A stretch of DNA of 55,652 bases from an uncultured Paracoccaceae bacterium (GTDB lineage: Bacteria > Pseudomonadota > Alphaproteobacteria > Rhodobacterales > Rhodobacteraceae): positions 1 through 55,652 of the forward strand of contig CAIYZT010000358.1 in assembly GCA_903930735.1 (NCBI GenBank), read 5' to 3'. Within the stretch, counting starts at the first letter, position 1. Every line of letters starts with the position of its first letter. The position numbers and the translations under genes were made by a program. The notes beneath the pieces are model-generated. The model was not told the origin of the DNA. It searched no databases and saw nothing but the letters and a program-made list of their open reading frames with translations. Positions 1 through 55,652 of the stretch are shown here, piece by piece.

Positions 1-180
1 ATACCAACCGCCAAAACTCATGACACATAGGCCCAGTCTCTTCGGGTTATGGATGTGATTGTTCCCGGGGCCTTCATGAGGTCGTTCCATGCCTGGCAGC
101 AGGCATCGACGATCTGGTGGTGGTTTTCGTACAGGCGGTTTGCGAGTTTGTTCTTGCGGAGGTATTCCCAGACGTTTTCG

Positions 181-222
181 ACCCGCTGGCCGTCAGGCGA
201 TTGTCTGCAATCGCCGTCAGGC
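181..222 (-). repeat. 42-nt palindromic repeat, copy 1
   Basis: Its core is a hairpin with 8-bp arms GGCGATTG and CAATCGCC around TCTG (196-215). The full unit matches 1423-1464 in opposite orientation at about 34 of 42 positions. Here it adds codons in frame to the IS630 transposase, reading PDGDCRQSPDGQR between LNP and VENVW. Confidence 0.6.
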
Positions 223-347
223 GGGTTCAGTTCTGGTGAGTATGGCGGCAGGGTAACGATGGAGAGGTTGGCTGGCAGGGCGAGGGCGGTTGCGCCGTGC
301 CCACCCGCGCCATCCACAACCAATACGGCATGGGGTGAGGAGGGTCA

Positions 348-372
348 GGAAATGATCCGGGGGATCATTTCC
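348..372. repeat. Perfect 11-bp inverted repeat inside the transposase
   Basis: GGAAATGATCC and GGATCATTTCC are separated by GGG. The palindrome lies in an in-frame insertion in the IS630 transposase and is flanked by the TGA (345-347) that ends the catalytic frame. It differs in sequence from the 42-nt repeat at 181-222. Confidence 0.6.
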
Positions 373-1228
373 CCGACGAACGGTGCCACGGCAGCGGCGA
401 TTTCCTGCAGGTGGAGGTTCATCGCCTCGGTATTGGCATAGGGCATGACCAAGGCGGCTCCGACGGCCCGTGCCGGACAGACGGCACCAAAGAGATAGGC
501 CCATTCGTAGCGGGTATCGCGCACCACGCGGGGCCTGGTGCCACACCGTGCCCAGAGCCGGGTCAGGGTCCCCTGCTGGCCGACGCGCGCTTCATCCTGG
601 AACCATATCTCGATCGGCTTGTCGCGGGCCGCGTCCGGGATGGCCTTTTTCACCGTTTCGGCGAAGTTTTTTTGAACGCATCCTGAGCTTCCTCATCGGC
701 CTTTGGATGCCGGGGGCGCGGGGAAAGGCGACGAAAGCCGCGCGTGTTGAGGATACGCGAGACCGACCGCTCCGAAAGGGCGACCGCGAAGCGCTCGGCC
801 AGCCTGTCGCGCAGATCGACGCAACGCCAGCGCACCACGCCGTCGGCGGCAACATCCGGTCCGGCTTCCACCCATTGTTCAAGCTCGACAAAGTGCTCGG
901 GCCTGAGCTGCGGTGGCCGCCCGGACCGCGGACGATCCCTGAGCCCGTCCACGCCTTCGGCATTGTAACGATGCACCCAGTCGCGCAGAGTCTGCCGGTC
1001 CATACCCGCAGCCCGCGCCGCATCCGTCCGGCTCCAACCATCCAACATCAGAGCAATCGCCAGCAGAAGCCGCGCTTGCGTCGGATCAGCAACCCGACGA
1101 GCCACCTGCCGCAGCTCCGATACCGACAAATCCACCCGTTCCAACGTCACTGCCAACAGCGTGCTCCCTCCCCAAACTCGGCAGAAGTGAATCACATAGA
1201 CCAGACCTTGGGAATCCCAGATCGCGAG

Positions 1229-1272
1229 TCAGAAGTTCAGTCTGTTGGTATCAGAAGTTCAGTCTGTTGGTA
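1229..1272. repeat. 22-bp tandem duplication of the IS630 right end
   Basis: Two identical 22-bp units starting TCAGAAGTTCAG and ending GTTGGTA lie head to tail. Each ends with the terminal bases of the IS630 inverted repeat. This could come from a one-ended or repeated insertion, or from slippage at the element end. Confidence 0.75.
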
Positions 1273-1717
1273 TAACATGAGCAACTTACCGGAACCGAAC
1301 CGTAACAGGTTCAACAAGACCTTCATCGCCTGTCAGGTCTGGACGGCGGCCGCGCTGTAGACGAGCGGTAGCCCAAGCTTCCCGGTCGGCTTCGCCGCCC
1401 ACGCCATGTCGGGATCAAACCAGCCTTACGGCGATTTCAGGCAATCGCCTATCGGCCAATGGATAGACAGCGAACCATGCCGCTTGAGCGCTACGCCATT
1501 GTGCTCGAACCAATGGCGCATCAGTGACTCACTATATCCGGGTCAGTTCAGGGTCAGTTCAGGGTCTGGCAGGTCGGTCTGTTCGGTCTGCTCATCCACC
1601 CCAGCTATCACGCTAATTTCACGAGATGAATCCCTCACAGGGTTTGTGCTACAGAGCCCTGTGGATCCCTTAAATTACTTGTCGGTCCGGCATTCCACTG
1701 ATTTATTTTCGGCGCCT
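1273..1717. other. Scrambled non-coding DNA between IS remnants
   Basis: I see no intact gene in this 445-base stretch. It holds a second copy of the 42-nt palindromic repeat (1423-1464) and an 11-bp tandem repeat (GGTCAGTTCAG twice, 1541-1562). Short open frames such as the one at 1406-1825 run across these pieces into the IS5 remnant and look like chance joins. The segment at 1290-1360 reads as the end of an open frame (NRNRFNKTFIACQVWTAAAL then stop) that I cannot assign. Confidence 0.6.
1423..1464 (+). repeat. 42-nt palindromic repeat, copy 2
   Basis: The core arms GGCGATT and AATCGCC surround TCAGGC. The unit aligns with 181-222 (reverse strand) at about 81 percent. Read in the same frame both copies encode a similar peptide, P-x-G-D-x-R-Q-S-P-x-G-Q. 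Confidence 0.6.
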
Positions 1718-2023
1718 ACCGGAGCGGCGGCTTTGCTGTCGTCGTTGCCTGCCGCGAAGGCGCTCCTGGCCGACAAGGGCTACGACGCCGACTGGTTCCG
1801 GGAAGTTCTGGAGGATCGCGACTAAGAAGCCTGCATTCCATCGAAATCAAACAGGAAAATCCACAGACCCCATGACAAGATGCTCTACCGTAAGCGCCAC
1901 GACATCGAGAACATGTTCGGCAAGCTGAAGGATTGGCGGCGCATCCACACGCGCTACGCCCGCTGCGCGCACACCTTCATGTCCGCCATCGCCATCGCAG
2001 CCAACGTCACCTTCTGGATATAA
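1718..2023 (+). pseudogene. IS5-family transposase, C-terminal remnant
   Basis: The reading starts at GAAALLSSLPAAKALLADKG, the segment that carries a catalytic Asp in IS5/IS427-type transposases. It stops after EDRD (TAA near 1823), then resumes in another frame as HDKMLYRKRHDIENMFGK with the catalytic Glu, through RRIHTRYARCAHTFMSAIAI to the TAA at 2021-2023. The N-terminal two thirds are missing and there is at least one frameshift. The sequence just after the stop (ATCAATGAGTCCTGAACC) looks like an IS5-type terminus and abuts the sulfotransferase gene that comes in from the right. Confidence 0.8.
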
Positions 2024-3446
2024 TCAATGAGTCCTGAACCTGGGACGGCTTCCAGTCAGAAAACCCAAAGGCCTCATAATCGCGTCCATAGGCGCCTCGC
2101 GCGGCCACCTCCAGATCAGGCCCATATAACGCCGCGAGGGGATGCTGAGCGATATCCTGTTCGGGCGGCAATTCATGCGCCTCGATGCCCAGATCGGACA
2201 AAAGATAGGCCAGCCCCATATCCAGCTGATCCTCGCGGAGCAGATGATCCGGGCTTTGCAACTGGCCAAAGCCCTGCAGGGTCATCAACTGGCTGGCAAA
2301 TTGCGAGGGGGTGCGCAGTTCAGTTCGGCCCGCCATGATGTGACGGATCAGCTCCAGAAACACCGCCAAACCGGCCCGATATTCCGCCGGATCGGCAAAA
2401 CCGGCGCCCTTTGGCGGCAGGATAAGCTTGTGCACCCGCTTTAGATAGGGCCGCAATTCCGGCATCCATTCCTTGCGCAAAAACTCGTCATAGGCGGCGT
2501 GTGCGCGGGCGAGCGGGTGGCGGAGCACGGTGAAACTACGATGCGAGACCTGCGCCGCCCGCCATGCGCGCAGGCTGTGCCGATCAAAATTGGGCAGCAT
2601 CGGACCAAAGCCTGCCAGCCACTTTTTGATCCGCACATCGGGGGCCGAACGGATCGGCAAGAACAGCAAGGGCGCGCCCGATGAGGCCATGTATTGCGGC
2701 ACGCCAGGGGCGCGGCGGGGCTCGAAATTCGGGGTATGCGACAGGCTGAACCAATCGATTTTCGCCAACGCCTTGCCCATTTCGGCCGGGTTCGAAACCT
2801 TTTCCTCCAGCGCTTCGGGGTTTTGCTTTTTGAACCGGAAATCCAGATCCTTCAGCCGCCCCTCGGCGCCCAGAAAGGCCGCCAGACCGTTCAGAACCTC
2901 AAGATCAAGGATGTCGTCATAGTCGATGTAAAAGGCAGTTTGCCCGCTTTTCTGCAACCGGTTCAGCAGGGTCTTTTGATAGGCCTGCAACTCGGTCACC
3001 CGCTCTAGAAACTCTTCGCCCTCGAACTTTGGGCGCACGGTTTTCAGGTGTTTGGTGTTGGCCATCCACCACTGATCGCTTTCCTTGGCGATCTTCCACG
3101 AGATGTAGCTTTCTAGCTGGTTGCGGGTCAGCACGATCTTGGCACAGGACTTGTCGTTCATGACCAGATCAAAGACTCGTGGATCATGGTCGTGGAAATA
3201 GCGAAAGCCAGCCATGCCCTTGGTCTGCGCGCGCATCGCGGCCAAAAGAGCGGCGGGATCCGCGTTGCGGGCCGCGATATCGACGCCGAGATATTCCTGT
3301 TTGCCCTCGCCGCCGATGAAAAACGGATTGAACGCCTCGCCGTGGCATTTGATGCCGGGGATGGCGTTCAGATTGGCCTCCAGAAAGTTCGAGCCGGTGC
3401 GCATTTCGGCGAAAATGACAAAGCTTTTGAACGGGCTGGGGGCCAT
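2007..3446 (-). CDS. Two-domain sulfotransferase, polysaccharide locus
   Basis: Predicted PAPS-dependent sulfotransferase of 479 residues. FAEMRTGSNFLEANL near residues 12-26 is the 5'-phosphosulfate-binding loop of the NodH/Stf0-like group, and IVLTRNQLESYISWKIA near 105-120 fits the 3'-phosphate site. A second, weaker sulfotransferase-like block (HRSFTVLRHPLARAHAAYDE, around 303-322) suggests a tandem or degenerate second domain. No signal peptide or membrane segment is seen. It is the last gene of the leftward galU-GT4-GT2-GT14 unit, 4 nt after GT14, so its acceptor is probably the exopolysaccharide made there. The last residues (about QVQDSLIISRR) are encoded by the IS5 terminus, so the native C-terminus seems to have been cut and replaced. 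The acceptor is inferred. Confidence 0.75.
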   Translation of the reverse strand: MAPSPFKSFVIFAEMRTGSNFLEANLNAIPGIKCHGEAFNPFFIGGEGKQEYLGVDIAARNADPAALLAAMRAQTKGMAGFRYFHDHDPRVFDLVMNDKSCAKIVLTRNQLESYISWKIAKESDQWWMANTKHLKTVRPKFEGEEFLERVTELQAYQKTLLNRLQKSGQTAFYIDYDDILDLEVLNGLAAFLGAEGRLKDLDFRFKKQNPEALEEKVSNPAEMGKALAKIDWFSLSHTPNFEPRRAPGVPQYMASSGAPLLFLPIRSAPDVRIKKWLAGFGPMLPNFDRHSLRAWRAAQVSHRSFTVLRHPLARAHAAYDEFLRKEWMPELRPYLKRVHKLILPPKGAGFADPAEYRAGLAVFLELIRHIMAGRTELRTPSQFASQLMTLQGFGQLQSPDHLLREDQLDMGLAYLLSDLGIEAHELPPEQDIAQHPLAALYGPDLEVAARGAYGRDYEAFGFSDWKPSQVQDSLIISRR

Positions 3447-3450
3447 GACC

Positions 3451-5148
3451 TTATTTTACCAGATAGGGGCGGCCGCGCCGACCGGTGCTGGTCGGCGCCC
3501 CAAAATCCGCCGGAAAATCGCCCATCAAAACCGGCTGCATGCCCTGATTGCGCAGGTTCTGAAGGAATTGGCCAAAGCCGGTCAGATCGGTCAGGCGCGG
3601 CGCCTCGGTCAAACGGTGCATGGCGCGCGGGCTGATCTCGTCAATCACCGATTGCAGAGGGGCCATCGGGTTTTCCACGAAATCCGCGAGGGGCCAGATC
3701 TGCACGCGTGCCTTGGCATAGGGCGAGCGCAGGATCGACAAATGCTCCAGTTCGATCTTTTGCAGCAGGGCCGCTTGGCGTCGGATGTCGCCGAAATTGG
3801 CGTTTGATTTGAACAGGGGCACGGCCCAAGCGCCGGTGATCACTGATATCTGGGCATTGGGGTCGCAGGCCATGAACCAGCAGATGGTCTGATCATCGCC
3901 GGGGCCAAACTGAAAACACTGACGCTCTCCGCGGGTGTTCCAGATCAGATTGGTCAGGAACGACCGGGGGTTATAGTTGCGCAGCGCGGAGGAGTTCGGC
4001 AGTGCGCCGTTATATTCATCTTCCTCGCCGGCGAAATGCACCTTGTCGGGGGCAAACAGATGGCCGTGCGCGCGCGTGCCGGCCACTTTGCCGAGCCAGG
4101 GTTCAAAGTTTTCAAAGATATCAGAAAAGCCCTGAAACACCGAATAGGGGGCCAAGGTGCGGCCATTTTCCCAGTTTTCGTTGGGATAGCGGCTTTGCAT
4201 GATCAGACCAGCACGGCCTTTGGTCCGCCGCTCGACCGCTTTGGTGAAGAGACGGTTGATCTTGCCGGGATTGGGCTCCGCCGCTGCTTGCCCTTGGCCG
4301 GCACGGGTCAAAAAGGCGTCGTAAAGCAAATCGGCATGGGGCCAAATCTTGCGCGCCACAAAGCAGTCTGAGCGGCGCAGAAGCTGCAGGTGGTCGTCGT
4401 AAAAGATATGCGGTTTGCCCTGAAAGTCGAATTTGGACAGGGTCAGCGACCGGCTTTCCACATTGGTCGAAACCTGCCGCACGAGGGTTTGGAAATAGCT
4501 TTCGTCCGGGATCCAGACCTTGCGGAAGTACCGATCGATCTCGGGGCGATCCGGGCTTTCCAGAATGGCCGACAGGGTTTGGCGCGTCAGGCACCACCAC
4601 TGGCTGCCCATATGCGGAACGGTTCCGGTCGGGATCTTGCGCCGGAACCCGACCCTCCGCTGCAATTTTACATAGCGGTCAAAAAACCAGCGCTGTTTGC
4701 GCCAGCTAAAGGGAAAGCGCAGGGTAAAGCGTTCGAAATCAAGGCCGCCGATGGTCCAGCCGACATCCTCGGTGGTCACGCTTTCGATGAAATCGGTGCG
4801 CGGGCGCTGGTCGAGATAGGCGACCATTTCCTCGACCGGGCGCAGCGGCAGACAAGAGCCGGAGGCCAGAAAGACGTGCCGGACCTCGCGAAAGGTCGAC
4901 AGCATCAGCGCGCAGGCATCCTGCGTGGCCGCAACGATCCCCCAGGTACCCCATTCGCAGGCATGGCGGGCGGAAAACTGGACATTTCCGAGATCGGAAA
5001 GCGCGTCGAACAGGCGCTGATAGGCCGGTTTGGTGACCCGAATATCGACGTGAATGACAACGGGGCAATTGCGCTCGGCCCAATGGCGGGCGACCTGCGC
5101 GGCGCGGTCCAGCGCGGTATGACACAAAAGGACGATGCCGACGCTCAC
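3451..5148 (-). CDS. Core-2/I-branching (GT14-like) glycosyltransferase
   Basis: 565 residues. The first 270 or so resemble Core-2/I-branching N-acetylglucosaminyl/xylosyltransferases: an early CH and HVD (about 33-35), the segment FLASGSCLPLRP (about 93-103), MGSQWWCLTR and a WIPDESYFQTLV acceptor/catalytic region. The C-terminal half (from about 290) is a separate domain that I do not recognise, common in such proteins of marine Rhodobacteraceae. The GTG start overlaps the stop of the upstream GT2 gene by 4 nt (GTGA), so the two are translationally coupled. It is cytoplasmic by sequence. It probably adds a branch or sulfated residue to the polysaccharide; donor and acceptor are unknown. Confidence 0.75.
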   Translation of the reverse strand: MSVGIVLLCHTALDRAAQVARHWAERNCPVVIHVDIRVTKPAYQRLFDALSDLGNVQFSARHACEWGTWGIVAATQDACALMLSTFREVRHVFLASGSCLPLRPVEEMVAYLDQRPRTDFIESVTTEDVGWTIGGLDFERFTLRFPFSWRKQRWFFDRYVKLQRRVGFRRKIPTGTVPHMGSQWWCLTRQTLSAILESPDRPEIDRYFRKVWIPDESYFQTLVRQVSTNVESRSLTLSKFDFQGKPHIFYDDHLQLLRRSDCFVARKIWPHADLLYDAFLTRAGQGQAAAEPNPGKINRLFTKAVERRTKGRAGLIMQSRYPNENWENGRTLAPYSVFQGFSDIFENFEPWLGKVAGTRAHGHLFAPDKVHFAGEEDEYNGALPNSSALRNYNPRSFLTNLIWNTRGERQCFQFGPGDDQTICWFMACDPNAQISVITGAWAVPLFKSNANFGDIRRQAALLQKIELEHLSILRSPYAKARVQIWPLADFVENPMAPLQSVIDEISPRAMHRLTEAPRLTDLTGFGQFLQNLRNQGMQPVLMGDFPADFGAPTSTGRRGRPYLVK

Positions 5149-6155
5149 GCCCAGTTTCCTTTCGACATCAGACCCAGAATCTCTAGCTGACGCCAGTTGA
5201 TGTATTTTTCGCTAAACTTGCACCACAAGTCTGGTTCAACCGCCAAAGCCTCGCGGTAGGCGCGGTATTCGTGGCTGTTGGCATAGTGCTGATGGCGCCG
5301 CATTTCCTCTTCGGCCTTGGCGGCAAAAGTATCCAGAAACTTGGCATGCAGCAAACAGCCGCTGGCCTTTTCGCCGCCCCATACATCGAAAACCTGATTC
5401 AGACCGCGCGGCAGCAGCATATGGGTCGAGGAGACATAGGCGTATTTCCGGCTCCATTTCACCAGCGGGATCTTGTTCAGCGCCGGAGCGCGTTCGGGAT
5501 TATTGGCGAAAAACATCCGCGCGCGCGGCCCGCCTTGGATCCACAAATTGCCGAATTTGCTGTTTCGGATAAAAGAATAATTGCCACTGTCGAAATATTG
5601 GACGATTTCGAACGGGTTTTGACCCTCGTGGTAGGGCATCACGTCGAACGGGCCTTTGGGATACATATCCAAAAGCATCGCTGAAAACGATTTTATCGAC
5701 GAGGCATCCAGCCAATCGGTCAGCGCCCGTAGGGGCCGCGTATCGCAAAAGGGGTAGACAAAAAACTCATCTGGATCAACGACCAAAGTCCAATGGCCGT
5801 CGGCATATTTGCGCTGCAGCCAGTTCAGCCAATCGACGCCAAAGCGCGAGCGTTTATAGCTGTGCTTGGTGGTCCAGAGTGAGACATCGTCCTGCTCGGC
5901 CAGATATTCGCGGCTGCCATCGTCGCTGTCGTTATCGACGATCAGGAAATGATTAACCCCCAAGTCCCTGTAATATTTCAGGAAAAATGGCAGGCGAACT
6001 CGTTCGTTTCGCATGGTGGTGAAAATGAGCATATCTGAGGGCGCGATTTGGCCCGTGCGCAGGACCACGGGACGCAATTCATGACGCTTTCGAAATGCCC
6101 GTATCAGCCAGCGCTTGCGCGCCAGCCGAAGCTTGTAACGAGAGATCAAGCTCAC
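5145..6155 (-). CDS. GT2-type glycosyltransferase
   Basis: 336 residues. LIVDNDSDDGSREYL (about 72-86) and VVDPDEFFVYP (about 125-135) correspond to the nucleotide-sugar and metal-binding DxD regions of the GT-A fold in the Glyco_tranf_2_4 group. The basic N-terminus (RYKLRLARKRW) has no membrane span. The GTG start overlaps the GT4 stop by 4 nt, and its own stop overlaps the GT14 start by 4 nt, so the three genes are one transcript. It is assigned to exopolysaccharide or capsule synthesis from this context. The sugar transferred cannot be told from sequence. Confidence 0.8.
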   Translation of the reverse strand: MSLISRYKLRLARKRWLIRAFRKRHELRPVVLRTGQIAPSDMLIFTTMRNERVRLPFFLKYYRDLGVNHFLIVDNDSDDGSREYLAEQDDVSLWTTKHSYKRSRFGVDWLNWLQRKYADGHWTLVVDPDEFFVYPFCDTRPLRALTDWLDASSIKSFSAMLLDMYPKGPFDVMPYHEGQNPFEIVQYFDSGNYSFIRNSKFGNLWIQGGPRARMFFANNPERAPALNKIPLVKWSRKYAYVSSTHMLLPRGLNQVFDVWGGEKASGCLLHAKFLDTFAAKAEEEMRRHQHYANSHEYRAYREALAVEPDLWCKFSEKYINWRQLEILGLMSKGNWA

Positions 6156-7402
6156 CGCGACATTCCTTGATTCGCCTTGGTTTCAGCTGATAACTCTGTG
6201 GCCTGGCGGGTTAAGATCGCGTTGAAATGCGCTTCCCAAGTTGGAATTGCACCCGCTTTCCCGGTCAAATCGTGATCTGCTTTCCTCTGCCCTGCTCCGG
6301 TTTTGTCCAGCGCGTGAATTGCTTTTGTCCAAGCATAAACATCTGTGGGCTTAAGGTAAACGGGGAAGTCGTGCAGCAGTTCACGAAGCACGGGTAGATC
6401 GGAACATAGGACCGGCAGACCGCGGGCGGCGGCCTCTAGCGGGGGCAGGCCAAATCCTTCGGCAAGGGTCGGGAAAATCAGGGCCTGAGCGCGGTCCATC
6501 AAGGCGGCAACGGCAGCGTCGGGAAGCGCGCCGAGGAGGGTTACTCCGGGCGCTTTGGCCAACCGGTCGAAGAATTCTGGCGCGGCCCAGCCCCGGTTTC
6601 CGACCACGAAGAGGTGCGGCAAGGCTTTTTCCTGCGACCAGACATCGCAGAGCAGACCGAGATTCTTGCGCGGCTCGATGGTGCCCAGCGCGAGGACGAA
6701 GGGCTGGTTCAGATCGAAATCTTTGGGCAGTTGCGCGGCATCGGCGGCGACGGACGTGATGCCCAGATTGGCCACGACCCCCGGCGGAATCCGCCCGGCC
6801 CGCGCAAAATGCCCCTCGCTGTCCTGCCTTGCGGCATGGGTCGTATGGATCACCCGGTCGGCATGGGCCGAGACTGCCGCCAGTTTGCGTGCGAAAACGG
6901 CGGGGATGCCGGCACGGGTAAACTCCGGATAGTCCAGCGGGATCGTGTCGTGGATCAGGACGGTGATGCGCCCGCCCGCCCCCTTGATCGCCCTCAGCGT
7001 AGCGGGGGTCAGATTGGCGTGGCCGAGGTTAAAATACTCAAAGCCAGGCCCTAGCCGCCTCAGCATCCGGCGCAGACCAAACCGGCTGGCGCGTTTGACC
7101 GCGAACCGGCGCAAATCCGCCTCTACTCGGGCCCGGTGTGGGGCGCCGCGCCACAGGATCCGGCCCAGAACATCGGTCTTGCCAAGCGCTTGGCCGCCCA
7201 AAACCCGGTCCAGCAGCGCCGCGATGCCGGAAAGATCCAACAGCGCAAAGCCCAGCCGCATCCGAACCAAAGCGAAAAATGGGTCTTTCAGCGTTAAAAG
7301 ATGTTCGGCCCAAGCCAGCTCTACCCGGTCGATCCCAGTCAACGCGCCCTGCCCCACACGCGAGGCAAGCCGCGTCAGATCGATCAGCCGGGTCTCTGCC
7401 AC
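6152..7402 (-). CDS. GT4-family glycosyltransferase
   Basis: 416 residues, GT-B fold. LALGTIEPRKNLGLL (about 237-251) and PTLAEGFGLPPLEAAARG (about 311-328, an E-x7-E motif) are the nucleotide-sugar-binding signatures of family GT4. LIHDTIPLDYPE (149-160) is a conserved segment of mannosyl/fucosyl-transferase-like members. The start is GTG, 2 nt after the galU stop, which places it in the galU transcript. It probably transfers a sugar from a nucleotide donor to a lipid-linked repeat unit at the inner face of the membrane. The specific sugar is not determinable. Confidence 0.85.
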   Translation of the reverse strand: MAETRLIDLTRLASRVGQGALTGIDRVELAWAEHLLTLKDPFFALVRMRLGFALLDLSGIAALLDRVLGGQALGKTDVLGRILWRGAPHRARVEADLRRFAVKRASRFGLRRMLRRLGPGFEYFNLGHANLTPATLRAIKGAGGRITVLIHDTIPLDYPEFTRAGIPAVFARKLAAVSAHADRVIHTTHAARQDSEGHFARAGRIPPGVVANLGITSVAADAAQLPKDFDLNQPFVLALGTIEPRKNLGLLCDVWSQEKALPHLFVVGNRGWAAPEFFDRLAKAPGVTLLGALPDAAVAALMDRAQALIFPTLAEGFGLPPLEAAARGLPVLCSDLPVLRELLHDFPVYLKPTDVYAWTKAIHALDKTGAGQRKADHDLTGKAGAIPTWEAHFNAILTRQATELSAETKANQGMSR

Positions 7403-7404
7403 AC

Positions 7405-8301
7405 CTATTGCGCCGCCGTTTGCAGCGCGATCAGGTCATGCAGATAGCTGCCAAATTCGTCGCGCAGATCGGGGCGCGACAGGGCAAACGCCACCGTCGC
7501 CTGCAAGAACCCCGCCTTGGAACCGCAGTCAAAGCGCTGCCCCCGAAAGCGGAAGCCAAAGACCTTACCGGGCGTCAACGCTTCTTCGGCGATGGCATCG
7601 GTCAGTTGAATCTCGCCACCCGCGCCCTGCTTCATCTTGTTCAGATTGGTCATGACCTTGGGCGTCAGAATATAGCGGCCGATCACGGCCAGGTTCGAAG
7701 GCGCATCCTCCATCTTGGGCTTTTCGACCATTCCTTTGACTTTGACGATTGAGCCCATGTCGTCGGCCACATCCAGCACGCCATAAGAGCTGGTCTTTGA
7801 CGGCGCCACTTCCATGGCGGCGACCATATTGCCGCCGGTCTGCGCATAAGCTTCGATCATTTGCTGCAAACAGGGCTTTTCCGCCGCAATCACGTCATCG
7901 GGCAACAGGACCGCAAAGGGTTCATTCCCAATCAGCCGCCGCGCGCACCAGACCGCATGGCCAAGACCCATCGCCCGGTTCTGCCGGACATAGGCAATCG
8001 CGCCCGAATCCATATTGGTATCTTTCAGCGCTTCCAGCAATTCTTCCTTGCCGGCCTTACGCAGGGCGCTTTCAAGCTCTGGCGCGTGGTCGAAATAGTC
8101 CTCCAGCGCAGATTTTCCGCGCGCGGTGACGAAAATAAACTCTTTGATGCCCGCCGCCCGCGCTTCGTCAATCGCGTATTGGATCAACGGGCGGTCCACC
8201 AAAGTCATGATCTCCTTGGGGATCGACTTTGTCGCCGGCAGAAATCGCGTACCCATCCCCGCGACCGGGAAGATCGCCTTGGTAACTTTTTTTATTCTCA
8301 T
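7405..8301 (-). CDS. galU: UTP-glucose-1-phosphate uridylyltransferase
   Basis: GalU makes UDP-glucose from UTP and glucose-1-phosphate, a donor for exopolysaccharide and LPS. The start MRIKKVTKAIFPVAGMGTRF gives 298 residues, the usual size. An upstream in-frame extension was rejected as too long. GMGTRFLPATKSIPKEIM (15-32) is the nucleotidyltransferase signature, LVDRPLIQYAIDEA follows, and VEKPKMEDAPSNLAVIGRY and the C-terminal QRFDCGSKAGFLQA are typical. It is the first gene of a tight unit with four polysaccharide genes. The 164 bases upstream are A+T-rich, unlike the flanks, and probably carry the promoter. Confidence 0.95.
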   Translation of the reverse strand: MRIKKVTKAIFPVAGMGTRFLPATKSIPKEIMTLVDRPLIQYAIDEARAAGIKEFIFVTARGKSALEDYFDHAPELESALRKAGKEELLEALKDTNMDSGAIAYVRQNRAMGLGHAVWCARRLIGNEPFAVLLPDDVIAAEKPCLQQMIEAYAQTGGNMVAAMEVAPSKTSSYGVLDVADDMGSIVKVKGMVEKPKMEDAPSNLAVIGRYILTPKVMTNLNKMKQGAGGEIQLTDAIAEEALTPGKVFGFRFRGQRFDCGSKAGFLQATVAFALSRPDLRDEFGSYLHDLIALQTAAQ

Positions 8302-8465
8302 CACCCACACACCGTTGCCCCGGGGCCCTTGAACCAACTTACACAATATCACAAATTTAGGAACAGAAGATTTGCAACTTTAGTTAGGCAAGTTACGTTT
8401 AGGACACACTTTTTTCATCAAGGAATAAATTAAATGTCTTTTTTTATGAGTAGCTATCTAAAGTT
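8302..8465. promoter_or_regulatory. A+T-rich upstream region of galU operon
   Basis: 164 bases, markedly richer in A+T than the surroundings, with runs of A and T at 8400-8420 and 8440-8475. It lies between the end of a GT2 gene and galU, both leftward. It is the natural place for the galU operon promoter, but I could not settle one -35/-10 pair. Exopolysaccharide regulators of the Ros/MucR type favour such DNA; that link is only a suggestion. Confidence 0.45.
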
Positions 8466-9713
8466 TCAGTTTTTTCCCATAGGGCGAAAATCGGCCCAGC
8501 GCAGGGTCTCGGCGGCGATCCGTGCGCCAAAGCGCCAAAATGCAAAGCGGGGCTGAGAGCAGTCAGACGGGCCGAAAAGCCCGCCGACCTGCTCCCAGTA
8601 TCCCTCGGGATGAAAATGGTGGCGATGGGCGCGAAAGTCGGGAGAGAGCAGGATCAGCGTTGTGATCAGGCCGGATCTGGCGGCGGCGGCGGCCTGCGCG
8701 CGCAACCGCCGCGCTTGCCAGATACGCCCCGCGATCACGAGGCCCGTGCGCGGGCCGGTGCCGACAAGGCGTTCAAACTCGCGTGGATTGGTGGCACGGC
8801 TTAAGGGCGAGAGGAACGGTAGGGCGCGCTCTTGGCCCTCAGCGAGGCCCGCCAGAAGAGTCCCGTTCAGGCGCGCGGCATCCCGGCGGTCGATGCGCCG
8901 CGCGCTCAGATGCCTGGCGATACGCGCCTTTTGGTCGGACTTGAGCGCTTCGATCGCCTGCGGCCAGAGGTCAGGCGTGGCGTGGCGACGCAAAAACACC
9001 TGCGCCGAGGCGCCGATCTGGCGCAGATCGGTCGGCACCCGGTCGGCGCGGCGGCGTTCTGAGGCGGCAAAGGCGTGGTGAACCACCGCACCGGGCACCA
9101 CGGCAGTGCTGCCTTGGACGGCCAGCCGCAGCCCGATATCGGCATCTTCGAGATAAAACTCATAGGCCGGATCAAACCCGCCCACCGCCATCAGGGCCGA
9201 GCGGCGAAAGGCGCAGTTTGTGCCGACGGGTTTGACTGCCCGCGCGGCGGTGCCCGGCACTATGGTATTTTCGCTGAAGACTGGCATGGCGTGGTCCTGG
9301 CCCAACGCATCAACCTCGGACGAGGTCCATTGCCAGGAAATTCCGTTGCGCCCCCTGGTATAGCCCGTCGCCGCAACCACCTGCGGGTCCGCGAAGGCCG
9401 CGGCAAGGCGGCTGGCCCAGGTCGGCTCTGGCACGGCATCGTCATCGATAAAGGCCACCAGATCACCGCGCGCCAAATCGATCCCGATATTGCGCGCGGC
9501 CGAGATATTGCCGCCCGGATTGCCCGCAAAAACGGCATTCCACCCCGCCTGCCGCATCGCGTCAAAGACTTGCTCGCCGGTTGGCCCGTCCACGATCAGG
9601 CAAATCTCCATCGCCGGGTGATCTTGTTGTTGCAGGCCGATCAGGCAGCGGCGCAGGGTCTGGGGCCTTTGCCAGGCGACAATCACCACCGTGAGGGAGG
9701 GCAGCGAGGTCAT
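8466..9713 (-). CDS. GT2-family glycosyltransferase with C-terminal extension
   Basis: 415 residues from the ATG that overlaps the kdsB stop by 4 nt (ATGA). SLTVVIVAWQRPQTLRRCL begins a GT2 GT-A domain; NISAARNIGIDLARGDLVAF then IDDDAVPEP is the DxD metal site, and VGTNCAFRRSAL and EDADIGLRLA are the later conserved parts. About 180 residues after the GT2 domain are Arg/Ala-rich and not recognised. It forms one unit with kdsB and cysQ, so it probably acts on a Kdo-containing or sulfated polysaccharide. That link is inferred. Confidence 0.8.
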   Translation of the reverse strand: MTSLPSLTVVIVAWQRPQTLRRCLIGLQQQDHPAMEICLIVDGPTGEQVFDAMRQAGWNAVFAGNPGGNISAARNIGIDLARGDLVAFIDDDAVPEPTWASRLAAAFADPQVVAATGYTRGRNGISWQWTSSEVDALGQDHAMPVFSENTIVPGTAARAVKPVGTNCAFRRSALMAVGGFDPAYEFYLEDADIGLRLAVQGSTAVVPGAVVHHAFAASERRRADRVPTDLRQIGASAQVFLRRHATPDLWPQAIEALKSDQKARIARHLSARRIDRRDAARLNGTLLAGLAEGQERALPFLSPLSRATNPREFERLVGTGPRTGLVIAGRIWQARRLRAQAAAAARSGLITTLILLSPDFRAHRHHFHPEGYWEQVGGLFGPSDCSQPRFAFWRFGARIAAETLRWADFRPMGKN

Positions 9714-10498
9714 CCCACCTGCGCCATCATCGCCTCGATCACGGCCACGTCCGAAGGGTTGTTCAGCTCCCAGAACTGCCGTCCTCTGGCCTGAACCTCG
9801 ACACAGAGAACCGGGCGGCCCTGTTCGAGAAACCGCAACTGCTCCAGCCCCTCGAGCACCTCCAACGGCCCCACCGGCCAATGCGGATAGGCCATCAGGG
9901 CAGAGGGGCGGTAGGCATAGACGCCGACATGGTGAAACACGGGGGTCGGGTCGGCCTCGGCGTAGGTCTTGGCAGTATAGGGGATCACCTCTTTGCTGAA
10001 ATAGATCCCGCGCCCGCCCGCGCCAAAGACCGCCGTGGTGCCGCCGACCCGTCCCGCGCGCCGGTCGGCCAGAAAGCCGTTCAGCGCCCGCCCGTCGCAG
10101 CGCAGCACCGGAGTGGCGATATCGGCACCTGGATCGGCGCGCAGGCCCGCCACCAGATCCTCGACAAACCAGGCGGGGGTCAAGGGCGCGTCGCCTTGCA
10201 GGTTCACAATCACGTCATGGCCGGGCAAAAGCGCAGCCACCTCGGCGCAGCGTTCAGTCCCGTTTTGCGCGGCGGAAGAGGTCATTACCACTTCCGCCCC
10301 AAAGCCGCTGGCATGATCCGCGATCCGCGCGTCATCGGTCGCCACCACGACCCTATCCACCCCCCGCACCGCCATCGCCGCCTCCCAGGAGCGGCGGATA
10401 AGGGTCTTTTCCCCGTCCGGCCCCTTGAGGACGACCAAGGGTTTGCCCGGATAGCGGGTGCTGGCATAGCGGGCGGGGATGGCGATCAGCACGCTCAT
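9710..10498 (-). CDS. kdsB: 3-deoxy-manno-octulosonate cytidylyltransferase
   Basis: CMP-Kdo synthetase: CTP plus Kdo gives CMP-Kdo, the activated sugar for LPS core or for the poly-Kdo linker of ABC-exported capsules. 262 residues. IAIPARYASTRYPGKPL (about 5-21) is the family signature, VVVATDDARIADH and VNLQGDAPL the nucleotide-binding parts, and HVGVYAYRPSAL a late conserved segment. Its ATG overlaps the cysQ stop by 4 nt. Position beside polysaccharide genes and an ABC-2 permease suggests a capsule-dedicated copy (KpsU-like), though it could be the only kdsB in the genome. Confidence 0.92.
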   Translation of the reverse strand: MSVLIAIPARYASTRYPGKPLVVLKGPDGEKTLIRRSWEAAMAVRGVDRVVVATDDARIADHASGFGAEVVMTSSAAQNGTERCAEVAALLPGHDVIVNLQGDAPLTPAWFVEDLVAGLRADPGADIATPVLRCDGRALNGFLADRRAGRVGGTTAVFGAGGRGIYFSKEVIPYTAKTYAEADPTPVFHHVGVYAYRPSALMAYPHWPVGPLEVLEGLEQLRFLEQGRPVLCVEVQARGRQFWELNNPSDVAVIEAMMAQVG

Positions 10499-11268
10499 TT
10501 GTGCAAGACCACTCCGGGCGCATAGGCGATGAAGAAAGGGTTGTCCCAACCCTCTTTGCCATAGGCGAGGGGCTGGTGATCATCAAAGCGCACCACTTGT
10601 CCGCCCGCGCCGCGCAGCACCGCATCGCCCGCCGCCGTGTCCCATTCCATCGTGCGCCCCAGACGGGGATAAAGATCGGCCTCGCCGGTGGCCACCAGAC
10701 AGAATTTCAGGCTGCTGCCAGCTGATTTCATGTCTTTGACCTTGTATTTGGCAATGTAATCATCGGTTGCCGCATCGCGGTGCGATTTTGAGGCCACCAC
10801 CATCAATGCGCCATTGTCGGGCGCGGTCACGGCGATCACCCGCTGCTCGCCCGCAACCTCTTCGACCGAAACACCATCCTCGCGTGTGTAAAAGAGCCGG
10901 CCTTGCGCGGGCGCGTAGACCACACCGCGCAGGGGCACGCCGTTTTCCACATAGGCGATATTGACGGTAAAATCGCCGCGCCGCTGTACGAATTCCTTGG
11001 TGCCATCCAAGGGATCGACGATCAGAAAAGTCGCCGCGCGCAGGGCATGGCTATCGGCCTGCTCTTCGGTGATCAGCACCATTTCCGGAAACGCCGCCCT
11101 CAGCCCCGCCGAGATGATCGCATCCGCCGCCTCGTCCGCTTCGGTCACCGGGCTAGCATCGCTTTTCGATTTCACCTCAAAATCGGGGCCGTCATAGACC
11201 TGCATAATCTTTGCGCCGGCCTCGAGGGCCAACTGCCGCATCACGGGAATCAATACCTGAAAATCCAT
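10495..11268 (-). CDS. cysQ: 3'(2'),5'-bisphosphate nucleotidase
   Basis: CysQ removes the 3'-phosphate from PAP, the product left when sulfotransferases use PAPS. 257 residues from an ATG preceded by GGAG at good spacing. ITEEQ (about 66-70), DPLDGTKEF (85-93) and WDTAAGDAV (209-217) are the metal-binding motifs of the inositol-monophosphatase superfamily; SDASPVTEADEAAD (36-49) is typical of CysQ. It is the first gene of the cysQ-kdsB-GT2 unit, 7 kb from the sulfotransferase gene. The pairing suggests that local sulfation is supported by PAP removal. Housekeeping sulfate assimilation is the alternative role. Confidence 0.9.
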   Translation of the reverse strand: MDFQVLIPVMRQLALEAGAKIMQVYDGPDFEVKSKSDASPVTEADEAADAIISAGLRAAFPEMVLITEEQADSHALRAATFLIVDPLDGTKEFVQRRGDFTVNIAYVENGVPLRGVVYAPAQGRLFYTREDGVSVEEVAGEQRVIAVTAPDNGALMVVASKSHRDAATDDYIAKYKVKDMKSAGSSLKFCLVATGEADLYPRLGRTMEWDTAAGDAVLRGAGGQVVRFDDHQPLAYGKEGWDNPFFIAYAPGVVLHK

Positions 11269-11302
11269 CAAAACTCCTGCCGCCCCCCTATCGAAGGCGA
11301 TG

Positions 11303-11330
11303 TTGCACTTTTTTACCTGACCTTTATCAT
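11303..11330 (+). promoter_or_regulatory. Candidate promoter for the ABC-2 permease gene
   Basis: TTGCAC, 16 bases, then TATCAT. It lies in the divergent gap between cysQ and the export permease and points at the permease. The match is moderate for a sigma-70 promoter. Confidence 0.4.
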
Positions 11331-11393
11331 GGCTTGCTAAGGGAACATCAAGATTTCCCGCGCTAAAGCAGCTTGAGCACGCAGTGAGGCCCC

Positions 11394-12212
11394 ATGTTCC
11401 GTCAGGACACACATCGCACGAAAAGAGCTGGCGCCTTTGCCATGCTGGAACTGATCTTTCACTCCGCCGTGCGTAACATCCGCAAATCGAACGGCAATGC
11501 GGTGCTGGGGCTGGTGATTACGATCGTGCAATCGGTTCTGATGGTCGTCGTCTTTTTGTTCATGATGACCTACCTCGGCGGCGGCAACCCGGGCATCCGG
11601 GGCGATAAGCTGCTTTATGTCATGTCGGGCGTGTTCCTGTTCATGACGCATACCAAGACGATTTCCTCGGTCGCCAAATCTGACGGCCCGACCTCGGCGA
11701 TGATGAAGCATTCGCCGATGAACCCAATTGTGGCCATCGCGGCGGCTGCGCTGTCGACCTTGTACCAGCAGATCCTGTCCATCGTCGTGATCCTGTTCTT
11801 CTACCACGCGATCTTTACGCCGATTACCATTGATCAGCCGGTCGGGGCCTTCATGATGTTGCTTCTGGCCTGGACCAGCGGCATCGCCATCGGAATGATC
11901 TTCAAGGCGGCCACGCCTTGGGCGCCAGACTTTTTCGGGATCGCCACCAATCTCTATTCCCGGATCAACATGATCGCCTCGGGCAAGATGTTTGTCGCCA
12001 ATGCCACGCCAACCTGGATCCTGGCCTGGTTCTGGTGGAACCCCCTTTTTCACACCATCGATCAGGCGCGCGGCTTTATCTTTTTGAACTATGAGCCGCA
12101 TTATTCCACCATCGCCTACCCGGTCAAAGTGACGATCGCGCTGTTCATGATCGGGCTGATGATGGAAAACTATACCCAACGCTATGCAAGCGCCTCTTGG
12201 GGAGCGAAATAG
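11394..12212 (+). CDS. ABC-2 type polysaccharide export permease
   Basis: Membrane subunit of an ABC exporter of the KpsM/Wzm class: 272 residues with about six hydrophobic segments (around 30-70, 75-95, 120-150, 155-180, 190-215, 235-260), no ATP-binding motif and a cytoplasmic N-terminus. GAGG lies just before the ATG at 11394; ATG 11442 (MLELIFHSAV) is the alternative start and gives a more typical N-terminus. The segment WWNPLFHTIDQARGFIFLNY resembles the conserved region before the last helix in capsule permeases. The partner ATPase is not in this window, unlike the usual kpsM-kpsT pair. Substrate inferred from kdsB and the glycosyltransferase neighbours. Confidence 0.75.
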   Translation: MFRQDTHRTKRAGAFAMLELIFHSAVRNIRKSNGNAVLGLVITIVQSVLMVVVFLFMMTYLGGGNPGIRGDKLLYVMSGVFLFMTHTKTISSVAKSDGPTSAMMKHSPMNPIVAIAAAALSTLYQQILSIVVILFFYHAIFTPITIDQPVGAFMMLLLAWTSGIAIGMIFKAATPWAPDFFGIATNLYSRINMIASGKMFVANATPTWILAWFWWNPLFHTIDQARGFIFLNYEPHYSTIAYPVKVTIALFMIGLMMENYTQRYASASWGAK

Positions 12213-12315
12213 CCAGCAGACGGGGCTGGGTGACGATTCTGCTGCGGCACGCCTGAAAAGTGTAAATTCAGCAGAATTTCGAGGCAATTTCAGGTTTGAA
12301 TTTCCCCAAGGCCCG

Positions 12316-12345
12316 CTTGCAGGGGGGGAAGAGCCCCCCTATATA
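12316..12345 (+). promoter_or_regulatory. Heat-shock (RpoH) promoter of dnaK
   Basis: CTTGCAG at 12316-12322, 14 bases, then CCCTATATA at 12337-12345. This fits the sigma-32 pattern of alphaproteobacteria (CTTG, then a C-rich TATAT -10). The spacer holds a G run facing a C run that could pair. It stands about 110 bases before the dnaK ATG. I saw no CIRCE (TTAGCACTC repeat) here. Confidence 0.65.
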
Positions 12346-12455
12346 CGCCCTCAAGCCCAGACAGGTTGCGACCTGCGACGGGTCGAATATGGGATCGAGC
12401 CGGAATGCCAACTTGGGTTCCGCCTCACAACATCGCCGAAGGAAAGGGACCACTC

Positions 12456-14363
12456 ATGGCCAAAATTATTGGTATTGACCTCGGGACGACCAACTCTTGC
12501 GTTGCCATCATGGATGGCTCGCAGCCCCGGATCATCGAAAACTCTGAAGGCGCGCGCACCACGCCGTCGATCGTCGGCTTCACCGACAATGAGCGTCTGG
12601 TCGGGCAGGCTGCCAAGCGGCAGGCCGTCACCAACGCCACCAACACCATTTTCGCGGTCAAGCGTCTGATTGGCCGCCGCTTTGACGATCCGGTGATCCT
12701 GAAGGATCAAAAGAACATGCCGTACAAGATCGCCAATGGCGGCAATGGCGACGCTTGGGTCGAAGCGCGCGGCGAGAAGTATTCGCCTTCGCAGGTCTCG
12801 GCCTTTATCCTGCAAAAGATGAAAGAAACCGCTGAGGCTTATCTGGGCGAAACCGTCACTCAGGCGGTCATAACCGTGCCCGCCTATTTCAACGACGCCC
12901 AGCGTCAGGCCACCAAAGACGCCGGCAAAATCGCTGGTTTGGAAGTGTTGCGCATCATCAACGAGCCGACGGCAGCCGCGCTTGCCTACGGTCTGGACAA
13001 GAAAGAAGCCCGCACCATCGCGGTCTATGACCTTGGCGGCGGGACGTTCGACATCACCATTCTGGAGATCGACGATGGCCTGTTCGAGGTAAAATCCACC
13101 AATGGCGATACCTTCCTTGGCGGCGAAGACTTTGACATGCGGATCGTCAACTATCTTGCGGACGAGTTCAAAAAAGAGCACGGCGTCGATTTGTCGCTCG
13201 ACAAGATGGCCCTTCAGCGCCTGAAGGAAGCCGCTGAAAAAGCCAAGATCGAACTGTCATCCGCCTCGCAGACCGAGATCAACCAGCCCTTTATCTCGAT
13301 GGACCGCAACACTGGCCAGCCTTTGCACCTCGTGGTCAAACTGACCCGCGCCAAGCTGGAATCCCTTGTGGATGACCTGATCAAAAAGTCGATCAAGCCC
13401 TGCCAGGCCGCGTTGAAAGACGCTGGCATCTCGATGTCCGACATCGACGAGGTTGTGCTGGTTGGCGGTATGACCCGCATGCCGCGCGTCATCGAAGAAG
13501 TGACCAAATTCTTTGGCAAAGAGCCGCACAAGGGCGTGAACCCCGATGAAGTCGTCGCCGCCGGCGCCGCCATTCAGGCCGGCGTTCTGCAGGGCGATGT
13601 CAAGGACGTGGTTCTGCTGGATGTGACGCCTCTGTCGCTGGGCATCGAAACCCTCGGTGGCGTCTTTACCCGCCTGATCGACCGCAACACCACGATCCCG
13701 ACCAAAAAGTCGCAGGTGTTCTCGACCGCCGAAGACAACCAGAACGCGGTTACCATCCGCTGCTTCCAGGGCGAGCGCGAGATGGCAGCCGACAACAAGA
13801 TGCTGGGCCAGTTCAACCTTGAATCGATCCCCCCTGCCCCGCGCGGCCTGCCGCAGATCGAGGTGACCTTTGACATTGACGCCAACGGCATCGTGTCGGT
13901 GAAAGCCAAGGATAAGGGCACCAACAAGGAACAGCAGATCACGATCCAGGCTTCGGGCGGTCTGTCCGATGACGAGATCGAAAAGATGGTCAAGGAAGCC
14001 GAGGCCAATGCCGACGCCGACAAAGAGCGCCGCGAGATGGTGGAAACCCGCAATCAGGCCGAAAGCCTGCTGCATTCCACCAAAAAGTCGCTGAGCGAGC
14101 ACGCCGACAAGGTCGATCCTTCGACGGTGGAGGCGATCGAGTTGGCGATGGGGGCTTTGGAAGAGTCGCTGAAGACCGAAGAGGTCGGCAAGATCAAAGG
14201 CGGCATCCAGAACCTGACCGACGCCGCGATGCGTCTGGGCGAGGCGATCTACAAGGCCTCGGCCGACAAAGAAAACGGCAATGATGATGAGGGTCCGCGC
14301 TCAGTGGATGACGACATCATCGACGCCGATTTCGAAGACATGGGCAACAACAAGCGTAAGTAA
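12456..14363 (+). CDS. dnaK: Chaperone DnaK (Hsp70)
   Basis: Cytoplasmic Hsp70: ATP-driven binding and release of unfolded peptides with DnaJ and GrpE. 635 residues from ATG 12456, preceded by [27 protein letters not shown] opens the ATPase domain (1-385), with [15 protein letters not shown] and [14 protein letters not shown] as Hsp70 signatures. [20 protein letters not shown] starts the substrate-binding domain (about 390-510), and the helical lid ends with the acidic [11 protein letters not shown] tail. Upstream is an RpoH-type promoter; dnaJ follows after a hairpin. An earlier in-frame start at 12366 is rejected because it adds 30 residues that no DnaK has. Confidence 0.98.
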
Positions 14364-14383
14364 CGCGCTTGGGAACCAACGAG

Positions 14384-14404
14384 AGGCGGCCCAAGTGGCC
14401 GCCT
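14384..14404 (+). terminator. Hairpin between dnaK and dnaJ
   Basis: Arms AGGCGGCC and GGCCGCCT (8 bp, perfect) around CAAGT, followed by TCCGC rather than a T run. A second small hairpin, CCCC-TAA-GGGG, with TTTTT follows at 14413-14428 just before dnaJ and overlaps its ribosome binding site. The pair could stabilise dnaK mRNA or reduce read-through into dnaJ. A full terminator is doubtful. Confidence 0.45.
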
Positions 14405-14430
14405 TCCGCGTTCCCCTAAGGGGTTTTTCC

Positions 14431-15576
14431 ATGGCAAAGCGGGATTATTACGAAATTCTCGGGGCAGCCCGCGGCGCATCGGCCGAGGAGCTGAAAAAGG
14501 CCTATCGCACCAAGGCCAAAGAGCTGCACCCCGACCGCAACTCGGATAATCCCAATGCAGAAGCCCAGTTCAAAGAGGTGAACGAGGCCTATGAGGTGAT
14601 GAAAGACGCCGATAAAAAGGCCGCCTATGACCGCTATGGTCACGCGGCTTTCGAAGGCGGCATGGGGGCCTCGCGCGGCGGCGCGGGCGCCGGTCAGGGC
14701 GATTTCGCCTCGGCCTTTTCCGATGTTTTCGAAGACCTGTTTGGCGATTTCACGGGCGGCCAGCGCGGCGGCGGCGGCCGGCCTCGGGCCGCGCGCGGCT
14801 CTGATCTGCGCTACAATCTGCGCGTCACCCTCGAAGAAGCGTTTTCCGGCGTTCAGAAAACCATCAATGTGCCCGGCTCCACCGCCTGCGAGTCCTGTCG
14901 TGGCTCTGGGGCCGAAGGCGGCGCCGAACCCGTCACCTGCCCGACCTGCTCCGGCATGGGCAAAGTCCGCGCGCAGCAGGGCTTTTTCACCGTCGAGCGC
15001 ACCTGCCCGACCTGCAACGGCGCTGGCCAGATCGTCAAGAACCCCTGCAAATCCTGCCAAGGCGCGGGCCGGATCGAACGCGACCGCTCGCTTTCGGTCA
15101 ATATTCCCGCCGGGGTCGAAACCGGCACCCGGATCCGTCTGGCTGGCGAAGGCGAGGCCGGGATGCGCGGCGGCCCCTCGGGCGATCTTTATATCTTTAT
15201 CGAAGTGCGCGAGCACAGCCTGTTCCAGCGCGACGGCATTCATCTGTTTTGCCGGGTGCCGGTTACCTTTACCACCGCCTCGCTGGGCGGCGAGGTAGAG
15301 GTGCCGACCATCGAAGGCGGCCGCTCCAAGGTGCGGATTCCGGCCGGCGCGCAAACCGGCAAGCAGATGCGCCTGCGCGCCAAGGGCATGCCGGCCCTGC
15401 GCGGCGGCGGGTCCGGCGATATGTTGATCGAGTTGGCGGTGGAAACCCCGGTCAATCTGACCGCGCGTCAAAAAGAACTGCTGCGCGAGTTCGAGGCTCT
15501 GTCCGAGGAAAACCACCCCGAGGGTAATTCGTTTTTTGCCAAGGTCAAAGGGTTCTGGGACGGGATGAAGGGCTAA
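14431..15576 (+). CDS. dnaJ: Chaperone DnaJ (Hsp40)
   Basis: Co-chaperone that stimulates DnaK ATPase and delivers substrates. 381 residues. The J domain (1-70) has the HPD tripeptide in [13 protein letters not shown]; a Gly/Phe-rich stretch follows (about 75-130); the zinc centre has four CxxCxGxG repeats ([32 protein letters not shown], about 150-220); then the C-terminal substrate and dimer domains. All eight cysteines are present. The start ATG 14431 follows AAGGGG. It lies 67 bases downstream of dnaK in the same direction, the usual alphaproteobacterial dnaKJ arrangement. Confidence 0.98.
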
Positions 15577-15639
15577 ACGGCTCTCATCTTCTTAAGTTCG
15601 TTAACCAATCCTCAACCTTCCCCGTGGCAGGCTTTGCCC

Positions 15640-16422
15640 ATGGCACAGCAGGGTTTTCACGACGGTCAGTTTCCGCTTTTCGCTGCCTTTGACGGGCCCG
15701 GCGAAGGGGATGAGGCTGCGTCTGCGCCGCTGACGTCGGGCATCCTGCCCTCTTACATCGCCGACCACCGCACGCGTCTGCGCGAGCGTTTTCGGGAAGG
15801 GGGGGCCGCCGCCCTGCCCGATTACGAAATGCTGGAGTTGGTCCTGTTCCGCGCGATCCCCCGGCAGGATGTCAAACCACTGGCCCGGCTGCTGCTGGAA
15901 ACTTTCGGCGATTTCAACCGCGTGATCAGCGCCGCCCCAGCCCGGCTGTCGATGGTCAAGGGCGTGGGCGAGGCGGTGATCACCGAGCTGAAAATAGTCG
16001 AGGCGGCGGCGCAGCGCCTGATGCGCTCGCGCGTGATGAACCGGCCGGTCTTGTCGTCTTGGGACGCGCTGATCGACTACTGCCACACCGCCATGGCCCA
16101 CGGCGAAACCGAGCAGTTCCGCATCCTCTACCTCGACCGCAAAAACGTGCTGATCGCCGACGAACAGCAGGCTAAGGGCACCGTCGATCATGTTCCAGTT
16201 TATCCGCGCGAGGTGGTCAAGCGAGCACTGGAGCTGAATGCCAGCGCGATCATTCTGGTCCACAATCACCCGTCGGGCGATCCGACGCCTTCGGAAACGG
16301 ATATCGCGATGACCCTCCAGGTGCAGGATGCGGCGCAGGTGCTGGGGATTATCCTGCATGACCATCTGATCATCGGCAAATCGCGCGAGCTGAGCTTTCG
16401 CTCGCAGGGCTATCTGGCCTGA
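15640..16422 (+). CDS. radC: RadC family protein (JAMM/MPN+)
   Basis: 260 residues from ATG 15640 (an upstream TTG at 15634 is possible). The N-terminal half has helix-hairpin-helix-like features (SMVKGVGEAVITELK). The C-terminal half carries the JAMM metalloprotease-like motif HNHPSGDPTPSETD (about residues 208-221), preceded by an upstream Glu. RadC proteins were once linked to DNA repair; the true role is uncertain, with links to mobile-element biology. It stands alone, 63 bases after dnaJ, and its end is 4 bases from the convergent OmpA-fusion gene. Confidence 0.93.
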   Translation: MAQQGFHDGQFPLFAAFDGPGEGDEAASAPLTSGILPSYIADHRTRLRERFREGGAAALPDYEMLELVLFRAIPRQDVKPLARLLLETFGDFNRVISAAPARLSMVKGVGEAVITELKIVEAAAQRLMRSRVMNRPVLSSWDALIDYCHTAMAHGETEQFRILYLDRKNVLIADEQQAKGTVDHVPVYPREVVKRALELNASAIILVHNHPSGDPTPSETDIAMTLQVQDAAQVLGIILHDHLIIGKSRELSFRSQGYLA

Positions 16423-16426
16423 GCGG

Positions 16427-17920
16427 TCAGTCGCCCGAAACCTTGGGGCGGACCCACAACTCCACCCGCCGGTTCAGCCGCCGGCCCGCCCCAGTCTCGT
16501 CACAGGCGATCGGCAGCATCTCGCCCAAGGGCTCGACGCCGGGCAATTGCGCCTCCGGAACGCTGGGGGCGAGCAGTTTCAGCGCCGCAAGCACCGCCTC
16601 AGCCCGGCTGCGCGACAGGTCCAGATTGGCGGCAGCTGCGCCTGAACCGTCTGAAAACCCTGCAAAAATCAGGTCCTGATCCCTTAACAGGCCCGCCTCC
16701 AGCATAAGGGCCAGATCGGCGAGACCGCCCTGCGAATGGGCGTCCAACTTGCTCGACCCACCCTCAAACCGAAAAGTCAGCGACAGGCGCGCGCGGCCGT
16801 CCATCAGCGCGGTCAGCCGTTTTAGATCCTCCAGCGTCGTTTCCGTCCCCGCCCCGTTGATCGCGTTGATCAGGCGCAACCCATCGGCGGTCAGGGGCTG
16901 CGAGGTAACTGCGCGGTCGACGTAGCCCGCCTTGGCGATCGCGGCATCGGCGGCCGGGGTGGAAAGGAAATCCAGAAACTCGCGCAGCACAAGGCCGACA
17001 TGGCGGCGCGGGATTTGAAAGAAGATCGGCATCGATAGCGGGTAGTCTTCGGATTTCACGGCCATCGGATCGGGCAGCAGGGGAAAGCCGCAGCTGTCGC
17101 GCAGGGCCAGAACCTGCGCTGGAACCGCGCCGGTGCGCCCGGTCACAGCCAGCGCCCAAGGGTCGCGGGCGACGGCGACGGCCAAGGCGTCCATATCGGC
17201 GTGTCGCACGCTAGCCGCCAGATCGCGACCAAGGCGGGCGGAAAGGGCCTGTGCCAGATCGCTGTCGGCATCGAGGCCGTGCAGGACCAAAGGCATGTCC
17301 GGCCCGCCGATCTGGGACCAATTGTCCACGTCGCCCGACAAGGCCCGCGCCAGATCGGTGGTGGTGACAAAAGGCGTGGGGTTACCGGGGGCCATGATTG
17401 GTACCAGCGCGTCCAGCGCAACCTCGCGCGCCGCCAGGCCCTTTTGCTGCGCCGCGCCGAGCATCAGATCAGCTCGCCCCGATTCCAGCGCCAAAACGGC
17501 ATCGGCCCCGGACGTGGCGGCAAAGCTGATTTCGGCTAGAACGCTACCGGTTTTCAGATCGCGCAGGATGGCCGGCTGGCCCGGCTCAAAGCCAACCCCC
17601 CGGCTATCAGCAAAGGCCTTTAGCAGCGGGGTCAGCAGCGACGCGCCTGCCCGGCCTTCGCCCACGATTCGGATGACAGCCTTGGGCGCGATCAGGTCGG
17701 GGCAGGCCGGACCGTCGCAAATCACCCCCTCGGCATCGACCGTCAGCAGGCCAAAGCGGGTTTCGATCCGGTAATAGAGGCCGTCAAACCCCTGAAGGCT
17801 GCCCGAAAGCGTGAGGCTGCCATCGCGCGAGGTCAGCGCCACGTCTTGCGCCCGCAAAGGCGCGGCGGAAAAGGCAAGGAGCGCGACGATCACCGCCGCG
17901 CCCCAATTGGTCAATCGCAT
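16427..17920 (-). CDS. Periplasmic binding-protein/OmpA fusion
   Basis: 497 residues. A signal peptide is clear (RLTNWGAAVIVALLAFSAAPLRAQ, cut after AQ). Residues about 80-350 look like a phosphate-type (PstS-like) solute-binding protein: RIVGEGRAGASLLTPLLKAF, then SGADAVLALESGRADLMLG, then PVPAQ, IPIFFQIPRR and FLDFLSTPAAD. Residues about 375-495 form an OmpA-like peptidoglycan-binding domain (FEGGSSKLDAHSQGGLADLA, then SDGSGAAAANLDLSRSRAEAV and RRLNRRVELWV). Together they suggest a periplasmic protein tethered to peptidoglycan that senses or holds a small ligand. No pst transporter genes are nearby. Function is not established. Confidence 0.75.
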   Translation of the reverse strand: MRLTNWGAAVIVALLAFSAAPLRAQDVALTSRDGSLTLSGSLQGFDGLYYRIETRFGLLTVDAEGVICDGPACPDLIAPKAVIRIVGEGRAGASLLTPLLKAFADSRGVGFEPGQPAILRDLKTGSVLAEISFAATSGADAVLALESGRADLMLGAAQQKGLAAREVALDALVPIMAPGNPTPFVTTTDLARALSGDVDNWSQIGGPDMPLVLHGLDADSDLAQALSARLGRDLAASVRHADMDALAVAVARDPWALAVTGRTGAVPAQVLALRDSCGFPLLPDPMAVKSEDYPLSMPIFFQIPRRHVGLVLREFLDFLSTPAADAAIAKAGYVDRAVTSQPLTADGLRLINAINGAGTETTLEDLKRLTALMDGRARLSLTFRFEGGSSKLDAHSQGGLADLALMLEAGLLRDQDLIFAGFSDGSGAAAANLDLSRSRAEAVLAALKLLAPSVPEAQLPGVEPLGEMLPIACDETGAGRRLNRRVELWVRPKVSGD

Positions 17921-17938
17921 GGGGTCCGCCGAACAATC

Positions 17939-19087
17939 TCAGTTGGCGGCGAGTGTCGCGTCCAGAGCGAGATTATTCAACACCAGAAAGTCACCAACGG
18001 CAGAGCAATCGGGCATGAAAACCGTCAACTCGGTCAGCAAGACCTGCCCGGCCTCCGCCATGATGGTCTCACCCAGCATCTCACGGCCACAGGTCTGAGG
18101 GGTCACGGCCGCCTCGACCACTATTTCAACGAGGGTTTGCCGCACGGGATAGGTATAGATCTCGGCCAATAGCGGCATCGGGGCGGCTGGATCGCCGAGG
18201 ATTTGCAGGAAACCACCCGCATCGTCGGCCAGGCCAGGCTGCACGCCATAGATATGACCCACCGCGCCGAAACTGGCATCGTTCTGATAGGCATTCACCT
18301 GAAACGCATCCTCGCCCTGCCATTGCACGCCGAAACGGCGGAAATCGGCGGCCTCGGGAACCTCAAGTGCGGCCTCGATTTCCGTGCCATCAGCCAAGAT
18401 CGCTTGGATCCGGGCGGCGGTGTTCAGCGCCGGAAGGGCGGTAAACAGCGCGCCGGTGGCGGTGGTCATTCCGGTGATGGTAAGGCCTTCGTGCAGCAAA
18501 ACCACCCGGGCGTTGGGGGCGCAGGGGGCGATCAGGGTCACGCTGATCATTGCGCCCGGAACCACGGCCAGATCCAGATTGACCGGGCAGGCGGTATTTT
18601 GGGCCTGGACCAGCGGGGGCGTTGCAAGGGGCAGTGCCTCTGCGGCGGCAAGGATGACGGTTTCCTTGGCCAGAGGCACGATCACCGTCGCGGCCAAGGC
18701 AGGCGCGGCGGGCAACTCGGCCGGAGCCGCCTCGGTTAGGGGTTCCAGCAGGACGGCGGCGGCCAGTTCCCCCTCAAAAGCCGGTTCTGGCACCACCTCT
18801 GCAAGTGGCGCCGCTTTGGCACTGGAAACCGTTTCGATCTGCGTCGGTTCGGCCGGCAGTTCAGCGGGCGCAACGGTCGCCATCAATCTGGGCGCATGAT
18901 CGCCGTTCCTGGAATTGACCAGCTGTCCTGCCACGCCGGCAACCACCAGCAAGGCGGCCACACGCAGCAGCCACTTGCGATCGAAGGCGCTCTTGGGAGC
19001 ATCCATCGGGCTGCGATAGCGGTCGTCCGCAGTGGCCTCTTTGGCCTTTCGCGTGGGCAGCTTGGGCAGGTTCAACGCAAATTTCAT
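17939..19087 (-). CDS. Unknown membrane-anchored periplasmic protein
   Basis: I do not recognise this protein. From the ATG preceded by GGAGG at 5 bases it has 382 residues. A basic cytoplasmic N-terminus (to about 38) leads into one membrane span (WLLRVAALLVVAGVAGQLV, about 39-57). A long Ala/Pro/Glu-rich linker (about 75-180) follows, then a folded domain with conserved-looking cysteines (NTACPVNLDL, APCAPNARVV, PQTCGREML, FMPDCSAVG) that could form disulfides. Its start is 18 bases after the fusion gene's N-terminal side, in the same direction, so it is likely co-transcribed upstream of that gene. It may belong to an envelope structure. Confidence 0.6.
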   Translation of the reverse strand: MKFALNLPKLPTRKAKEATADDRYRSPMDAPKSAFDRKWLLRVAALLVVAGVAGQLVNSRNGDHAPRLMATVAPAELPAEPTQIETVSSAKAAPLAEVVPEPAFEGELAAAVLLEPLTEAAPAELPAAPALAATVIVPLAKETVILAAAEALPLATPPLVQAQNTACPVNLDLAVVPGAMISVTLIAPCAPNARVVLLHEGLTITGMTTATGALFTALPALNTAARIQAILADGTEIEAALEVPEAADFRRFGVQWQGEDAFQVNAYQNDASFGAVGHIYGVQPGLADDAGGFLQILGDPAAPMPLLAEIYTYPVRQTLVEIVVEAAVTPQTCGREMLGETIMAEAGQVLLTELTVFMPDCSAVGDFLVLNNLALDATLAAN

Positions 19088-19257
19088 CATCGCCTCCGTC
19101 GGCATATTTCAACGACAGGGTGCGGGATAAAAGCGGCGCGGGCGTGGCGAATTTGGGGAATGTTTCCAACGGAGGGGGCTATCCAGCGCTGCAAAGCCGC
19201 GGTCCAGCCGCAGTTTTGACGCAATGGGCGGGGTTTGTGGTTAATGTAACGATGCGC

Positions 19258-20007
<750 letters not shown>

Positions 20008-20114
20008 GGCGCGGCTGGCCTCCCCTAATGTTGCCCGCCATACGAGGGTAAATACCCGCCCCTTGCAAGATACGACCGCTCTGGCCAGAATGTTGAAAAG
20101 CAAAGGGAAGCACC

Positions 20115-20996
20115 ATGCCCGACTTTCAGATCCTGGACCCCCGGTTCAACGCCTTTATCCTGCATAACGCGCCGATCAAACGGTTGGCGAGCGGGTTTGA
20201 CTGGGCCGAGGGTCCGGTATGGTTTGGCGATCATCAGGCCCTTTTGTTTTCCGACATCCCCAATGATCGCATCATGAGGTGGAGCGAGGGGGGCCTGACG
20301 ACGCATCGCGCGCCCTCAAACTATGCCAATGGCCATACCCGCGATCTTTGGGGGCGTTTGATTTCCTGCGAGCATGGGTTGCGCCGGGTGACCCGGACGG
20401 AATGGGACGGCACGGTCACGGTTTTGGCCGATAGCTATCAGGGTAAGCCGCTGAATTCGCCCAATGATGTGGTCGTCAGTCCCGATGGAGCGGTTTGGTT
20501 CACCGATCCGCATTACGGGATCAAGACCGATTATGAGGGTTTCATGGCGCCGCAAAAGCTCCCCTGTTCGGTCTATCGTCTGGACCCGTCGGGCAGCCTT
20601 GAGGCGGTGATCACCGACATGGCCTGCCCGAATGGGCTGTGTTTCTCGCCCGATGGCACAAGGCTGTATGTCGCTGATACAGGCCGGCAGTTTACCGATG
20701 ACCCCCAGCATATTCTGGTCTTTGACATGGTTCAGGGCCGCCCTCAGGGTGGGCGGCTGTTTCACAAGGTGGATGCGGGCTGGTCGGACGGGATGCGGAT
20801 GGATAGCGAGGGGAATCTGTGGACCTCGGCCGGGGACGGCGTGCATTGCATCGCGCCGGATGGGACAGTGCTGGGCAAGATTCTGGTGCCCGAGGTGGTA
20901 TCGAACCTTTGTTTCGGGGGCCGGGCGCGTAACCGGCTCTTCATCACGGCGACGACCAGCCTTTACTCTATCGTGCTGAACCGTCAGGGGCATTAG
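20115..20996 (+). CDS. SMP-30/gluconolactonase family lactonase
   Basis: 293 residues, six-bladed beta-propeller of the SMP-30/LRE family, which hydrolyses sugar-acid lactones with a bound divalent metal. The Glu in FDWAEGPVWF (about 33), the Asn/Asp in LNSPNDVVVSPDGAVWFTDP, NGLCFSPDGTRLYVADT and the Asp in SDGMRMDSEGNLW match the metal and catalytic positions. The gene has AAGGGAAG before its ATG and is divergent from the SDR gene with a 107-base gap, so the pair probably shares regulation. Its last 4 bases overlap the convergent idi gene. Confidence 0.88.
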   Translation: MPDFQILDPRFNAFILHNAPIKRLASGFDWAEGPVWFGDHQALLFSDIPNDRIMRWSEGGLTTHRAPSNYANGHTRDLWGRLISCEHGLRRVTRTEWDGTVTVLADSYQGKPLNSPNDVVVSPDGAVWFTDPHYGIKTDYEGFMAPQKLPCSVYRLDPSGSLEAVITDMACPNGLCFSPDGTRLYVADTGRQFTDDPQHILVFDMVQGRPQGGRLFHKVDAGWSDGMRMDSEGNLWTSAGDGVHCIAPDGTVLGKILVPEVVSNLCFGGRARNRLFITATTSLYSIVLNRQGH

Positions 20997-21511
20997 CCGC
21001 CCTGATGGATCGCGGCGCGGCCCCAACCGGCCTCAAGATAGATTCGCAGCCATGGGGTGAAACGTGCGGGATCGGCGTGGAGTTGAAGGTCGAGATCGGG
21101 CAGGGTGATCCACTGGGTTTCCATCACCTCGGCGGGATTGGGGAAGATGGTGAAATCCGCCGGCGCTTCGGCGGCGAAAATTTCGACCACCTCATGTTCG
21201 ATCATCCCCTGCCCCACCTCGGCGCGGTATTCCATGCGACCGGTGTGCCGCAGGTTCAATCCGGTGATGCCCAGCTCGTCTTGCAAGCGCCTGATGGCAC
21301 AGACCAGCGGCGGCTCGTCCCAGAAAGGATGAGTACAGCAGGTATTCGCCCAAAGGCCGGGCGTGTGGTATTTGCCCAAGGCCCGGCGCTGCAGCAGCGT
21401 CCGTTCGCCCTGCATCACGAAAACCGAAACCGCCATATGCCGAAGGCCGCGCTGATGCACGCTTAGCTTTTCGGTTGGTTCCAGCCGCCCGTTCACCCAG
21501 GCCGGGATCAT
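20993..21511 (-). CDS. idi: Isopentenyl-diphosphate delta-isomerase (type I)
   Basis: Converts isopentenyl diphosphate to dimethylallyl diphosphate for isoprenoids (quinones, carotenoids, undecaprenyl phosphate). 172 residues. The Nudix-type fold shows KYHTPGLWANTCCTHP with the catalytic Cys (about 59), RRLQDELGI, and the later Glu in MIEHEVVEIF. Its ATG begins one base after the hemC stop, so it is co-transcribed with hemC. A longer in-frame start (21583) would put 24 extra residues inside hemC and is rejected. Confidence 0.93.
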   Translation of the reverse strand: MIPAWVNGRLEPTEKLSVHQRGLRHMAVSVFVMQGERTLLQRRALGKYHTPGLWANTCCTHPFWDEPPLVCAIRRLQDELGITGLNLRHTGRMEYRAEVGQGMIEHEVVEIFAAEAPADFTIFPNPAEVMETQWITLPDLDLQLHADPARFTPWLRIYLEAGWGRAAIHQGG

Positions 21512-21512
21512 C

Positions 21513-22451
21513 TCAGCCAAAGAAATCAGGCCCTGCAAGGCCCAAAAGCTGATCAGCAAGCGCCTCGCCCAGTGCCTTGCCATCTGCTTGCGCCCCGCGA
21601 ATATCCCGCGCGATCACCTGGCTGCCGTCGCGGCGCAAAATCTCGCCACGCAGCCAGATCTGGCCGTCTTGCAGCACCGCCAGTCCCGCGATGGGCGTCT
21701 GGCAAGATCCGTCCAACCGCGCCAAAAGCGCCCGCTCGGCGGCAAGCTGCAGGCCGGTGGGGCCGTGATGGATGGCATCCAGCATCTCTTGGGCGCGGGC
21801 GTCTGCCTGCCGCCGCTCCACGCCAATCGCGCCTTGGGCGATGGCGGGCAGCATCTGCGTCACCTCGATCGGCCTGCGCGCCATATGTGTCAGCCCCAGC
21901 CGGTTTAACCCCGCCATCGCCAACAGGGTCGCCTGCGCCACGCCCTCGTCCAGCTTTTTCATCCGGGTCTGCACATTGCCGCGAAACTCGACCAGCCGCA
22001 GATCGGGCCGGCGGTGGGCGATCTGCGCGCGCCGCCGCAAGCTGCTGGAGCCCAATGTCGCGCCCGGCAGCAGATCCATCAAATCCATGAATAGCGGCGA
22101 GACAAACGCATCGCGCACATCCTCGCGCGGCAAATAGCAATCCAGCATCAATCCGTCCGGCTGCCGGGTTGGCATGTCCTTCATGGAATGCACGGCGATG
22201 TCGATGGCGGCCTCGAGCAGCGCCTCTTCGATCTCGCGGGTGAACAGGCCCTTGCCGCCGATATCTTTCAGCGCGCGGTCCTGAATCTGATCGCCGGTGA
22301 CCTTGATCACAACGATCTCAAACGCTTCCTCGGGCAGCGCATGCGCCTGCATCAGGACGCGCCGCACCTCATGCGCCTGCCACAGGGCCAGGGGCGAGCC
22401 TCGGGTGCCAATTTTAAACGGCGCGGCGGGGTTTGGGGCTGGAAATGTCAT
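21513..22451 (-). CDS. hemC: Porphobilinogen deaminase
   Basis: Joins four porphobilinogens to hydroxymethylbilane in tetrapyrrole synthesis. 312 residues. [19 protein letters not shown] (about 13-31) is the N-terminal signature, [13 protein letters not shown] the substrate-binding region, [16 protein letters not shown] (about 130-145) the second, and [11 protein letters not shown] holds the Cys that carries the dipyrromethane cofactor. Divergent from hemE with a 105-base gap, as in many alphaproteobacteria, so both are probably controlled from that gap. Confidence 0.97.
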
Positions 22452-22556
22452 GGCACAGGCATAACTCTACCGGACGTAGGTGACAACCGGGCACGAATCG
22501 TCCTTGACAGCGCGGGGCCAAAGCGGCCCCTTGCGGGCCTCAAATCGGAGATCACC

Positions 22557-23582
22557 ATGACCAAGCTTTTGATGCGCGCGCTGGCCGGAGAGGTCCTTCG
22601 GGTTCCGCCGATCTGGATGATGCGGCAAGCGGGAAGGTATCTGCCCGAATACCGCGCAACGCGGGCGCAGGCCGGGGATTTTCTGAAGCTGTGCTATAAT
22701 CCCGAACTTGCCGCCGAGGTGACTTTGCAGCCGATCCGGCGCTTCGGCTTTGATGCGGCGATTCTTTTTGCCGATATCCTTTTGGTTCCGCAGGCGCTGG
22801 GCGCGGATCTGTGGTTTGAAAATGGCGAAGGGCCGCGTCTATCGACGATCACCGGGCCGGAGGGTCTGCGGGCGCTGAAGGGGCAGGATGACATCCACGA
22901 CAGACTGGCGCCGATCTATGAAACCGTGCGGATTCTGGCGCGCGAATTGCCTGCTGATACCGCTCTGATCGGCTTTGCCGGCGCGCCCTGGACCGTGGCC
23001 ACCTATATGATCGCCGGGCGCGGCACGCCCGATCAAGGCCCGGCGCATCTGCTGAAAAACGCGGACCGAGAGACATTTTCGGCCCTGATTGACCGGGTTG
23101 CTGAGGCGACGATCGAATACCTCTCGATGCAGATCAGCGCCGGGGCCGAGGTGGTAAAGCTGTTTGATTCCTGGGCGGGCAGCCTGAAGGGCGCGGATTT
23201 CGATGATTTTGCCGTTGCGCCGGTCAAAAGAATCATCACCGCGCTGAAGGCCCGCCATCCGGGCGTGCCGATCATCGCCTTCCCGCGTGAGGCGGGGGCA
23301 GGCTATATCGGTTTTGCCGCCAAGACCGGGGCGGATTGCGTGGCGGTGGATAATTCGGTGTCGCCCGAATGGGCAGCGGCAGAGGTGCAAAAGTCTGGCT
23401 GCGTGCAGGGCAATCTGGCGCCGGGGCACATGGTCAGCGGGGGTCAGGAATTGGTTGAGGCGGCCCAGCGGGTGGTGCGGGCCTTTGCGGGCGGGCCACA
23501 TATCTTTAACCTCGGACACGGGATCACGCCGGATGCGGATCCGGACAATGTGGCCTTGATGATCGAGACGGTTCGCGCCTGA
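22557..23582 (+). CDS. hemE: Uroporphyrinogen decarboxylase
   Basis: Decarboxylates the four acetate side chains of uroporphyrinogen III to coproporphyrinogen III. 341 residues from ATG 22557, preceded by [20 protein letters not shown] (about 18-33) is the first family signature; [14 protein letters not shown] (about 140-153) the second. The gap to hemC contains TTGACA (22504) and a G-rich hairpin. In Caulobacter and Rickettsia hemE borders the replication origin; here it is about 17 kb from the candidate oriC. Confidence 0.97.
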
Positions 23583-23583
23583 A

Positions 23584-23611
23584 GGGCGATGCACGCGGCC
23601 GCGCATCGCCC
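23584..23611. terminator. Bidirectional terminator between hemE and secB
   Basis: Arms GGGCGATGC (23584-23592) and GCATCGCCC (23603-23611), 9 bp perfect, loop of 10 bases. It is followed by CCTT, with an AA on the other side, and lies between two convergent genes. Confidence 0.6.
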
Positions 23612-23619
23612 CTTAGGGC

Positions 23620-24111
23620 TTAGTTCGCCAGAGGGGCGGCGGCATGGCTTTGCGCCTGGGCGCGGCGGGCGACCTCTTGGCGGTACAGCGCCAGAAAATC
23701 GACGGTATCCACGTTCAAAGGCGGGAAGCCGCCGTCGCGCGTCACATCGGAAATGATGCGGCGGATATAGGGAAACAGCATCCGGGGGCATTCGATCATC
23801 AAAAACGGATGCAGCTGCTCTTCTGGCACGTGTTCGATCAGAAACACGCCGCCATATTCCACTTCCATCAAGAACAGCATCTCGCCGTTTGCTTTGTTCT
23901 TGTTGCTGATCTTGAATTTCGTCGTCACTTCATAGTGGTTTTCTTGCGCCCGCTTGCGCGCGTCCAAGGAGACGCCGACGTTGATATCGGGCTGAACGTC
24001 TGCGGTGCTCAGACCCTTTTGCGCGACCAGATTCTCAAAGGACATATCCTTGATGAATTGCGCCAAGACTTGCATGCGAACTTGCGGTGCCCCGCCGTTT
24101 TCCTCAGCCAT
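23620..24111 (-). CDS. secB: Protein-export chaperone SecB
   Basis: Tetrameric cytosolic chaperone that keeps precursors unfolded and passes them to SecA. 163 residues from ATG 24111 (GGGA before it). The core is conserved: QVLAQFIKDMSFENL (about 15-29), EVTTKFKISNKNK, EVEYGGVFLIEHVPEEQLHPFLMIECPRMLFPYIRR, and the late LNVDTVDFLALY. C-terminal tail is Ala/Gln-rich. In alphaproteobacteria secB usually sits near fxsA, dnaQ and the origin block. Here fxsA is next but dnaQ is 13 kb away. Confidence 0.96.
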   Translation of the reverse strand: MAEENGGAPQVRMQVLAQFIKDMSFENLVAQKGLSTADVQPDINVGVSLDARKRAQENHYEVTTKFKISNKNKANGEMLFLMEVEYGGVFLIEHVPEEQLHPFLMIECPRMLFPYIRRIISDVTRDGGFPPLNVDTVDFLALYRQEVARRAQAQSHAAAPLAN

Positions 24112-24171
24112 TCCCAGTCTCCCTGCCGGCAAAATTGTTGAGCCGGTTTCTATCAGGTTGCGCGGGCAGCC

Positions 24172-24624
24172 TCAAGGTTGGGGGCGACCACCGGGCGGAA
24201 TTTCCGAGAAATCGCCGTCAATGACTCCGGGATCGCGGGTTTTGCCCGGCCCATAGGAAAATCCGCCAAGAGTTTTGGCCGAAACGCGCGCCAGTATCAG
24301 GCGGATCACGACGTGGCGCACCGGGGGCAGCATCAACAGGATGCCGAGGCAGTCGGTAAAGAATCCGGGCAGGATCATCATGACGCCGCCGACCAGAACC
24401 AGTGCCCCATGCGCCAGCGGCGAGAGCGGGTTGCCGAGGCTCTGCATTTCCTGCTGCAGATCGCGCAAGACTTGGGAGCCTTGCCAACGCAACAGCCAAC
24501 TGCCGACGACAGCGGTGCCCAGAACGATGCCAAGCGTGGGCCAAAGCGTCAGCCAGCCACCAATCTGAATGAACAGAGCGATCTCGATCAGCGGAACCAT
24601 GATGAAGACGGCGAAGAGCCACAT
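24172..24624 (-). CDS. fxsA: FxsA family membrane protein
   Basis: 150 residues. The N-terminus (MWLFAVFIMVPLIEIALFIQIG) and the next hydrophobic stretch (LTLWPTLGIVLGTAVVGSWLL) are the two conserved spans, followed by LVLVGGVMMILPGFFTDCLGILLMLP, typical of the FxsA (PF04186) family. The tail is Pro/Gly-rich and cytoplasmic. Originally noted for its effect on phage F exclusion; the normal role is unknown. It is upstream of secB in the same direction. Confidence 0.9.
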   Translation of the reverse strand: MWLFAVFIMVPLIEIALFIQIGGWLTLWPTLGIVLGTAVVGSWLLRWQGSQVLRDLQQEMQSLGNPLSPLAHGALVLVGGVMMILPGFFTDCLGILLMLPPVRHVVIRLILARVSAKTLGGFSYGPGKTRDPGVIDGDFSEIPPGGRPQP

Positions 24625-24721
24625 GGCGGAACCTTTGCGTGACGAGGGCAGTGCCGATTGACATGGGCACGAGGCCGAAAAAAGCCGAAAGCCTCGGCGC
24701 GATCAATCGAAAAGGGTGAAG

Positions 24722-24797
24722 TGGTGAGCCGGTCGGGGCTCGAACCCGAGACCTACTGATTAAAAGTCAGTTGCTCTACCAACTGAGCTACCGGCCC
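24722..24797 (-). tRNA. tRNA-Lys (UUU)
   Basis: The minus strand folds as a full cloverleaf: acceptor GGGCCGG with CCGGCTC, D arm GCTCAGTTGGTAGAGC, anticodon loop CTTTTAA (anticodon TTT), T arm with GGTTCGAGCC, and a genomically encoded CCA. The 3' CCA is at 24722-24724. It lies between fxsA and dapF. Confidence 0.97.
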
Positions 24798-24883
24798 ACA
24801 ACGAGCCGCTGATTAGGGGCTTGGCGGATCAGGGTCAAGGGCCAATCGGTGCGGCTCTGGCAAAAAGCGGCGGTGCGGCGTAT

Positions 24884-25732
24884 ATGGCTGCGATGGACCA
24901 GAAAAATGCCGCTTTGGGCCTGCGATTCATGAAGATGCATGGCGCGGGCAATGACTTTGTGGTGATCGATTCGCGCGGGCGCGGGGCGACGATGACGGCT
25001 GCGCTGGCGCGGGCGCTGGGGGACCGGAATCGCGGGGTCGGGTTTGACCAGCTGGCCGAAATCACCGATGCGGCGGGCGCAGAATTTGGGCTGAATTTCT
25101 GGAACAACGATGGCAGCCGGGCGGGCGCTTGCGGCAATGCCACGCGCTGCGTCAGTGATTATGTGATGACGGGGCTGGGGCGCGAGGCGGTTGCCTTGGT
25201 TACCGCGCGGGGCGGTTTGCGGGCTGAACGGCGCGGGGATGGGCAGGTTTGGGTGAATATGGGCCAGCCGCAGCTGAGCTGGGCCGAGGTGCCTTTGGCA
25301 CGGCAGGTGGATCTGCTGCATTTGCCAATTCCGGGCGATCCGGCGGGGGTCGGCATGGGCAATCCGCATTGCGTGTACTTCGTACCCGATGCCGATGCGG
25401 TGGATTTGGCCCGGGTTGGGCCGGGGCTGGAGCATGACGCACTTTTCCCCGAGCGGACGAATGTGGAATTTGCCAGCCTGGCCGGGCCCGACCTGTTGCG
25501 TATGCGGGTTTGGGAGCGGGGTGCGGGCATTACGCTCGCCTGTGGGTCGGGGGCCTGTGCGACGGCCGTGGCGGCGCATTTGCGCGGGCTGACCGGGCGG
25601 CAGGTTGGGCTGCAGATGGACGGCGGCATGTTGCAGGTGGATTGGCGCGAGGATGGGGTCTGGTTGAGCGGGCCGGTAGCGCATGTGTTTGACGGCTGGC
25701 TATCGCCGGAATTCGTGGCGGTGCATTCATGA
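24884..25732 (+). CDS. dapF: Diaminopimelate epimerase
   Basis: Interconverts LL- and meso-diaminopimelate for lysine and peptidoglycan. The two catalytic cysteines are visible in [14 protein letters not shown] and [29 protein letters not shown] opens the fold. The start is uncertain: ATG 24884 or 24893 both fit, and a longer in-frame start at 24821 overlaps unrelated sequence. 282 residues from 24884. The stop overlaps the next gene's ATG by 4 nt (25729-25732), so dapF and the methylthiotransferase are coupled. Confidence 0.93.
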
Positions 25733-26985
25733 ACGCCCCGATTTTCGCAACCCTTGGCTGCCGCCTGAACGCCTATGAAACCGAGGCGATGAAGGAACTG
25801 GCGGCGGCGGCGGGTCTGCAGGGCGCGGTCATCGTGAATACCTGCGCGGTGACCGCCGAGGCGGTGCGCAAGGCCAAGCAGGAGATCCGCCGTCTGGCGC
25901 GCGAAAACCCCGGTGCGGCGCTGATCGTGACCGGCTGCGCGGCCCAGACCGAACCCGAAACCTTTGCCGCCATGCCAGAGGTTACCCGGGTAATCGGCAA
26001 TCATGAAAAGATGCAGGCTGAAACCTGGGTGGGCCTGCAAGCGCCCGATCTGATTGGCGTCACGGAAAAGGTGCAGGTCGACGACATCATGTCGGTGCGC
26101 GAAACCGCCGGGCACCTGATAGACGGTTTTGGCCGGCACAGAGCCTATGTGCAGGTGCAAAACGGTTGCGATCACCGCTGCACCTTTTGCATCATTCCCT
26201 TTGGTCGTGGCAATTCACGATCAGTTCCGGCCGGCGTTGTCGTGGAGCAGATCAAGCGCCTGGTGGACAAAGGCTTTCTTGAGGTAGTGCTGACCGGGGT
26301 CGATCTGACCTCTTGGGGCGGCGATCTGCCGGGATTGCCGCGTCTGGGCGATCTGGTGATGCGAATCCTGCGGCTGGCGCCCGATCTGGCGCGGCTGCGG
26401 ATCTCGTCGATCGACAGCATCGAGGCGGATGATAATCTGATGCTGGCCATCGCGACCGAGCCGCGTTTGATGCCGCATCTGCACCTGTCCTTGCAGGCGG
26501 GCGATGACATGATCCTGAAGCGGATGAAGCGGCGGCATTTGCGCGGCGACGCGATTGCGTTTTGCGATGAGGCGCGGCGTCTGCGGCCCGATATGGTGTT
26601 TGGCGCTGATATCATCGCCGGGTTTCCGACCGAGACCGAGGCGATGTTTGAACAATCAATGCAGCTGGTCGCGGATTGCGGTCTAACCTTTCTGCATGTC
26701 TTCCCCTTCAGCCCGCGTAAAGGCACCCCCGCTGCGCGGATGCCGCAGGTTCGCGGGCCCGAGATCAAAGAGCGCGCTGCCCGCCTGCGCCGGGCTGGTG
26801 ATGAGGCACTGGAGCGGCATCTGAACGCACAGATCGGTTTTGCGCACCGCGTGTTGATGGAAAGCCCGCGGATGGGGCGGACCGAGCAGTTTACCGAAGT
26901 GAACTTTGACGCCGACCAGCCCGAAGGGCAGATCGTGGCGGCGGTGATTGCTGGGCAGGCGGATGGGCGGCTTTGCGTGTATTGA
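25729..26985 (+). CDS. mtaB: tRNA methylthiotransferase (MtaB type)
   Basis: Radical-SAM enzyme that adds a methylthio group to N6-threonylcarbamoyl-adenosine 37 of tRNA. 418 residues. The N-terminal domain has three cysteines for one 4Fe-4S cluster (C11 in LGCRLN, C39 in NTCAV, C70 in TGCAAQ). The radical-SAM triad is C147, C151 and C154 ([15 protein letters not shown]). The C-terminus resembles a short TRAM region. It is coupled to dapF. MiaB is the close alternative; the short length and [10 protein letters not shown] start favour MtaB. Confidence 0.88.
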
Positions 26986-27017
26986 CCTGAGGGCCGCTGA
27001 GGTTTGAGGGCGATGAG

Positions 27018-27038
27018 CTGGGGGTTTGCCACCCCCAG
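27018..27038. terminator. Terminator-like hairpin after the methylthiotransferase
   Basis: Arms CTGGGGGT and ACCCCCAG (8 bp) around TTGCC, 32 bases after the stop. It is followed by a GC-rich stretch and no T run, so its use as an intrinsic terminator is uncertain. Confidence 0.5.
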
Positions 27039-27103
27039 ACCCCTGGCGGATATTTTGACCACATTGAAGGCTGATCTGGAAGGGATTAAAGGCTTAGAGC
27101 GTC

Positions 27104-27127
27104 TTGCGCTCAACAGATTGAGCGCAA
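27104..27127. repeat. Perfect 10-bp palindrome
   Basis: TTGCGCTCAA and TTGAGCGCAA around CAGA. It lies between two convergent genes. Its right part (CAGATTGAGCGCAA) resembles the right part of the next palindrome (CAGATTGAAGGCAA), so the two may be related units. Confidence 0.7.
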
Positions 27128-27159
27128 CCGCACCTTTCCCGGCCAGTGCGGGTCTTGGA

Positions 27160-27190
27160 TTGCCTTCAATCTGAATCAGATTGAAGGCAA
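27160..27190. repeat. Perfect 15-bp inverted repeat with one-base centre
   Basis: TTGCCTTCAATCTGA and TCAGATTGAAGGCAA with a single A between them. It lies 22 bases beyond the end of the LacI gene and could be a terminator, a protein site or a mobile palindromic unit. No T run follows. Confidence 0.75.
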
Positions 27191-27211
27191 GTTGCCCTCG
27201 GGACTATACAC

Positions 27212-28246
27212 CTAGATCTTTCGGATCGTATCGCCGGGCTGCAGGGTTGGGAACAGCTCGATGAACGCGCCGCCTGCCGTGCCGGTGCTGTGCTTGCCGC
27301 TGATGATCTCGGCGGCGCGGCGGCCGATTTCGAGGCGGCAGGCATCCATTGTGGCCAGTTTGCGCGAGATGCCGTCCAGCAGTTCGGTCCCGTTGAATCC
27401 GGCGAGGCCGATCTTGCCGGGCACATCCAGGCCGGCGTCGAGGCAGTACAGCAGGCCCCCGGCGCCGATCATGTCGTTAGAATAATAGAGGAAATCGGTT
27501 TCGGGGCTGCGCTGAAGGATGGCTTGGGTCATCTCGCGGCCCTTGAGCAGAGCGGAGCCGCCGGAATAAAACTCGCGGTCAACGAGGGAGAGGCCGTGGC
27601 GGGCAAGTTCTTCTTCGAAGCCTTCGAGGCGCTTGCGGGCCCGGTGATCGTTCGGCATTTGGGTGCCGAGAAAGGCGATATTGCGATAGCCGGCGGCGAC
27701 GATCGCCTCGGCCATCTGGCGGCCAGCGCGGCGGTGCGAGATGCCGACAGCGGAATCCAGGGGCGTTCCGTCGATATCCATGATCTCGACCACCGGGACA
27801 TTCGACTGGGCCAGCATGGCGCGGGAGGCATCGGTATGCTCCAGTCCGGCAATGATCAGGCCCGAGGGGCGCCAGGACAGCATCTCATACAGAACCGATT
27901 CCTCACGGTCGGGCGAGTAATTGGTGACGCCGACGACGGGTTGCAGATCGGTGCCATCCAGGACCTCGGAAATGCCGGTCATCACTTCGGGAAAGACCAT
28001 GTTGGACAGCGAGGGGATGATCACGCCGACCAGATTGACGCGCTGACTGGCCAGCGCCCCGGCGATCTTGTTCGGCACATATCCCAAGGATCGCGCCGCC
28101 TTGAGCACCTTTTCGCGGGTTGGGGCCGAGACATCGCCGCGGTTTCGAAGCACCCGGCTGACGGTCATTTCGCTGACGCCGCAGGCTTCGGAGACGTCGC
28201 GCAGGGTCAAGGGGCGTTTGGGCTGGTAGCTGGGCATGAGGCTCAC
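27212..28246 (-). CDS. LacI-family transcriptional regulator (GntR-like)
   Basis: 344 residues. LTLRDVSEACGVSEMTVSRVLRNRGDV (about 13-39) is the LacI-type helix-turn-helix with the hinge region ARSLGYVPNKIAGALASQR (50-68). The rest is a periplasmic-binding-protein-like effector domain (VGVIIPSLSNMVFPEV, IMDIDGTPLDSAVGI, FLYYSNDMIGAGGLLYCLD). The closest visible style is the GntR (gluconate) subgroup. A matching operator (TGTGAGCGCTAACA) lies 166 bases before the start. Start could be ATG 28246 or 28237. Its targets may include sugar-acid genes such as the SDR/lactonase pair 7 kb away, but I found no operator there. Confidence 0.88.
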   Translation of the reverse strand: MSLMPSYQPKRPLTLRDVSEACGVSEMTVSRVLRNRGDVSAPTREKVLKAARSLGYVPNKIAGALASQRVNLVGVIIPSLSNMVFPEVMTGISEVLDGTDLQPVVGVTNYSPDREESVLYEMLSWRPSGLIIAGLEHTDASRAMLAQSNVPVVEIMDIDGTPLDSAVGISHRRAGRQMAEAIVAAGYRNIAFLGTQMPNDHRARKRLEGFEEELARHGLSLVDREFYSGGSALLKGREMTQAILQRSPETDFLYYSNDMIGAGGLLYCLDAGLDVPGKIGLAGFNGTELLDGISRKLATMDACRLEIGRRAAEIISGKHSTGTAGGAFIELFPTLQPGDTIRKI

Positions 28247-28411
28247 GCTTGGGCGGTAGGGACCTTGTTAGATCGGTTCCGACCCTAAGGGAATCACAAT
28301 TCAGGCGAAAGGGTTTGAAATCTGGTTGGGACGGTTTGGGCGGCGCTGAAACCCGGCCAATCGGGGCTGTTTTGGCAAAAGGGTCTTGTCCGGTGCCGCA
28401 AAAGAGCGGTA

Positions 28412-28425
28412 TGTGAGCGCTAACA
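28412..28425. promoter_or_regulatory. LacI/GntR-type operator
   Basis: TGTGAGCGCTAACA, a near-perfect palindrome with the central AGCGCT of LacI-family operators (GntR type: TGTTAGCGCTAACA). It lies 166 bases upstream of the LacI gene and points to autoregulation or to control of a rightward transcript in the gap. Confidence 0.65.
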
Positions 28426-28497
28426 GCGGGAGAAATCTTCCTTTGCTGTTGATATCCGGTGCCTTCGTTATGCTCTCAGCGTGAAGGTGGCGGACCG

Positions 28498-28532
28498 ATG
28501 GGGAAGCGGTGGGCCAAAAGCTGCTTCCCCAT
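28498..28532 (+). terminator. Rho-independent-like hairpin before tRNA-Arg
   Basis: Arms ATGGGGAAGC and GCTTCCCCAT (10 bp, perfect) around a 15-base loop, followed by TTCATTTCT. It sits 68 bases before tRNA-Arg and about 25 bases after a possible -10 box, which would make a transcript of about 60 bases. Confidence 0.55.
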
Positions 28533-28600
28533 TTCATTTCTAAGTCCCGCAGAACTTGCTGCCCGCTTAGAAGCCGTTTAGACAGGGTGGCGAAGATGTG

Positions 28601-28927
28601 GTCTGCGTAGCTCAGCTGGATAGAGCACAGGATTCCTAAAACGAAAGAATTGGGCGCCTCGTTTGGAAACGGCGGGGCGGATCTGCTCAAAGTCGGGGAA
28701 AGCTGAGGCGTGCTTGCGCCGTGCCGATCCCGAGCCAAGCCCGAGGGGAAACCCAAAGGGAAGGTGTAGAGACTGGACGGGCAGGGCCTGGGGGTGCGCA
28801 GCATCTATGGCCAAGGGACAGTCCAGACCACGAACCGACGTCTTTGCGGGATGCAAAGACTAGGGCGGCGAAAGCCGAAGTGGTACGAATCCTGGGGCCG
28901 TGGGTTCAAATCCCGCCGCGGACACCA
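28601..28927 (+). tRNA. tRNA-Arg (CCU), split by an intron
   Basis: The 5' exon (28601-28637) gives acceptor GTCTGCG, D arm GCTCAGCTGGATAGAGC, stem CAGGA and loop start TTCCT with anticodon CCT (28635-28637). The 3' exon (28888-28924, then encoded CCA) gives AA, TCCTG, the T arm GTGGGTTCAAATCCCGC and acceptor CGCGGAC. When 28638-28887 is removed the anticodon arm closes exactly as CAGGA-TTCCTAA-TCCTG. The mature tRNA is 77 nt with CCA. It reads AGG codons. Confidence 0.95.
28638..28887 (+). ncRNA. Group I intron (IC3-like) in tRNA-Arg
   Basis: 250 nt inserted after U36 of the anticodon. It ends in G, as group I introns do. A P1 can be drawn: exon CCU plus AA pairs with UUGGG (28649-28653), giving the required U-G at the 5' splice site. 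Core blocks recall cyanobacterial tRNA-Leu introns: GAGCCAAGCC near 28730, AAGGTGTAGAGACTGGACGG (28761-28780), then GACAGTCC (28817-28824), which gives P7 as GACTG with CAGTC. ATGCAAAGACTA (28851-28862) and a GGC-GAAA-GCC tetraloop hairpin (28867-28876) close the structure. No homing endonuclease gene fits. Position and host tRNA match the known Agrobacterium tRNA-Arg intron. Confidence 0.92.
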
Positions 28928-28939
28928 TCTTTGTCAAAA

Positions 28940-28961
28940 GCCCGGAGTTGATGCTCCGGGC
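28940..28961. terminator. Bidirectional terminator between tRNA-Arg and glnT
   Basis: Arms GCCCGGAG and CTCCGGGC (8 bp) around TTGATG, followed by GTTTCAC on the plus strand and by TTTTGACAAA on the other. It separates the tRNA from the convergent glnT gene. Confidence 0.6.
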
Positions 28962-28969
28962 GTTTCACA

Positions 28970-30277
28970 TTAAATATCCAACGTATTCTCGTTTTCCCAC
29001 TTGGAGAAATGCGATGCGTAGCTGTCCCATTCCTTATGCTTCAGCTTCAGGTAGGCAGAGGAAAACTCGGCGCCCATCATGGATTTCAGCGTCGTGTCTT
29101 TGTCGTAGTCGCGCAAGGCATCCAGCATGTTCAGCGGCAGTTTCGGCGCGTCCGTGATCGTATGGCCCATCTGATACATGTCGATGTCGTGACGCGGCCC
29201 CGGATCCGCCTTGGTCCGCACGCCGTCGATACCGGCCGCAAGGATCACGGCCTGCATCAGATAAGGGTTGGCGGCGCCGTCGGGCAGGCGCAGCTCGAAC
29301 CGGCCGGGACCTGGGACGCGGACCATATGGGTACGGTTGTTGCCGGTCCAGGTTACGGTATTGGGCGCCCAGGTCGCGCCAGACGAGGTGCGCGGCGCGT
29401 TGATGCGTTTATAGCTGTTCACCGTAGGATTGCATATCGCCGCCAGGGCGCTGGCGTGTTTCATGATCCCGCCAAGGAAGTGGCGGCCCTGATCCGACAG
29501 GCCCAGCTCTTTGGACGGATCGGCGAAGGCGTTCTTCTTGCCATCCAGCGACCAGACCGAGATATGCGCGTGACAGCCCGAACCCGTCAGGCCCTTGAAC
29601 GGCTTTGGCATGAAGGTGGCGCGCAGGCCGTGCTTTTCGGCCACCGACTTCATCATGAATTTGAAAAAGCTGTGCTTGTCAGCGGTTTGCAGCACGTCGT
29701 CGTACTTCCAGTTCATTTCATACTGGCCAGTCGCGTCTTCGTGGTCGTTCTGGTAAGCCTCCCAGCCCAGCTCCAGCATATAGTCGCAAACTTCCGAGAT
29801 CACGTCATACTGGCGCATCATCGCCTGCTGGTCGTAGCAAGGCTTTTCGGCGTTGTCGTAGGGGTCGGCGATCCGGTCGCCCTCGGGGGTCAGCAGAAAA
29901 AATTCGGGTTCGACGCCGGTCTTGACGCGCAGACCCTCTTTGGCGGCCTCGTCAATCAGGTTCCGCAGCACGTTGCGCGGCGCCTGTTTGACCGGCTTTT
30001 CCTCCATCACGCAGTTGGAGGCGAGCCAGGCAACCTCTTTCTTCCAAGGCAGCTGAATGGCGGAATCAGAATCCGGGACCGCCATCATGTCGGGGTGGGC
30101 AGGCGTCAGATCCAACCAGGTGGCAAAGCCGGCAAAACCGGCGCCGTCAACGGCCATATCATTGATGGCTTGCGTGGGCACCAGTTTGGCCCGCTGACCT
30201 CCGAACAAGTCGGTGTAGGAGATCATGAAATACTTGACGCCCTTTTCCTTGGCCCATTTGGCGAGGTCCTTCGGCAT
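28970..30277 (-). CDS. glnT: Glutamine synthetase III-type ligase (GlnT/GmaS)
   Basis: 435 residues, the length of the GlnT/GmaS group. The Mg and glutamate sites are visible as GVEPEFFLLT (121-130), GQYEMNW (184-190), MPKPFKGLTGSGCHAHIS (223-240) and RVPGPGRFELRLPDGAANPY. These enzymes join glutamate to ammonia (GlnT) or to methylamine, giving gamma-glutamylmethylamide (GmaS). Sequence alone does not separate the two here. It is the last gene of a leftward cluster with three glutamate-synthase-like subunits, the arrangement seen for both glx-glnT of rhizobia and the N-methylglutamate synthase genes of methylamine users. I favour an amine role but do not claim it. Confidence 0.8.
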   Translation of the reverse strand: MPKDLAKWAKEKGVKYFMISYTDLFGGQRAKLVPTQAINDMAVDGAGFAGFATWLDLTPAHPDMMAVPDSDSAIQLPWKKEVAWLASNCVMEEKPVKQAPRNVLRNLIDEAAKEGLRVKTGVEPEFFLLTPEGDRIADPYDNAEKPCYDQQAMMRQYDVISEVCDYMLELGWEAYQNDHEDATGQYEMNWKYDDVLQTADKHSFFKFMMKSVAEKHGLRATFMPKPFKGLTGSGCHAHISVWSLDGKKNAFADPSKELGLSDQGRHFLGGIMKHASALAAICNPTVNSYKRINAPRTSSGATWAPNTVTWTGNNRTHMVRVPGPGRFELRLPDGAANPYLMQAVILAAGIDGVRTKADPGPRHDIDMYQMGHTITDAPKLPLNMLDALRDYDKDTTLKSMMGAEFSSAYLKLKHKEWDSYASHFSKWENENTLDI

Positions 30278-30304
30278 TTTGGTAACTCCCTGTCGTCTTT
30301 GTTT

Positions 30305-31636
30305 TTATAGCCCGCCGCTATTACGGCCGGGAATCCAGTTAGTTCCTGCGATCGGAACACCAGCCATGGCGGCGGCTTCGATGGTCAGGGCGCAAAGGTC
30401 TTCGGGTTCGAGGTTGTGCAGGTGATTCTTGCCGCAGGCCCGCGCGATGGTTTGCGCCTCTAGCGTCATCACTTTGAGATAGTTTTTCAAGCGGCGCCCG
30501 CCCAGGATCGGATCGAAGCGCGCTGAAAGGGCCGGGTCCTGCGTGGTGATGCCGGCCGGATCGCGGCCCTCGTGCCAATCGTCATAGGCATCGGCGGTGG
30601 TGCCCAGCTTTTGGTATTCGCTTTCCCATTTCGGGTCATTATCGCCCAGCGCAATCAGGGCAGCCGTACCAATAGCCACAGCGTCGGCGCCCAGCGCCAT
30701 CGCCTTGGCCACATCGGCCCCGCTGCGGATACCGCCCGAGACGATCAGCTGAACCTTGCGGTGCATGCCGAGGTCTTGCAGCGCCTTCACCGCTAGGGGG
30801 ATACAGGCCAGAATGGGCATGCCGACATGTTCAATGAACACATCCTGCGTCGCCGCCGTGCCGCCTTGCATACCGTCCAGAACCACAACATCGGCGCCAG
30901 CCTTCACCGCCAAAGCGGTATCGTAATAGGGGCGCGCGCCGCCGATTTTCACGTAGATCGGCTTTTCCCAATCGGTGATCTCGCGCAGTTCCATGATCTT
31001 GATTTCCAGATCATCGGGGCCGGTCCAGTCGGGGTGGCGGCAGGCCGAGCGTTGGTCGATGCCTTTGGGCAGGTTGCGCATGGCAGCCACGCGGTCCGAG
31101 ATTTTCTGGCCCAGCAGCATGCCGCCGCCGCCCGGTTTCGCACCCTGGCCCACGACGATTTCGATCGCATCCGCGCGGCGCAGATCGTCGGGGTTCATGC
31201 CGTAGCGCGAGGGCAGGTATTGATAGACCAAAGTGCGGGAATGTCCGCGCTCTTCTTCGGTCATGCCGCCGTCGCCCGTGGTGGTCGAGGTGCCGGCGGC
31301 GCTTGCCCCGCGGCCCAGGGCCTCTTTGGCCGGGCCGGAAAGCGCGCCAAAGGACATGCCGGCGATGGTGACCGGAATATCCAGATGGATCGGCTTTTTG
31401 GCAAAACGGGTGCCGAGCCAGACATCAGTGGCGCATTTCTCGCGGTAGCCTTCCAGCGGATAGCGGCTGATCGACGCGCCGAGGAACAAGAGGTCATCGA
31501 AATGCGGCAGGGCGCGTTTGGTGCCGCCGCCGCGAATATCGTAGATGCCGGTAGCGGCAGCGCGGCGAATTTCCGCGTTGATGGCCGGGGTGAAGGTGGC
31601 GGAAAAGCGGGGCGGGGTACGTGGAAAATCTGACAT
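30305..31636 (-). CDS. FMN-binding glutamate synthase-like subunit
   Basis: 443 residues, TIM-barrel of the glutamate synthase large subunit (GltB central domain). GMSFGALSGPAKEALGRGA (about 94-112), YLPSRYGMNPDDLRRADAIEIVVGQGAKPGGGGML, VLDGMQGGTAATQD and IVSGGIRSGADVAKAMALGADAVAIG form the FMN and substrate sites. The Cys run that binds the iron-sulfur cluster (about CRHPDW, with CACGKN later) is partly visible. It corresponds to GlxD or MgsC, which make glutamate or N-methylglutamate. The ATG at 31636 was chosen over a 23-residue extension. It follows the GXGXG subunit by 13 bases. Confidence 0.88.
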   Translation of the reverse strand: MSDFPRTPPRFSATFTPAINAEIRRAAATGIYDIRGGGTKRALPHFDDLLFLGASISRYPLEGYREKCATDVWLGTRFAKKPIHLDIPVTIAGMSFGALSGPAKEALGRGASAAGTSTTTGDGGMTEEERGHSRTLVYQYLPSRYGMNPDDLRRADAIEIVVGQGAKPGGGGMLLGQKISDRVAAMRNLPKGIDQRSACRHPDWTGPDDLEIKIMELREITDWEKPIYVKIGGARPYYDTALAVKAGADVVVLDGMQGGTAATQDVFIEHVGMPILACIPLAVKALQDLGMHRKVQLIVSGGIRSGADVAKAMALGADAVAIGTAALIALGDNDPKWESEYQKLGTTADAYDDWHEGRDPAGITTQDPALSARFDPILGGRRLKNYLKVMTLEAQTIARACGKNHLHNLEPEDLCALTIEAAAMAGVPIAGTNWIPGRNSGGL

Positions 31637-31649
31637 ATTGCCTATTGCC

Positions 31650-32339
31650 TCAGTAGGAGGACGCGTTGTCGATGTTGAAAGAATAGAGCGTCCGCGCCGA
31701 ACCATAGCGGCGGAATTCGGAAGGCTTGGCCTTGGTATCTGCCTCGCCGCGCTTTAGCAGATCGGCCAAAAGCGCCAGATGTTCGGGGCGCATTTCTTTT
31801 TCGATGCAATCGGCGCCCAGCGATTTGACCGAGCCGCGCACAAAAAGTCGCGCCTCGTACAGGCTGTCACCCAGCGCATCGCCCGCGTCGCCCAGGACGA
31901 CCATGGTGCCCGATTGCGCCATGAAGGCCGACATATGGCCGATGTTGCCATGCACGACAATCTCGATGCCCTTCATTGAGATACCGCAGCGGCTGCTGGC
32001 GTTGCCCTTGATCACCAAAAGCCCGCCGCGCCCGGTAGCGCCCGCATATTGGCTGGCGTCGCCGTCGATGATCACGCTGCCCGACATCATGTTTTCGGCA
32101 ACACCGGGGCCAGCCGAGCCCTTGATTCGAATCGTCGCCAGCTTGTTCATTCCGGCGCAATAATAGCCGGTAGAACCGCGCACGGTGATGTCCAAAGCGG
32201 CATCCACGCCGGCCGCGATGGCGTGCGAGCCCTTGGGATTGATCACCTCCCATTCGGTCATATTGGTCTGGCCCTTCAGCGCATGCAGCGCGGAATTGAG
32301 CGCGCGCAAGCCCTGCGCGCCAAGGTCAAAGGTCTGCAT
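31650..32339 (-). CDS. Glutamate synthase GXGXG-domain subunit
   Basis: 229 residues, a right-handed beta-helix like the C-terminal domain of GltB. The repeating Gly pattern is clear: GMNKLATIRIKGSAGPGVAENMMSGS, then GDASQYAGATGRGGLLVIKGNASSRCG, then GNIGHMSAFMAQSGTMVVLGDAGDALGDSLYEA. It equals GlxC/MgsB, a separate subunit where GltB has a fused domain. ATG 32339 begins 2 nt after the GATase stop. Confidence 0.85.
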   Translation of the reverse strand: MQTFDLGAQGLRALNSALHALKGQTNMTEWEVINPKGSHAIAAGVDAALDITVRGSTGYYCAGMNKLATIRIKGSAGPGVAENMMSGSVIIDGDASQYAGATGRGGLLVIKGNASSRCGISMKGIEIVVHGNIGHMSAFMAQSGTMVVLGDAGDALGDSLYEARLFVRGSVKSLGADCIEKEMRPEHLALLADLLKRGEADTKAKPSEFRRYGSARTLYSFNIDNASSY

Positions 32340-32341
32340 TG

Positions 32342-33238
32342 TCAGCGCTCCCAGAAATAGACGGTTGCGGGTTCGGGCTCCCACACGCGGGCATTCTCAA
32401 TACCCGGAAGGCCGACAAGGGCGCGATATTCGGACCCAAAGGCGACGTAATCATCGGTTTCGGCCATGACGGCGGGCTTGCACGCGATTGGATCGCGAAC
32501 CACGCCAAAGCCGTTCTTGGTGCCGACGACAAAGGTAAAAAACCCATCCAGATCGGTCAGCGTCGCCTCTAGCGCATTACCAAGGCTCTCGCCGGTTTGC
32601 AGCTTGTGGCTGATGAAGGCGGCGCCGACCTCGGTGTCATTCTCGGTCTCAAAGGTCATTCCCAGACGTTTCAGCTCGCGCCGCACGCCATTGTGGTTTG
32701 ACAAGGATCCGTTGTGGACAAGGCACTGATCGGAGCCAGTCGAAAACGGATGCGCGCCCATCGTGGTCACGGCGGATTCGGTGGCCATGCGGGTATGGCC
32801 GATGCCATGGGTGCCGGTCATCTTGGCCACGTCAAAGCGGCGCGCAACATCGCGCGGCAGGCCAACCTCTTTGAATATCTCGATGGATTCGCCCGCACTC
32901 ATCACCTTTACGTTCGGGCGCAGATGGGTAAGGGCCGAACGGGCGGCCTCCATCTGGGCGACCGGAACCTCAAGAACGGCATGGGTGGACTTGATCAGCA
33001 TCCGCACCGGGGTGCCGATGGCGTTTTTCAAATCCTCATCAAGGGTTTTGAAATCCACCTCTGGGTGCGAGGACTGCACGGTGATCTTGGCGCGGCCCTT
33101 TTGCGGGGCGGAATAGATCGCGATGCCGGCCGAATCCGGGCCGCGGTCGGTCATGGTGATCAACATATCGGCCAAGAGGGTGCCGAGTTGAGATTCAAGC
33201 TTTGGGTCTTTCAGGAAGAGCCCAACGATTCCGCACAT
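32342..33238 (-). CDS. Class II glutamine amidotransferase subunit
   Basis: 298 residues. MCGIVGLFLKDP puts the catalytic Cys at position 2, the mark of Ntn-type glutamine amidotransferases. GHTRMATESAVTTMGAHPFS and VHNGSLSNHNGVRRELKR are the conserved substrate and oxyanion parts. It splits glutamine or passes ammonia or an amine to the FMN subunit and equals GlxB/MgsA. It is the first gene of the leftward operon GATase, GXGXG, FMN subunit, glnT. GGAG lies 8 bases before the start. Confidence 0.88.
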   Translation of the reverse strand: MCGIVGLFLKDPKLESQLGTLLADMLITMTDRGPDSAGIAIYSAPQKGRAKITVQSSHPEVDFKTLDEDLKNAIGTPVRMLIKSTHAVLEVPVAQMEAARSALTHLRPNVKVMSAGESIEIFKEVGLPRDVARRFDVAKMTGTHGIGHTRMATESAVTTMGAHPFSTGSDQCLVHNGSLSNHNGVRRELKRLGMTFETENDTEVGAAFISHKLQTGESLGNALEATLTDLDGFFTFVVGTKNGFGVVRDPIACKPAVMAETDDYVAFGSEYRALVGLPGIENARVWEPEPATVYFWER

Positions 33239-33474
33239 GGCGTCGTCTCCTTTTTATCCGTGTATCAGGCTAGCAAGATTGAAATCCGGGTTCAACTGAT
33301 AAGAAACATTTTTCACCTGTCGGGAAAATCTTTTCGCCGAGCCTGTTTTTCGGGCAGTTTTGCTTGACAGAATGCCGCAGGATCGATTTCCTTTGAGAAA
33401 AAATTTGCCGGATAGGGAAGTGGCGCAGCGGTCGCGTGAGGTCTGGCAAGCAGAGGACCGAATGGGAGGGCTAG
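33239..33474. promoter_or_regulatory. Divergent control region of the amine/glutamate cluster
   Basis: 236 bases between the GATase operon (left) and the small-protein/permease operon (right). The left side shows TTGAAC, 17 bases, TAGCCT on the minus strand; the right side shows TTGACA at 33365 with a weak -10. The XRE-cupin regulator further right is a candidate to bind here. I saw no sigma-54 box (GG-N10-GC) that convinces me. Confidence 0.4.
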
Positions 33475-33762
33475 ATGGCGGACCTTGATCAAAGGATTGA
33501 GGCCATGCACAAACGGGATGTCCAGGTGGCCTGGACGTTTGTGATTGGTCTGTGGGTTGCGATGATTTTTGTCGCTGTGGCGACGTGGGATCTTGCACCA
33601 AACGGCGGCGCGCGGATCATGCTGCTGATCGGCGGCGCGGTGGTTTTGCTGTTCAACACGGCGGCCATCCTGGCGATGCTAAAGCATTACCGCGAAGACC
33701 GCGACTTCATCTATGGGCTCGACATCCGCTTTCTGGATGAAGCCAACAGCGGGAGGGGTTGA
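33475..33762 (+). CDS. Small two-span membrane protein, unknown
   Basis: 95 residues. The start has GGGAGGG before it. It has a polar N-terminus, then two hydrophobic spans (VAWTFVIGLWVAMIFVAVAT, about 18-37, and IMLLIGGAVVLLFNTAAILAML, about 48-69), then a charged tail (KHYREDRDFIYGLDIRF). I do not recognise the family. It starts a rightward four-gene operon with two other small membrane proteins and an APC permease, so it may be an accessory subunit of that transporter. Confidence 0.7.
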   Translation: MADLDQRIEAMHKRDVQVAWTFVIGLWVAMIFVAVATWDLAPNGGARIMLLIGGAVVLLFNTAAILAMLKHYREDRDFIYGLDIRFLDEANSGRG

Positions 33763-33765
33763 GCC

Positions 33766-34146
33766 ATGGCGCATTATACTCCGCCCGTGCAGGGCAAAAT
33801 GGGCCAGCTGATCGACGTGATCGTTCTGGTGGTCCTGACGGTCGGGGCGCTGTTCGTGCCACTCTGGATGGGGCTGGCCGGATCGTCGAAAACCGTGGCG
33901 ACGCCGGTTGAAAACCCGACCTGGGAAACACTGGGCCAAAACCCGGTACAGGCCGCGCAATATGAGGCGCTGGGGTATGATCCAGCGGGTGCGCACGACC
34001 TGATCCTGGCGCGGTTCGACTACAGCTTTTCGGTCTCGGCCGTGCTGATCATGGTCGTGGTGATCGTGGTCTACTACGCGCTGATGCTCAAGTTTTCCGA
34101 ATCCGAATACCGCGACGTGATCGCGGAAAAATTCGACAGCAAATAG
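33766..34146 (+). CDS. Small two-span membrane protein, unknown
   Basis: 126 residues, 3 bases after the previous gene. Span one is IDVIVLVVLTVGALFVPLWMGLA (about 16-38). A loop of about 50 residues, likely outside the membrane (ATPVENPTWETLGQNPVQAAQYEALGYD), follows, and span two is SFSVSAVLIMVVVIVVYYALML (about 87-108), with a charged C-terminal tail. The family is unknown to me. Location suggests a role with the adjacent permease. Confidence 0.7.
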   Translation: MAHYTPPVQGKMGQLIDVIVLVVLTVGALFVPLWMGLAGSSKTVATPVENPTWETLGQNPVQAAQYEALGYDPAGAHDLILARFDYSFSVSAVLIMVVVIVVYYALMLKFSESEYRDVIAEKFDSK

Positions 34147-34155
34147 GGGGCCGAG

Positions 34156-34323
34156 ATGCAAACCTGGAATTACCTGGAATATGCGGCCTGGGGGCTATCG
34201 GCCCTCTTCGGCCTCGCCATGCTGGTGGATTGGTTTCGCACCGACACCACCTATTCCGAAGATGTCCTGACCTCTTCTCGCGAAGGCGAGCTTGAGGCCA
34301 TGACCGAAGAGCACAAGGTATAG
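34156..34323 (+). CDS. Small single-span protein, unknown
   Basis: 55 residues, starting MQTWNYLEYAAWGLSALFGL, with one membrane span near 10-25 and an acidic C-terminal tail (SREGELEAMTEEHKV). GGGGGCCGAG precedes the ATG, the frame is open to a TAG 4 bases before the permease ATG, and the spacing fits an operon. It is too short for usual gene callers, so it may be missed in annotations. Confidence 0.65.
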   Translation: MQTWNYLEYAAWGLSALFGLAMLVDWFRTDTTYSEDVLTSSREGELEAMTEEHKV

Positions 34324-34327
34324 GACA

Positions 34328-35767
34328 ATGGCACAAACCAATATCGGGTCAAAAACGATGGACGGCATGGGGCCGAAGGGCACCAAGGTCGGCCTGCTAC
34401 GCGTCCTGGGACCGGCGCATGTATGGGCGCTGGGCGTCGGGATCGTTCTGGTCGGCGAATACATGGGCTGGAATTTTGCGGTCGGCAAGGGCGGGGCCTA
34501 TGCGGCGCTGATCGCCTGCTGGTTCGCGGGGATCCTCTATACCTGCGTGGCGATGATCGACAGTGAGGTCACCTCGACCGTCGCGGCGGCGGGCGGGCAA
34601 TATACTCAGGCCAAACATATCGTCGGCCCGCTGATGGCGTTCAACGTCGGGCTTTACCTTGTGTTCGCCTATACGATGCTGGAGGCGGGCAATGCGATTA
34701 CCGCCGGTTATCTGGTCTCGGTCGTCGCGGGCATGTCGGGACATGAGGGGGCACTGGACCAGCGGCCGTTCATCATTCTGGTCATCATGTCGCTGGCCTG
34801 GCTGAACTATCGCGGCGTTCTCGCCACGCTTACCTTTAACCTGATCATCACCGCCATCGCCTTTGTCGCCATTCTGGTGCTGTTCGTTGCGACCACGGGT
34901 ATCGTGGGCGCCTCGATCATGCAGCACGGGGCCCTGATGGAGGGGGCGGCGGCCCTGCCCTACGGCTGGATCGGCATTCTCGCCGCCATGCACTTTGGCC
35001 TGTGGTTCTATCTCGGCATCGAGGGCACGACCCAAGCCGCCGAAGAGGTCCGCTCGCCCGCGCGCGCGCTGCCTTTCGGCACGCTGGCCGGGATCATGAC
35101 CCTGCTGATCGCGGCGACGCTGACATGGTATGTCTGCGTGGGCGTGCTGCCGTGGGAGTTTCTGGGTGACGGCGTGAATGGCTCGGTAGCGCCTTTGTTC
35201 GATACCGCGCGGCTTTCGGGATCGACCGGGCTGGTCTGGCTTTTGGGGATCGGCACGCTCTTTGCCACCCTCGCCAGCGCCAATGGCTGTATCAATGACG
35301 CAAGCCGCGCCTGGTTTTCGATGGGGCGCGACAAGTATCTGCCGGGCTGGTTCGGCGCGGTGCATCCGACCTACCGCACGCCCTACCGCGCGATCATCTT
35401 TCTGGTGCCGATCGCGCTGATCTTTGCGCTGGGCGCGCCGTTGGATCAGGTGATCACCTTCTCGATCCTCTCGGGGCTGCTGGGCTATACCTTCATGCCG
35501 CTGAACATCATCATGTTCCGCCGCAAATGGCCCCTGAACAGCATCAAGCGCGGCTACGAGCATCCCTTCCATCCGGTGCCCGCCATCGTGCTGCTATCGC
35601 TCTGCGCCATCACATTCTTTGCGGTGTTCCTCGGGTACGGCACGCAATTGGTGGCGATGATCGGGTTCTATATCGTGGTGTCGCTGTGGTTCCACTTCTG
35701 GCGCTACCGGTTCGTCAGCCGAGGCGCGCAGTTCACGATGCCTTGGCCAAAACCCAAGGGCTATTGA
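34328..35767 (+). CDS. APC-family amino acid/amine permease
   Basis: 479 residues with about twelve membrane spans, of the APC superfamily. GPAHVWALGVGIVLVGEYMG (about 29-48) is the unwound first-helix region where substrates bind, and MIDSEVTSTVAAAGGQY the next conserved part. FWYLGIEGTTQAAEEVRSPARALP (about 233-256) is the usual cytoplasmic loop. It is most like ethanolamine- or amine-type permeases. The operon with three small membrane proteins and divergence from the GlnT cluster suggest uptake of the amine or amino acid used by that cluster. The substrate is inferred. Confidence 0.85.
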   Translation: MAQTNIGSKTMDGMGPKGTKVGLLRVLGPAHVWALGVGIVLVGEYMGWNFAVGKGGAYAALIACWFAGILYTCVAMIDSEVTSTVAAAGGQYTQAKHIVGPLMAFNVGLYLVFAYTMLEAGNAITAGYLVSVVAGMSGHEGALDQRPFIILVIMSLAWLNYRGVLATLTFNLIITAIAFVAILVLFVATTGIVGASIMQHGALMEGAAALPYGWIGILAAMHFGLWFYLGIEGTTQAAEEVRSPARALPFGTLAGIMTLLIAATLTWYVCVGVLPWEFLGDGVNGSVAPLFDTARLSGSTGLVWLLGIGTLFATLASANGCINDASRAWFSMGRDKYLPGWFGAVHPTYRTPYRAIIFLVPIALIFALGAPLDQVITFSILSGLLGYTFMPLNIIMFRRKWPLNSIKRGYEHPFHPVPAIVLLSLCAITFFAVFLGYGTQLVAMIGFYIVVSLWFHFWRYRFVSRGAQFTMPWPKPKGY

Positions 35768-35777
35768 TCCGACCAAG

Positions 35778-35804
35778 GGGCCCGCCGCACTGGCGGGCCC
35801 TTTC
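35778..35804 (+). terminator. Terminator after the permease gene
   Basis: Arms GGGCCCGCC (35778-35786) and GGCGGGCCC (35792-35800), 9 bp perfect, loop GCACT, followed by TTTCCTTTTG. A good intrinsic terminator 10 bases after the stop. Confidence 0.85.
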
Positions 35805-35809
35805 CTTTT

Positions 35810-36490
35810 GTGAAAGCCCTCATGTCCATCAAAATGGTCTTTGCCGTTCTGGCCGCCGTCCTGCTGGTTTGGCTCGCTCGCGCGCAGTGGCTGGCGGCGG
35901 CACGGCGCAAGGCGGCGCGGGCAGGCTATTTCGCCGATGTCGCCGGGCTGTTTGACCGGGTAGTCACCCGAATACAGCCCAACGGCTTTGCGCGGATGAC
36001 CGGGCACCTCGGCGCTCATGCCTTTGATCTGCAAGCCGTGCCCGACAGCCTGACGTTCCGCAAGCTACCCGCGCTTTGGGTGATGGTCACCCTGCCCGAG
36101 CCCTTGCCCCTGCAAGCCACGCTGAACGTGATGGCTCGGCCGACCGGCGGCGAGCCGTTTTCGCATTTCGCAGCGCTGTCCCATAGCCTGCCCTGCCCCG
36201 ATTACCTGCCCGAGGGGACGGCGGTGCGCAGCGATGATGCGGCGCTGGTTGATGCTGGTTTTCTGCAAAGCCCGAGCGCGCTGTTTGCCGATCCAAAGGT
36301 CAAAGAGCTGGTGATCTCGCCCAAAGGGTTGCGGCTGGTGATCCTTGCCGAAGAGGCGGACCGGGGGATGTTTCTTTTGTTCCGCGACGCGGAGGTCGGG
36401 GGCGAGCCTTTGGCTGCTACCCGGATTTCCGCCATTTTAGAGACGCTTTTGGCCTTGCGGGCCGAGATATTTCGGACAAAAGAGGCCTGA
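35810..36490 (+). CDS. Unknown N-anchored protein
   Basis: 226 residues from GTG 35810 (ATG 35822, MSIKMVFAVL, is the alternative). The N-terminus is one membrane span (FAVLAAVLLVWLARAQWL, about 10-28). The rest is soluble without a motif I recognise, with a run of alternating hydrophobic residues and a HFAALSHSLPCPDY segment. It is 2-5 bases upstream of the next gene and beyond the permease terminator, so it belongs to a separate unit. A cytoplasmic or periplasmic role is not clear. Confidence 0.65.
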   Translation: MKALMSIKMVFAVLAAVLLVWLARAQWLAAARRKAARAGYFADVAGLFDRVVTRIQPNGFARMTGHLGAHAFDLQAVPDSLTFRKLPALWVMVTLPEPLPLQATLNVMARPTGGEPFSHFAALSHSLPCPDYLPEGTAVRSDDAALVDAGFLQSPSALFADPKVKELVISPKGLRLVILAEEADRGMFLLFRDAEVGGEPLAATRISAILETLLALRAEIFRTKEA

Positions 36491-36760
36491 ATGAAAAAGC
36501 CATTGAACCCCATCTTGATCCTGATCACCGCCGTGCTCTTGCCGGGCATGGGGCAGGTCTTGAACCGCCAGCCTCTGCGGGGGCTGATCTTTGTGTTCTT
36601 CATAGTCCTCTTGGGCGCCTTCACCCTGAAAACCGCCGCACCGGAGGTTTCTTTTGTGGGCAAGATGTCGGGCGGGCTTTTTGTCTGGGCGATGGCGATC
36701 TTTGACGCCTATAAAACCGCGCGAATCCGGGCGGCGGTTTGGGAACATGGGCCGAAATAG
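36491..36760 (+). CDS. Small two-span membrane protein, unknown
   Basis: 89 residues, ATG directly after the TGA of the previous gene, so co-translated. ILILITAVLLPGMGQVLNRQ and RGLIFVFFIVLLGAFTLK are two spans joined by a short loop; the sequence PGMGQVLNRQPLRGL resembles the short helical pair of TM2-like or DUF5683-like proteins. A third span may be present (GGLFVWAMAIFDAYK). Function unknown. It is convergent with the XRE-cupin gene, with a 14-base gap. Confidence 0.65.
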   Translation: MKKPLNPILILITAVLLPGMGQVLNRQPLRGLIFVFFIVLLGAFTLKTAAPEVSFVGKMSGGLFVWAMAIFDAYKTARIRAAVWEHGPK

Positions 36761-36774
36761 GGCTTTGGTCGCGC

Positions 36775-37452
36775 TTATCCCTGCGGGTAGGAAATTACCG
36801 ACAGGTATTTCGCGGGCAGCTTGACCAGAACCTCGGGTCCGTGCGGCGCGTCGGCGTCAAAAAACAGGCTGTCGCCGGGTTTCAGTGCGTAGACCTGATC
36901 GCCGTGGCGATAGTCCACCTCACCTTCGAGCATATAGAGCAGCTCCAGCCCCTCATGCTGAAAGGCGGGGAAAATGTCGCTCTCGGCGGTCAGGGTGATC
37001 AGGTAGGGCTCGACCACGACGCCCGAAGAATTAGAACCTATATGGCCCAAAAGGTTGTACTGATGGCCAGCGCGGGTGCCCCGGCGTTCAATCTCCAGGT
37101 GGGCGCCAGATTTGACGTGATGCGCCTCGCGGCGCTCTTCGTAGCTTTTGAAAAATGAGGTGACGGGCACCGAAAAGGCGTGGCTCAGCACCTGAAGCGT
37201 TGTCAGAGAGGGCGAGGTATTGCCGTTCTCAATCTTGGACAACATGCCGATCGACAGACCGGTGATCTGCGCCAAATCGGCAACGGTCATGCCCTGCTGA
37301 CGGCGAAAAATCCGCACTTCGCGGCCAATGGCGGCCTCCAGATTGCGCTCGGTGATTTCGCGGACGCGGTGGGGGTCCTGATCGAATGCCGGTTTGCCGC
37401 GCGGCAGGGACGAAGCCACCTCTGTCGGAATAATTGCCAAGTGGTCCCCCAT
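36775..37452 (-). CDS. XRE-cupin transcriptional regulator
   Basis: 225 residues. An N-terminal Xre-type helix-turn-helix (IGREVRIFRRQQGMTVADLA, then QITGLSIGMLSKIENGNTSPSLTTLQVLSHAF, about 42-95) is followed by a cupin domain (ELLYMLEGEVDYRHGDQVYALKPGDSLFFDADAPHGPEVL, about 166-205). Such regulators (PuuR-like) often control amine or amino-acid use, including glnT clusters. It lies 1 kb beyond the permease operon, in the opposite direction, and probably acts on 33239-33474. The ligand is unknown. Confidence 0.85.
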   Translation of the reverse strand: MGDHLAIIPTEVASSLPRGKPAFDQDPHRVREITERNLEAAIGREVRIFRRQQGMTVADLAQITGLSIGMLSKIENGNTSPSLTTLQVLSHAFSVPVTSFFKSYEERREAHHVKSGAHLEIERRGTRAGHQYNLLGHIGSNSSGVVVEPYLITLTAESDIFPAFQHEGLELLYMLEGEVDYRHGDQVYALKPGDSLFFDADAPHGPEVLVKLPAKYLSVISYPQG

Positions 37453-37510
37453 ATACCTGCCTGATTTTCACTACAGGGAAACATGGGCCAGATCAAGCCG
37501 GGCGCAAGGT

Positions 37511-38215
37511 CTAGCCGATGAACCGGTTCCAAACAGCTGTGGCGCCCATTTTTTCCACAAGCTTTTCATGGGCGGCCAACTCTTCGGTGCTTGTTCTTTC
37601 GGGCAGGGTGTTCGGGCGCGGCGATGGGCGCCAATCTGGTTCGGCATCAACCCCAGAGGCGGCGCGGTTTTGGCCAGTGGGGCCGGACAGCACCAGATCG
37701 GGTTGGCGGCCGCCGATGAGTTCGAGGTAAACCTCGGCCAGAATCTCGCTGTCCAAGAGCGCGCCGTGCTTTTCGCGTTTGGAGTTATCGACACCAAAGC
37801 GGCGGCACAAAGCGTCGAGTGAGGCGGGCGAGCCCGGGTACTTGGCGCGGGCCAGCGCGACGGTATCAAGGGCGCGGGCCATGGGCAGAGCGGGGCGGCC
37901 CGCTCGGGTCAACTCGGCGTTTAGGAATTTCATGTCAAAGCCGGCGTTGTGGATGACGAGCCGGGCATCGCCGATAAAGGCCAGAAAATCGGCGGCACAG
38001 GCGGAAAACAGCGGTTTTCCGCGCAGGAAATCATCGCCGAGGCCATGCACCTCGAAAGCCTCTTTGGGCATCAGGCGCTCGGGGTTCAGATATTGGTGAT
38101 AGGTGCGGCCGCTGGGCATGTGGCCGATCAGCTCTACCGCGCCAATCTCGACGATGCGGTGGCCTTCGGCGGGCTCAAAGCCGGTGGTTTCGGTGTCCAG
38201 TACTATCTCACGCAT
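37511..38215 (-). CDS. dnaQ: DNA polymerase III epsilon subunit
   Basis: 3'-5' proofreading exonuclease. 234 residues. The exo motifs are present: MREIVLDTETTGFEP (Asp and Glu, motif I), LVIHNAGFDMKFLN (motif II), and KREKHGALLDSEILAEVY (motif III with HxAxxD). It overlaps the end of coaE by 8 bases and is the last gene of the leftward maf-aroE-coaE-dnaQ unit. The last ~60 residues are the low-complexity region that binds the alpha subunit. Confidence 0.95.
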   Translation of the reverse strand: MREIVLDTETTGFEPAEGHRIVEIGAVELIGHMPSGRTYHQYLNPERLMPKEAFEVHGLGDDFLRGKPLFSACAADFLAFIGDARLVIHNAGFDMKFLNAELTRAGRPALPMARALDTVALARAKYPGSPASLDALCRRFGVDNSKREKHGALLDSEILAEVYLELIGGRQPDLVLSGPTGQNRAASGVDAEPDWRPSPRPNTLPERTSTEELAAHEKLVEKMGATAVWNRFIG

Positions 38216-38804
38216 CTTGGCGCCTTTTGGATATGTCCTGCAGCACCATTTTCACGGCGGCGCGGGCAGAGTCCAGATCCATGGTTTCGATGACCCAGGC
38301 GGCACGGGCCCGTTTTTGCGCATCGGGCATCTGCCGGGCGAGGATCAGATCGAGCGCGGCGTCGGTCATGGTGCCGCGGTCCAGGACACGGCGGCGCTGG
38401 ACATCGACGGGGACGGTGACGACGATGATCCCGTCACAGAGCACATCCGAGCCGGATTCGAAGAGGAGCGGGATATCGAAAAGGATCACGGGGGCGCTTG
38501 CGCCAGCGAGAAAAGCGGTGCGGTCGGCGGCGACGAGGGGATGGATAAGCGCGTTGATCTGGTCGAGGGTCGCCGGATTGGCGGCGATCATGGCGCGTAG
38601 ATTGGGGCGCGAGACGGTGCCATCGATGATCACTTCTGGGAAAACCTGCGCGAGCGCGGCAGAACCAGCGCCGTTTGAGGCGTAAAGGCGCTGAACGGCG
38701 GCATCCGCATCCCAGACCGGCACGCCTTCGACGGCGAACATCGCTGCGGTGGTGGATTTGCCCATGCCGATAGAACCGGTCAGCCCGAGGCGGTAGGTTT
38801 TCAC
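38208..38804 (-). CDS. coaE: Dephospho-CoA kinase
   Basis: Final step of CoA synthesis: phosphorylates dephospho-CoA. 198 residues from GTG 38804, which overlaps the aroE stop by 4 nt (GTGA); the longer frame to 38921 would add about 39 residues inside aroE and is rejected. [18 protein letters not shown] gives the Walker A loop at about 8-16, and ILFDIPLLFESG a later conserved site. Confidence 0.95.
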   Translation of the reverse strand: MKTYRLGLTGSIGMGKSTTAAMFAVEGVPVWDADAAVQRLYASNGAGSAALAQVFPEVIIDGTVSRPNLRAMIAANPATLDQINALIHPLVAADRTAFLAGASAPVILFDIPLLFESGSDVLCDGIIVVTVPVDVQRRRVLDRGTMTDAALDLILARQMPDAQKRARAAWVIETMDLDSARAAVKMVLQDISKRRQDA

Positions 38805-39640
38805 AGCGAAAGCAAGGCGTTGCGGGTGGCGTCGTCTACCTCGGGGCGCTGACCGAACCAACGCTCGAACCCCGGAGCGGCCTGATGGAGGAGCATTCCG
38901 AGGCCATCGACCACGGTGCAACCTGCGGCCTCAGCCTCGATCAGCAATTGGGTTTTCAGGGGGGCATAGACGAGGTCAGTGACCAGCATCCCGCGGCGCA
39001 GGGCATCGAGGGGCACGCGCAGATCAGGCTTGCCGACCATGCCGAGCGAGGTCGTGTTGACCAGCATGGCGCAGCCTTCGATCATGTTTCCGGCCTGTAC
39101 CCATTCATGGACCTGAACCTTTGCGCCGAAATCGGAACGCAGGGCATCGGCGCGGAGGCGGGTTCGGTTGCCGACGCGGATCTCGGGGACGCCGACCTCG
39201 ATCAGGGCGGCGATGACTGCGCGTGAGGCGCCACCGGCACCGAGGACGGCGGCGGGGCCGGCAGCAGGGTTCCAAGTGGGGACATGCTGGCGCAGATTGG
39301 CGATAAAGCCGGAGCCATCGCTGTTATCGGCATAAATCTTGCCGTTTTTGCGGAAAATCAGCGTGTTGGCGGCGCCGATCAGGGCGGCGCGGTCGGTGAC
39401 GACATCAGCCAGCTTCAGCACCTCTTCCTTGTAGGGAATGGTGACGTTGACGCCGACGAAACCAAGACGCGGCAGCATATGCAGCGCCTCGCGCAGATCG
39501 CCCGGCGCGATGTCGAGGGGGATGTAATGGCCCTTGATGCCGAGGCGTTTCAGCCAAAATCCGTGCAGGGCCGGGGATTTGCTATGGGCAATCGGGTGGC
39601 CGATGACGCCTGCGAGGGGGATGCGGGGAAGGTCGGTCAT
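38801..39640 (-). CDS. aroE: Shikimate dehydrogenase
   Basis: Reduces 3-dehydroshikimate to shikimate with NADPH. 279 residues. [18 protein letters not shown] (about 14-31) and [16 protein letters not shown] (about 64-79, with the catalytic Lys) are the substrate site, [16 protein letters not shown] (about 133-148) the NADP site. Its start overlaps the end of maf by 4 bases. Part of the conserved origin-left block. Confidence 0.96.
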
Positions 39641-40242
39641 TTGGGGATGAAGCCTCGCAGAGCAAGATAGGACAGCAGGGGCAAAAGGGGCAGGCCCAGA
39701 ACGGTAAAGTAATCGCCCGAAATCTCGGTGAAAAGCCGAACCCCCTCTTGTTCCAGCTTATAACCGCCGACCGAGCTGGCGATTTCGGGCCAGTTGCGGG
39801 CGAGATAGGCGTCAAGATAGGCGTCCGAGACCGGGCGCATGGTCAGCTGCGCGGTGCCGGTATGGCGCCAGATCGGCTTGCCCGCGTCATAAAGCACGGC
39901 AGCCGAGAGCAGGCGGTGGGTGTTGCCGCGTAGTGCAGTGATCTGGGCGCGGGCCTCATCGATGGTTTCGGGCTTGGACAGGATTTGTCCCGCAAAATCG
40001 AGGATCTGATCGCAGCCGAGCACGAGGGCGGAGGGGTTTTTGTCGGCGATGCGCTGGGCCTTCATTTCCGCCAGGGCGTCGGCGACGTCATTCGGCTTTG
40101 CATCCTCGGCCAAAAGCGAGGCGCGGATCATTTCTTCGTCGATGCGGGGGGGGACGGCGGTGACATGGAGGCCGGCCGCGCGCAACAGATTGGCGCGGAT
40201 CTCGGAGCCGGAGGCGAGGATCAGGGGGCGGAGGTCGGACAT
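39637..40242 (-). CDS. maf: Maf family nucleotide pyrophosphatase
   Basis: 201 residues, homologous to Maf/RP001, the gene bordering oriC in Rickettsia and Caulobacter. [18 protein letters not shown] (about 8-25) is the Maf signature and [10 protein letters not shown] (about 73-82) a catalytic part; [17 protein letters not shown] is the conserved C-terminal piece. Maf enzymes hydrolyse non-canonical or modified nucleoside triphosphates. The minus-strand ATG is at 40240-40242; the first DnaA box begins 7 bases beyond it. Confidence 0.92.
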
Positions 40243-40620
40243 TTGGGCTGTGGATAAACACTTTATGTTCTGGGGGAGTATTTGGGGCGAGATGGCCCCG
40301 GAGACGATGGAGCCGTGGTTCCAGGGCGATTGTCAATGCTCCGGTGCCGTTTGCTCACAGGGGGATGGGGGGTTGGGGCGTGAAGGGGAGAGGCGGCTGA
40401 CCGAAAATGATCCCGGCTTTCGTACACAAGTGCGGCAATCAAAACTTATTGATTCTATAAGATAAAATAGGTGGTTTTGGAGATTTTCCCAGTCTTTCCA
40501 CAGGCTTGTGCGCTGTGGATAGAGCTGCGGATGAAAACAGCCATTCCCATATCCGCAGGGCCTACTACAACATCTTTCCTTATATATCTTTTCTTCTTTA
40601 AGAAGGGGCACGGGAGGAAC
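40243..40620. other. oriC: Candidate chromosomal replication origin (oriC)
   Basis: 378 bases without a gene between maf (leftward) and hemJ (rightward). TGTGGATAA at 40249-40257 is a perfect DnaA box; TGTGGATAG (40514-40522) and CTTTCCACA (40494-40502) are near matches. The centre (40430-40480) is A+T-rich with the dyad AATCAA and TTGATT (40437-40454) and a TATAAGATAAAATAGG run, suited to unwinding. A second A+T-rich stretch is at 40570-40600. Genes on both sides point away from it, the RP001/maf neighbour is the known alphaproteobacterial marker, and parAB with parS follows within 4-9 kb. Strong inference, not proof. Confidence 0.75.
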
Positions 40621-41073
40621 ATGATGGGCGAGTTTCTGGCGGATTGGTATCTTTGGTCGAAATCTTTGCATATCATTTCGGTGGTTGCCTGGATGGCTGG
40701 GCTTTTCTATCTGCCGAGGCTGATGGTCTATCACGCCGAGCAGGTCGAAAAGGGCTCGGCCACCGAGGCGATGTTTCAGCAGATGGAACGGCGGCTCTTG
40801 AGGGCGATCATGGGGCCGGCGATGATCGCGACCTGGGTCTTTGGTCTGTCGCTGGTATTTACTCCGGGGATCGTGGACTGGGGGCAGGTCTGGCCTTGGG
40901 TCAAGGCGGCCAGCGTTATTGCCATGACCGGGTTTCACGAATGGCTGGCGGCTCGGGTGCAGGATTTTGCGGCGGGGCAGAACCGGATCACGGGGCGAAA
41001 CTACCGGATTGCCAATGAAGTGCCGACTTTGCTGCTGATTATCATCGTTTTCTCGGTGGTGGTAAAGTTCTGA
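40621..41073 (+). CDS. hemJ: Protoporphyrinogen oxidase HemJ
   Basis: Membrane enzyme oxidising protoporphyrinogen IX to protoporphyrin IX in heme and chlorophyll synthesis. 150 residues. SLHIISVVAWMAGLFYLPRLMVYH (about 16-39) holds the conserved His and Arg; four hydrophobic spans follow the usual plan. ATG 40621 follows GGGAGG, so the longer frame starting inside the origin region (40471) is not used. It stands in the place that hemE/RP883-type genes occupy near oriC in related bacteria. Confidence 0.88.
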   Translation: MMGEFLADWYLWSKSLHIISVVAWMAGLFYLPRLMVYHAEQVEKGSATEAMFQQMERRLLRAIMGPAMIATWVFGLSLVFTPGIVDWGQVWPWVKAASVIAMTGFHEWLAARVQDFAAGQNRITGRNYRIANEVPTLLLIIIVFSVVVKF

Positions 41074-41193
41074 CGGTTGACTTGGGGGATGGGTCTGCTT
41101 AGTTGGGGCCTTGTGCGAGGCCGTTCGGCTGTTCCCGCGCTTTCCGATCCATAGCAGTTGCTGCCGGCCCCTGAGGGCCACCGAGGTACCCCC

Positions 41194-42465
41194 ATGACCA
41201 TTGAACAATTGAACCTTGCCGATCTTAAGGCCAAGACGCCGGCCGAACTGCTGGCTATGGCGGAAGAGTGGGATATTGAGAACGCCCCGAACATGCGCAA
41301 GGGCGAGATGATGTTCTCGATCCTGAAGGAGCATGCCGAAGAGGGCTGGGAGATTGGCGGCGACGGGGTGCTGGAAGTGCTGCAGGACGGCTTTGGCTTT
41401 CTGCGCTCGCCCTCGGCGAATTACCTGTCGGGCCCGGATGATATCTATGTCTCGCCCGAGATGATCCGCCAGTTCAGCCTGCGGACTGGGGACACGATTG
41501 AGGGGATCATTCAGGCCCCGCGTGAAAATGAACGCTATTTTTGCCTGACCAAGGCCACGAAGATCAACTTTGATGACCCTGAAAAGGCGCGTCACAAGGT
41601 GCATTTCGACAATCTGACGCCGCTCTATCCCGATGAGCGGCTGAAGATGGAAGTTGAGGATCCGACGATCAAGGATCGCTCGGCGCGGATCATTGACCTG
41701 GTGTGCCCCATCGGCAAAGGCCAGCGTGCGTTGATTGTTGCGCCGCCGCGGACGGGTAAGACGGTGCTGTTGCAGAACATCGCCAATTCTATCGCGGTCA
41801 ATCACCCAGAATGCTACCTGATCGTACTTTTGATCGACGAGCGGCCGGAAGAAGTCACCGATATGCAGCGTTCGGTGAAGGGGGAGGTTGTCTCATCAAC
41901 CTTTGACGAGCCGGCGACGCGGCACGTGGCTGTGGCCGAGATGGTGGCGGAGAAGGCCAAGCGGTTGGTGGAGCACAAGCGCGATGTGGTGATCCTGTTG
42001 GACAGCATCACGCGGCTGGGCCGGGCTTTTAACACCGTGGTCCCATCATCGGGCAAGGTTCTGACCGGCGGTGTGGATGCGAATGCCTTGCAACGGCCAA
42101 AGCGGTTCTTTGGTGCGGCGCGGAATATTGAAGAGGGCGGATCGCTGACCATCATCGCCACGGCGCTGATTGATACCGGCAGCCGGATGGACGAGGTGAT
42201 CTTTGAGGAATTCAAAGGCACCGGCAACAGCGAGATCGTTCTGGACCGCAAGGTTGCGGACAAGCGCGTGTTCCCGGCTATCGACATTCAGAAGTCGGGC
42301 ACGCGGAAAGAGGAATTGCTGGTGAACAAGGTTGATCTGGCCAAGGCCTATGTGCTGCGCCGGATCCTGAACCCGATGGGCACCACCGATGCGATCGAAT
42401 TCCTGCTGACCAAGCTGAAGCAGACGAAGACCAATGCGGAGTTCTTTGAGTCGATGAACTCTTGA
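41194..42465 (+). CDS. rho: Transcription termination factor Rho
   Basis: Hexameric RNA helicase that ends transcription. 423 residues. The N-terminal Rho domain starts [20 protein letters not shown], the cold-shock-like RNA-binding part is around 50-125 (DGFGFLRSP), and the ATPase shows [19 protein letters not shown] (Walker A, about 180-198) and [15 protein letters not shown] (Walker B, about 268-282). ATG 41194 was chosen because the 12 extra residues upstream are not part of Rho. Confidence 0.98.
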
Positions 42466-42489
42466 TCCTTTTGGTGGACGGGGCCGGCG

Positions 42490-43779
42490 ATGGACACGAT
42501 CTTTGCCTTGGCGAGTGCGAAGGGTAAGGCGGGGGTCGCGCTGGTCCGGGTTTCGGGACCGGGGGCTTTTGTCGCGGCCCGGGACCTGTGCGGCGATGTG
42601 CCGGAGCCGAGGCGCGCGGGGCTGCGGGTTTTGCGCGCGCAGGGCATGATTCTGGATCAGGCGCTGGTTTTGGTTTTTGGCGGGGGCCAATCCTTTACCG
42701 GTGAGGATGTGGTAGAGTTGCATCTGCATGGCTCTCAGGCCGTTGTGAAGGCTGTGCTGGACGCCCTGAGCGCGATGACGGGCCTGCGGATGGCGGAACC
42801 AGGGGAGTTTACGCGGCGGGCACTAGAGAACGGCAAGCTGGATCTGACGCAGGTCGAGGGCCTGTCGGATCTGATCGACGCCGAGACCGAGGCGCAGCGG
42901 CGTCAGGCGCAGCGGGTGCTGTCGGGGGCGATTGGGGCGCGGGCGGCGGGATGGCGCAAGATACTGGTGCGGGTGGCGGCGCTGATCGAGGCAACGATTG
43001 ATTTTGCCGATGAGGATGTTCCGGTTGACGTCAGCCCCGAGGTTTTGGGTTTGATCGACGATTTGATCGGGCAGTTGAGCCGTGAGGTGGCTGCGGGCCG
43101 GGTGGCGGAGCGGGTGCGTGCGGGGTTTGAGGTTGCGATCATTGGGCAGCCGAATGTCGGAAAGTCTACTCTTCTCAATAAGTTGGCGGGTCGGGATGCT
43201 GCGATAACCTCGGAGTTTGCGGGGACGACGCGGGATGTGATCGAGGTTCGGATGGATCTTGATGGGTTGCCGGTGACCTTGTTGGACACGGCGGGAATCC
43301 GGGAAACGGCGGATCCGGTGGAGCAAAAGGGGATCGATCTGGCGTTGAGGCGGTCAGAGGCGGCGGATTTGCGGCTGTTCTTGATCGCGTCGATCGGGGA
43401 AGGCTTGCCAATAGCGCTGCAATCCGGCGATCTGGTGGTGCTCGCGAAGTCGGATCAGCAGGGATTGGTCGAAGGATTGGCGGTTTCGGGGCAGACCGGG
43501 CTTGGGATTGACCGGCTCTTGGCGGCAATCTCGGGGGAATTGGCGGGACGGCTGGCTTTGGATGGGGTGGCGACGCGGCATCGGCATCTTGTTGCCATGC
43601 GCGGCGCAATCGAGGCTTTAGAACGGGCGCGGATTGAGGTATCAAGCGGGCTTGTGCTGGCAGAGCTCGCGGCGGCAGAGGTGCGGCGGGCGATATCGGC
43701 GATGGATATTCTGGTCGGCAAGCTGGGCGTTGAGGATTTCCTGGGCGAGATCTTTGCAAGCTTTTGCATCGGTAAGTGA
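42490..43779 (+). CDS. mnmE: tRNA modification GTPase MnmE
   Basis: With MnmG it makes 5-carboxymethylaminomethyluridine at tRNA position 34. 429 residues. The N-terminal folate-binding domain begins [20 protein letters not shown]; the G domain shows [22 protein letters not shown] and a weak KSD, and the protein ends CIGK with the conserved cysteine. Its stop overlaps the mnmG start by 4 bases. Confidence 0.97.
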
Positions 43780-45662
43780 GGGCGTTTCACGTGAAACATT
43801 TTGATGTCGTAGTTATTGGCGGTGGGCATGCTGGGGCGGAGGCTGCTGCAGCGTCGGCGCGGATGGGCGCGCGGACGGCGTTGGTGACGATGTCGGCGGC
43901 GAATGTGGGGGTGATGTCCTGCAATCCTGCCATCGGCGGCCTCGGTAAGGGGCATTTGGTTCGCGAAATCGACGCCTTGGACGGAATCATGGGGCGGGCG
44001 GCGGATGAGGCGGGGATTCAGTTTCGGCTTTTGAACAAGCGCAAGGGGCCCGCCGTGCAGGGGCCGCGGGTGCAGGCCGACCGCAAGATCTATCGGCAGG
44101 CGATCCAGCGGCTTTTGGCGGAAACGCAGGGATTGACGATTGTGGAGGGCGAGGTTGTTGATCTGCAGATGCAGGTGGGCGGCGGGGTCAGGGGCTGCGT
44201 TTTGGCGGATGGGACTGAGTTGTCAGCCAGCGCGATTGTTCTTACGGCGGGCACTTTTCTGAATGGACTGATGCATATCGGCGGCGAGCGAAAGACGGGC
44301 GGGCGGGTCGGAGATGCGGCCTCGGTACGACTGGCGAACCGCTTGGCGGACATGAAGCTGGCGCGCGGGCGTCTCAAAACGGGCACGCCGCCGCGGCTGG
44401 ATGGTCGCACAATCGATTGGTCGCGGCTGGAATTGCAGCCCGGTGATGATGTTGCGTCGATGTTTTCCTTTCTAAACAAGGCGCCCTTTGTCCGTCAGGT
44501 CAGCTGCGGTATCACTCATACCAATGAGCGGACCCATGACATTGTCCGCGCAAATCTGGCCCGCTCGGCCATGTATGGCGGCCATATTGACGGTGTCGGC
44601 CCCCGCTACTGCCCGTCAATCGAGGACAAGGTGGTGCGCTTTGCGGACAAGGCCTCGCATCAGGTCTATCTGGAGCCGGAGGGTTTGGACGACCACACGA
44701 TCTACCCGAACGGCATTTCGTCGTCTTTGCCCGTTTCGGTGCAGCACGATTATGTGCGTTCGATCGCCGGGTTGGAGGCGGTTACGATTTTGCAGCCGGC
44801 CTATGCGATCGAGTACGACTTTTTTGATCCGATGGGACTGAAGCCAACTTTGGAGCTGGTGGCCTGTCCAGGCCTGTATTTAGCTGGGCAGATCAACGGC
44901 ACGACCGGTTATGAAGAGGCCGCAGCGCAGGGACTGGTTGCGGGGGCCAATGCGGCGGCGGTGGCGAAGGGCTTGCCAATGCTACGGTTTGAACGTTCGA
45001 GCAGCTATATCGGTGTGTTGCTGGATGATTTGATCACCCGCGGTGTCAGCGAACCCTACCGTATGTTTACCTCGCGGGCCGAGTTCCGGCTTTCCTTGCG
45101 GGCCGACAATGCTGATCAGCGCCTGACGGCTTTTGGAATTGAACATGGCCTGGTCGGTCCCGGTCGACGCGCAGCCTTTGTGGAAAAGAGCGCTGCGCTG
45201 AGCGCGGCCCGCGGCTTGCTAGAGGGAAAGAGTTTTAGTCCCAAGGAGTTGGTGGCGGCGGGCGTTGCGACGTGTGGTGATGGCCAGCGGCGGACGGCGC
45301 TGCAGGTTCTGTCGCAAGCGGGTGTTGATCTGGCTGGAATTGATGCGCTGGTTCCGGAATGGGCGCAGACCGCTGCCGAGATAAAGCAGCAAATTGCCTG
45401 TGACGCGCTCTATTCTCATTACATTATCCGGCAACAATCAGAAGCATTCGGCCTTTCGCAGGCGATGGGGCGGCATATCCCGGAGGAATTCGACTATGAC
45501 GTGCTGTCGGGTCTTTCGTCTGAACTGACCAGCAAGCTCAAGCGTTTGCGGCCAACGACATTGGATATAGCAGGCAGGGTCGAGGGGATGACCCCGGCGG
45601 CATTGACGCTGATTCTCGCGCATCTAAAAAAGGGCGAGAAGAGCCGGGCAGCAGCGGGATGA
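43776..45662 (+). CDS. mnmG: tRNA uridine 5-carboxymethylaminomethyl modification protein MnmG
   Basis: FAD-dependent partner of MnmE. 628 residues. [21 protein letters not shown] (about 11-31) is the FAD-binding loop; [37 protein letters not shown] and [16 protein letters not shown] are GidA signatures. GTG 43776 is the start used (coupled to mnmE); GTG 43791 is possible. A parS site lies across codons 3-8. Confidence 0.97.
43783..43798. other. parS: parS site 1 (mnmG 5' end)
   Basis: CGTTTCACGTGAAACA, matching the bacterial consensus TGTTTCACGTGAAACA at 15 of 16 positions. It is inside the start of mnmG, reading as AFHVKH. ParB is encoded 3.3 kb to the right. Confidence 0.9.
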
Positions 45663-46285
45663 ACACTGCTGATCGCTATGTTCCGGATTGGCTAGATGTT
45701 TCACGTGAAACACTAGCCGCGCTGGTAGAGCTTGAGGCGCTGGTGTTGAAGTGGACCACAACAGTGAATCTGATTTCGAAGACCTCAGCCTTGGATATCT
45801 GGGGCCGGCACATGCTGGACTCTGCCCAAATTGCAAAATTGGTCACGGCCAAAGGCTCTGACTGGGCTGATCTTGGCAGCGGCGGCGGTTTTCCTGGCCT
45901 CGTTCTGGCAGTTATAGGCAGAGAGATCTGGCCGCAGCGCCGGTTCACGCTCGTCGAATCAGATGCAAGGAAAGCGGCCTTTCTAGCGCAAGCAAACAAG
46001 ACGCTGGGCCTAAACGTGACCATCCTTGTCCAACGTGTGGAGGCTCTGTCGCCGCTTTCCGCCCATTCCGTCACTGCCCGAGCGCTTGCTCCACTTGAGG
46101 TTTTGCTGGGTTTCGCGCATCGGCACCTGCGGACTGGAGGCAAAGCCTACTTTCCCAAGGGTGCGACCTATCGGCAAGAGGTTGAGGCGGCGCGGATAAA
46201 GTGGCAGTTTGAAGAAATCGCGCATGTGAGCCGGACAGACCCGCAATCTGCAATACTTGAGGTGAAAAACATTGACCCGCGCTGA
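45659..46285 (+). CDS. rsmG: 16S rRNA guanine(527)-N7 methyltransferase
   Basis: 208 residues; methylates G527 of 16S rRNA using [22 protein letters not shown] (about 63-81) is the SAM-binding motif, with [13 protein letters not shown] after it. ATG overlaps the mnmG stop by 4 nt. The second parS lies across codons 13-18, giving DVSRETL. Confidence 0.93.
45697..45712. other. parS: parS site 2 (rsmG 5' end)
   Basis: TGTTTCACGTGAAACA, an exact consensus parS, inside rsmG. GGCTAG stands before it and CTAGCC just after it, so the palindrome extends with an offset of one base. Confidence 0.95.
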
Positions 46286-47093
46286 TCCAACCAGGCCCGC
46301 TTTGCCGAAAGTTTTCGCGGTCTCCAACCAGAAGGGCGGGGTTGGAAAGACCACGACAACGATCAATCTAGCGCATGGGTTGGCCGAAGCCGGAGCCCGA
46401 GTTCTGATCGTTGACGTCGATCCGCAGGGGAACGCCTCTACTGGCCTCGGTATTTCTCCGGAACGTCGCCGCATTACTTCCTATGATGTCTTGCTGGATG
46501 AGGCTCCGATTTCGGAAGCGATCATGGAAACGTCGATCGCCAATCTCTATATCTGCCCCGCCAATGCAGATCTTTCCTCGGCCGATGTTGAGTTGGTTTC
46601 GAACGAAAAGCGGATTTTTTTGCTCCAAGACGCACTACGCCAGCCGGACATGGACCGTTTCCGCTTTGATTTCGTTCTTATTGACTGCCCGCCGTCGCTG
46701 AATCTGCTGACTGTCAATGCGATGATTGCAGCCAATGCGGTGATCGTGCCGCTTCAGGCTGAATTTTTTGCTCTCGAGGGTCTGTCGCAGTTGCTGTTAA
46801 CCATCCGCGAGATCCGGCAAACCGGCAATCCGAGCTTGCGGATCGAGGGTGTACTTTTGACCATGTTCGACAGCCGCAACCGTCTTTGCCATCAAGTCGA
46901 AGCCGACGCTCGCAACAATCTTGGCGACGTGGTCTACAACACCGTCATTCCGCGAAACGTTCGGGTCAGCGAGGCACCGTCCTTTGCGATGTCAGTGCTG
47001 CAATATGATCCCACCTCGAAAGGCGCAGAGGCCTATCGTGCCCTGGCCGCGGAAATTCTAACAAGAAACCCGATCGCCGGATCCAAGGAGTAG
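46272..47093 (+). CDS. parA: Chromosome partitioning ATPase ParA
   Basis: 273 residues. AVSNQKGGVGKTTTTINLAH (about 15-34) is the deviant Walker A with the signature Lys; DVDPQGNASTGLG and LIDCPPSLNLLTVNAM follow. Start: TTG 46272 preceded by GAGGTG, overlapping the rsmG end by 14 bases. ParA with ParB moves the origin to the cell pole. Confidence 0.95.
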   Translation: MTRADPTRPALPKVFAVSNQKGGVGKTTTTINLAHGLAEAGARVLIVDVDPQGNASTGLGISPERRRITSYDVLLDEAPISEAIMETSIANLYICPANADLSSADVELVSNEKRIFLLQDALRQPDMDRFRFDFVLIDCPPSLNLLTVNAMIAANAVIVPLQAEFFALEGLSQLLLTIREIRQTGNPSLRIEGVLLTMFDSRNRLCHQVEADARNNLGDVVYNTVIPRNVRVSEAPSFAMSVLQYDPTSKGAEAYRALAAEILTRNPIAGSKE

Positions 47094-47095
47094 TC

Positions 47096-47998
47096 ATGGA
47101 CAAGAAACAAGAACGGCGCGGTTTAGGGCGCGGCCTGTCCGCCCTGATGTCCGATATCAACCTTTCCGCTGATGGGCCCGCGTCGGATTCGCAGCGTCGT
47201 CCAGAGCTTCGCCTGCCAATCGAGCGGATTTTTCCAAACCCCAATCAACCCCGTCGTGATTTCGACCAAGAGCCGCTGGAATCCCTCGCGAACTCAATTC
47301 GGCAAAAGGGTGTCCTCCAGCCCCTCATCGTTCGGCCGCGCCCGGCTGCAGAGGGAGACTTTGAAATCGTCGCGGGTGAGCGGCGTTGGCGCGCATCGCA
47401 ACTCGCGAATCTGCATGAAATTCCGGTGGTGATCCGAGATCTTGACGATGTTGAAGTGATTGAAATCGCAATCATCGAAAACATTCAGCGCGCTGATTTG
47501 AATGCTATTGAAGAGGCGCTTGGCTATCGGCAGCTGATGGATCGGTTTGGCCATACGCAAGAAAAAATAGCTGAAGCACTCTCCCGCAGTCGCAGTCATA
47601 TTGCGAATCTGTTGCGTCTGCTCTCCTTGCCGGAGGATGTCCAGATTCTCGTCCGCGAGGGAAAGCTGTCTGCTGGTCATGCGCGGGCAGTCATCACCAG
47701 CGCAGAGCCGTCAAGGCTTGCGCAACTTGCGGTCCAGCGCGGTCTGTCGGTGCGGGATGTGGAAAAGTTGGCCAAGAATACCAAGGCTCAAAAGGCCGCG
47801 CCTAGAACGGGTAACGTCAAAGACGCCGACACGCGGGCGATCGAACAGGATCTGAGCGCGGGTCTTAAACTGCCGGTGTCGATTGCGCACACGATTGACG
47901 GCAGCGGCACCCTCTCGGTCCGCTACTACAATCTCGAGGATCTCGATATGCTCTGCAGGGCGCTTTCGATCGCTCGGCGGGATGATATTCGGGACTAG
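47096..47998 (+). CDS. parB: Chromosome partitioning protein ParB
   Basis: 300 residues. The CTP-binding N-terminal part shows NPNQPRRDFDQEPLESLA, GERRWRAS and EIAIIENIQRADLNAIEEALGY; the helix-turn-helix is RFGHTQEKIAEALSRSRSHIAN (about 155-176); the C-terminal dimer domain is short. Start 2 nt after parA. It binds the parS sites at 43.8, 45.7 and 49.5 kb. Confidence 0.95.
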   Translation: MDKKQERRGLGRGLSALMSDINLSADGPASDSQRRPELRLPIERIFPNPNQPRRDFDQEPLESLANSIRQKGVLQPLIVRPRPAAEGDFEIVAGERRWRASQLANLHEIPVVIRDLDDVEVIEIAIIENIQRADLNAIEEALGYRQLMDRFGHTQEKIAEALSRSRSHIANLLRLLSLPEDVQILVREGKLSAGHARAVITSAEPSRLAQLAVQRGLSVRDVEKLAKNTKAQKAAPRTGNVKDADTRAIEQDLSAGLKLPVSIAHTIDGSGTLSVRYYNLEDLDMLCRALSIARRDDIRD

Positions 47999-48017
47999 TA
48001 GGGGCGTTCGACCCCTA
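47999..48017. terminator. Hairpin between parB and hemW
   Basis: Arms TAGGGG (47999-48004) and CCCCTA (48012-48017), loop CGTTCGA, just after parB and convergent hemW. A short hairpin without a T run; probably a weak terminator. Confidence 0.45.
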
Positions 48018-49166
48018 AATTCTATCCGCAAGCGCCCGTATAACGGCATTTAGAACCAAGCGGCCCTGCGCCGTCGCGTTTACCTGGCTTCCGGTTTGCG
48101 CGATCATCGCCAGTTCGAGCAGGCCCTGCAGTGCCTTTTCCGTGACCCGCCTCCCGGTCAGCCGCTCGATCCTTGATAAATCGATCCCATCTCGGGTCCG
48201 CAGTCCCATCAGTATCAATTCTTCGGCCCAAGCCTGCGACGAAAGCGTATCGCGGGGCTCCTCGCCGGCCTTGCCAGCCCTTACCTGCGCCAGCCAGGCA
48301 CCGGGAGCCTTAGGCGCCACCGTCGCGTATCGGTGACCCTGCAGCGTCAGCCGCCCATGTGCCCCCGGACCTATACCCACATAGTCGCCACCCTGCCAAT
48401 AGATTTGATTGTGCCGGGATTCATAGCCAGGAATCGCATGGTTAGAGACTTCGTAGGCATAAAGGCCGCGCGTGTTGCAAAGCTCCTGTGTCAACTCGTA
48501 GAGATCCACCGACAGATCCTCGTTCGGAAGCCCGCGCAAGGCGCCTGCCGCAAGGCGCTGCGCAAAGGCTGTCCCATCCTCGACAGTCAGCTGATAGAGG
48601 GACATATGCGTTGGCAGCAAGTCCAACGCCCGCGTCAACTCGGCCCGCCACGCACCAAGGGACTGGTCCTGCCGGGCGTAGATTAGGTCAAAGCTAACCC
48701 GATCAAAGACCGACCGGGCCGATTCAAGCGCTTTTAGCGCGGTATCGACGCTATGCAGCCGCCCAAGGGCGCGCAAATCTGCATCAACCAGCGACTGAAA
48801 CCCCATTGAAACCCGGTTCACGCCCGCACGCTTGTAGCCCTCAAATCGGGCAACTTCGACCGATGAGGGGTTCGCCTCGAGCGTTATTTCCACATCGTTT
48901 CGCAGCGACCAATTGCGCCTAACCGCCGAAAGAATCCGGTCAACGGTTTCGGGATGCATCAAAGACGGTGTTCCGCCCCCAAAGTATATGCTGGCAATCC
49001 GTTTTGGGCCCAACTCTTCTGCGAACCGGCTCACCTCAACTTCAAAGGCCTCCGCCCATTGGTCCTGATCCACCTTTTCAGCAACATGGCTGTTGAAGTC
49101 GCAATAGGGGCACTTTGATTGGCAAAAGGGCCAGTGCAGATAGATCGCCAGATCGTCACGGTCCAT
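48015..49166 (-). CDS. hemW: Heme chaperone HemW (radical SAM)
   Basis: 383 residues. QSKCPYCDFNSHV (about 15-27) holds the radical-SAM CxxxCxxC cysteines (the first Cys in WPFCQSKC). Unlike HemN it lacks an N-terminal extension and carries RHNQIYWQGGDYVGIGPGAHG, whose HNxxYW motif is the heme-binding sequence of HemW. It lies 6 bases after ridA in the rph-rdgB-ridA-hemW leftward unit. Confidence 0.92.
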   Translation of the reverse strand: MDRDDLAIYLHWPFCQSKCPYCDFNSHVAEKVDQDQWAEAFEVEVSRFAEELGPKRIASIYFGGGTPSLMHPETVDRILSAVRRNWSLRNDVEITLEANPSSVEVARFEGYKRAGVNRVSMGFQSLVDADLRALGRLHSVDTALKALESARSVFDRVSFDLIYARQDQSLGAWRAELTRALDLLPTHMSLYQLTVEDGTAFAQRLAAGALRGLPNEDLSVDLYELTQELCNTRGLYAYEVSNHAIPGYESRHNQIYWQGGDYVGIGPGAHGRLTLQGHRYATVAPKAPGAWLAQVRAGKAGEEPRDTLSSQAWAEELILMGLRTRDGIDLSRIERLTGRRVTEKALQGLLELAMIAQTGSQVNATAQGRLVLNAVIRALADRI

Positions 49167-49172
49167 GGGTAT

Positions 49173-49556
49173 TTAGCCCTTGAAAGCCGTAACTTCGATT
49201 TCAATCTTCATTTCCGGGCGGATCAGGCCGGCGATGACCATGGTAGCGGCGGGCCGTATTTCCGATAGGGCCGCGCCAAGCTCCGGGATAATTTCGTCAA
49301 CAAAGCCAGTGTTGGTGACGGTATATTGCACCCGGACGATGTCATCCATTTCAAAACCGGCCTCGGTCAGGACCTTGGCAATGGTCGCAAAGCAGTTTCT
49401 GGTCTGGAGCGCCGCGCTGTCCGGGATTTCCATCGTGGCATAATCGTAGCCGGTAACGCCGGAGATGAAACACCAACCCGATTTCACAATGGCGCGGCTG
49501 TAACCCATGTTCTTTTCAAAAGCGGAACCTGTCGAGATACGTTTCACGTGAAACAC
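49173..49556 (-). CDS. ridA: RidA family enamine/imine deaminase
   Basis: 127 residues. The fold ends PAATMVIAGLIRPEMKIEIEVTAF, with the conserved Arg near the C-terminus and Glu. RidA removes reactive 2-aminoacrylate and similar. The start ATG is at 49554-49556, at the edge of a parS site; the first codons (MFHVKR) are the parS sequence. An internal start is possible, since RidA does not need these residues. Confidence 0.85.
   Translation of the reverse strand: MFHVKRISTGSAFEKNMGYSRAIVKSGWCFISGVTGYDYATMEIPDSAALQTRNCFATIAKVLTEAGFEMDDIVRVQYTVTNTGFVDEIIPELGAALSEIRPAATMVIAGLIRPEMKIEIEVTAFKG
49540..49555. other. parS: parS site 3 (ridA start / rdgB end)
   Basis: CGTTTCACGTGAAACA on the plus strand, 15 of 16 to the consensus, 1.5 kb after parB. 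It overlaps the ridA start and the last codons of rdgB. Confidence 0.9.
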
Positions 49557-50149
49557 TCCTGTATGAAGCGGGAAAAGGCCCGGCCTCGGTGACTGATGCG
49601 ATTCTTTTCCCAGCGGTCCATCTCACCAAAGGTCACATCATAACCCTCTGGTTGGAAAATAGGGTCGTAGCCATGTCCACCGAGCCCGCGCCCCGGCCAA
49701 ACAATCTGCCCGGGCATGCAGCCCTCAAAAACCTGATCGCTGCCATTAGGATATGCCAGAACCAGAGTACAGCGAAACTGCGCCAGGCGCGGATAGGGCG
49801 CCTGACAAGTCTCTAGTTCATTCCAAGCCCGCTCCATCGCAAGGGAAAAATCCCGACCGTTCGGAGTTTCCGCCCAATCTGCGGTGTAGACCCCCGGCGC
49901 GCCGCCCAAGGCATCAATCGTAATGCCGGAATCGTCGGCCAGCGCTGACATCCCCGTGGCCTTGGCCGCCGCATGCGCTTTAATCCGCGCATTGCCGACA
50001 AAACTCGCCTCAGTCTCAGCCGGTTCCGCAAGCCCCAACTCGGCGGCGCTCAGCACCCGCACGCCAAATGGCGCCAGCAAGTCGCGCATTTCGGCGAGCT
50101 TGCCAGCGTTATGCGTGGCCAAAACCAACGTGTCCCCGGCAAAGCGCAT
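49544..50149 (-). CDS. rdgB: Non-canonical purine NTP pyrophosphatase RdgB
   Basis: 201 residues. VLATHNAGKLAEMRDLL (about 9-25) is the Ham1/RdgB signature, ALADDSGITIDALGGAPGVY (about 71-90) and DPIFQPEGYDVTFGEM later parts. Hydrolyses ITP, dITP and XTP. It starts 3 bases after the rph stop and overlaps the ridA start by 13 bases. Confidence 0.95.
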   Translation of the reverse strand: MRFAGDTLVLATHNAGKLAEMRDLLAPFGVRVLSAAELGLAEPAETEASFVGNARIKAHAAAKATGMSALADDSGITIDALGGAPGVYTADWAETPNGRDFSLAMERAWNELETCQAPYPRLAQFRCTLVLAYPNGSDQVFEGCMPGQIVWPGRGLGGHGYDPIFQPEGYDVTFGEMDRWEKNRISHRGRAFSRFIQECFT

Positions 50150-50152
50150 TTT

Positions 50153-50869
50153 TCAGCCCCCAATAGCCCGCCGCTGCGCATCGATCAGCGATCTGGCGCC
50201 CAAATCCGCCAGATCCATCAGCGCATTCAGGCTCTGCCGCGAAAAGGTCGCGCCCTCTGCCGACATCTGCACTTCGACCAACCGCCCACGGCCGGTAATC
50301 ACAAAATTGCCATCGGCGCCGGCTTCGGAATCCTCAGGGTAGTCCAGATCCAGCACTTCCTGACCCGCATAAACCCCGCAAGAAACCGCGGCGATATGAT
50401 CCACAATCGGATCGCTGACGATCAAGCCAGACTTCAACAGCTTGTTCACCGCCAGCCGCAGCGCCACCCAGCCCCCGGTGATCGAGGCGCAGCGCGTCCC
50501 GCCATCAGCCTGAATCACATCGCAGTCAACCACGATCTGCCGCTCGCCCAATGCGGCCCGGTCAACCCCAGCGCGCAGCGACCTTCCGATAAGACGTTGA
50601 ATTTCCTGCGTTCTTCCGCTCTGCTTGCCCACCGCCGCCTCGCGCCGCGTCCGGCTGTTGGTTGCGCGCGGCAACATGCCATACTCCGCCGTAACCCAGC
50701 CCAGCCCAGTCCCCTTCAGAAACGACGGCGGCTTGTCTTCGATCGTTGCCGAGCAGAGCACATGCGTATTGCCCATCTTGATCAGGCAAGAACCCTCAGC
50801 ATGATGCATCACGCCCGTTTCGATCGACACATCCCGCATCTGATCCAGTTTCCGCCCCGATGGCCGCAT
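50153..50869 (-). CDS. rph: Ribonuclease PH
   Basis: 238 residues from ATG 50869 (AGGGGCAG before it). [24 protein letters not shown] opens the RNase PH fold; [19 protein letters not shown] and [16 protein letters not shown] are the phosphate-binding parts. It trims tRNA 3' ends by phosphorolysis. The longer frame (to 51694) is a shadow of hrcA and is rejected. Divergent from hrcA, as in many alphaproteobacteria. Confidence 0.95.
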
Positions 50870-50983
50870 GTTCTGCCCCTTTTGAATATTCCCCGCCAAA
50901 TAGGACCGCCGCCGCCCCATATGCAACCCTGATTGACGCGGGCGCTTGTATCTCCCTACACTTTGCCTAGGGAAGGCAGGATA

Positions 50984-52054
50984 ATGATAGCGGCATCGAA
51001 TATTCTGAACGATATGAATGACCGCACGCGTGAGGTGTTTCGCCGCGTTGTCGAAGCCTATCTGTCCTCGGGTGATCCGGTTGGCTCGCGCACCCTGACC
51101 CGAACCTTTTCGGAGAAACTCTCGGCCGCGACGATCCGAAACGTGATGCAAGATTTGGAATATGTTGGCCTGCTGGGCAGCCCCCACACTTCCGCCGGCC
51201 GCATCCCGACACAGCTGGGACTGCGCATGTTCGTGGATACCCTGCTGGAGGTTGGCACGGTTTCCAATGCCGACCGCGATATGATAGAGACGACCGCCGC
51301 ACTGGACGCCCCCGATGTCGGCTCGCTTCTCGATCAGGTCAGTTCCACCCTTTCGGGCATCACAGGCTCGGCCTCTGTCGTGATGGCGCCCAAATTTGAG
51401 GCACAGATACGCCATATCGAATTCGTCAACCTGTCCCCCGATCGCGCCCTGGTGGTGCTGGTCCACACCGACGGCCATATCGAAAACCGCATTTTCACCC
51501 CGCCGCCGGGTCAAACGCCCTCGTCCTTGCGCGAGGCCGCGAATTTTCTGAATTCCTTTACCGAGGGCAAAACCCTCGCCGAGTTGCGCCTTGCGATCAC
51601 AGAAGAGATTTCCCGCCGCCGCCAGGAAATCGACGGCCTCGCCCGCGCCCTCGTCGAAAGTGGGCTCGCGCTCTGGCAAAGCTCCGAGGATCATTCCGAA
51701 CGCCTGATCGTCCGCGGTAGGTCCAACCTGATCGATTCCGCCGCCGAATCATCCGAGATCGACCTGATCCGCCGCCTCTTTGACGACCTCGAACGCAAGC
51801 GGGACATCGCCGAATTCCTCAATCTTGCCGAAACCGGTGAAGGTGTGAAAATATTTATTGGCTCTGAGAACAAACTCTTTTCACTTTCGGGCTCCTCATT
51901 GGTCGTCTCACCCTATATGAACGCGGATCGAAAGATCATCGGTGCGGTTGGCGTCATCGGTCCGACTCGGCTAAATTATGGCCGTATCGTCCCGATTGTT
52001 GATTTCACGGCGCAGCTTGTGGGCCGAATCCTGTCAGAACGGGGCAGGCTTTAG
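50984..52054 (+). CDS. hrcA: Heat-inducible repressor HrcA
   Basis: 356 residues. The winged helix is [35 protein letters not shown] and [30 protein letters not shown] (about 7-75). HrcA normally binds CIRCE near groES. No CIRCE site is visible here, so its targets are outside the window. The gap to rph has TTGACG, 17 bases, CTACAC (50933-50961) as a possible promoter. Start ATG 50984 follows GGCAGG. Confidence 0.95.
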
Positions 52055-52077
52055 TCAGAACGGAACGGAATACGGAA

Positions 52078-52608
52078 ATGACGCAGGAAAAAATGGAACC
52101 CGAAGATTATCTTTCGGAGGAAACCGAGAACTTTGCATTGGCAGACGAGATTGAGGCCCTGCGCGCCGAACGGGACGAGATGCGCGACCGTTTCATGCGG
52201 GCGCTGGCCGAATCCGAGAATGTCCGCAAACGGGCCGAGCGTGACCGCCGCGAGGCCGAGCAATACGGCGCCACCCGCCTCGCCCGCGATCTTTTGCCGA
52301 TCTACGACAACCTCTCGCGCGCCTTGGGTTCCGTTACAGATGAAATGCGCGCGGAATCCTCGGCGATGATCGAAGGCGTTGAGCTGACCCTGCGCGAGTT
52401 GACCAATGTGATGACCAAACACGGCGTCAAACCGATCACGCCGGTGATTGGCGACCTCTTTGACCCCTCTTTGCACGAGGCCATGTTCGAAGCCGCGCTT
52501 CCTGGCACCAAGGCCGGGCAGATCATTCAGGTGATGGCGCCGGGCTTTTTGTTGCATGACCGGCTGCTGCGCGCGGCGCAGGTTGGGGTCTCTTCAATGG
52601 TTGGCTAA
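52078..52608 (+). CDS. grpE: Nucleotide exchange factor GrpE
   Basis: 176 residues. A long N-terminal coiled coil (EIEALRAERDEMRDRFMRALAESENVRKRAERD, about 22-54) and the C-terminal beta domain (GVKPITPVIGDLFDPSLHEAMFEAA, about 120-145) match GrpE. It speeds ADP release from DnaK. Twenty-three bases after hrcA, one operon. The dnaK-dnaJ pair is 38 kb away. Confidence 0.95.
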   Translation: MTQEKMEPEDYLSEETENFALADEIEALRAERDEMRDRFMRALAESENVRKRAERDRREAEQYGATRLARDLLPIYDNLSRALGSVTDEMRAESSAMIEGVELTLRELTNVMTKHGVKPITPVIGDLFDPSLHEAMFEAALPGTKAGQIIQVMAPGFLLHDRLLRAAQVGVSSMVG

Positions 52609-52615
52609 ATCTTGG

Positions 52616-52638
52616 GGCCGCCCGGTCTAGGGGCGGCC
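52616..52638. terminator. Terminator between grpE and GT4
   Basis: Arms GGCCGCC (52616-52622) and GGCGGCC (52632-52638), 9-base loop, followed by TTCC. It overlaps the end of the convergent GT4 gene. Confidence 0.5.
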
Positions 52639-53745
52639 TTCCAGAACCTGGCGAACCAGCCCGTTCACCTTTGAAGTCCATTCTTCCGGCCCAAAGTGCT
52701 GGGCCCAAGCCGCCGTGATCTGCGCCGCAAAGTCCATCGGGGCGGATCGAAACTGTGCTGTCATTTCGTCTATCATCGCGGCGCTCTGCGCCAAATCAGC
52801 GGTGATCAACCCGAAAAGCGGATGCAGCCGGCCAATCATCTGCGTGCCGCCGACCTTGGTTGAAAACACCGGCACGCCCATTTCCATCGCCTCGATCATC
52901 GCAATCGACAGCCCCTCATAGCGCGACGTCACCAGCAGCCCGTCGGCCCCCGCCAGGGCCGAGGGAACGTCCTCGGTCGGCCCCACAAACTGCACCCGCT
53001 CCAACGACTTAGCACCCAGGACAGCCGCAAACCGCCGTTTCAACTCCGCAGAATCGGTCCCCATCCCATGCATATCCAGCCTGAAATCCCCCGGCAAAAA
53101 AGCAAAAAGCCGGGCGGCATGATCAAGGTTCTTTTGCCGCGAATCCCGCGTCAGCATCACTAGGCGCCGTGACCCGTTGCGCACCGGCTCCGGCATGTCC
53201 GCGCCGCCAAGAACCGAGCTGTTTGGCAGAATATGGCAGCGATTATCGCGAACCAGCCAATCCGGCATCCCGGCGCGGTCCTCCTCGGTCAGAAACACCA
53301 GATCCTGAACCGGCCCCGTCCGCAGCCCCGCAATCTCCAGACCGATCGAGACCGCCGAACGCAACGCGCCGTGCCCCGGCCCAAACGGCAGCCCGTGATA
53401 TGTCACCAACAGACGCCCCAAACCCCCGCCCCGCATCGCCGAGCGCGACAGCGGCAAGGCCATCCGCGCATGGGCCCAGACCAGATCCGGCCGAATTTCC
53501 CGCAAGGCCCCACTCAGCGCCGCCTTGGCGCGATAGGCGTTCTGCGGATTTAGGCCGGTCGCGAGCCCCGGAATTTCGATATGACGGAACTCTTTGGCAA
53601 AGCCGAACCCACCCCGATCCAGGTCAGAAATGATCGTCAGATCTGCCCAAGGGCCCAGGACCTCGGTTAATTGCTCGATATGGCGCGGCACGCCCGACCG
53701 GCCCCCATCGCCGCCCACCAAAACGATCTTTGGCCGACCAGCCAT
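52627..53745 (-). CDS. GT4-family glycosyltransferase
   Basis: 372 residues, GT-B. IVLVGGDGGRSGVPRHIEQL starts the fold, LVMLTRDSRQKNLDHAARLF (about 195-214) and LVTSRYEGLSIAMIEAMEMGVPV (about 280-302) are the donor-binding and E-x7-E motifs. It begins immediately after the GT2 gene (no gap), so the two are one transcript with mutS upstream. Donor and acceptor unknown; a surface polysaccharide is likely. Confidence 0.85.
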   Translation of the reverse strand: MAGRPKIVLVGGDGGRSGVPRHIEQLTEVLGPWADLTIISDLDRGGFGFAKEFRHIEIPGLATGLNPQNAYRAKAALSGALREIRPDLVWAHARMALPLSRSAMRGGGLGRLLVTYHGLPFGPGHGALRSAVSIGLEIAGLRTGPVQDLVFLTEEDRAGMPDWLVRDNRCHILPNSSVLGGADMPEPVRNGSRRLVMLTRDSRQKNLDHAARLFAFLPGDFRLDMHGMGTDSAELKRRFAAVLGAKSLERVQFVGPTEDVPSALAGADGLLVTSRYEGLSIAMIEAMEMGVPVFSTKVGGTQMIGRLHPLFGLITADLAQSAAMIDEMTAQFRSAPMDFAAQITAAWAQHFGPEEWTSKVNGLVRQVLEGRP

Positions 53746-54687
53746 TCAAACCCTCCCCCAGAAAAACAGCAGCTTCAACACCCAATCCTCAGCCCGGTTC
53801 TGCCGATAGATCCCAAGGCGCCGCAGAATCGCCGGCCGCTTCCAGATCGAAACTTCGCGCAAAGACAGCAACTGAAAGGCAATCATCCGCCCCTCATCCC
53901 CCAAATCCGGCAGGCTCAGCAGCGCCGTCGCTTGTCGCCGAACCGCCCGCCCATAATCCCCGCTCAACACCCGCCGAATCCGCGCCAAGGCCTGCCCCTT
54001 CGCCTGCCCACTGCCCACCAGATTGCCGCCGTGCTGCCGATAATGCAGACCCGGCACCGGGTCGAAAAGGATCGCCCCGCCCGCCGCCGAAATCACCTGA
54101 TAGGTCAGCCAATCGTGGTACCCCGCCTCCAGCGCCGCCCGATCTTTCGTGCCCCCAATGGCCCGCCGCATCAGTGCCGCCGCCGCGGCATTCAGCACCA
54201 TCGCATTGCCCGTCATCCCGTTTTCCGCCAGCGCATGTCGCAGCCCCAACGGCTGCCCCGGCATCGCCGAAATCCGATCCCCGCGCCCCCCCTGGTCTGC
54301 GATAAACACCCGGCAAGCATAAATCGCCGGCCCCGCTGCATCGCACAGTGCCGCCACAGCCCGCTCCAGCTTTTCCGAAAGCCAGATATCGTCCTGATCA
54401 CAAAAGGCCAGCCAGTCCGCTTCTGGTCCTGACTTCAGGATCAATTCCAGAAAATTGGCCGTTGCCCCCCTGCCTGGGCCCGCGGAAATCGCGACCCGCC
54501 CCGTCCCAACTTGCGCAGAAAACGTCTCTAACATCGCCAAAGTCGCATCACTCGACCCATCGTCACTCGCTTGCAACCGCCAGCTCCCATAGCTTTGCCG
54601 CGCCAGCGAATCCAACTGATCCGCCAGAAACTCCGCCCCGTTCCGCGTTGCCAAAAGCACGGAAATCATCGGCATCGCCCCGCTCAT
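53746..54687 (-). CDS. GT2-family glycosyltransferase
   Basis: 313 residues. [21 protein letters not shown] opens the GT-A fold; [14 protein letters not shown] and [14 protein letters not shown] give the DxD metal site. It is most like rhamnosyl- or WsaF-type transferases by style. The ATG overlaps the mutS stop by 4 nt. Its link to mutS is only positional. Confidence 0.82.
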
Positions 54688-55652
54688 CCGCCGCCTCCAT
54701 GCAAAAGCGCGCGCAGCTCATAGATCAGTTGCAACGCCTCTTTCGGCGAAAGATCGTCCGGGTGAACCAATTTCAGGCGATCTTCGATCGCCGAAGCCTT
54801 GGCAATCAACGGCGCTGGGGCCGGGGATAGCACCCGAAACAGCGGCAAATCATCAATCAATGCCTTTCTGGGCGCGCCGTCCCGCTCGCCCGCCTCCAGC
54901 GCCTTCAAGACCACCTTGGCCCGGTCCACCACGCTTTGAGGCAACCCGGCCAGTCGCGCAACCTGCACCCCATAACTGCGATCCGCCGCCCCCTTTCTGA
55001 CCTCATGCAGAAAGATGACGTCGCCTTCCCACTCTTTGACGGTCACGGTCGCGTTTTCTACTCCCGGCAGCTTCCCCGCCAAGGCCGTCATCTCGTGGTA
55101 GTGCGTGGCGAACAGGGCGCGGCAACGGTTGACGCCGTGCAGATGCTCCATCGTCGCCCAGGCGATCGACAATCCATCATAGGTCGCTGTGCCCCGCCCG
55201 ATCTCGTCCAGAATAACCAGCGCCCGGTCGTCCGCCTGGGTCAGGATCGCGGCGGTTTCCACCATTTCAACCATAAAGGTCGACCGCCCTCGCGCCAAAT
55301 CATCCGCCGCACCCACCCGGCTGAAAATCTGGCTGACAACACCAATCTCGGCGAAACTCGCCGGCACAAAAGACCCCGCCTGAGCCAACAAAGCGATCAG
55401 CGCGTTTTGGCGCAAAAAGGTGGATTTGCCGGCCATGTTGGGACCAGTCAGCAGCCAAATCGCCGGCGCCGAGCCGGGCGTCAGCTCGCAATCATTGGCC
55501 ACAAAAGGCCCTGCGCCCTGCCTGCGCAGCGCCCGCTCGACCACCGGATGACGCCCACCCTTGATGATAAAGCCGCGATGATCGGTGACGACCGGTTCGC
55601 TCCAGCCCTCACTCTGCGCAATATCGGCAAGAGCGGCGGTCAGGTCTATCTC
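54684..55652 (-). CDS. mutS: DNA mismatch repair protein MutS (3' part)
   Basis: The frame runs off the right edge, so only the last 322 residues are in the window. [20 protein letters not shown] (Walker A), [35 protein letters not shown] (Walker B) and [10 protein letters not shown] are the ATPase motifs. The C-terminal helix-turn-helix/dimer part is present ([15 protein letters not shown]). The stop overlaps the GT2 start by 4 nt. The N-terminal mismatch-binding domain is outside the window. Confidence 0.95.

Follow-up and report, generated by a model that had tools for sequence, protein, structure and literature searches.

A candidate chromosomal replication origin between maf and hemJ in an uncultured Paracoccaceae bacterium

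Among the Alphaproteobacteria, the origin of Caulobacter crescentus (Cori) sits between hemE and COG1806 (COG1806/DUF299, the family of RP001), in an intergenic gap of ~400 bp that carries DnaA boxes and an A+T-rich stretch (available text of PMC1914354). In the Rhodobacteraceae, oriCs have been predicted by Ori-Finder in 101 strains (PMC6699656), on criteria that, in the available text, resemble those used here (skew, DnaA boxes, and parAB nearby); this kind of origin is therefore already known in the family. The words maf, hemJ, and hemE have 0 occurrences in the available main text of that paper, which names no flanking genes, and nothing on the flanking genes of the origin was found in the available portions of PMC6667618 and PMC7901474. 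parAB has been suggested as an anchor for placing ori (available text of PMC8116508), and a basal unwinding system (BUS) with DnaA-trios has been described for Bacillus subtilis and others (available text of PMC8287927). In the open-licence PMC literature, we found no paper joining oriC, maf, and hemJ, and a search combining DnaA-trio, Alphaproteobacteria, and oriC matched only work on epsilonproteobacteria.

The window analyzed here is a 55,652-nucleotide stretch of DNA, contig C358 of a draft genome of 441 contigs and 3.65 Mb from an uncultured Paracoccaceae bacterium. A sequence-only reading of the window had proposed oriC in the gap between maf and hemJ, and this proposal is supported by the skew minima of relatives, by the clustering of DnaA boxes, and by a conserved element of the unwinding type. 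On the strength of homologous gaps and of GC skew minima in relatives, we consider it highly likely that the gap (40243 to 40620) is the chromosomal oriC, of the Rhodobacteraceae type, which would narrow the origin to ~400 bp in a family for which the cited literature offers software-predicted origins. It is very probably an ordinary DnaA-driven origin of its class, with neighboring genes rearranged in its family. Compared with Cori, the own genome has no COG1806 match, hemE lies elsewhere, the neighbors are maf and hemJ, and the patterns used detect zero CtrA sites (TTAA-N7-TTAA) and zero IHF sites in the window gap. The two layouts are linked by 7 of 14 further stretches (taken by hand, three of them from genomes already represented), which keep the order maf, COG1806, gap, hemE, hemJ.

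The maf-hemJ gap and its DnaA boxes

The intergenic region between maf and hemJ measures exactly 378 bp, with the coordinates first read from the letters, and its flanking genes run outward, as had also been seen. The maf-like gene (39637 to 40242, minus strand) has its best NCBIfam match in PRK02478.1 (Maf-like protein; 204.7 bits, under the cutoff of 269), and hemJ (40621 to 41073, plus strand) matches TIGR00701 at 135.6 bits, slightly under the cutoff of 138.05. The best named match of this hemJ is from a Rhodobacteraceae MAG (78% identity), followed by Stagnihabitans tardus (71%). Gene order continues as aroE-coaE-dnaQ beyond maf and as rho-mnmE-mnmG-rsmG-parA-parB beyond hemJ, where the gene right of mnmG is presumably rsmG. 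A parA-like gene (NCBIfam matches under cutoff) and parB (TIGR00180 over cutoff) occupy 46272 to 47998 on the plus strand. With the parS consensus, a scan expected to return 0.07 sites at ≤3 mismatches located a perfect site at 45697 to 45712 (plus strand) and sites with one mismatch each at 43783 to 43798 and 49540 to 49555; these lie 3 to 9 kb right of the gap, so the earlier observation of parAB/parS within 9 kb holds. The sites at 43783 to 43798 and 45697 to 45712 are located in the 5'-terminal part of the mnmG and rsmG frames and there specify the peptides FHVKH and VSRET.

Within the gap, a box scan returned a perfect DnaA box, TTATCCACA (40249 to 40257, minus strand), which adjoins the maf start codon; a TGTGGA site is aligned at this position in 4 of 5 relatives. 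Further to the right, CTTTCCACA (40494 to 40502, two mismatches) faces TGTGGATAG (40514 to 40522, one mismatch), and the arms TCCACAG (40497 to 40503) and CTGTGGA (40513 to 40519) account for the dyad of the sequence-only reading (40494 to 40522), which on its letters is a pair of inverted DnaA-box-like sites. The perfect box, a near match (that at 40514 to 40522), and the A+T-rich center of that reading were likewise recovered. The 50-bp bins that begin at 40418 and 40443 each have 70% A+T, within a central tract (40418 to 40492, 70% A+T) that holds one GANTC at 40451 to 40455. The sequence of this tract is poorly conserved relative to a same-genus relative, and the tract may act as a bend or provide a second site of opening; across the 39 homologous gaps defined below, A+T content peaks at 65 to 72% at 161 to 200 nt from hemJ.

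The window gap contains 2 boxes at ≤1 mismatch, compared with 0.10 in dinucleotide shuffles, a count reached in 1 of 200 of these. Boxes are not enriched across the draft genome, given 315 sites at ≤1 mismatch against 293 in a reversed control (perfect boxes, 7 against 10). Three single-mismatch sites also lie within 406 bp in the interior of dnaQ (37551 to 37956), where they may reflect either chance or a DnaA-binding patch beside the origin. Because this dnaQ stretch is as rich in boxes as the gap, and because the cumulative GC skew of the window has no minimum at the gap but climbs through it to 46.4 kb, the window by itself makes a case for oriC that is suggestive only. The window's own skew was accordingly dropped as origin evidence.

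The comparison with relatives drew on 44 hemJ loci (L002 to L045), including the window (L016) and two copies. hemJ matches were obtained in 52 of 61 genomes, and only the best 30 were taken as loci, so the locus set favors close hemJ relatives. Five genomes labeled as the same family that gave weak matches (G003, G010, G012, G021, and G026) and two with no match (G029 and G034) were left out of the layout counts. maf lies directly across the gap from hemJ in 38 of the 44 loci, COG1806 intervenes between maf and the gap in 2, and 4 are without maf at this place. A set of 39 gaps was obtained by removing L017 (gap identical to that of L002), L005 (a near copy of L004), and L036, L044, and L045 (no maf before hemJ). 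For L040 and L043, where COG1806 separates maf from the gap, the final 400 bases were kept; the gap of L037 starts near aroE, and the starts for L031 and L038 were set by hand. To judge by its gap, identical to that of L017, L002 would belong to the same genus as the window.

DnaA boxes cluster beyond chance in these homologous gaps as in the window gap. The 39 gaps hold 102 boxes at ≤1 mismatch, compared with 4.08 in shuffles (SD, 2.2; maximum, 10), and 12 perfect boxes, compared with 0.13 expected. For the named-collection loci (13 of 14, the near copy L005 being left out), box density is 7.62 per kb in the gap versus 0.19 per kb in the flanks, and the densest 400-bp box stretch overlaps the gap in 12 of the 13, the exception being L002. 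Counting against the oriC reading are the sparse gaps: two boxes at ≤1 mismatch in the window's own, one in that of its closest relative, L002 (as in L024, L025, and L038), and none in L030. Full CtrA sites occur in 8 of the 39 gaps and a loose IHF pattern in 12, in a pattern scan run without a shuffle control.

A candidate unwinding element beside hemJ

The sequence-only reading had stressed the A+T-rich center; a better unwinding candidate, which went unnoticed there, appears to lie beside hemJ at 40549 to 40601. It begins with a degenerate DnaA box, ATATCCGCA (40549 to 40557, plus strand, two mismatches), followed by GGG and by a 41-nt G-free strand (40561 to 40601, plus strand) that consists of CCTACTACAACATC and a T/A-rich tract and represents a candidate DnaA-trio-like element and DNA unwinding element. 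In full, the sequence reads ATATCCGCA-GGG-CCTACTACAACATCTTTCCTTATATATCTTTTCTTCTTTAA. Taken together, the degenerate box, GGG, and the G-free strand (CTACTACAACATC through to the T/A-rich part) upstream of hemJ are likely the unwinding element. The G-free run was matched in 0 of 200 shuffles. Relative to the same-genus relative, the bin from 40568 to 40592 is the most conserved of the gap (88%), followed by the end with the perfect box (76%), and parts of the A+T-rich center and dyad show 16 to 28% identity.

Counterparts of this A+T-rich element are conserved across the homologous gaps. The G-free strand starts 52 to 91 nt before hemJ in 38 of 39 gaps; in all except L031 and L038 (37 of 39), its length exceeds expectation, being reached in ≤7 of 200 shuffles. 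A typical version of the element reads CCCTAC..CATCATCATC and then TTTCTTCTTTTCTTATTTATTATA. When the 40 nt upstream of the G-free strand are scanned, the best box has one mismatch in 22 gaps, two in 13, and three or four in 4, as counted without a shuffle control. CATCATC or ATCATCA is present in the last 110 nt of 29 of the 39 gaps, compared with 1.1 (maximum, 4) in 50 shuffles, and is absent from the last 110 nt of the window gap.

The window element has in common with the BUS (available text of PMC8287927) a box, a short GC-rich spacer, triplets beginning with 3'-GAT-5' (CTA on the plus strand), and A+T-rich DNA, whereas in most of the family the triplets are of the CATCATC type (3'-TAG-5') and often lie at a greater distance from the best box. 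We reproduced the first step only of the BUS rule as given in that text (a box at ≤2 mismatches, a spacer of 0 to 16, and ≥3 N-A-N trios). By this step, the window gap reaches at best 2 consecutive trios of the 3 needed. On the hemJ strand, 27 of the 39 gaps pass, compared with 5.9 in 50 shuffles (maximum, 10), with the best hit near hemJ in 15 of these and mid-gap in 12; the opposite strand reaches 3 trios in 14 of 39 gaps as well, in a count made without a shuffle control.

What remains new is the family-specific triplet tract. Tentatively, and with rather more doubt than conviction, we suggest that the Rhodobacteraceae origin may open at such a tract, which reads mostly CATCATC(ATC) along the hemJ strand (3'-TAG-5') and is unlike the canonical 3'-GAT-5' DnaA-trio, and that this tract may have evolved from CTACTAC-type tracts of other alphaproteobacterial families, with the own genome (CTACTACAACATC, later triplets without the middle A) as an intermediate. 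If this is true, the triplet tract would be a deviant DnaA-trio of the kind suspected by the BUS authors (available text of PMC8287927). In any case, the conserved triplet tract offers a directly testable role in DnaA-driven opening.

The 14 further stretches extend the comparison to loci where hemE adjoins the gap. hemE lies between the gap and hemJ in 11 of them, and COG1806 lies on the maf side in 8; only hemJ was seen in L057 and L059, and L050 has no hemE. Scored by eye and without a control, a C/A/T triplet tract is found upstream of hemE in all 11 hemE-bearing stretches, examples being CACTACTACTAC in L048, ACTACAACTACTACTAC in L058, and CACTACCACC in L047. The tract before hemE differs from the longest G-free run in L053 and L056. 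Immediately before hemJ, L036, L044, and L045 have coding DNA and no such tract. Since counterparts precede hemE (by eye) and the coding DNA before hemJ in these three loci lacks the tract, the tract goes with the origin. L048 and L058, which are from genomes of other families, carry CTACTACTAC triplet tracts upstream of hemE, and these are possible forerunners of the CATCATC tract.

Promoter function offers another account of the same DNA: the gap would be a divergent promoter region for maf and hemJ, and the T/A-rich tract would be promoter and leader DNA. Promoters and a hemJ ribosome-binding site are indeed to be expected in the gap, since maf and hemJ diverge, and in most of the 39 loci hemJ directly follows the conserved element. 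We nevertheless regard this account as very improbable, as it leaves unexplained the 25-fold excess of boxes and the skew minima described below, and as 11 of the 14 further stretches have a counterpart of the element before hemE (an uncontrolled judgment by eye). The narrower proposal that the element is a hemJ leader only was rejected on those counterparts, found by eye where hemE is the neighbor.

Under the oriC reading, we infer as follows which boxes bind DnaA, which way DnaA grows, and where exactly the duplex opens. The sites bound by DnaA would be the perfect box at the maf end, the facing pair mid-gap, and the degenerate box at 40549. From the last of these, DnaA-ATP would then spread over the duplex at 40561 to 40601 and open it, the helicase would load beside hemJ, and segregation of the duplicated origin would fall to ParB at the parS sites 3 to 9 kb to the right.

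GC skew and box clusters in three relatives

The full-genome skew check proposed by the sequence-only reading was run as a sampled version on three relatives (G004, G014, and Roseobacter sp. GAI101 [G061]), the own draft being in 441 contigs. In all three, the skew minimum lies 2 to 18 kb from the orthologous gap, and the remaining sampled signs are mostly concordant. G004 is a single contig of 3,558,757 bp. Its samples have positive skew between 0.2 and 1.5 Mb and negative skew between 1.7 and 3.4 Mb; two of the 20, at 20 kb and 970 kb, deviate weakly in sign. Within the densely read 239 kb, the minimum falls at 3,475,899, and hemJ starts at 3,477,463. In G014 (4,329,554 bp), read in 20-kb bins, the skew changes sign from the 1,160-kb to the 1,180-kb bin; over the 400 kb read densely, the lowest point is 1,163,224, nearly equaled at 1,180 kb, and hemJ is at 1,181,518. 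A slightly negative sample occurs at 2.0 Mb. In G061, a shallow minimum at 2,647,973 stays flat to 2,665 kb, with hemJ at 2,662,761 and one off-sign sample at 2.0 Mb.

These data bear directly on whether the true origin might instead be at dnaA, with the gap boxes forming a DnaA-titration or regulatory cluster. DnaA-titration clusters exist, and dnaA is not far from the gap: 81 kb in G004 (dnaA at position 16, measured round the circle), 216 kb in G014 (1,397,072), and 117 kb in G061 (2,779,852). G014 moreover shows weak skew from 1.26 to 1.40 Mb, with two negative bins, between the gap and dnaA. However, the cumulative skew turns 2 to 18 kb from the gap, with only small local dips or flat spots at dnaA; in G061, the rise after 2,665 kb flattens at 2.77 to 2.785 Mb, around dnaA. 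The densest 400-bp box cluster in each relative is also the maf-hemJ gap (6, 5, and 4 boxes in 579, 800, and 600 kb sampled for G004, G014, and G061), the dnaA regions being included in the box-scanned DNA of all three. A dnaA-linked origin was rejected on the relatives' skew, and we give the titration account even less weight than the promoter account.

Neighboring genes and their rearrangement

The sequence-only reading had equated maf with RP001, the marker gene of other origins; RP001 is instead COG1806/DUF299 (available text of PMC1914354). In relatives that keep COG1806, maf sits one gene further out. We searched for this gene with PF03618 (Kinase-PPPase), which we take to be the same family as COG1806. 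The profile search returned nothing for the own draft genome; 3 of the 14 genomes searched do have a PF03618 match, located each time between maf and the gap. hemE was found in all 14 genomes searched (13 over cutoff). The own hemE lies at 22569 to 23576, beside hemC and 17 kb left of the candidate origin, so the gap is not flanked here by hemE and COG1806. The earlier statement that the hemJ-rho side replaces the hemE side is correct in that hemE is not the right-hand neighbor, but it passed over the hemE 17 kb to the left.

The older right-hand order persists inside the family, as seen from L046 (G005, placed in the same family), with the order COG1806-gap-hemE-hemJ, and L051 (G018, same family), with maf-gap-hemE-hemJ. 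The origin of the class would have kept its place next to maf and the hemJ-rho-par block while the usual markers, COG1806 and hemE, were lost or moved; because both were lost or moved, rules built on COG1806 and hemE as neighbors can mislead.

Least probable of all is the account in which this strain has its active origin elsewhere and the gap is either a relic of an earlier origin or an origin segment misplaced by assembly: the draft genome has 4.45% contamination, its gene order left of dnaQ differs from that of G004, hemE is nearby, and the own gap is poor in boxes, but the gap is present as a single copy in the draft genome, the dnaQ-to-parB block is colinear with G004, and the right-hand element is the best-conserved bin relative to the same-genus relative.

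Several minor observations concern the DNA left of the candidate origin. hemC (minus strand) and hemE (plus strand) together span 21513 to 23576, and both are 0.66 Mb from hemJ in G004; either hemC/hemE moved near the origin or the draft is misjoined there. Counterparts of the two G004 genes adjoining dnaQ (at 23644 and 24172) lie 13 kb from dnaQ with order and strand inverted, and the rearrangement from 23644 to 37511 looks like an inversion ending at dnaQ. Between these genes and dnaQ are a type III glutamate-ammonia ligase gene and glutamate-synthase-like and ethanolamine-permease-like genes, a set that suggests an N-methylglutamate/methylamine cluster. Finally, positions 11961 to 12110 match the Rfam family Cis2_sRNA (Ruegeria cis2 sRNA) at 52.1 bits, barely over the gathering score of 50.
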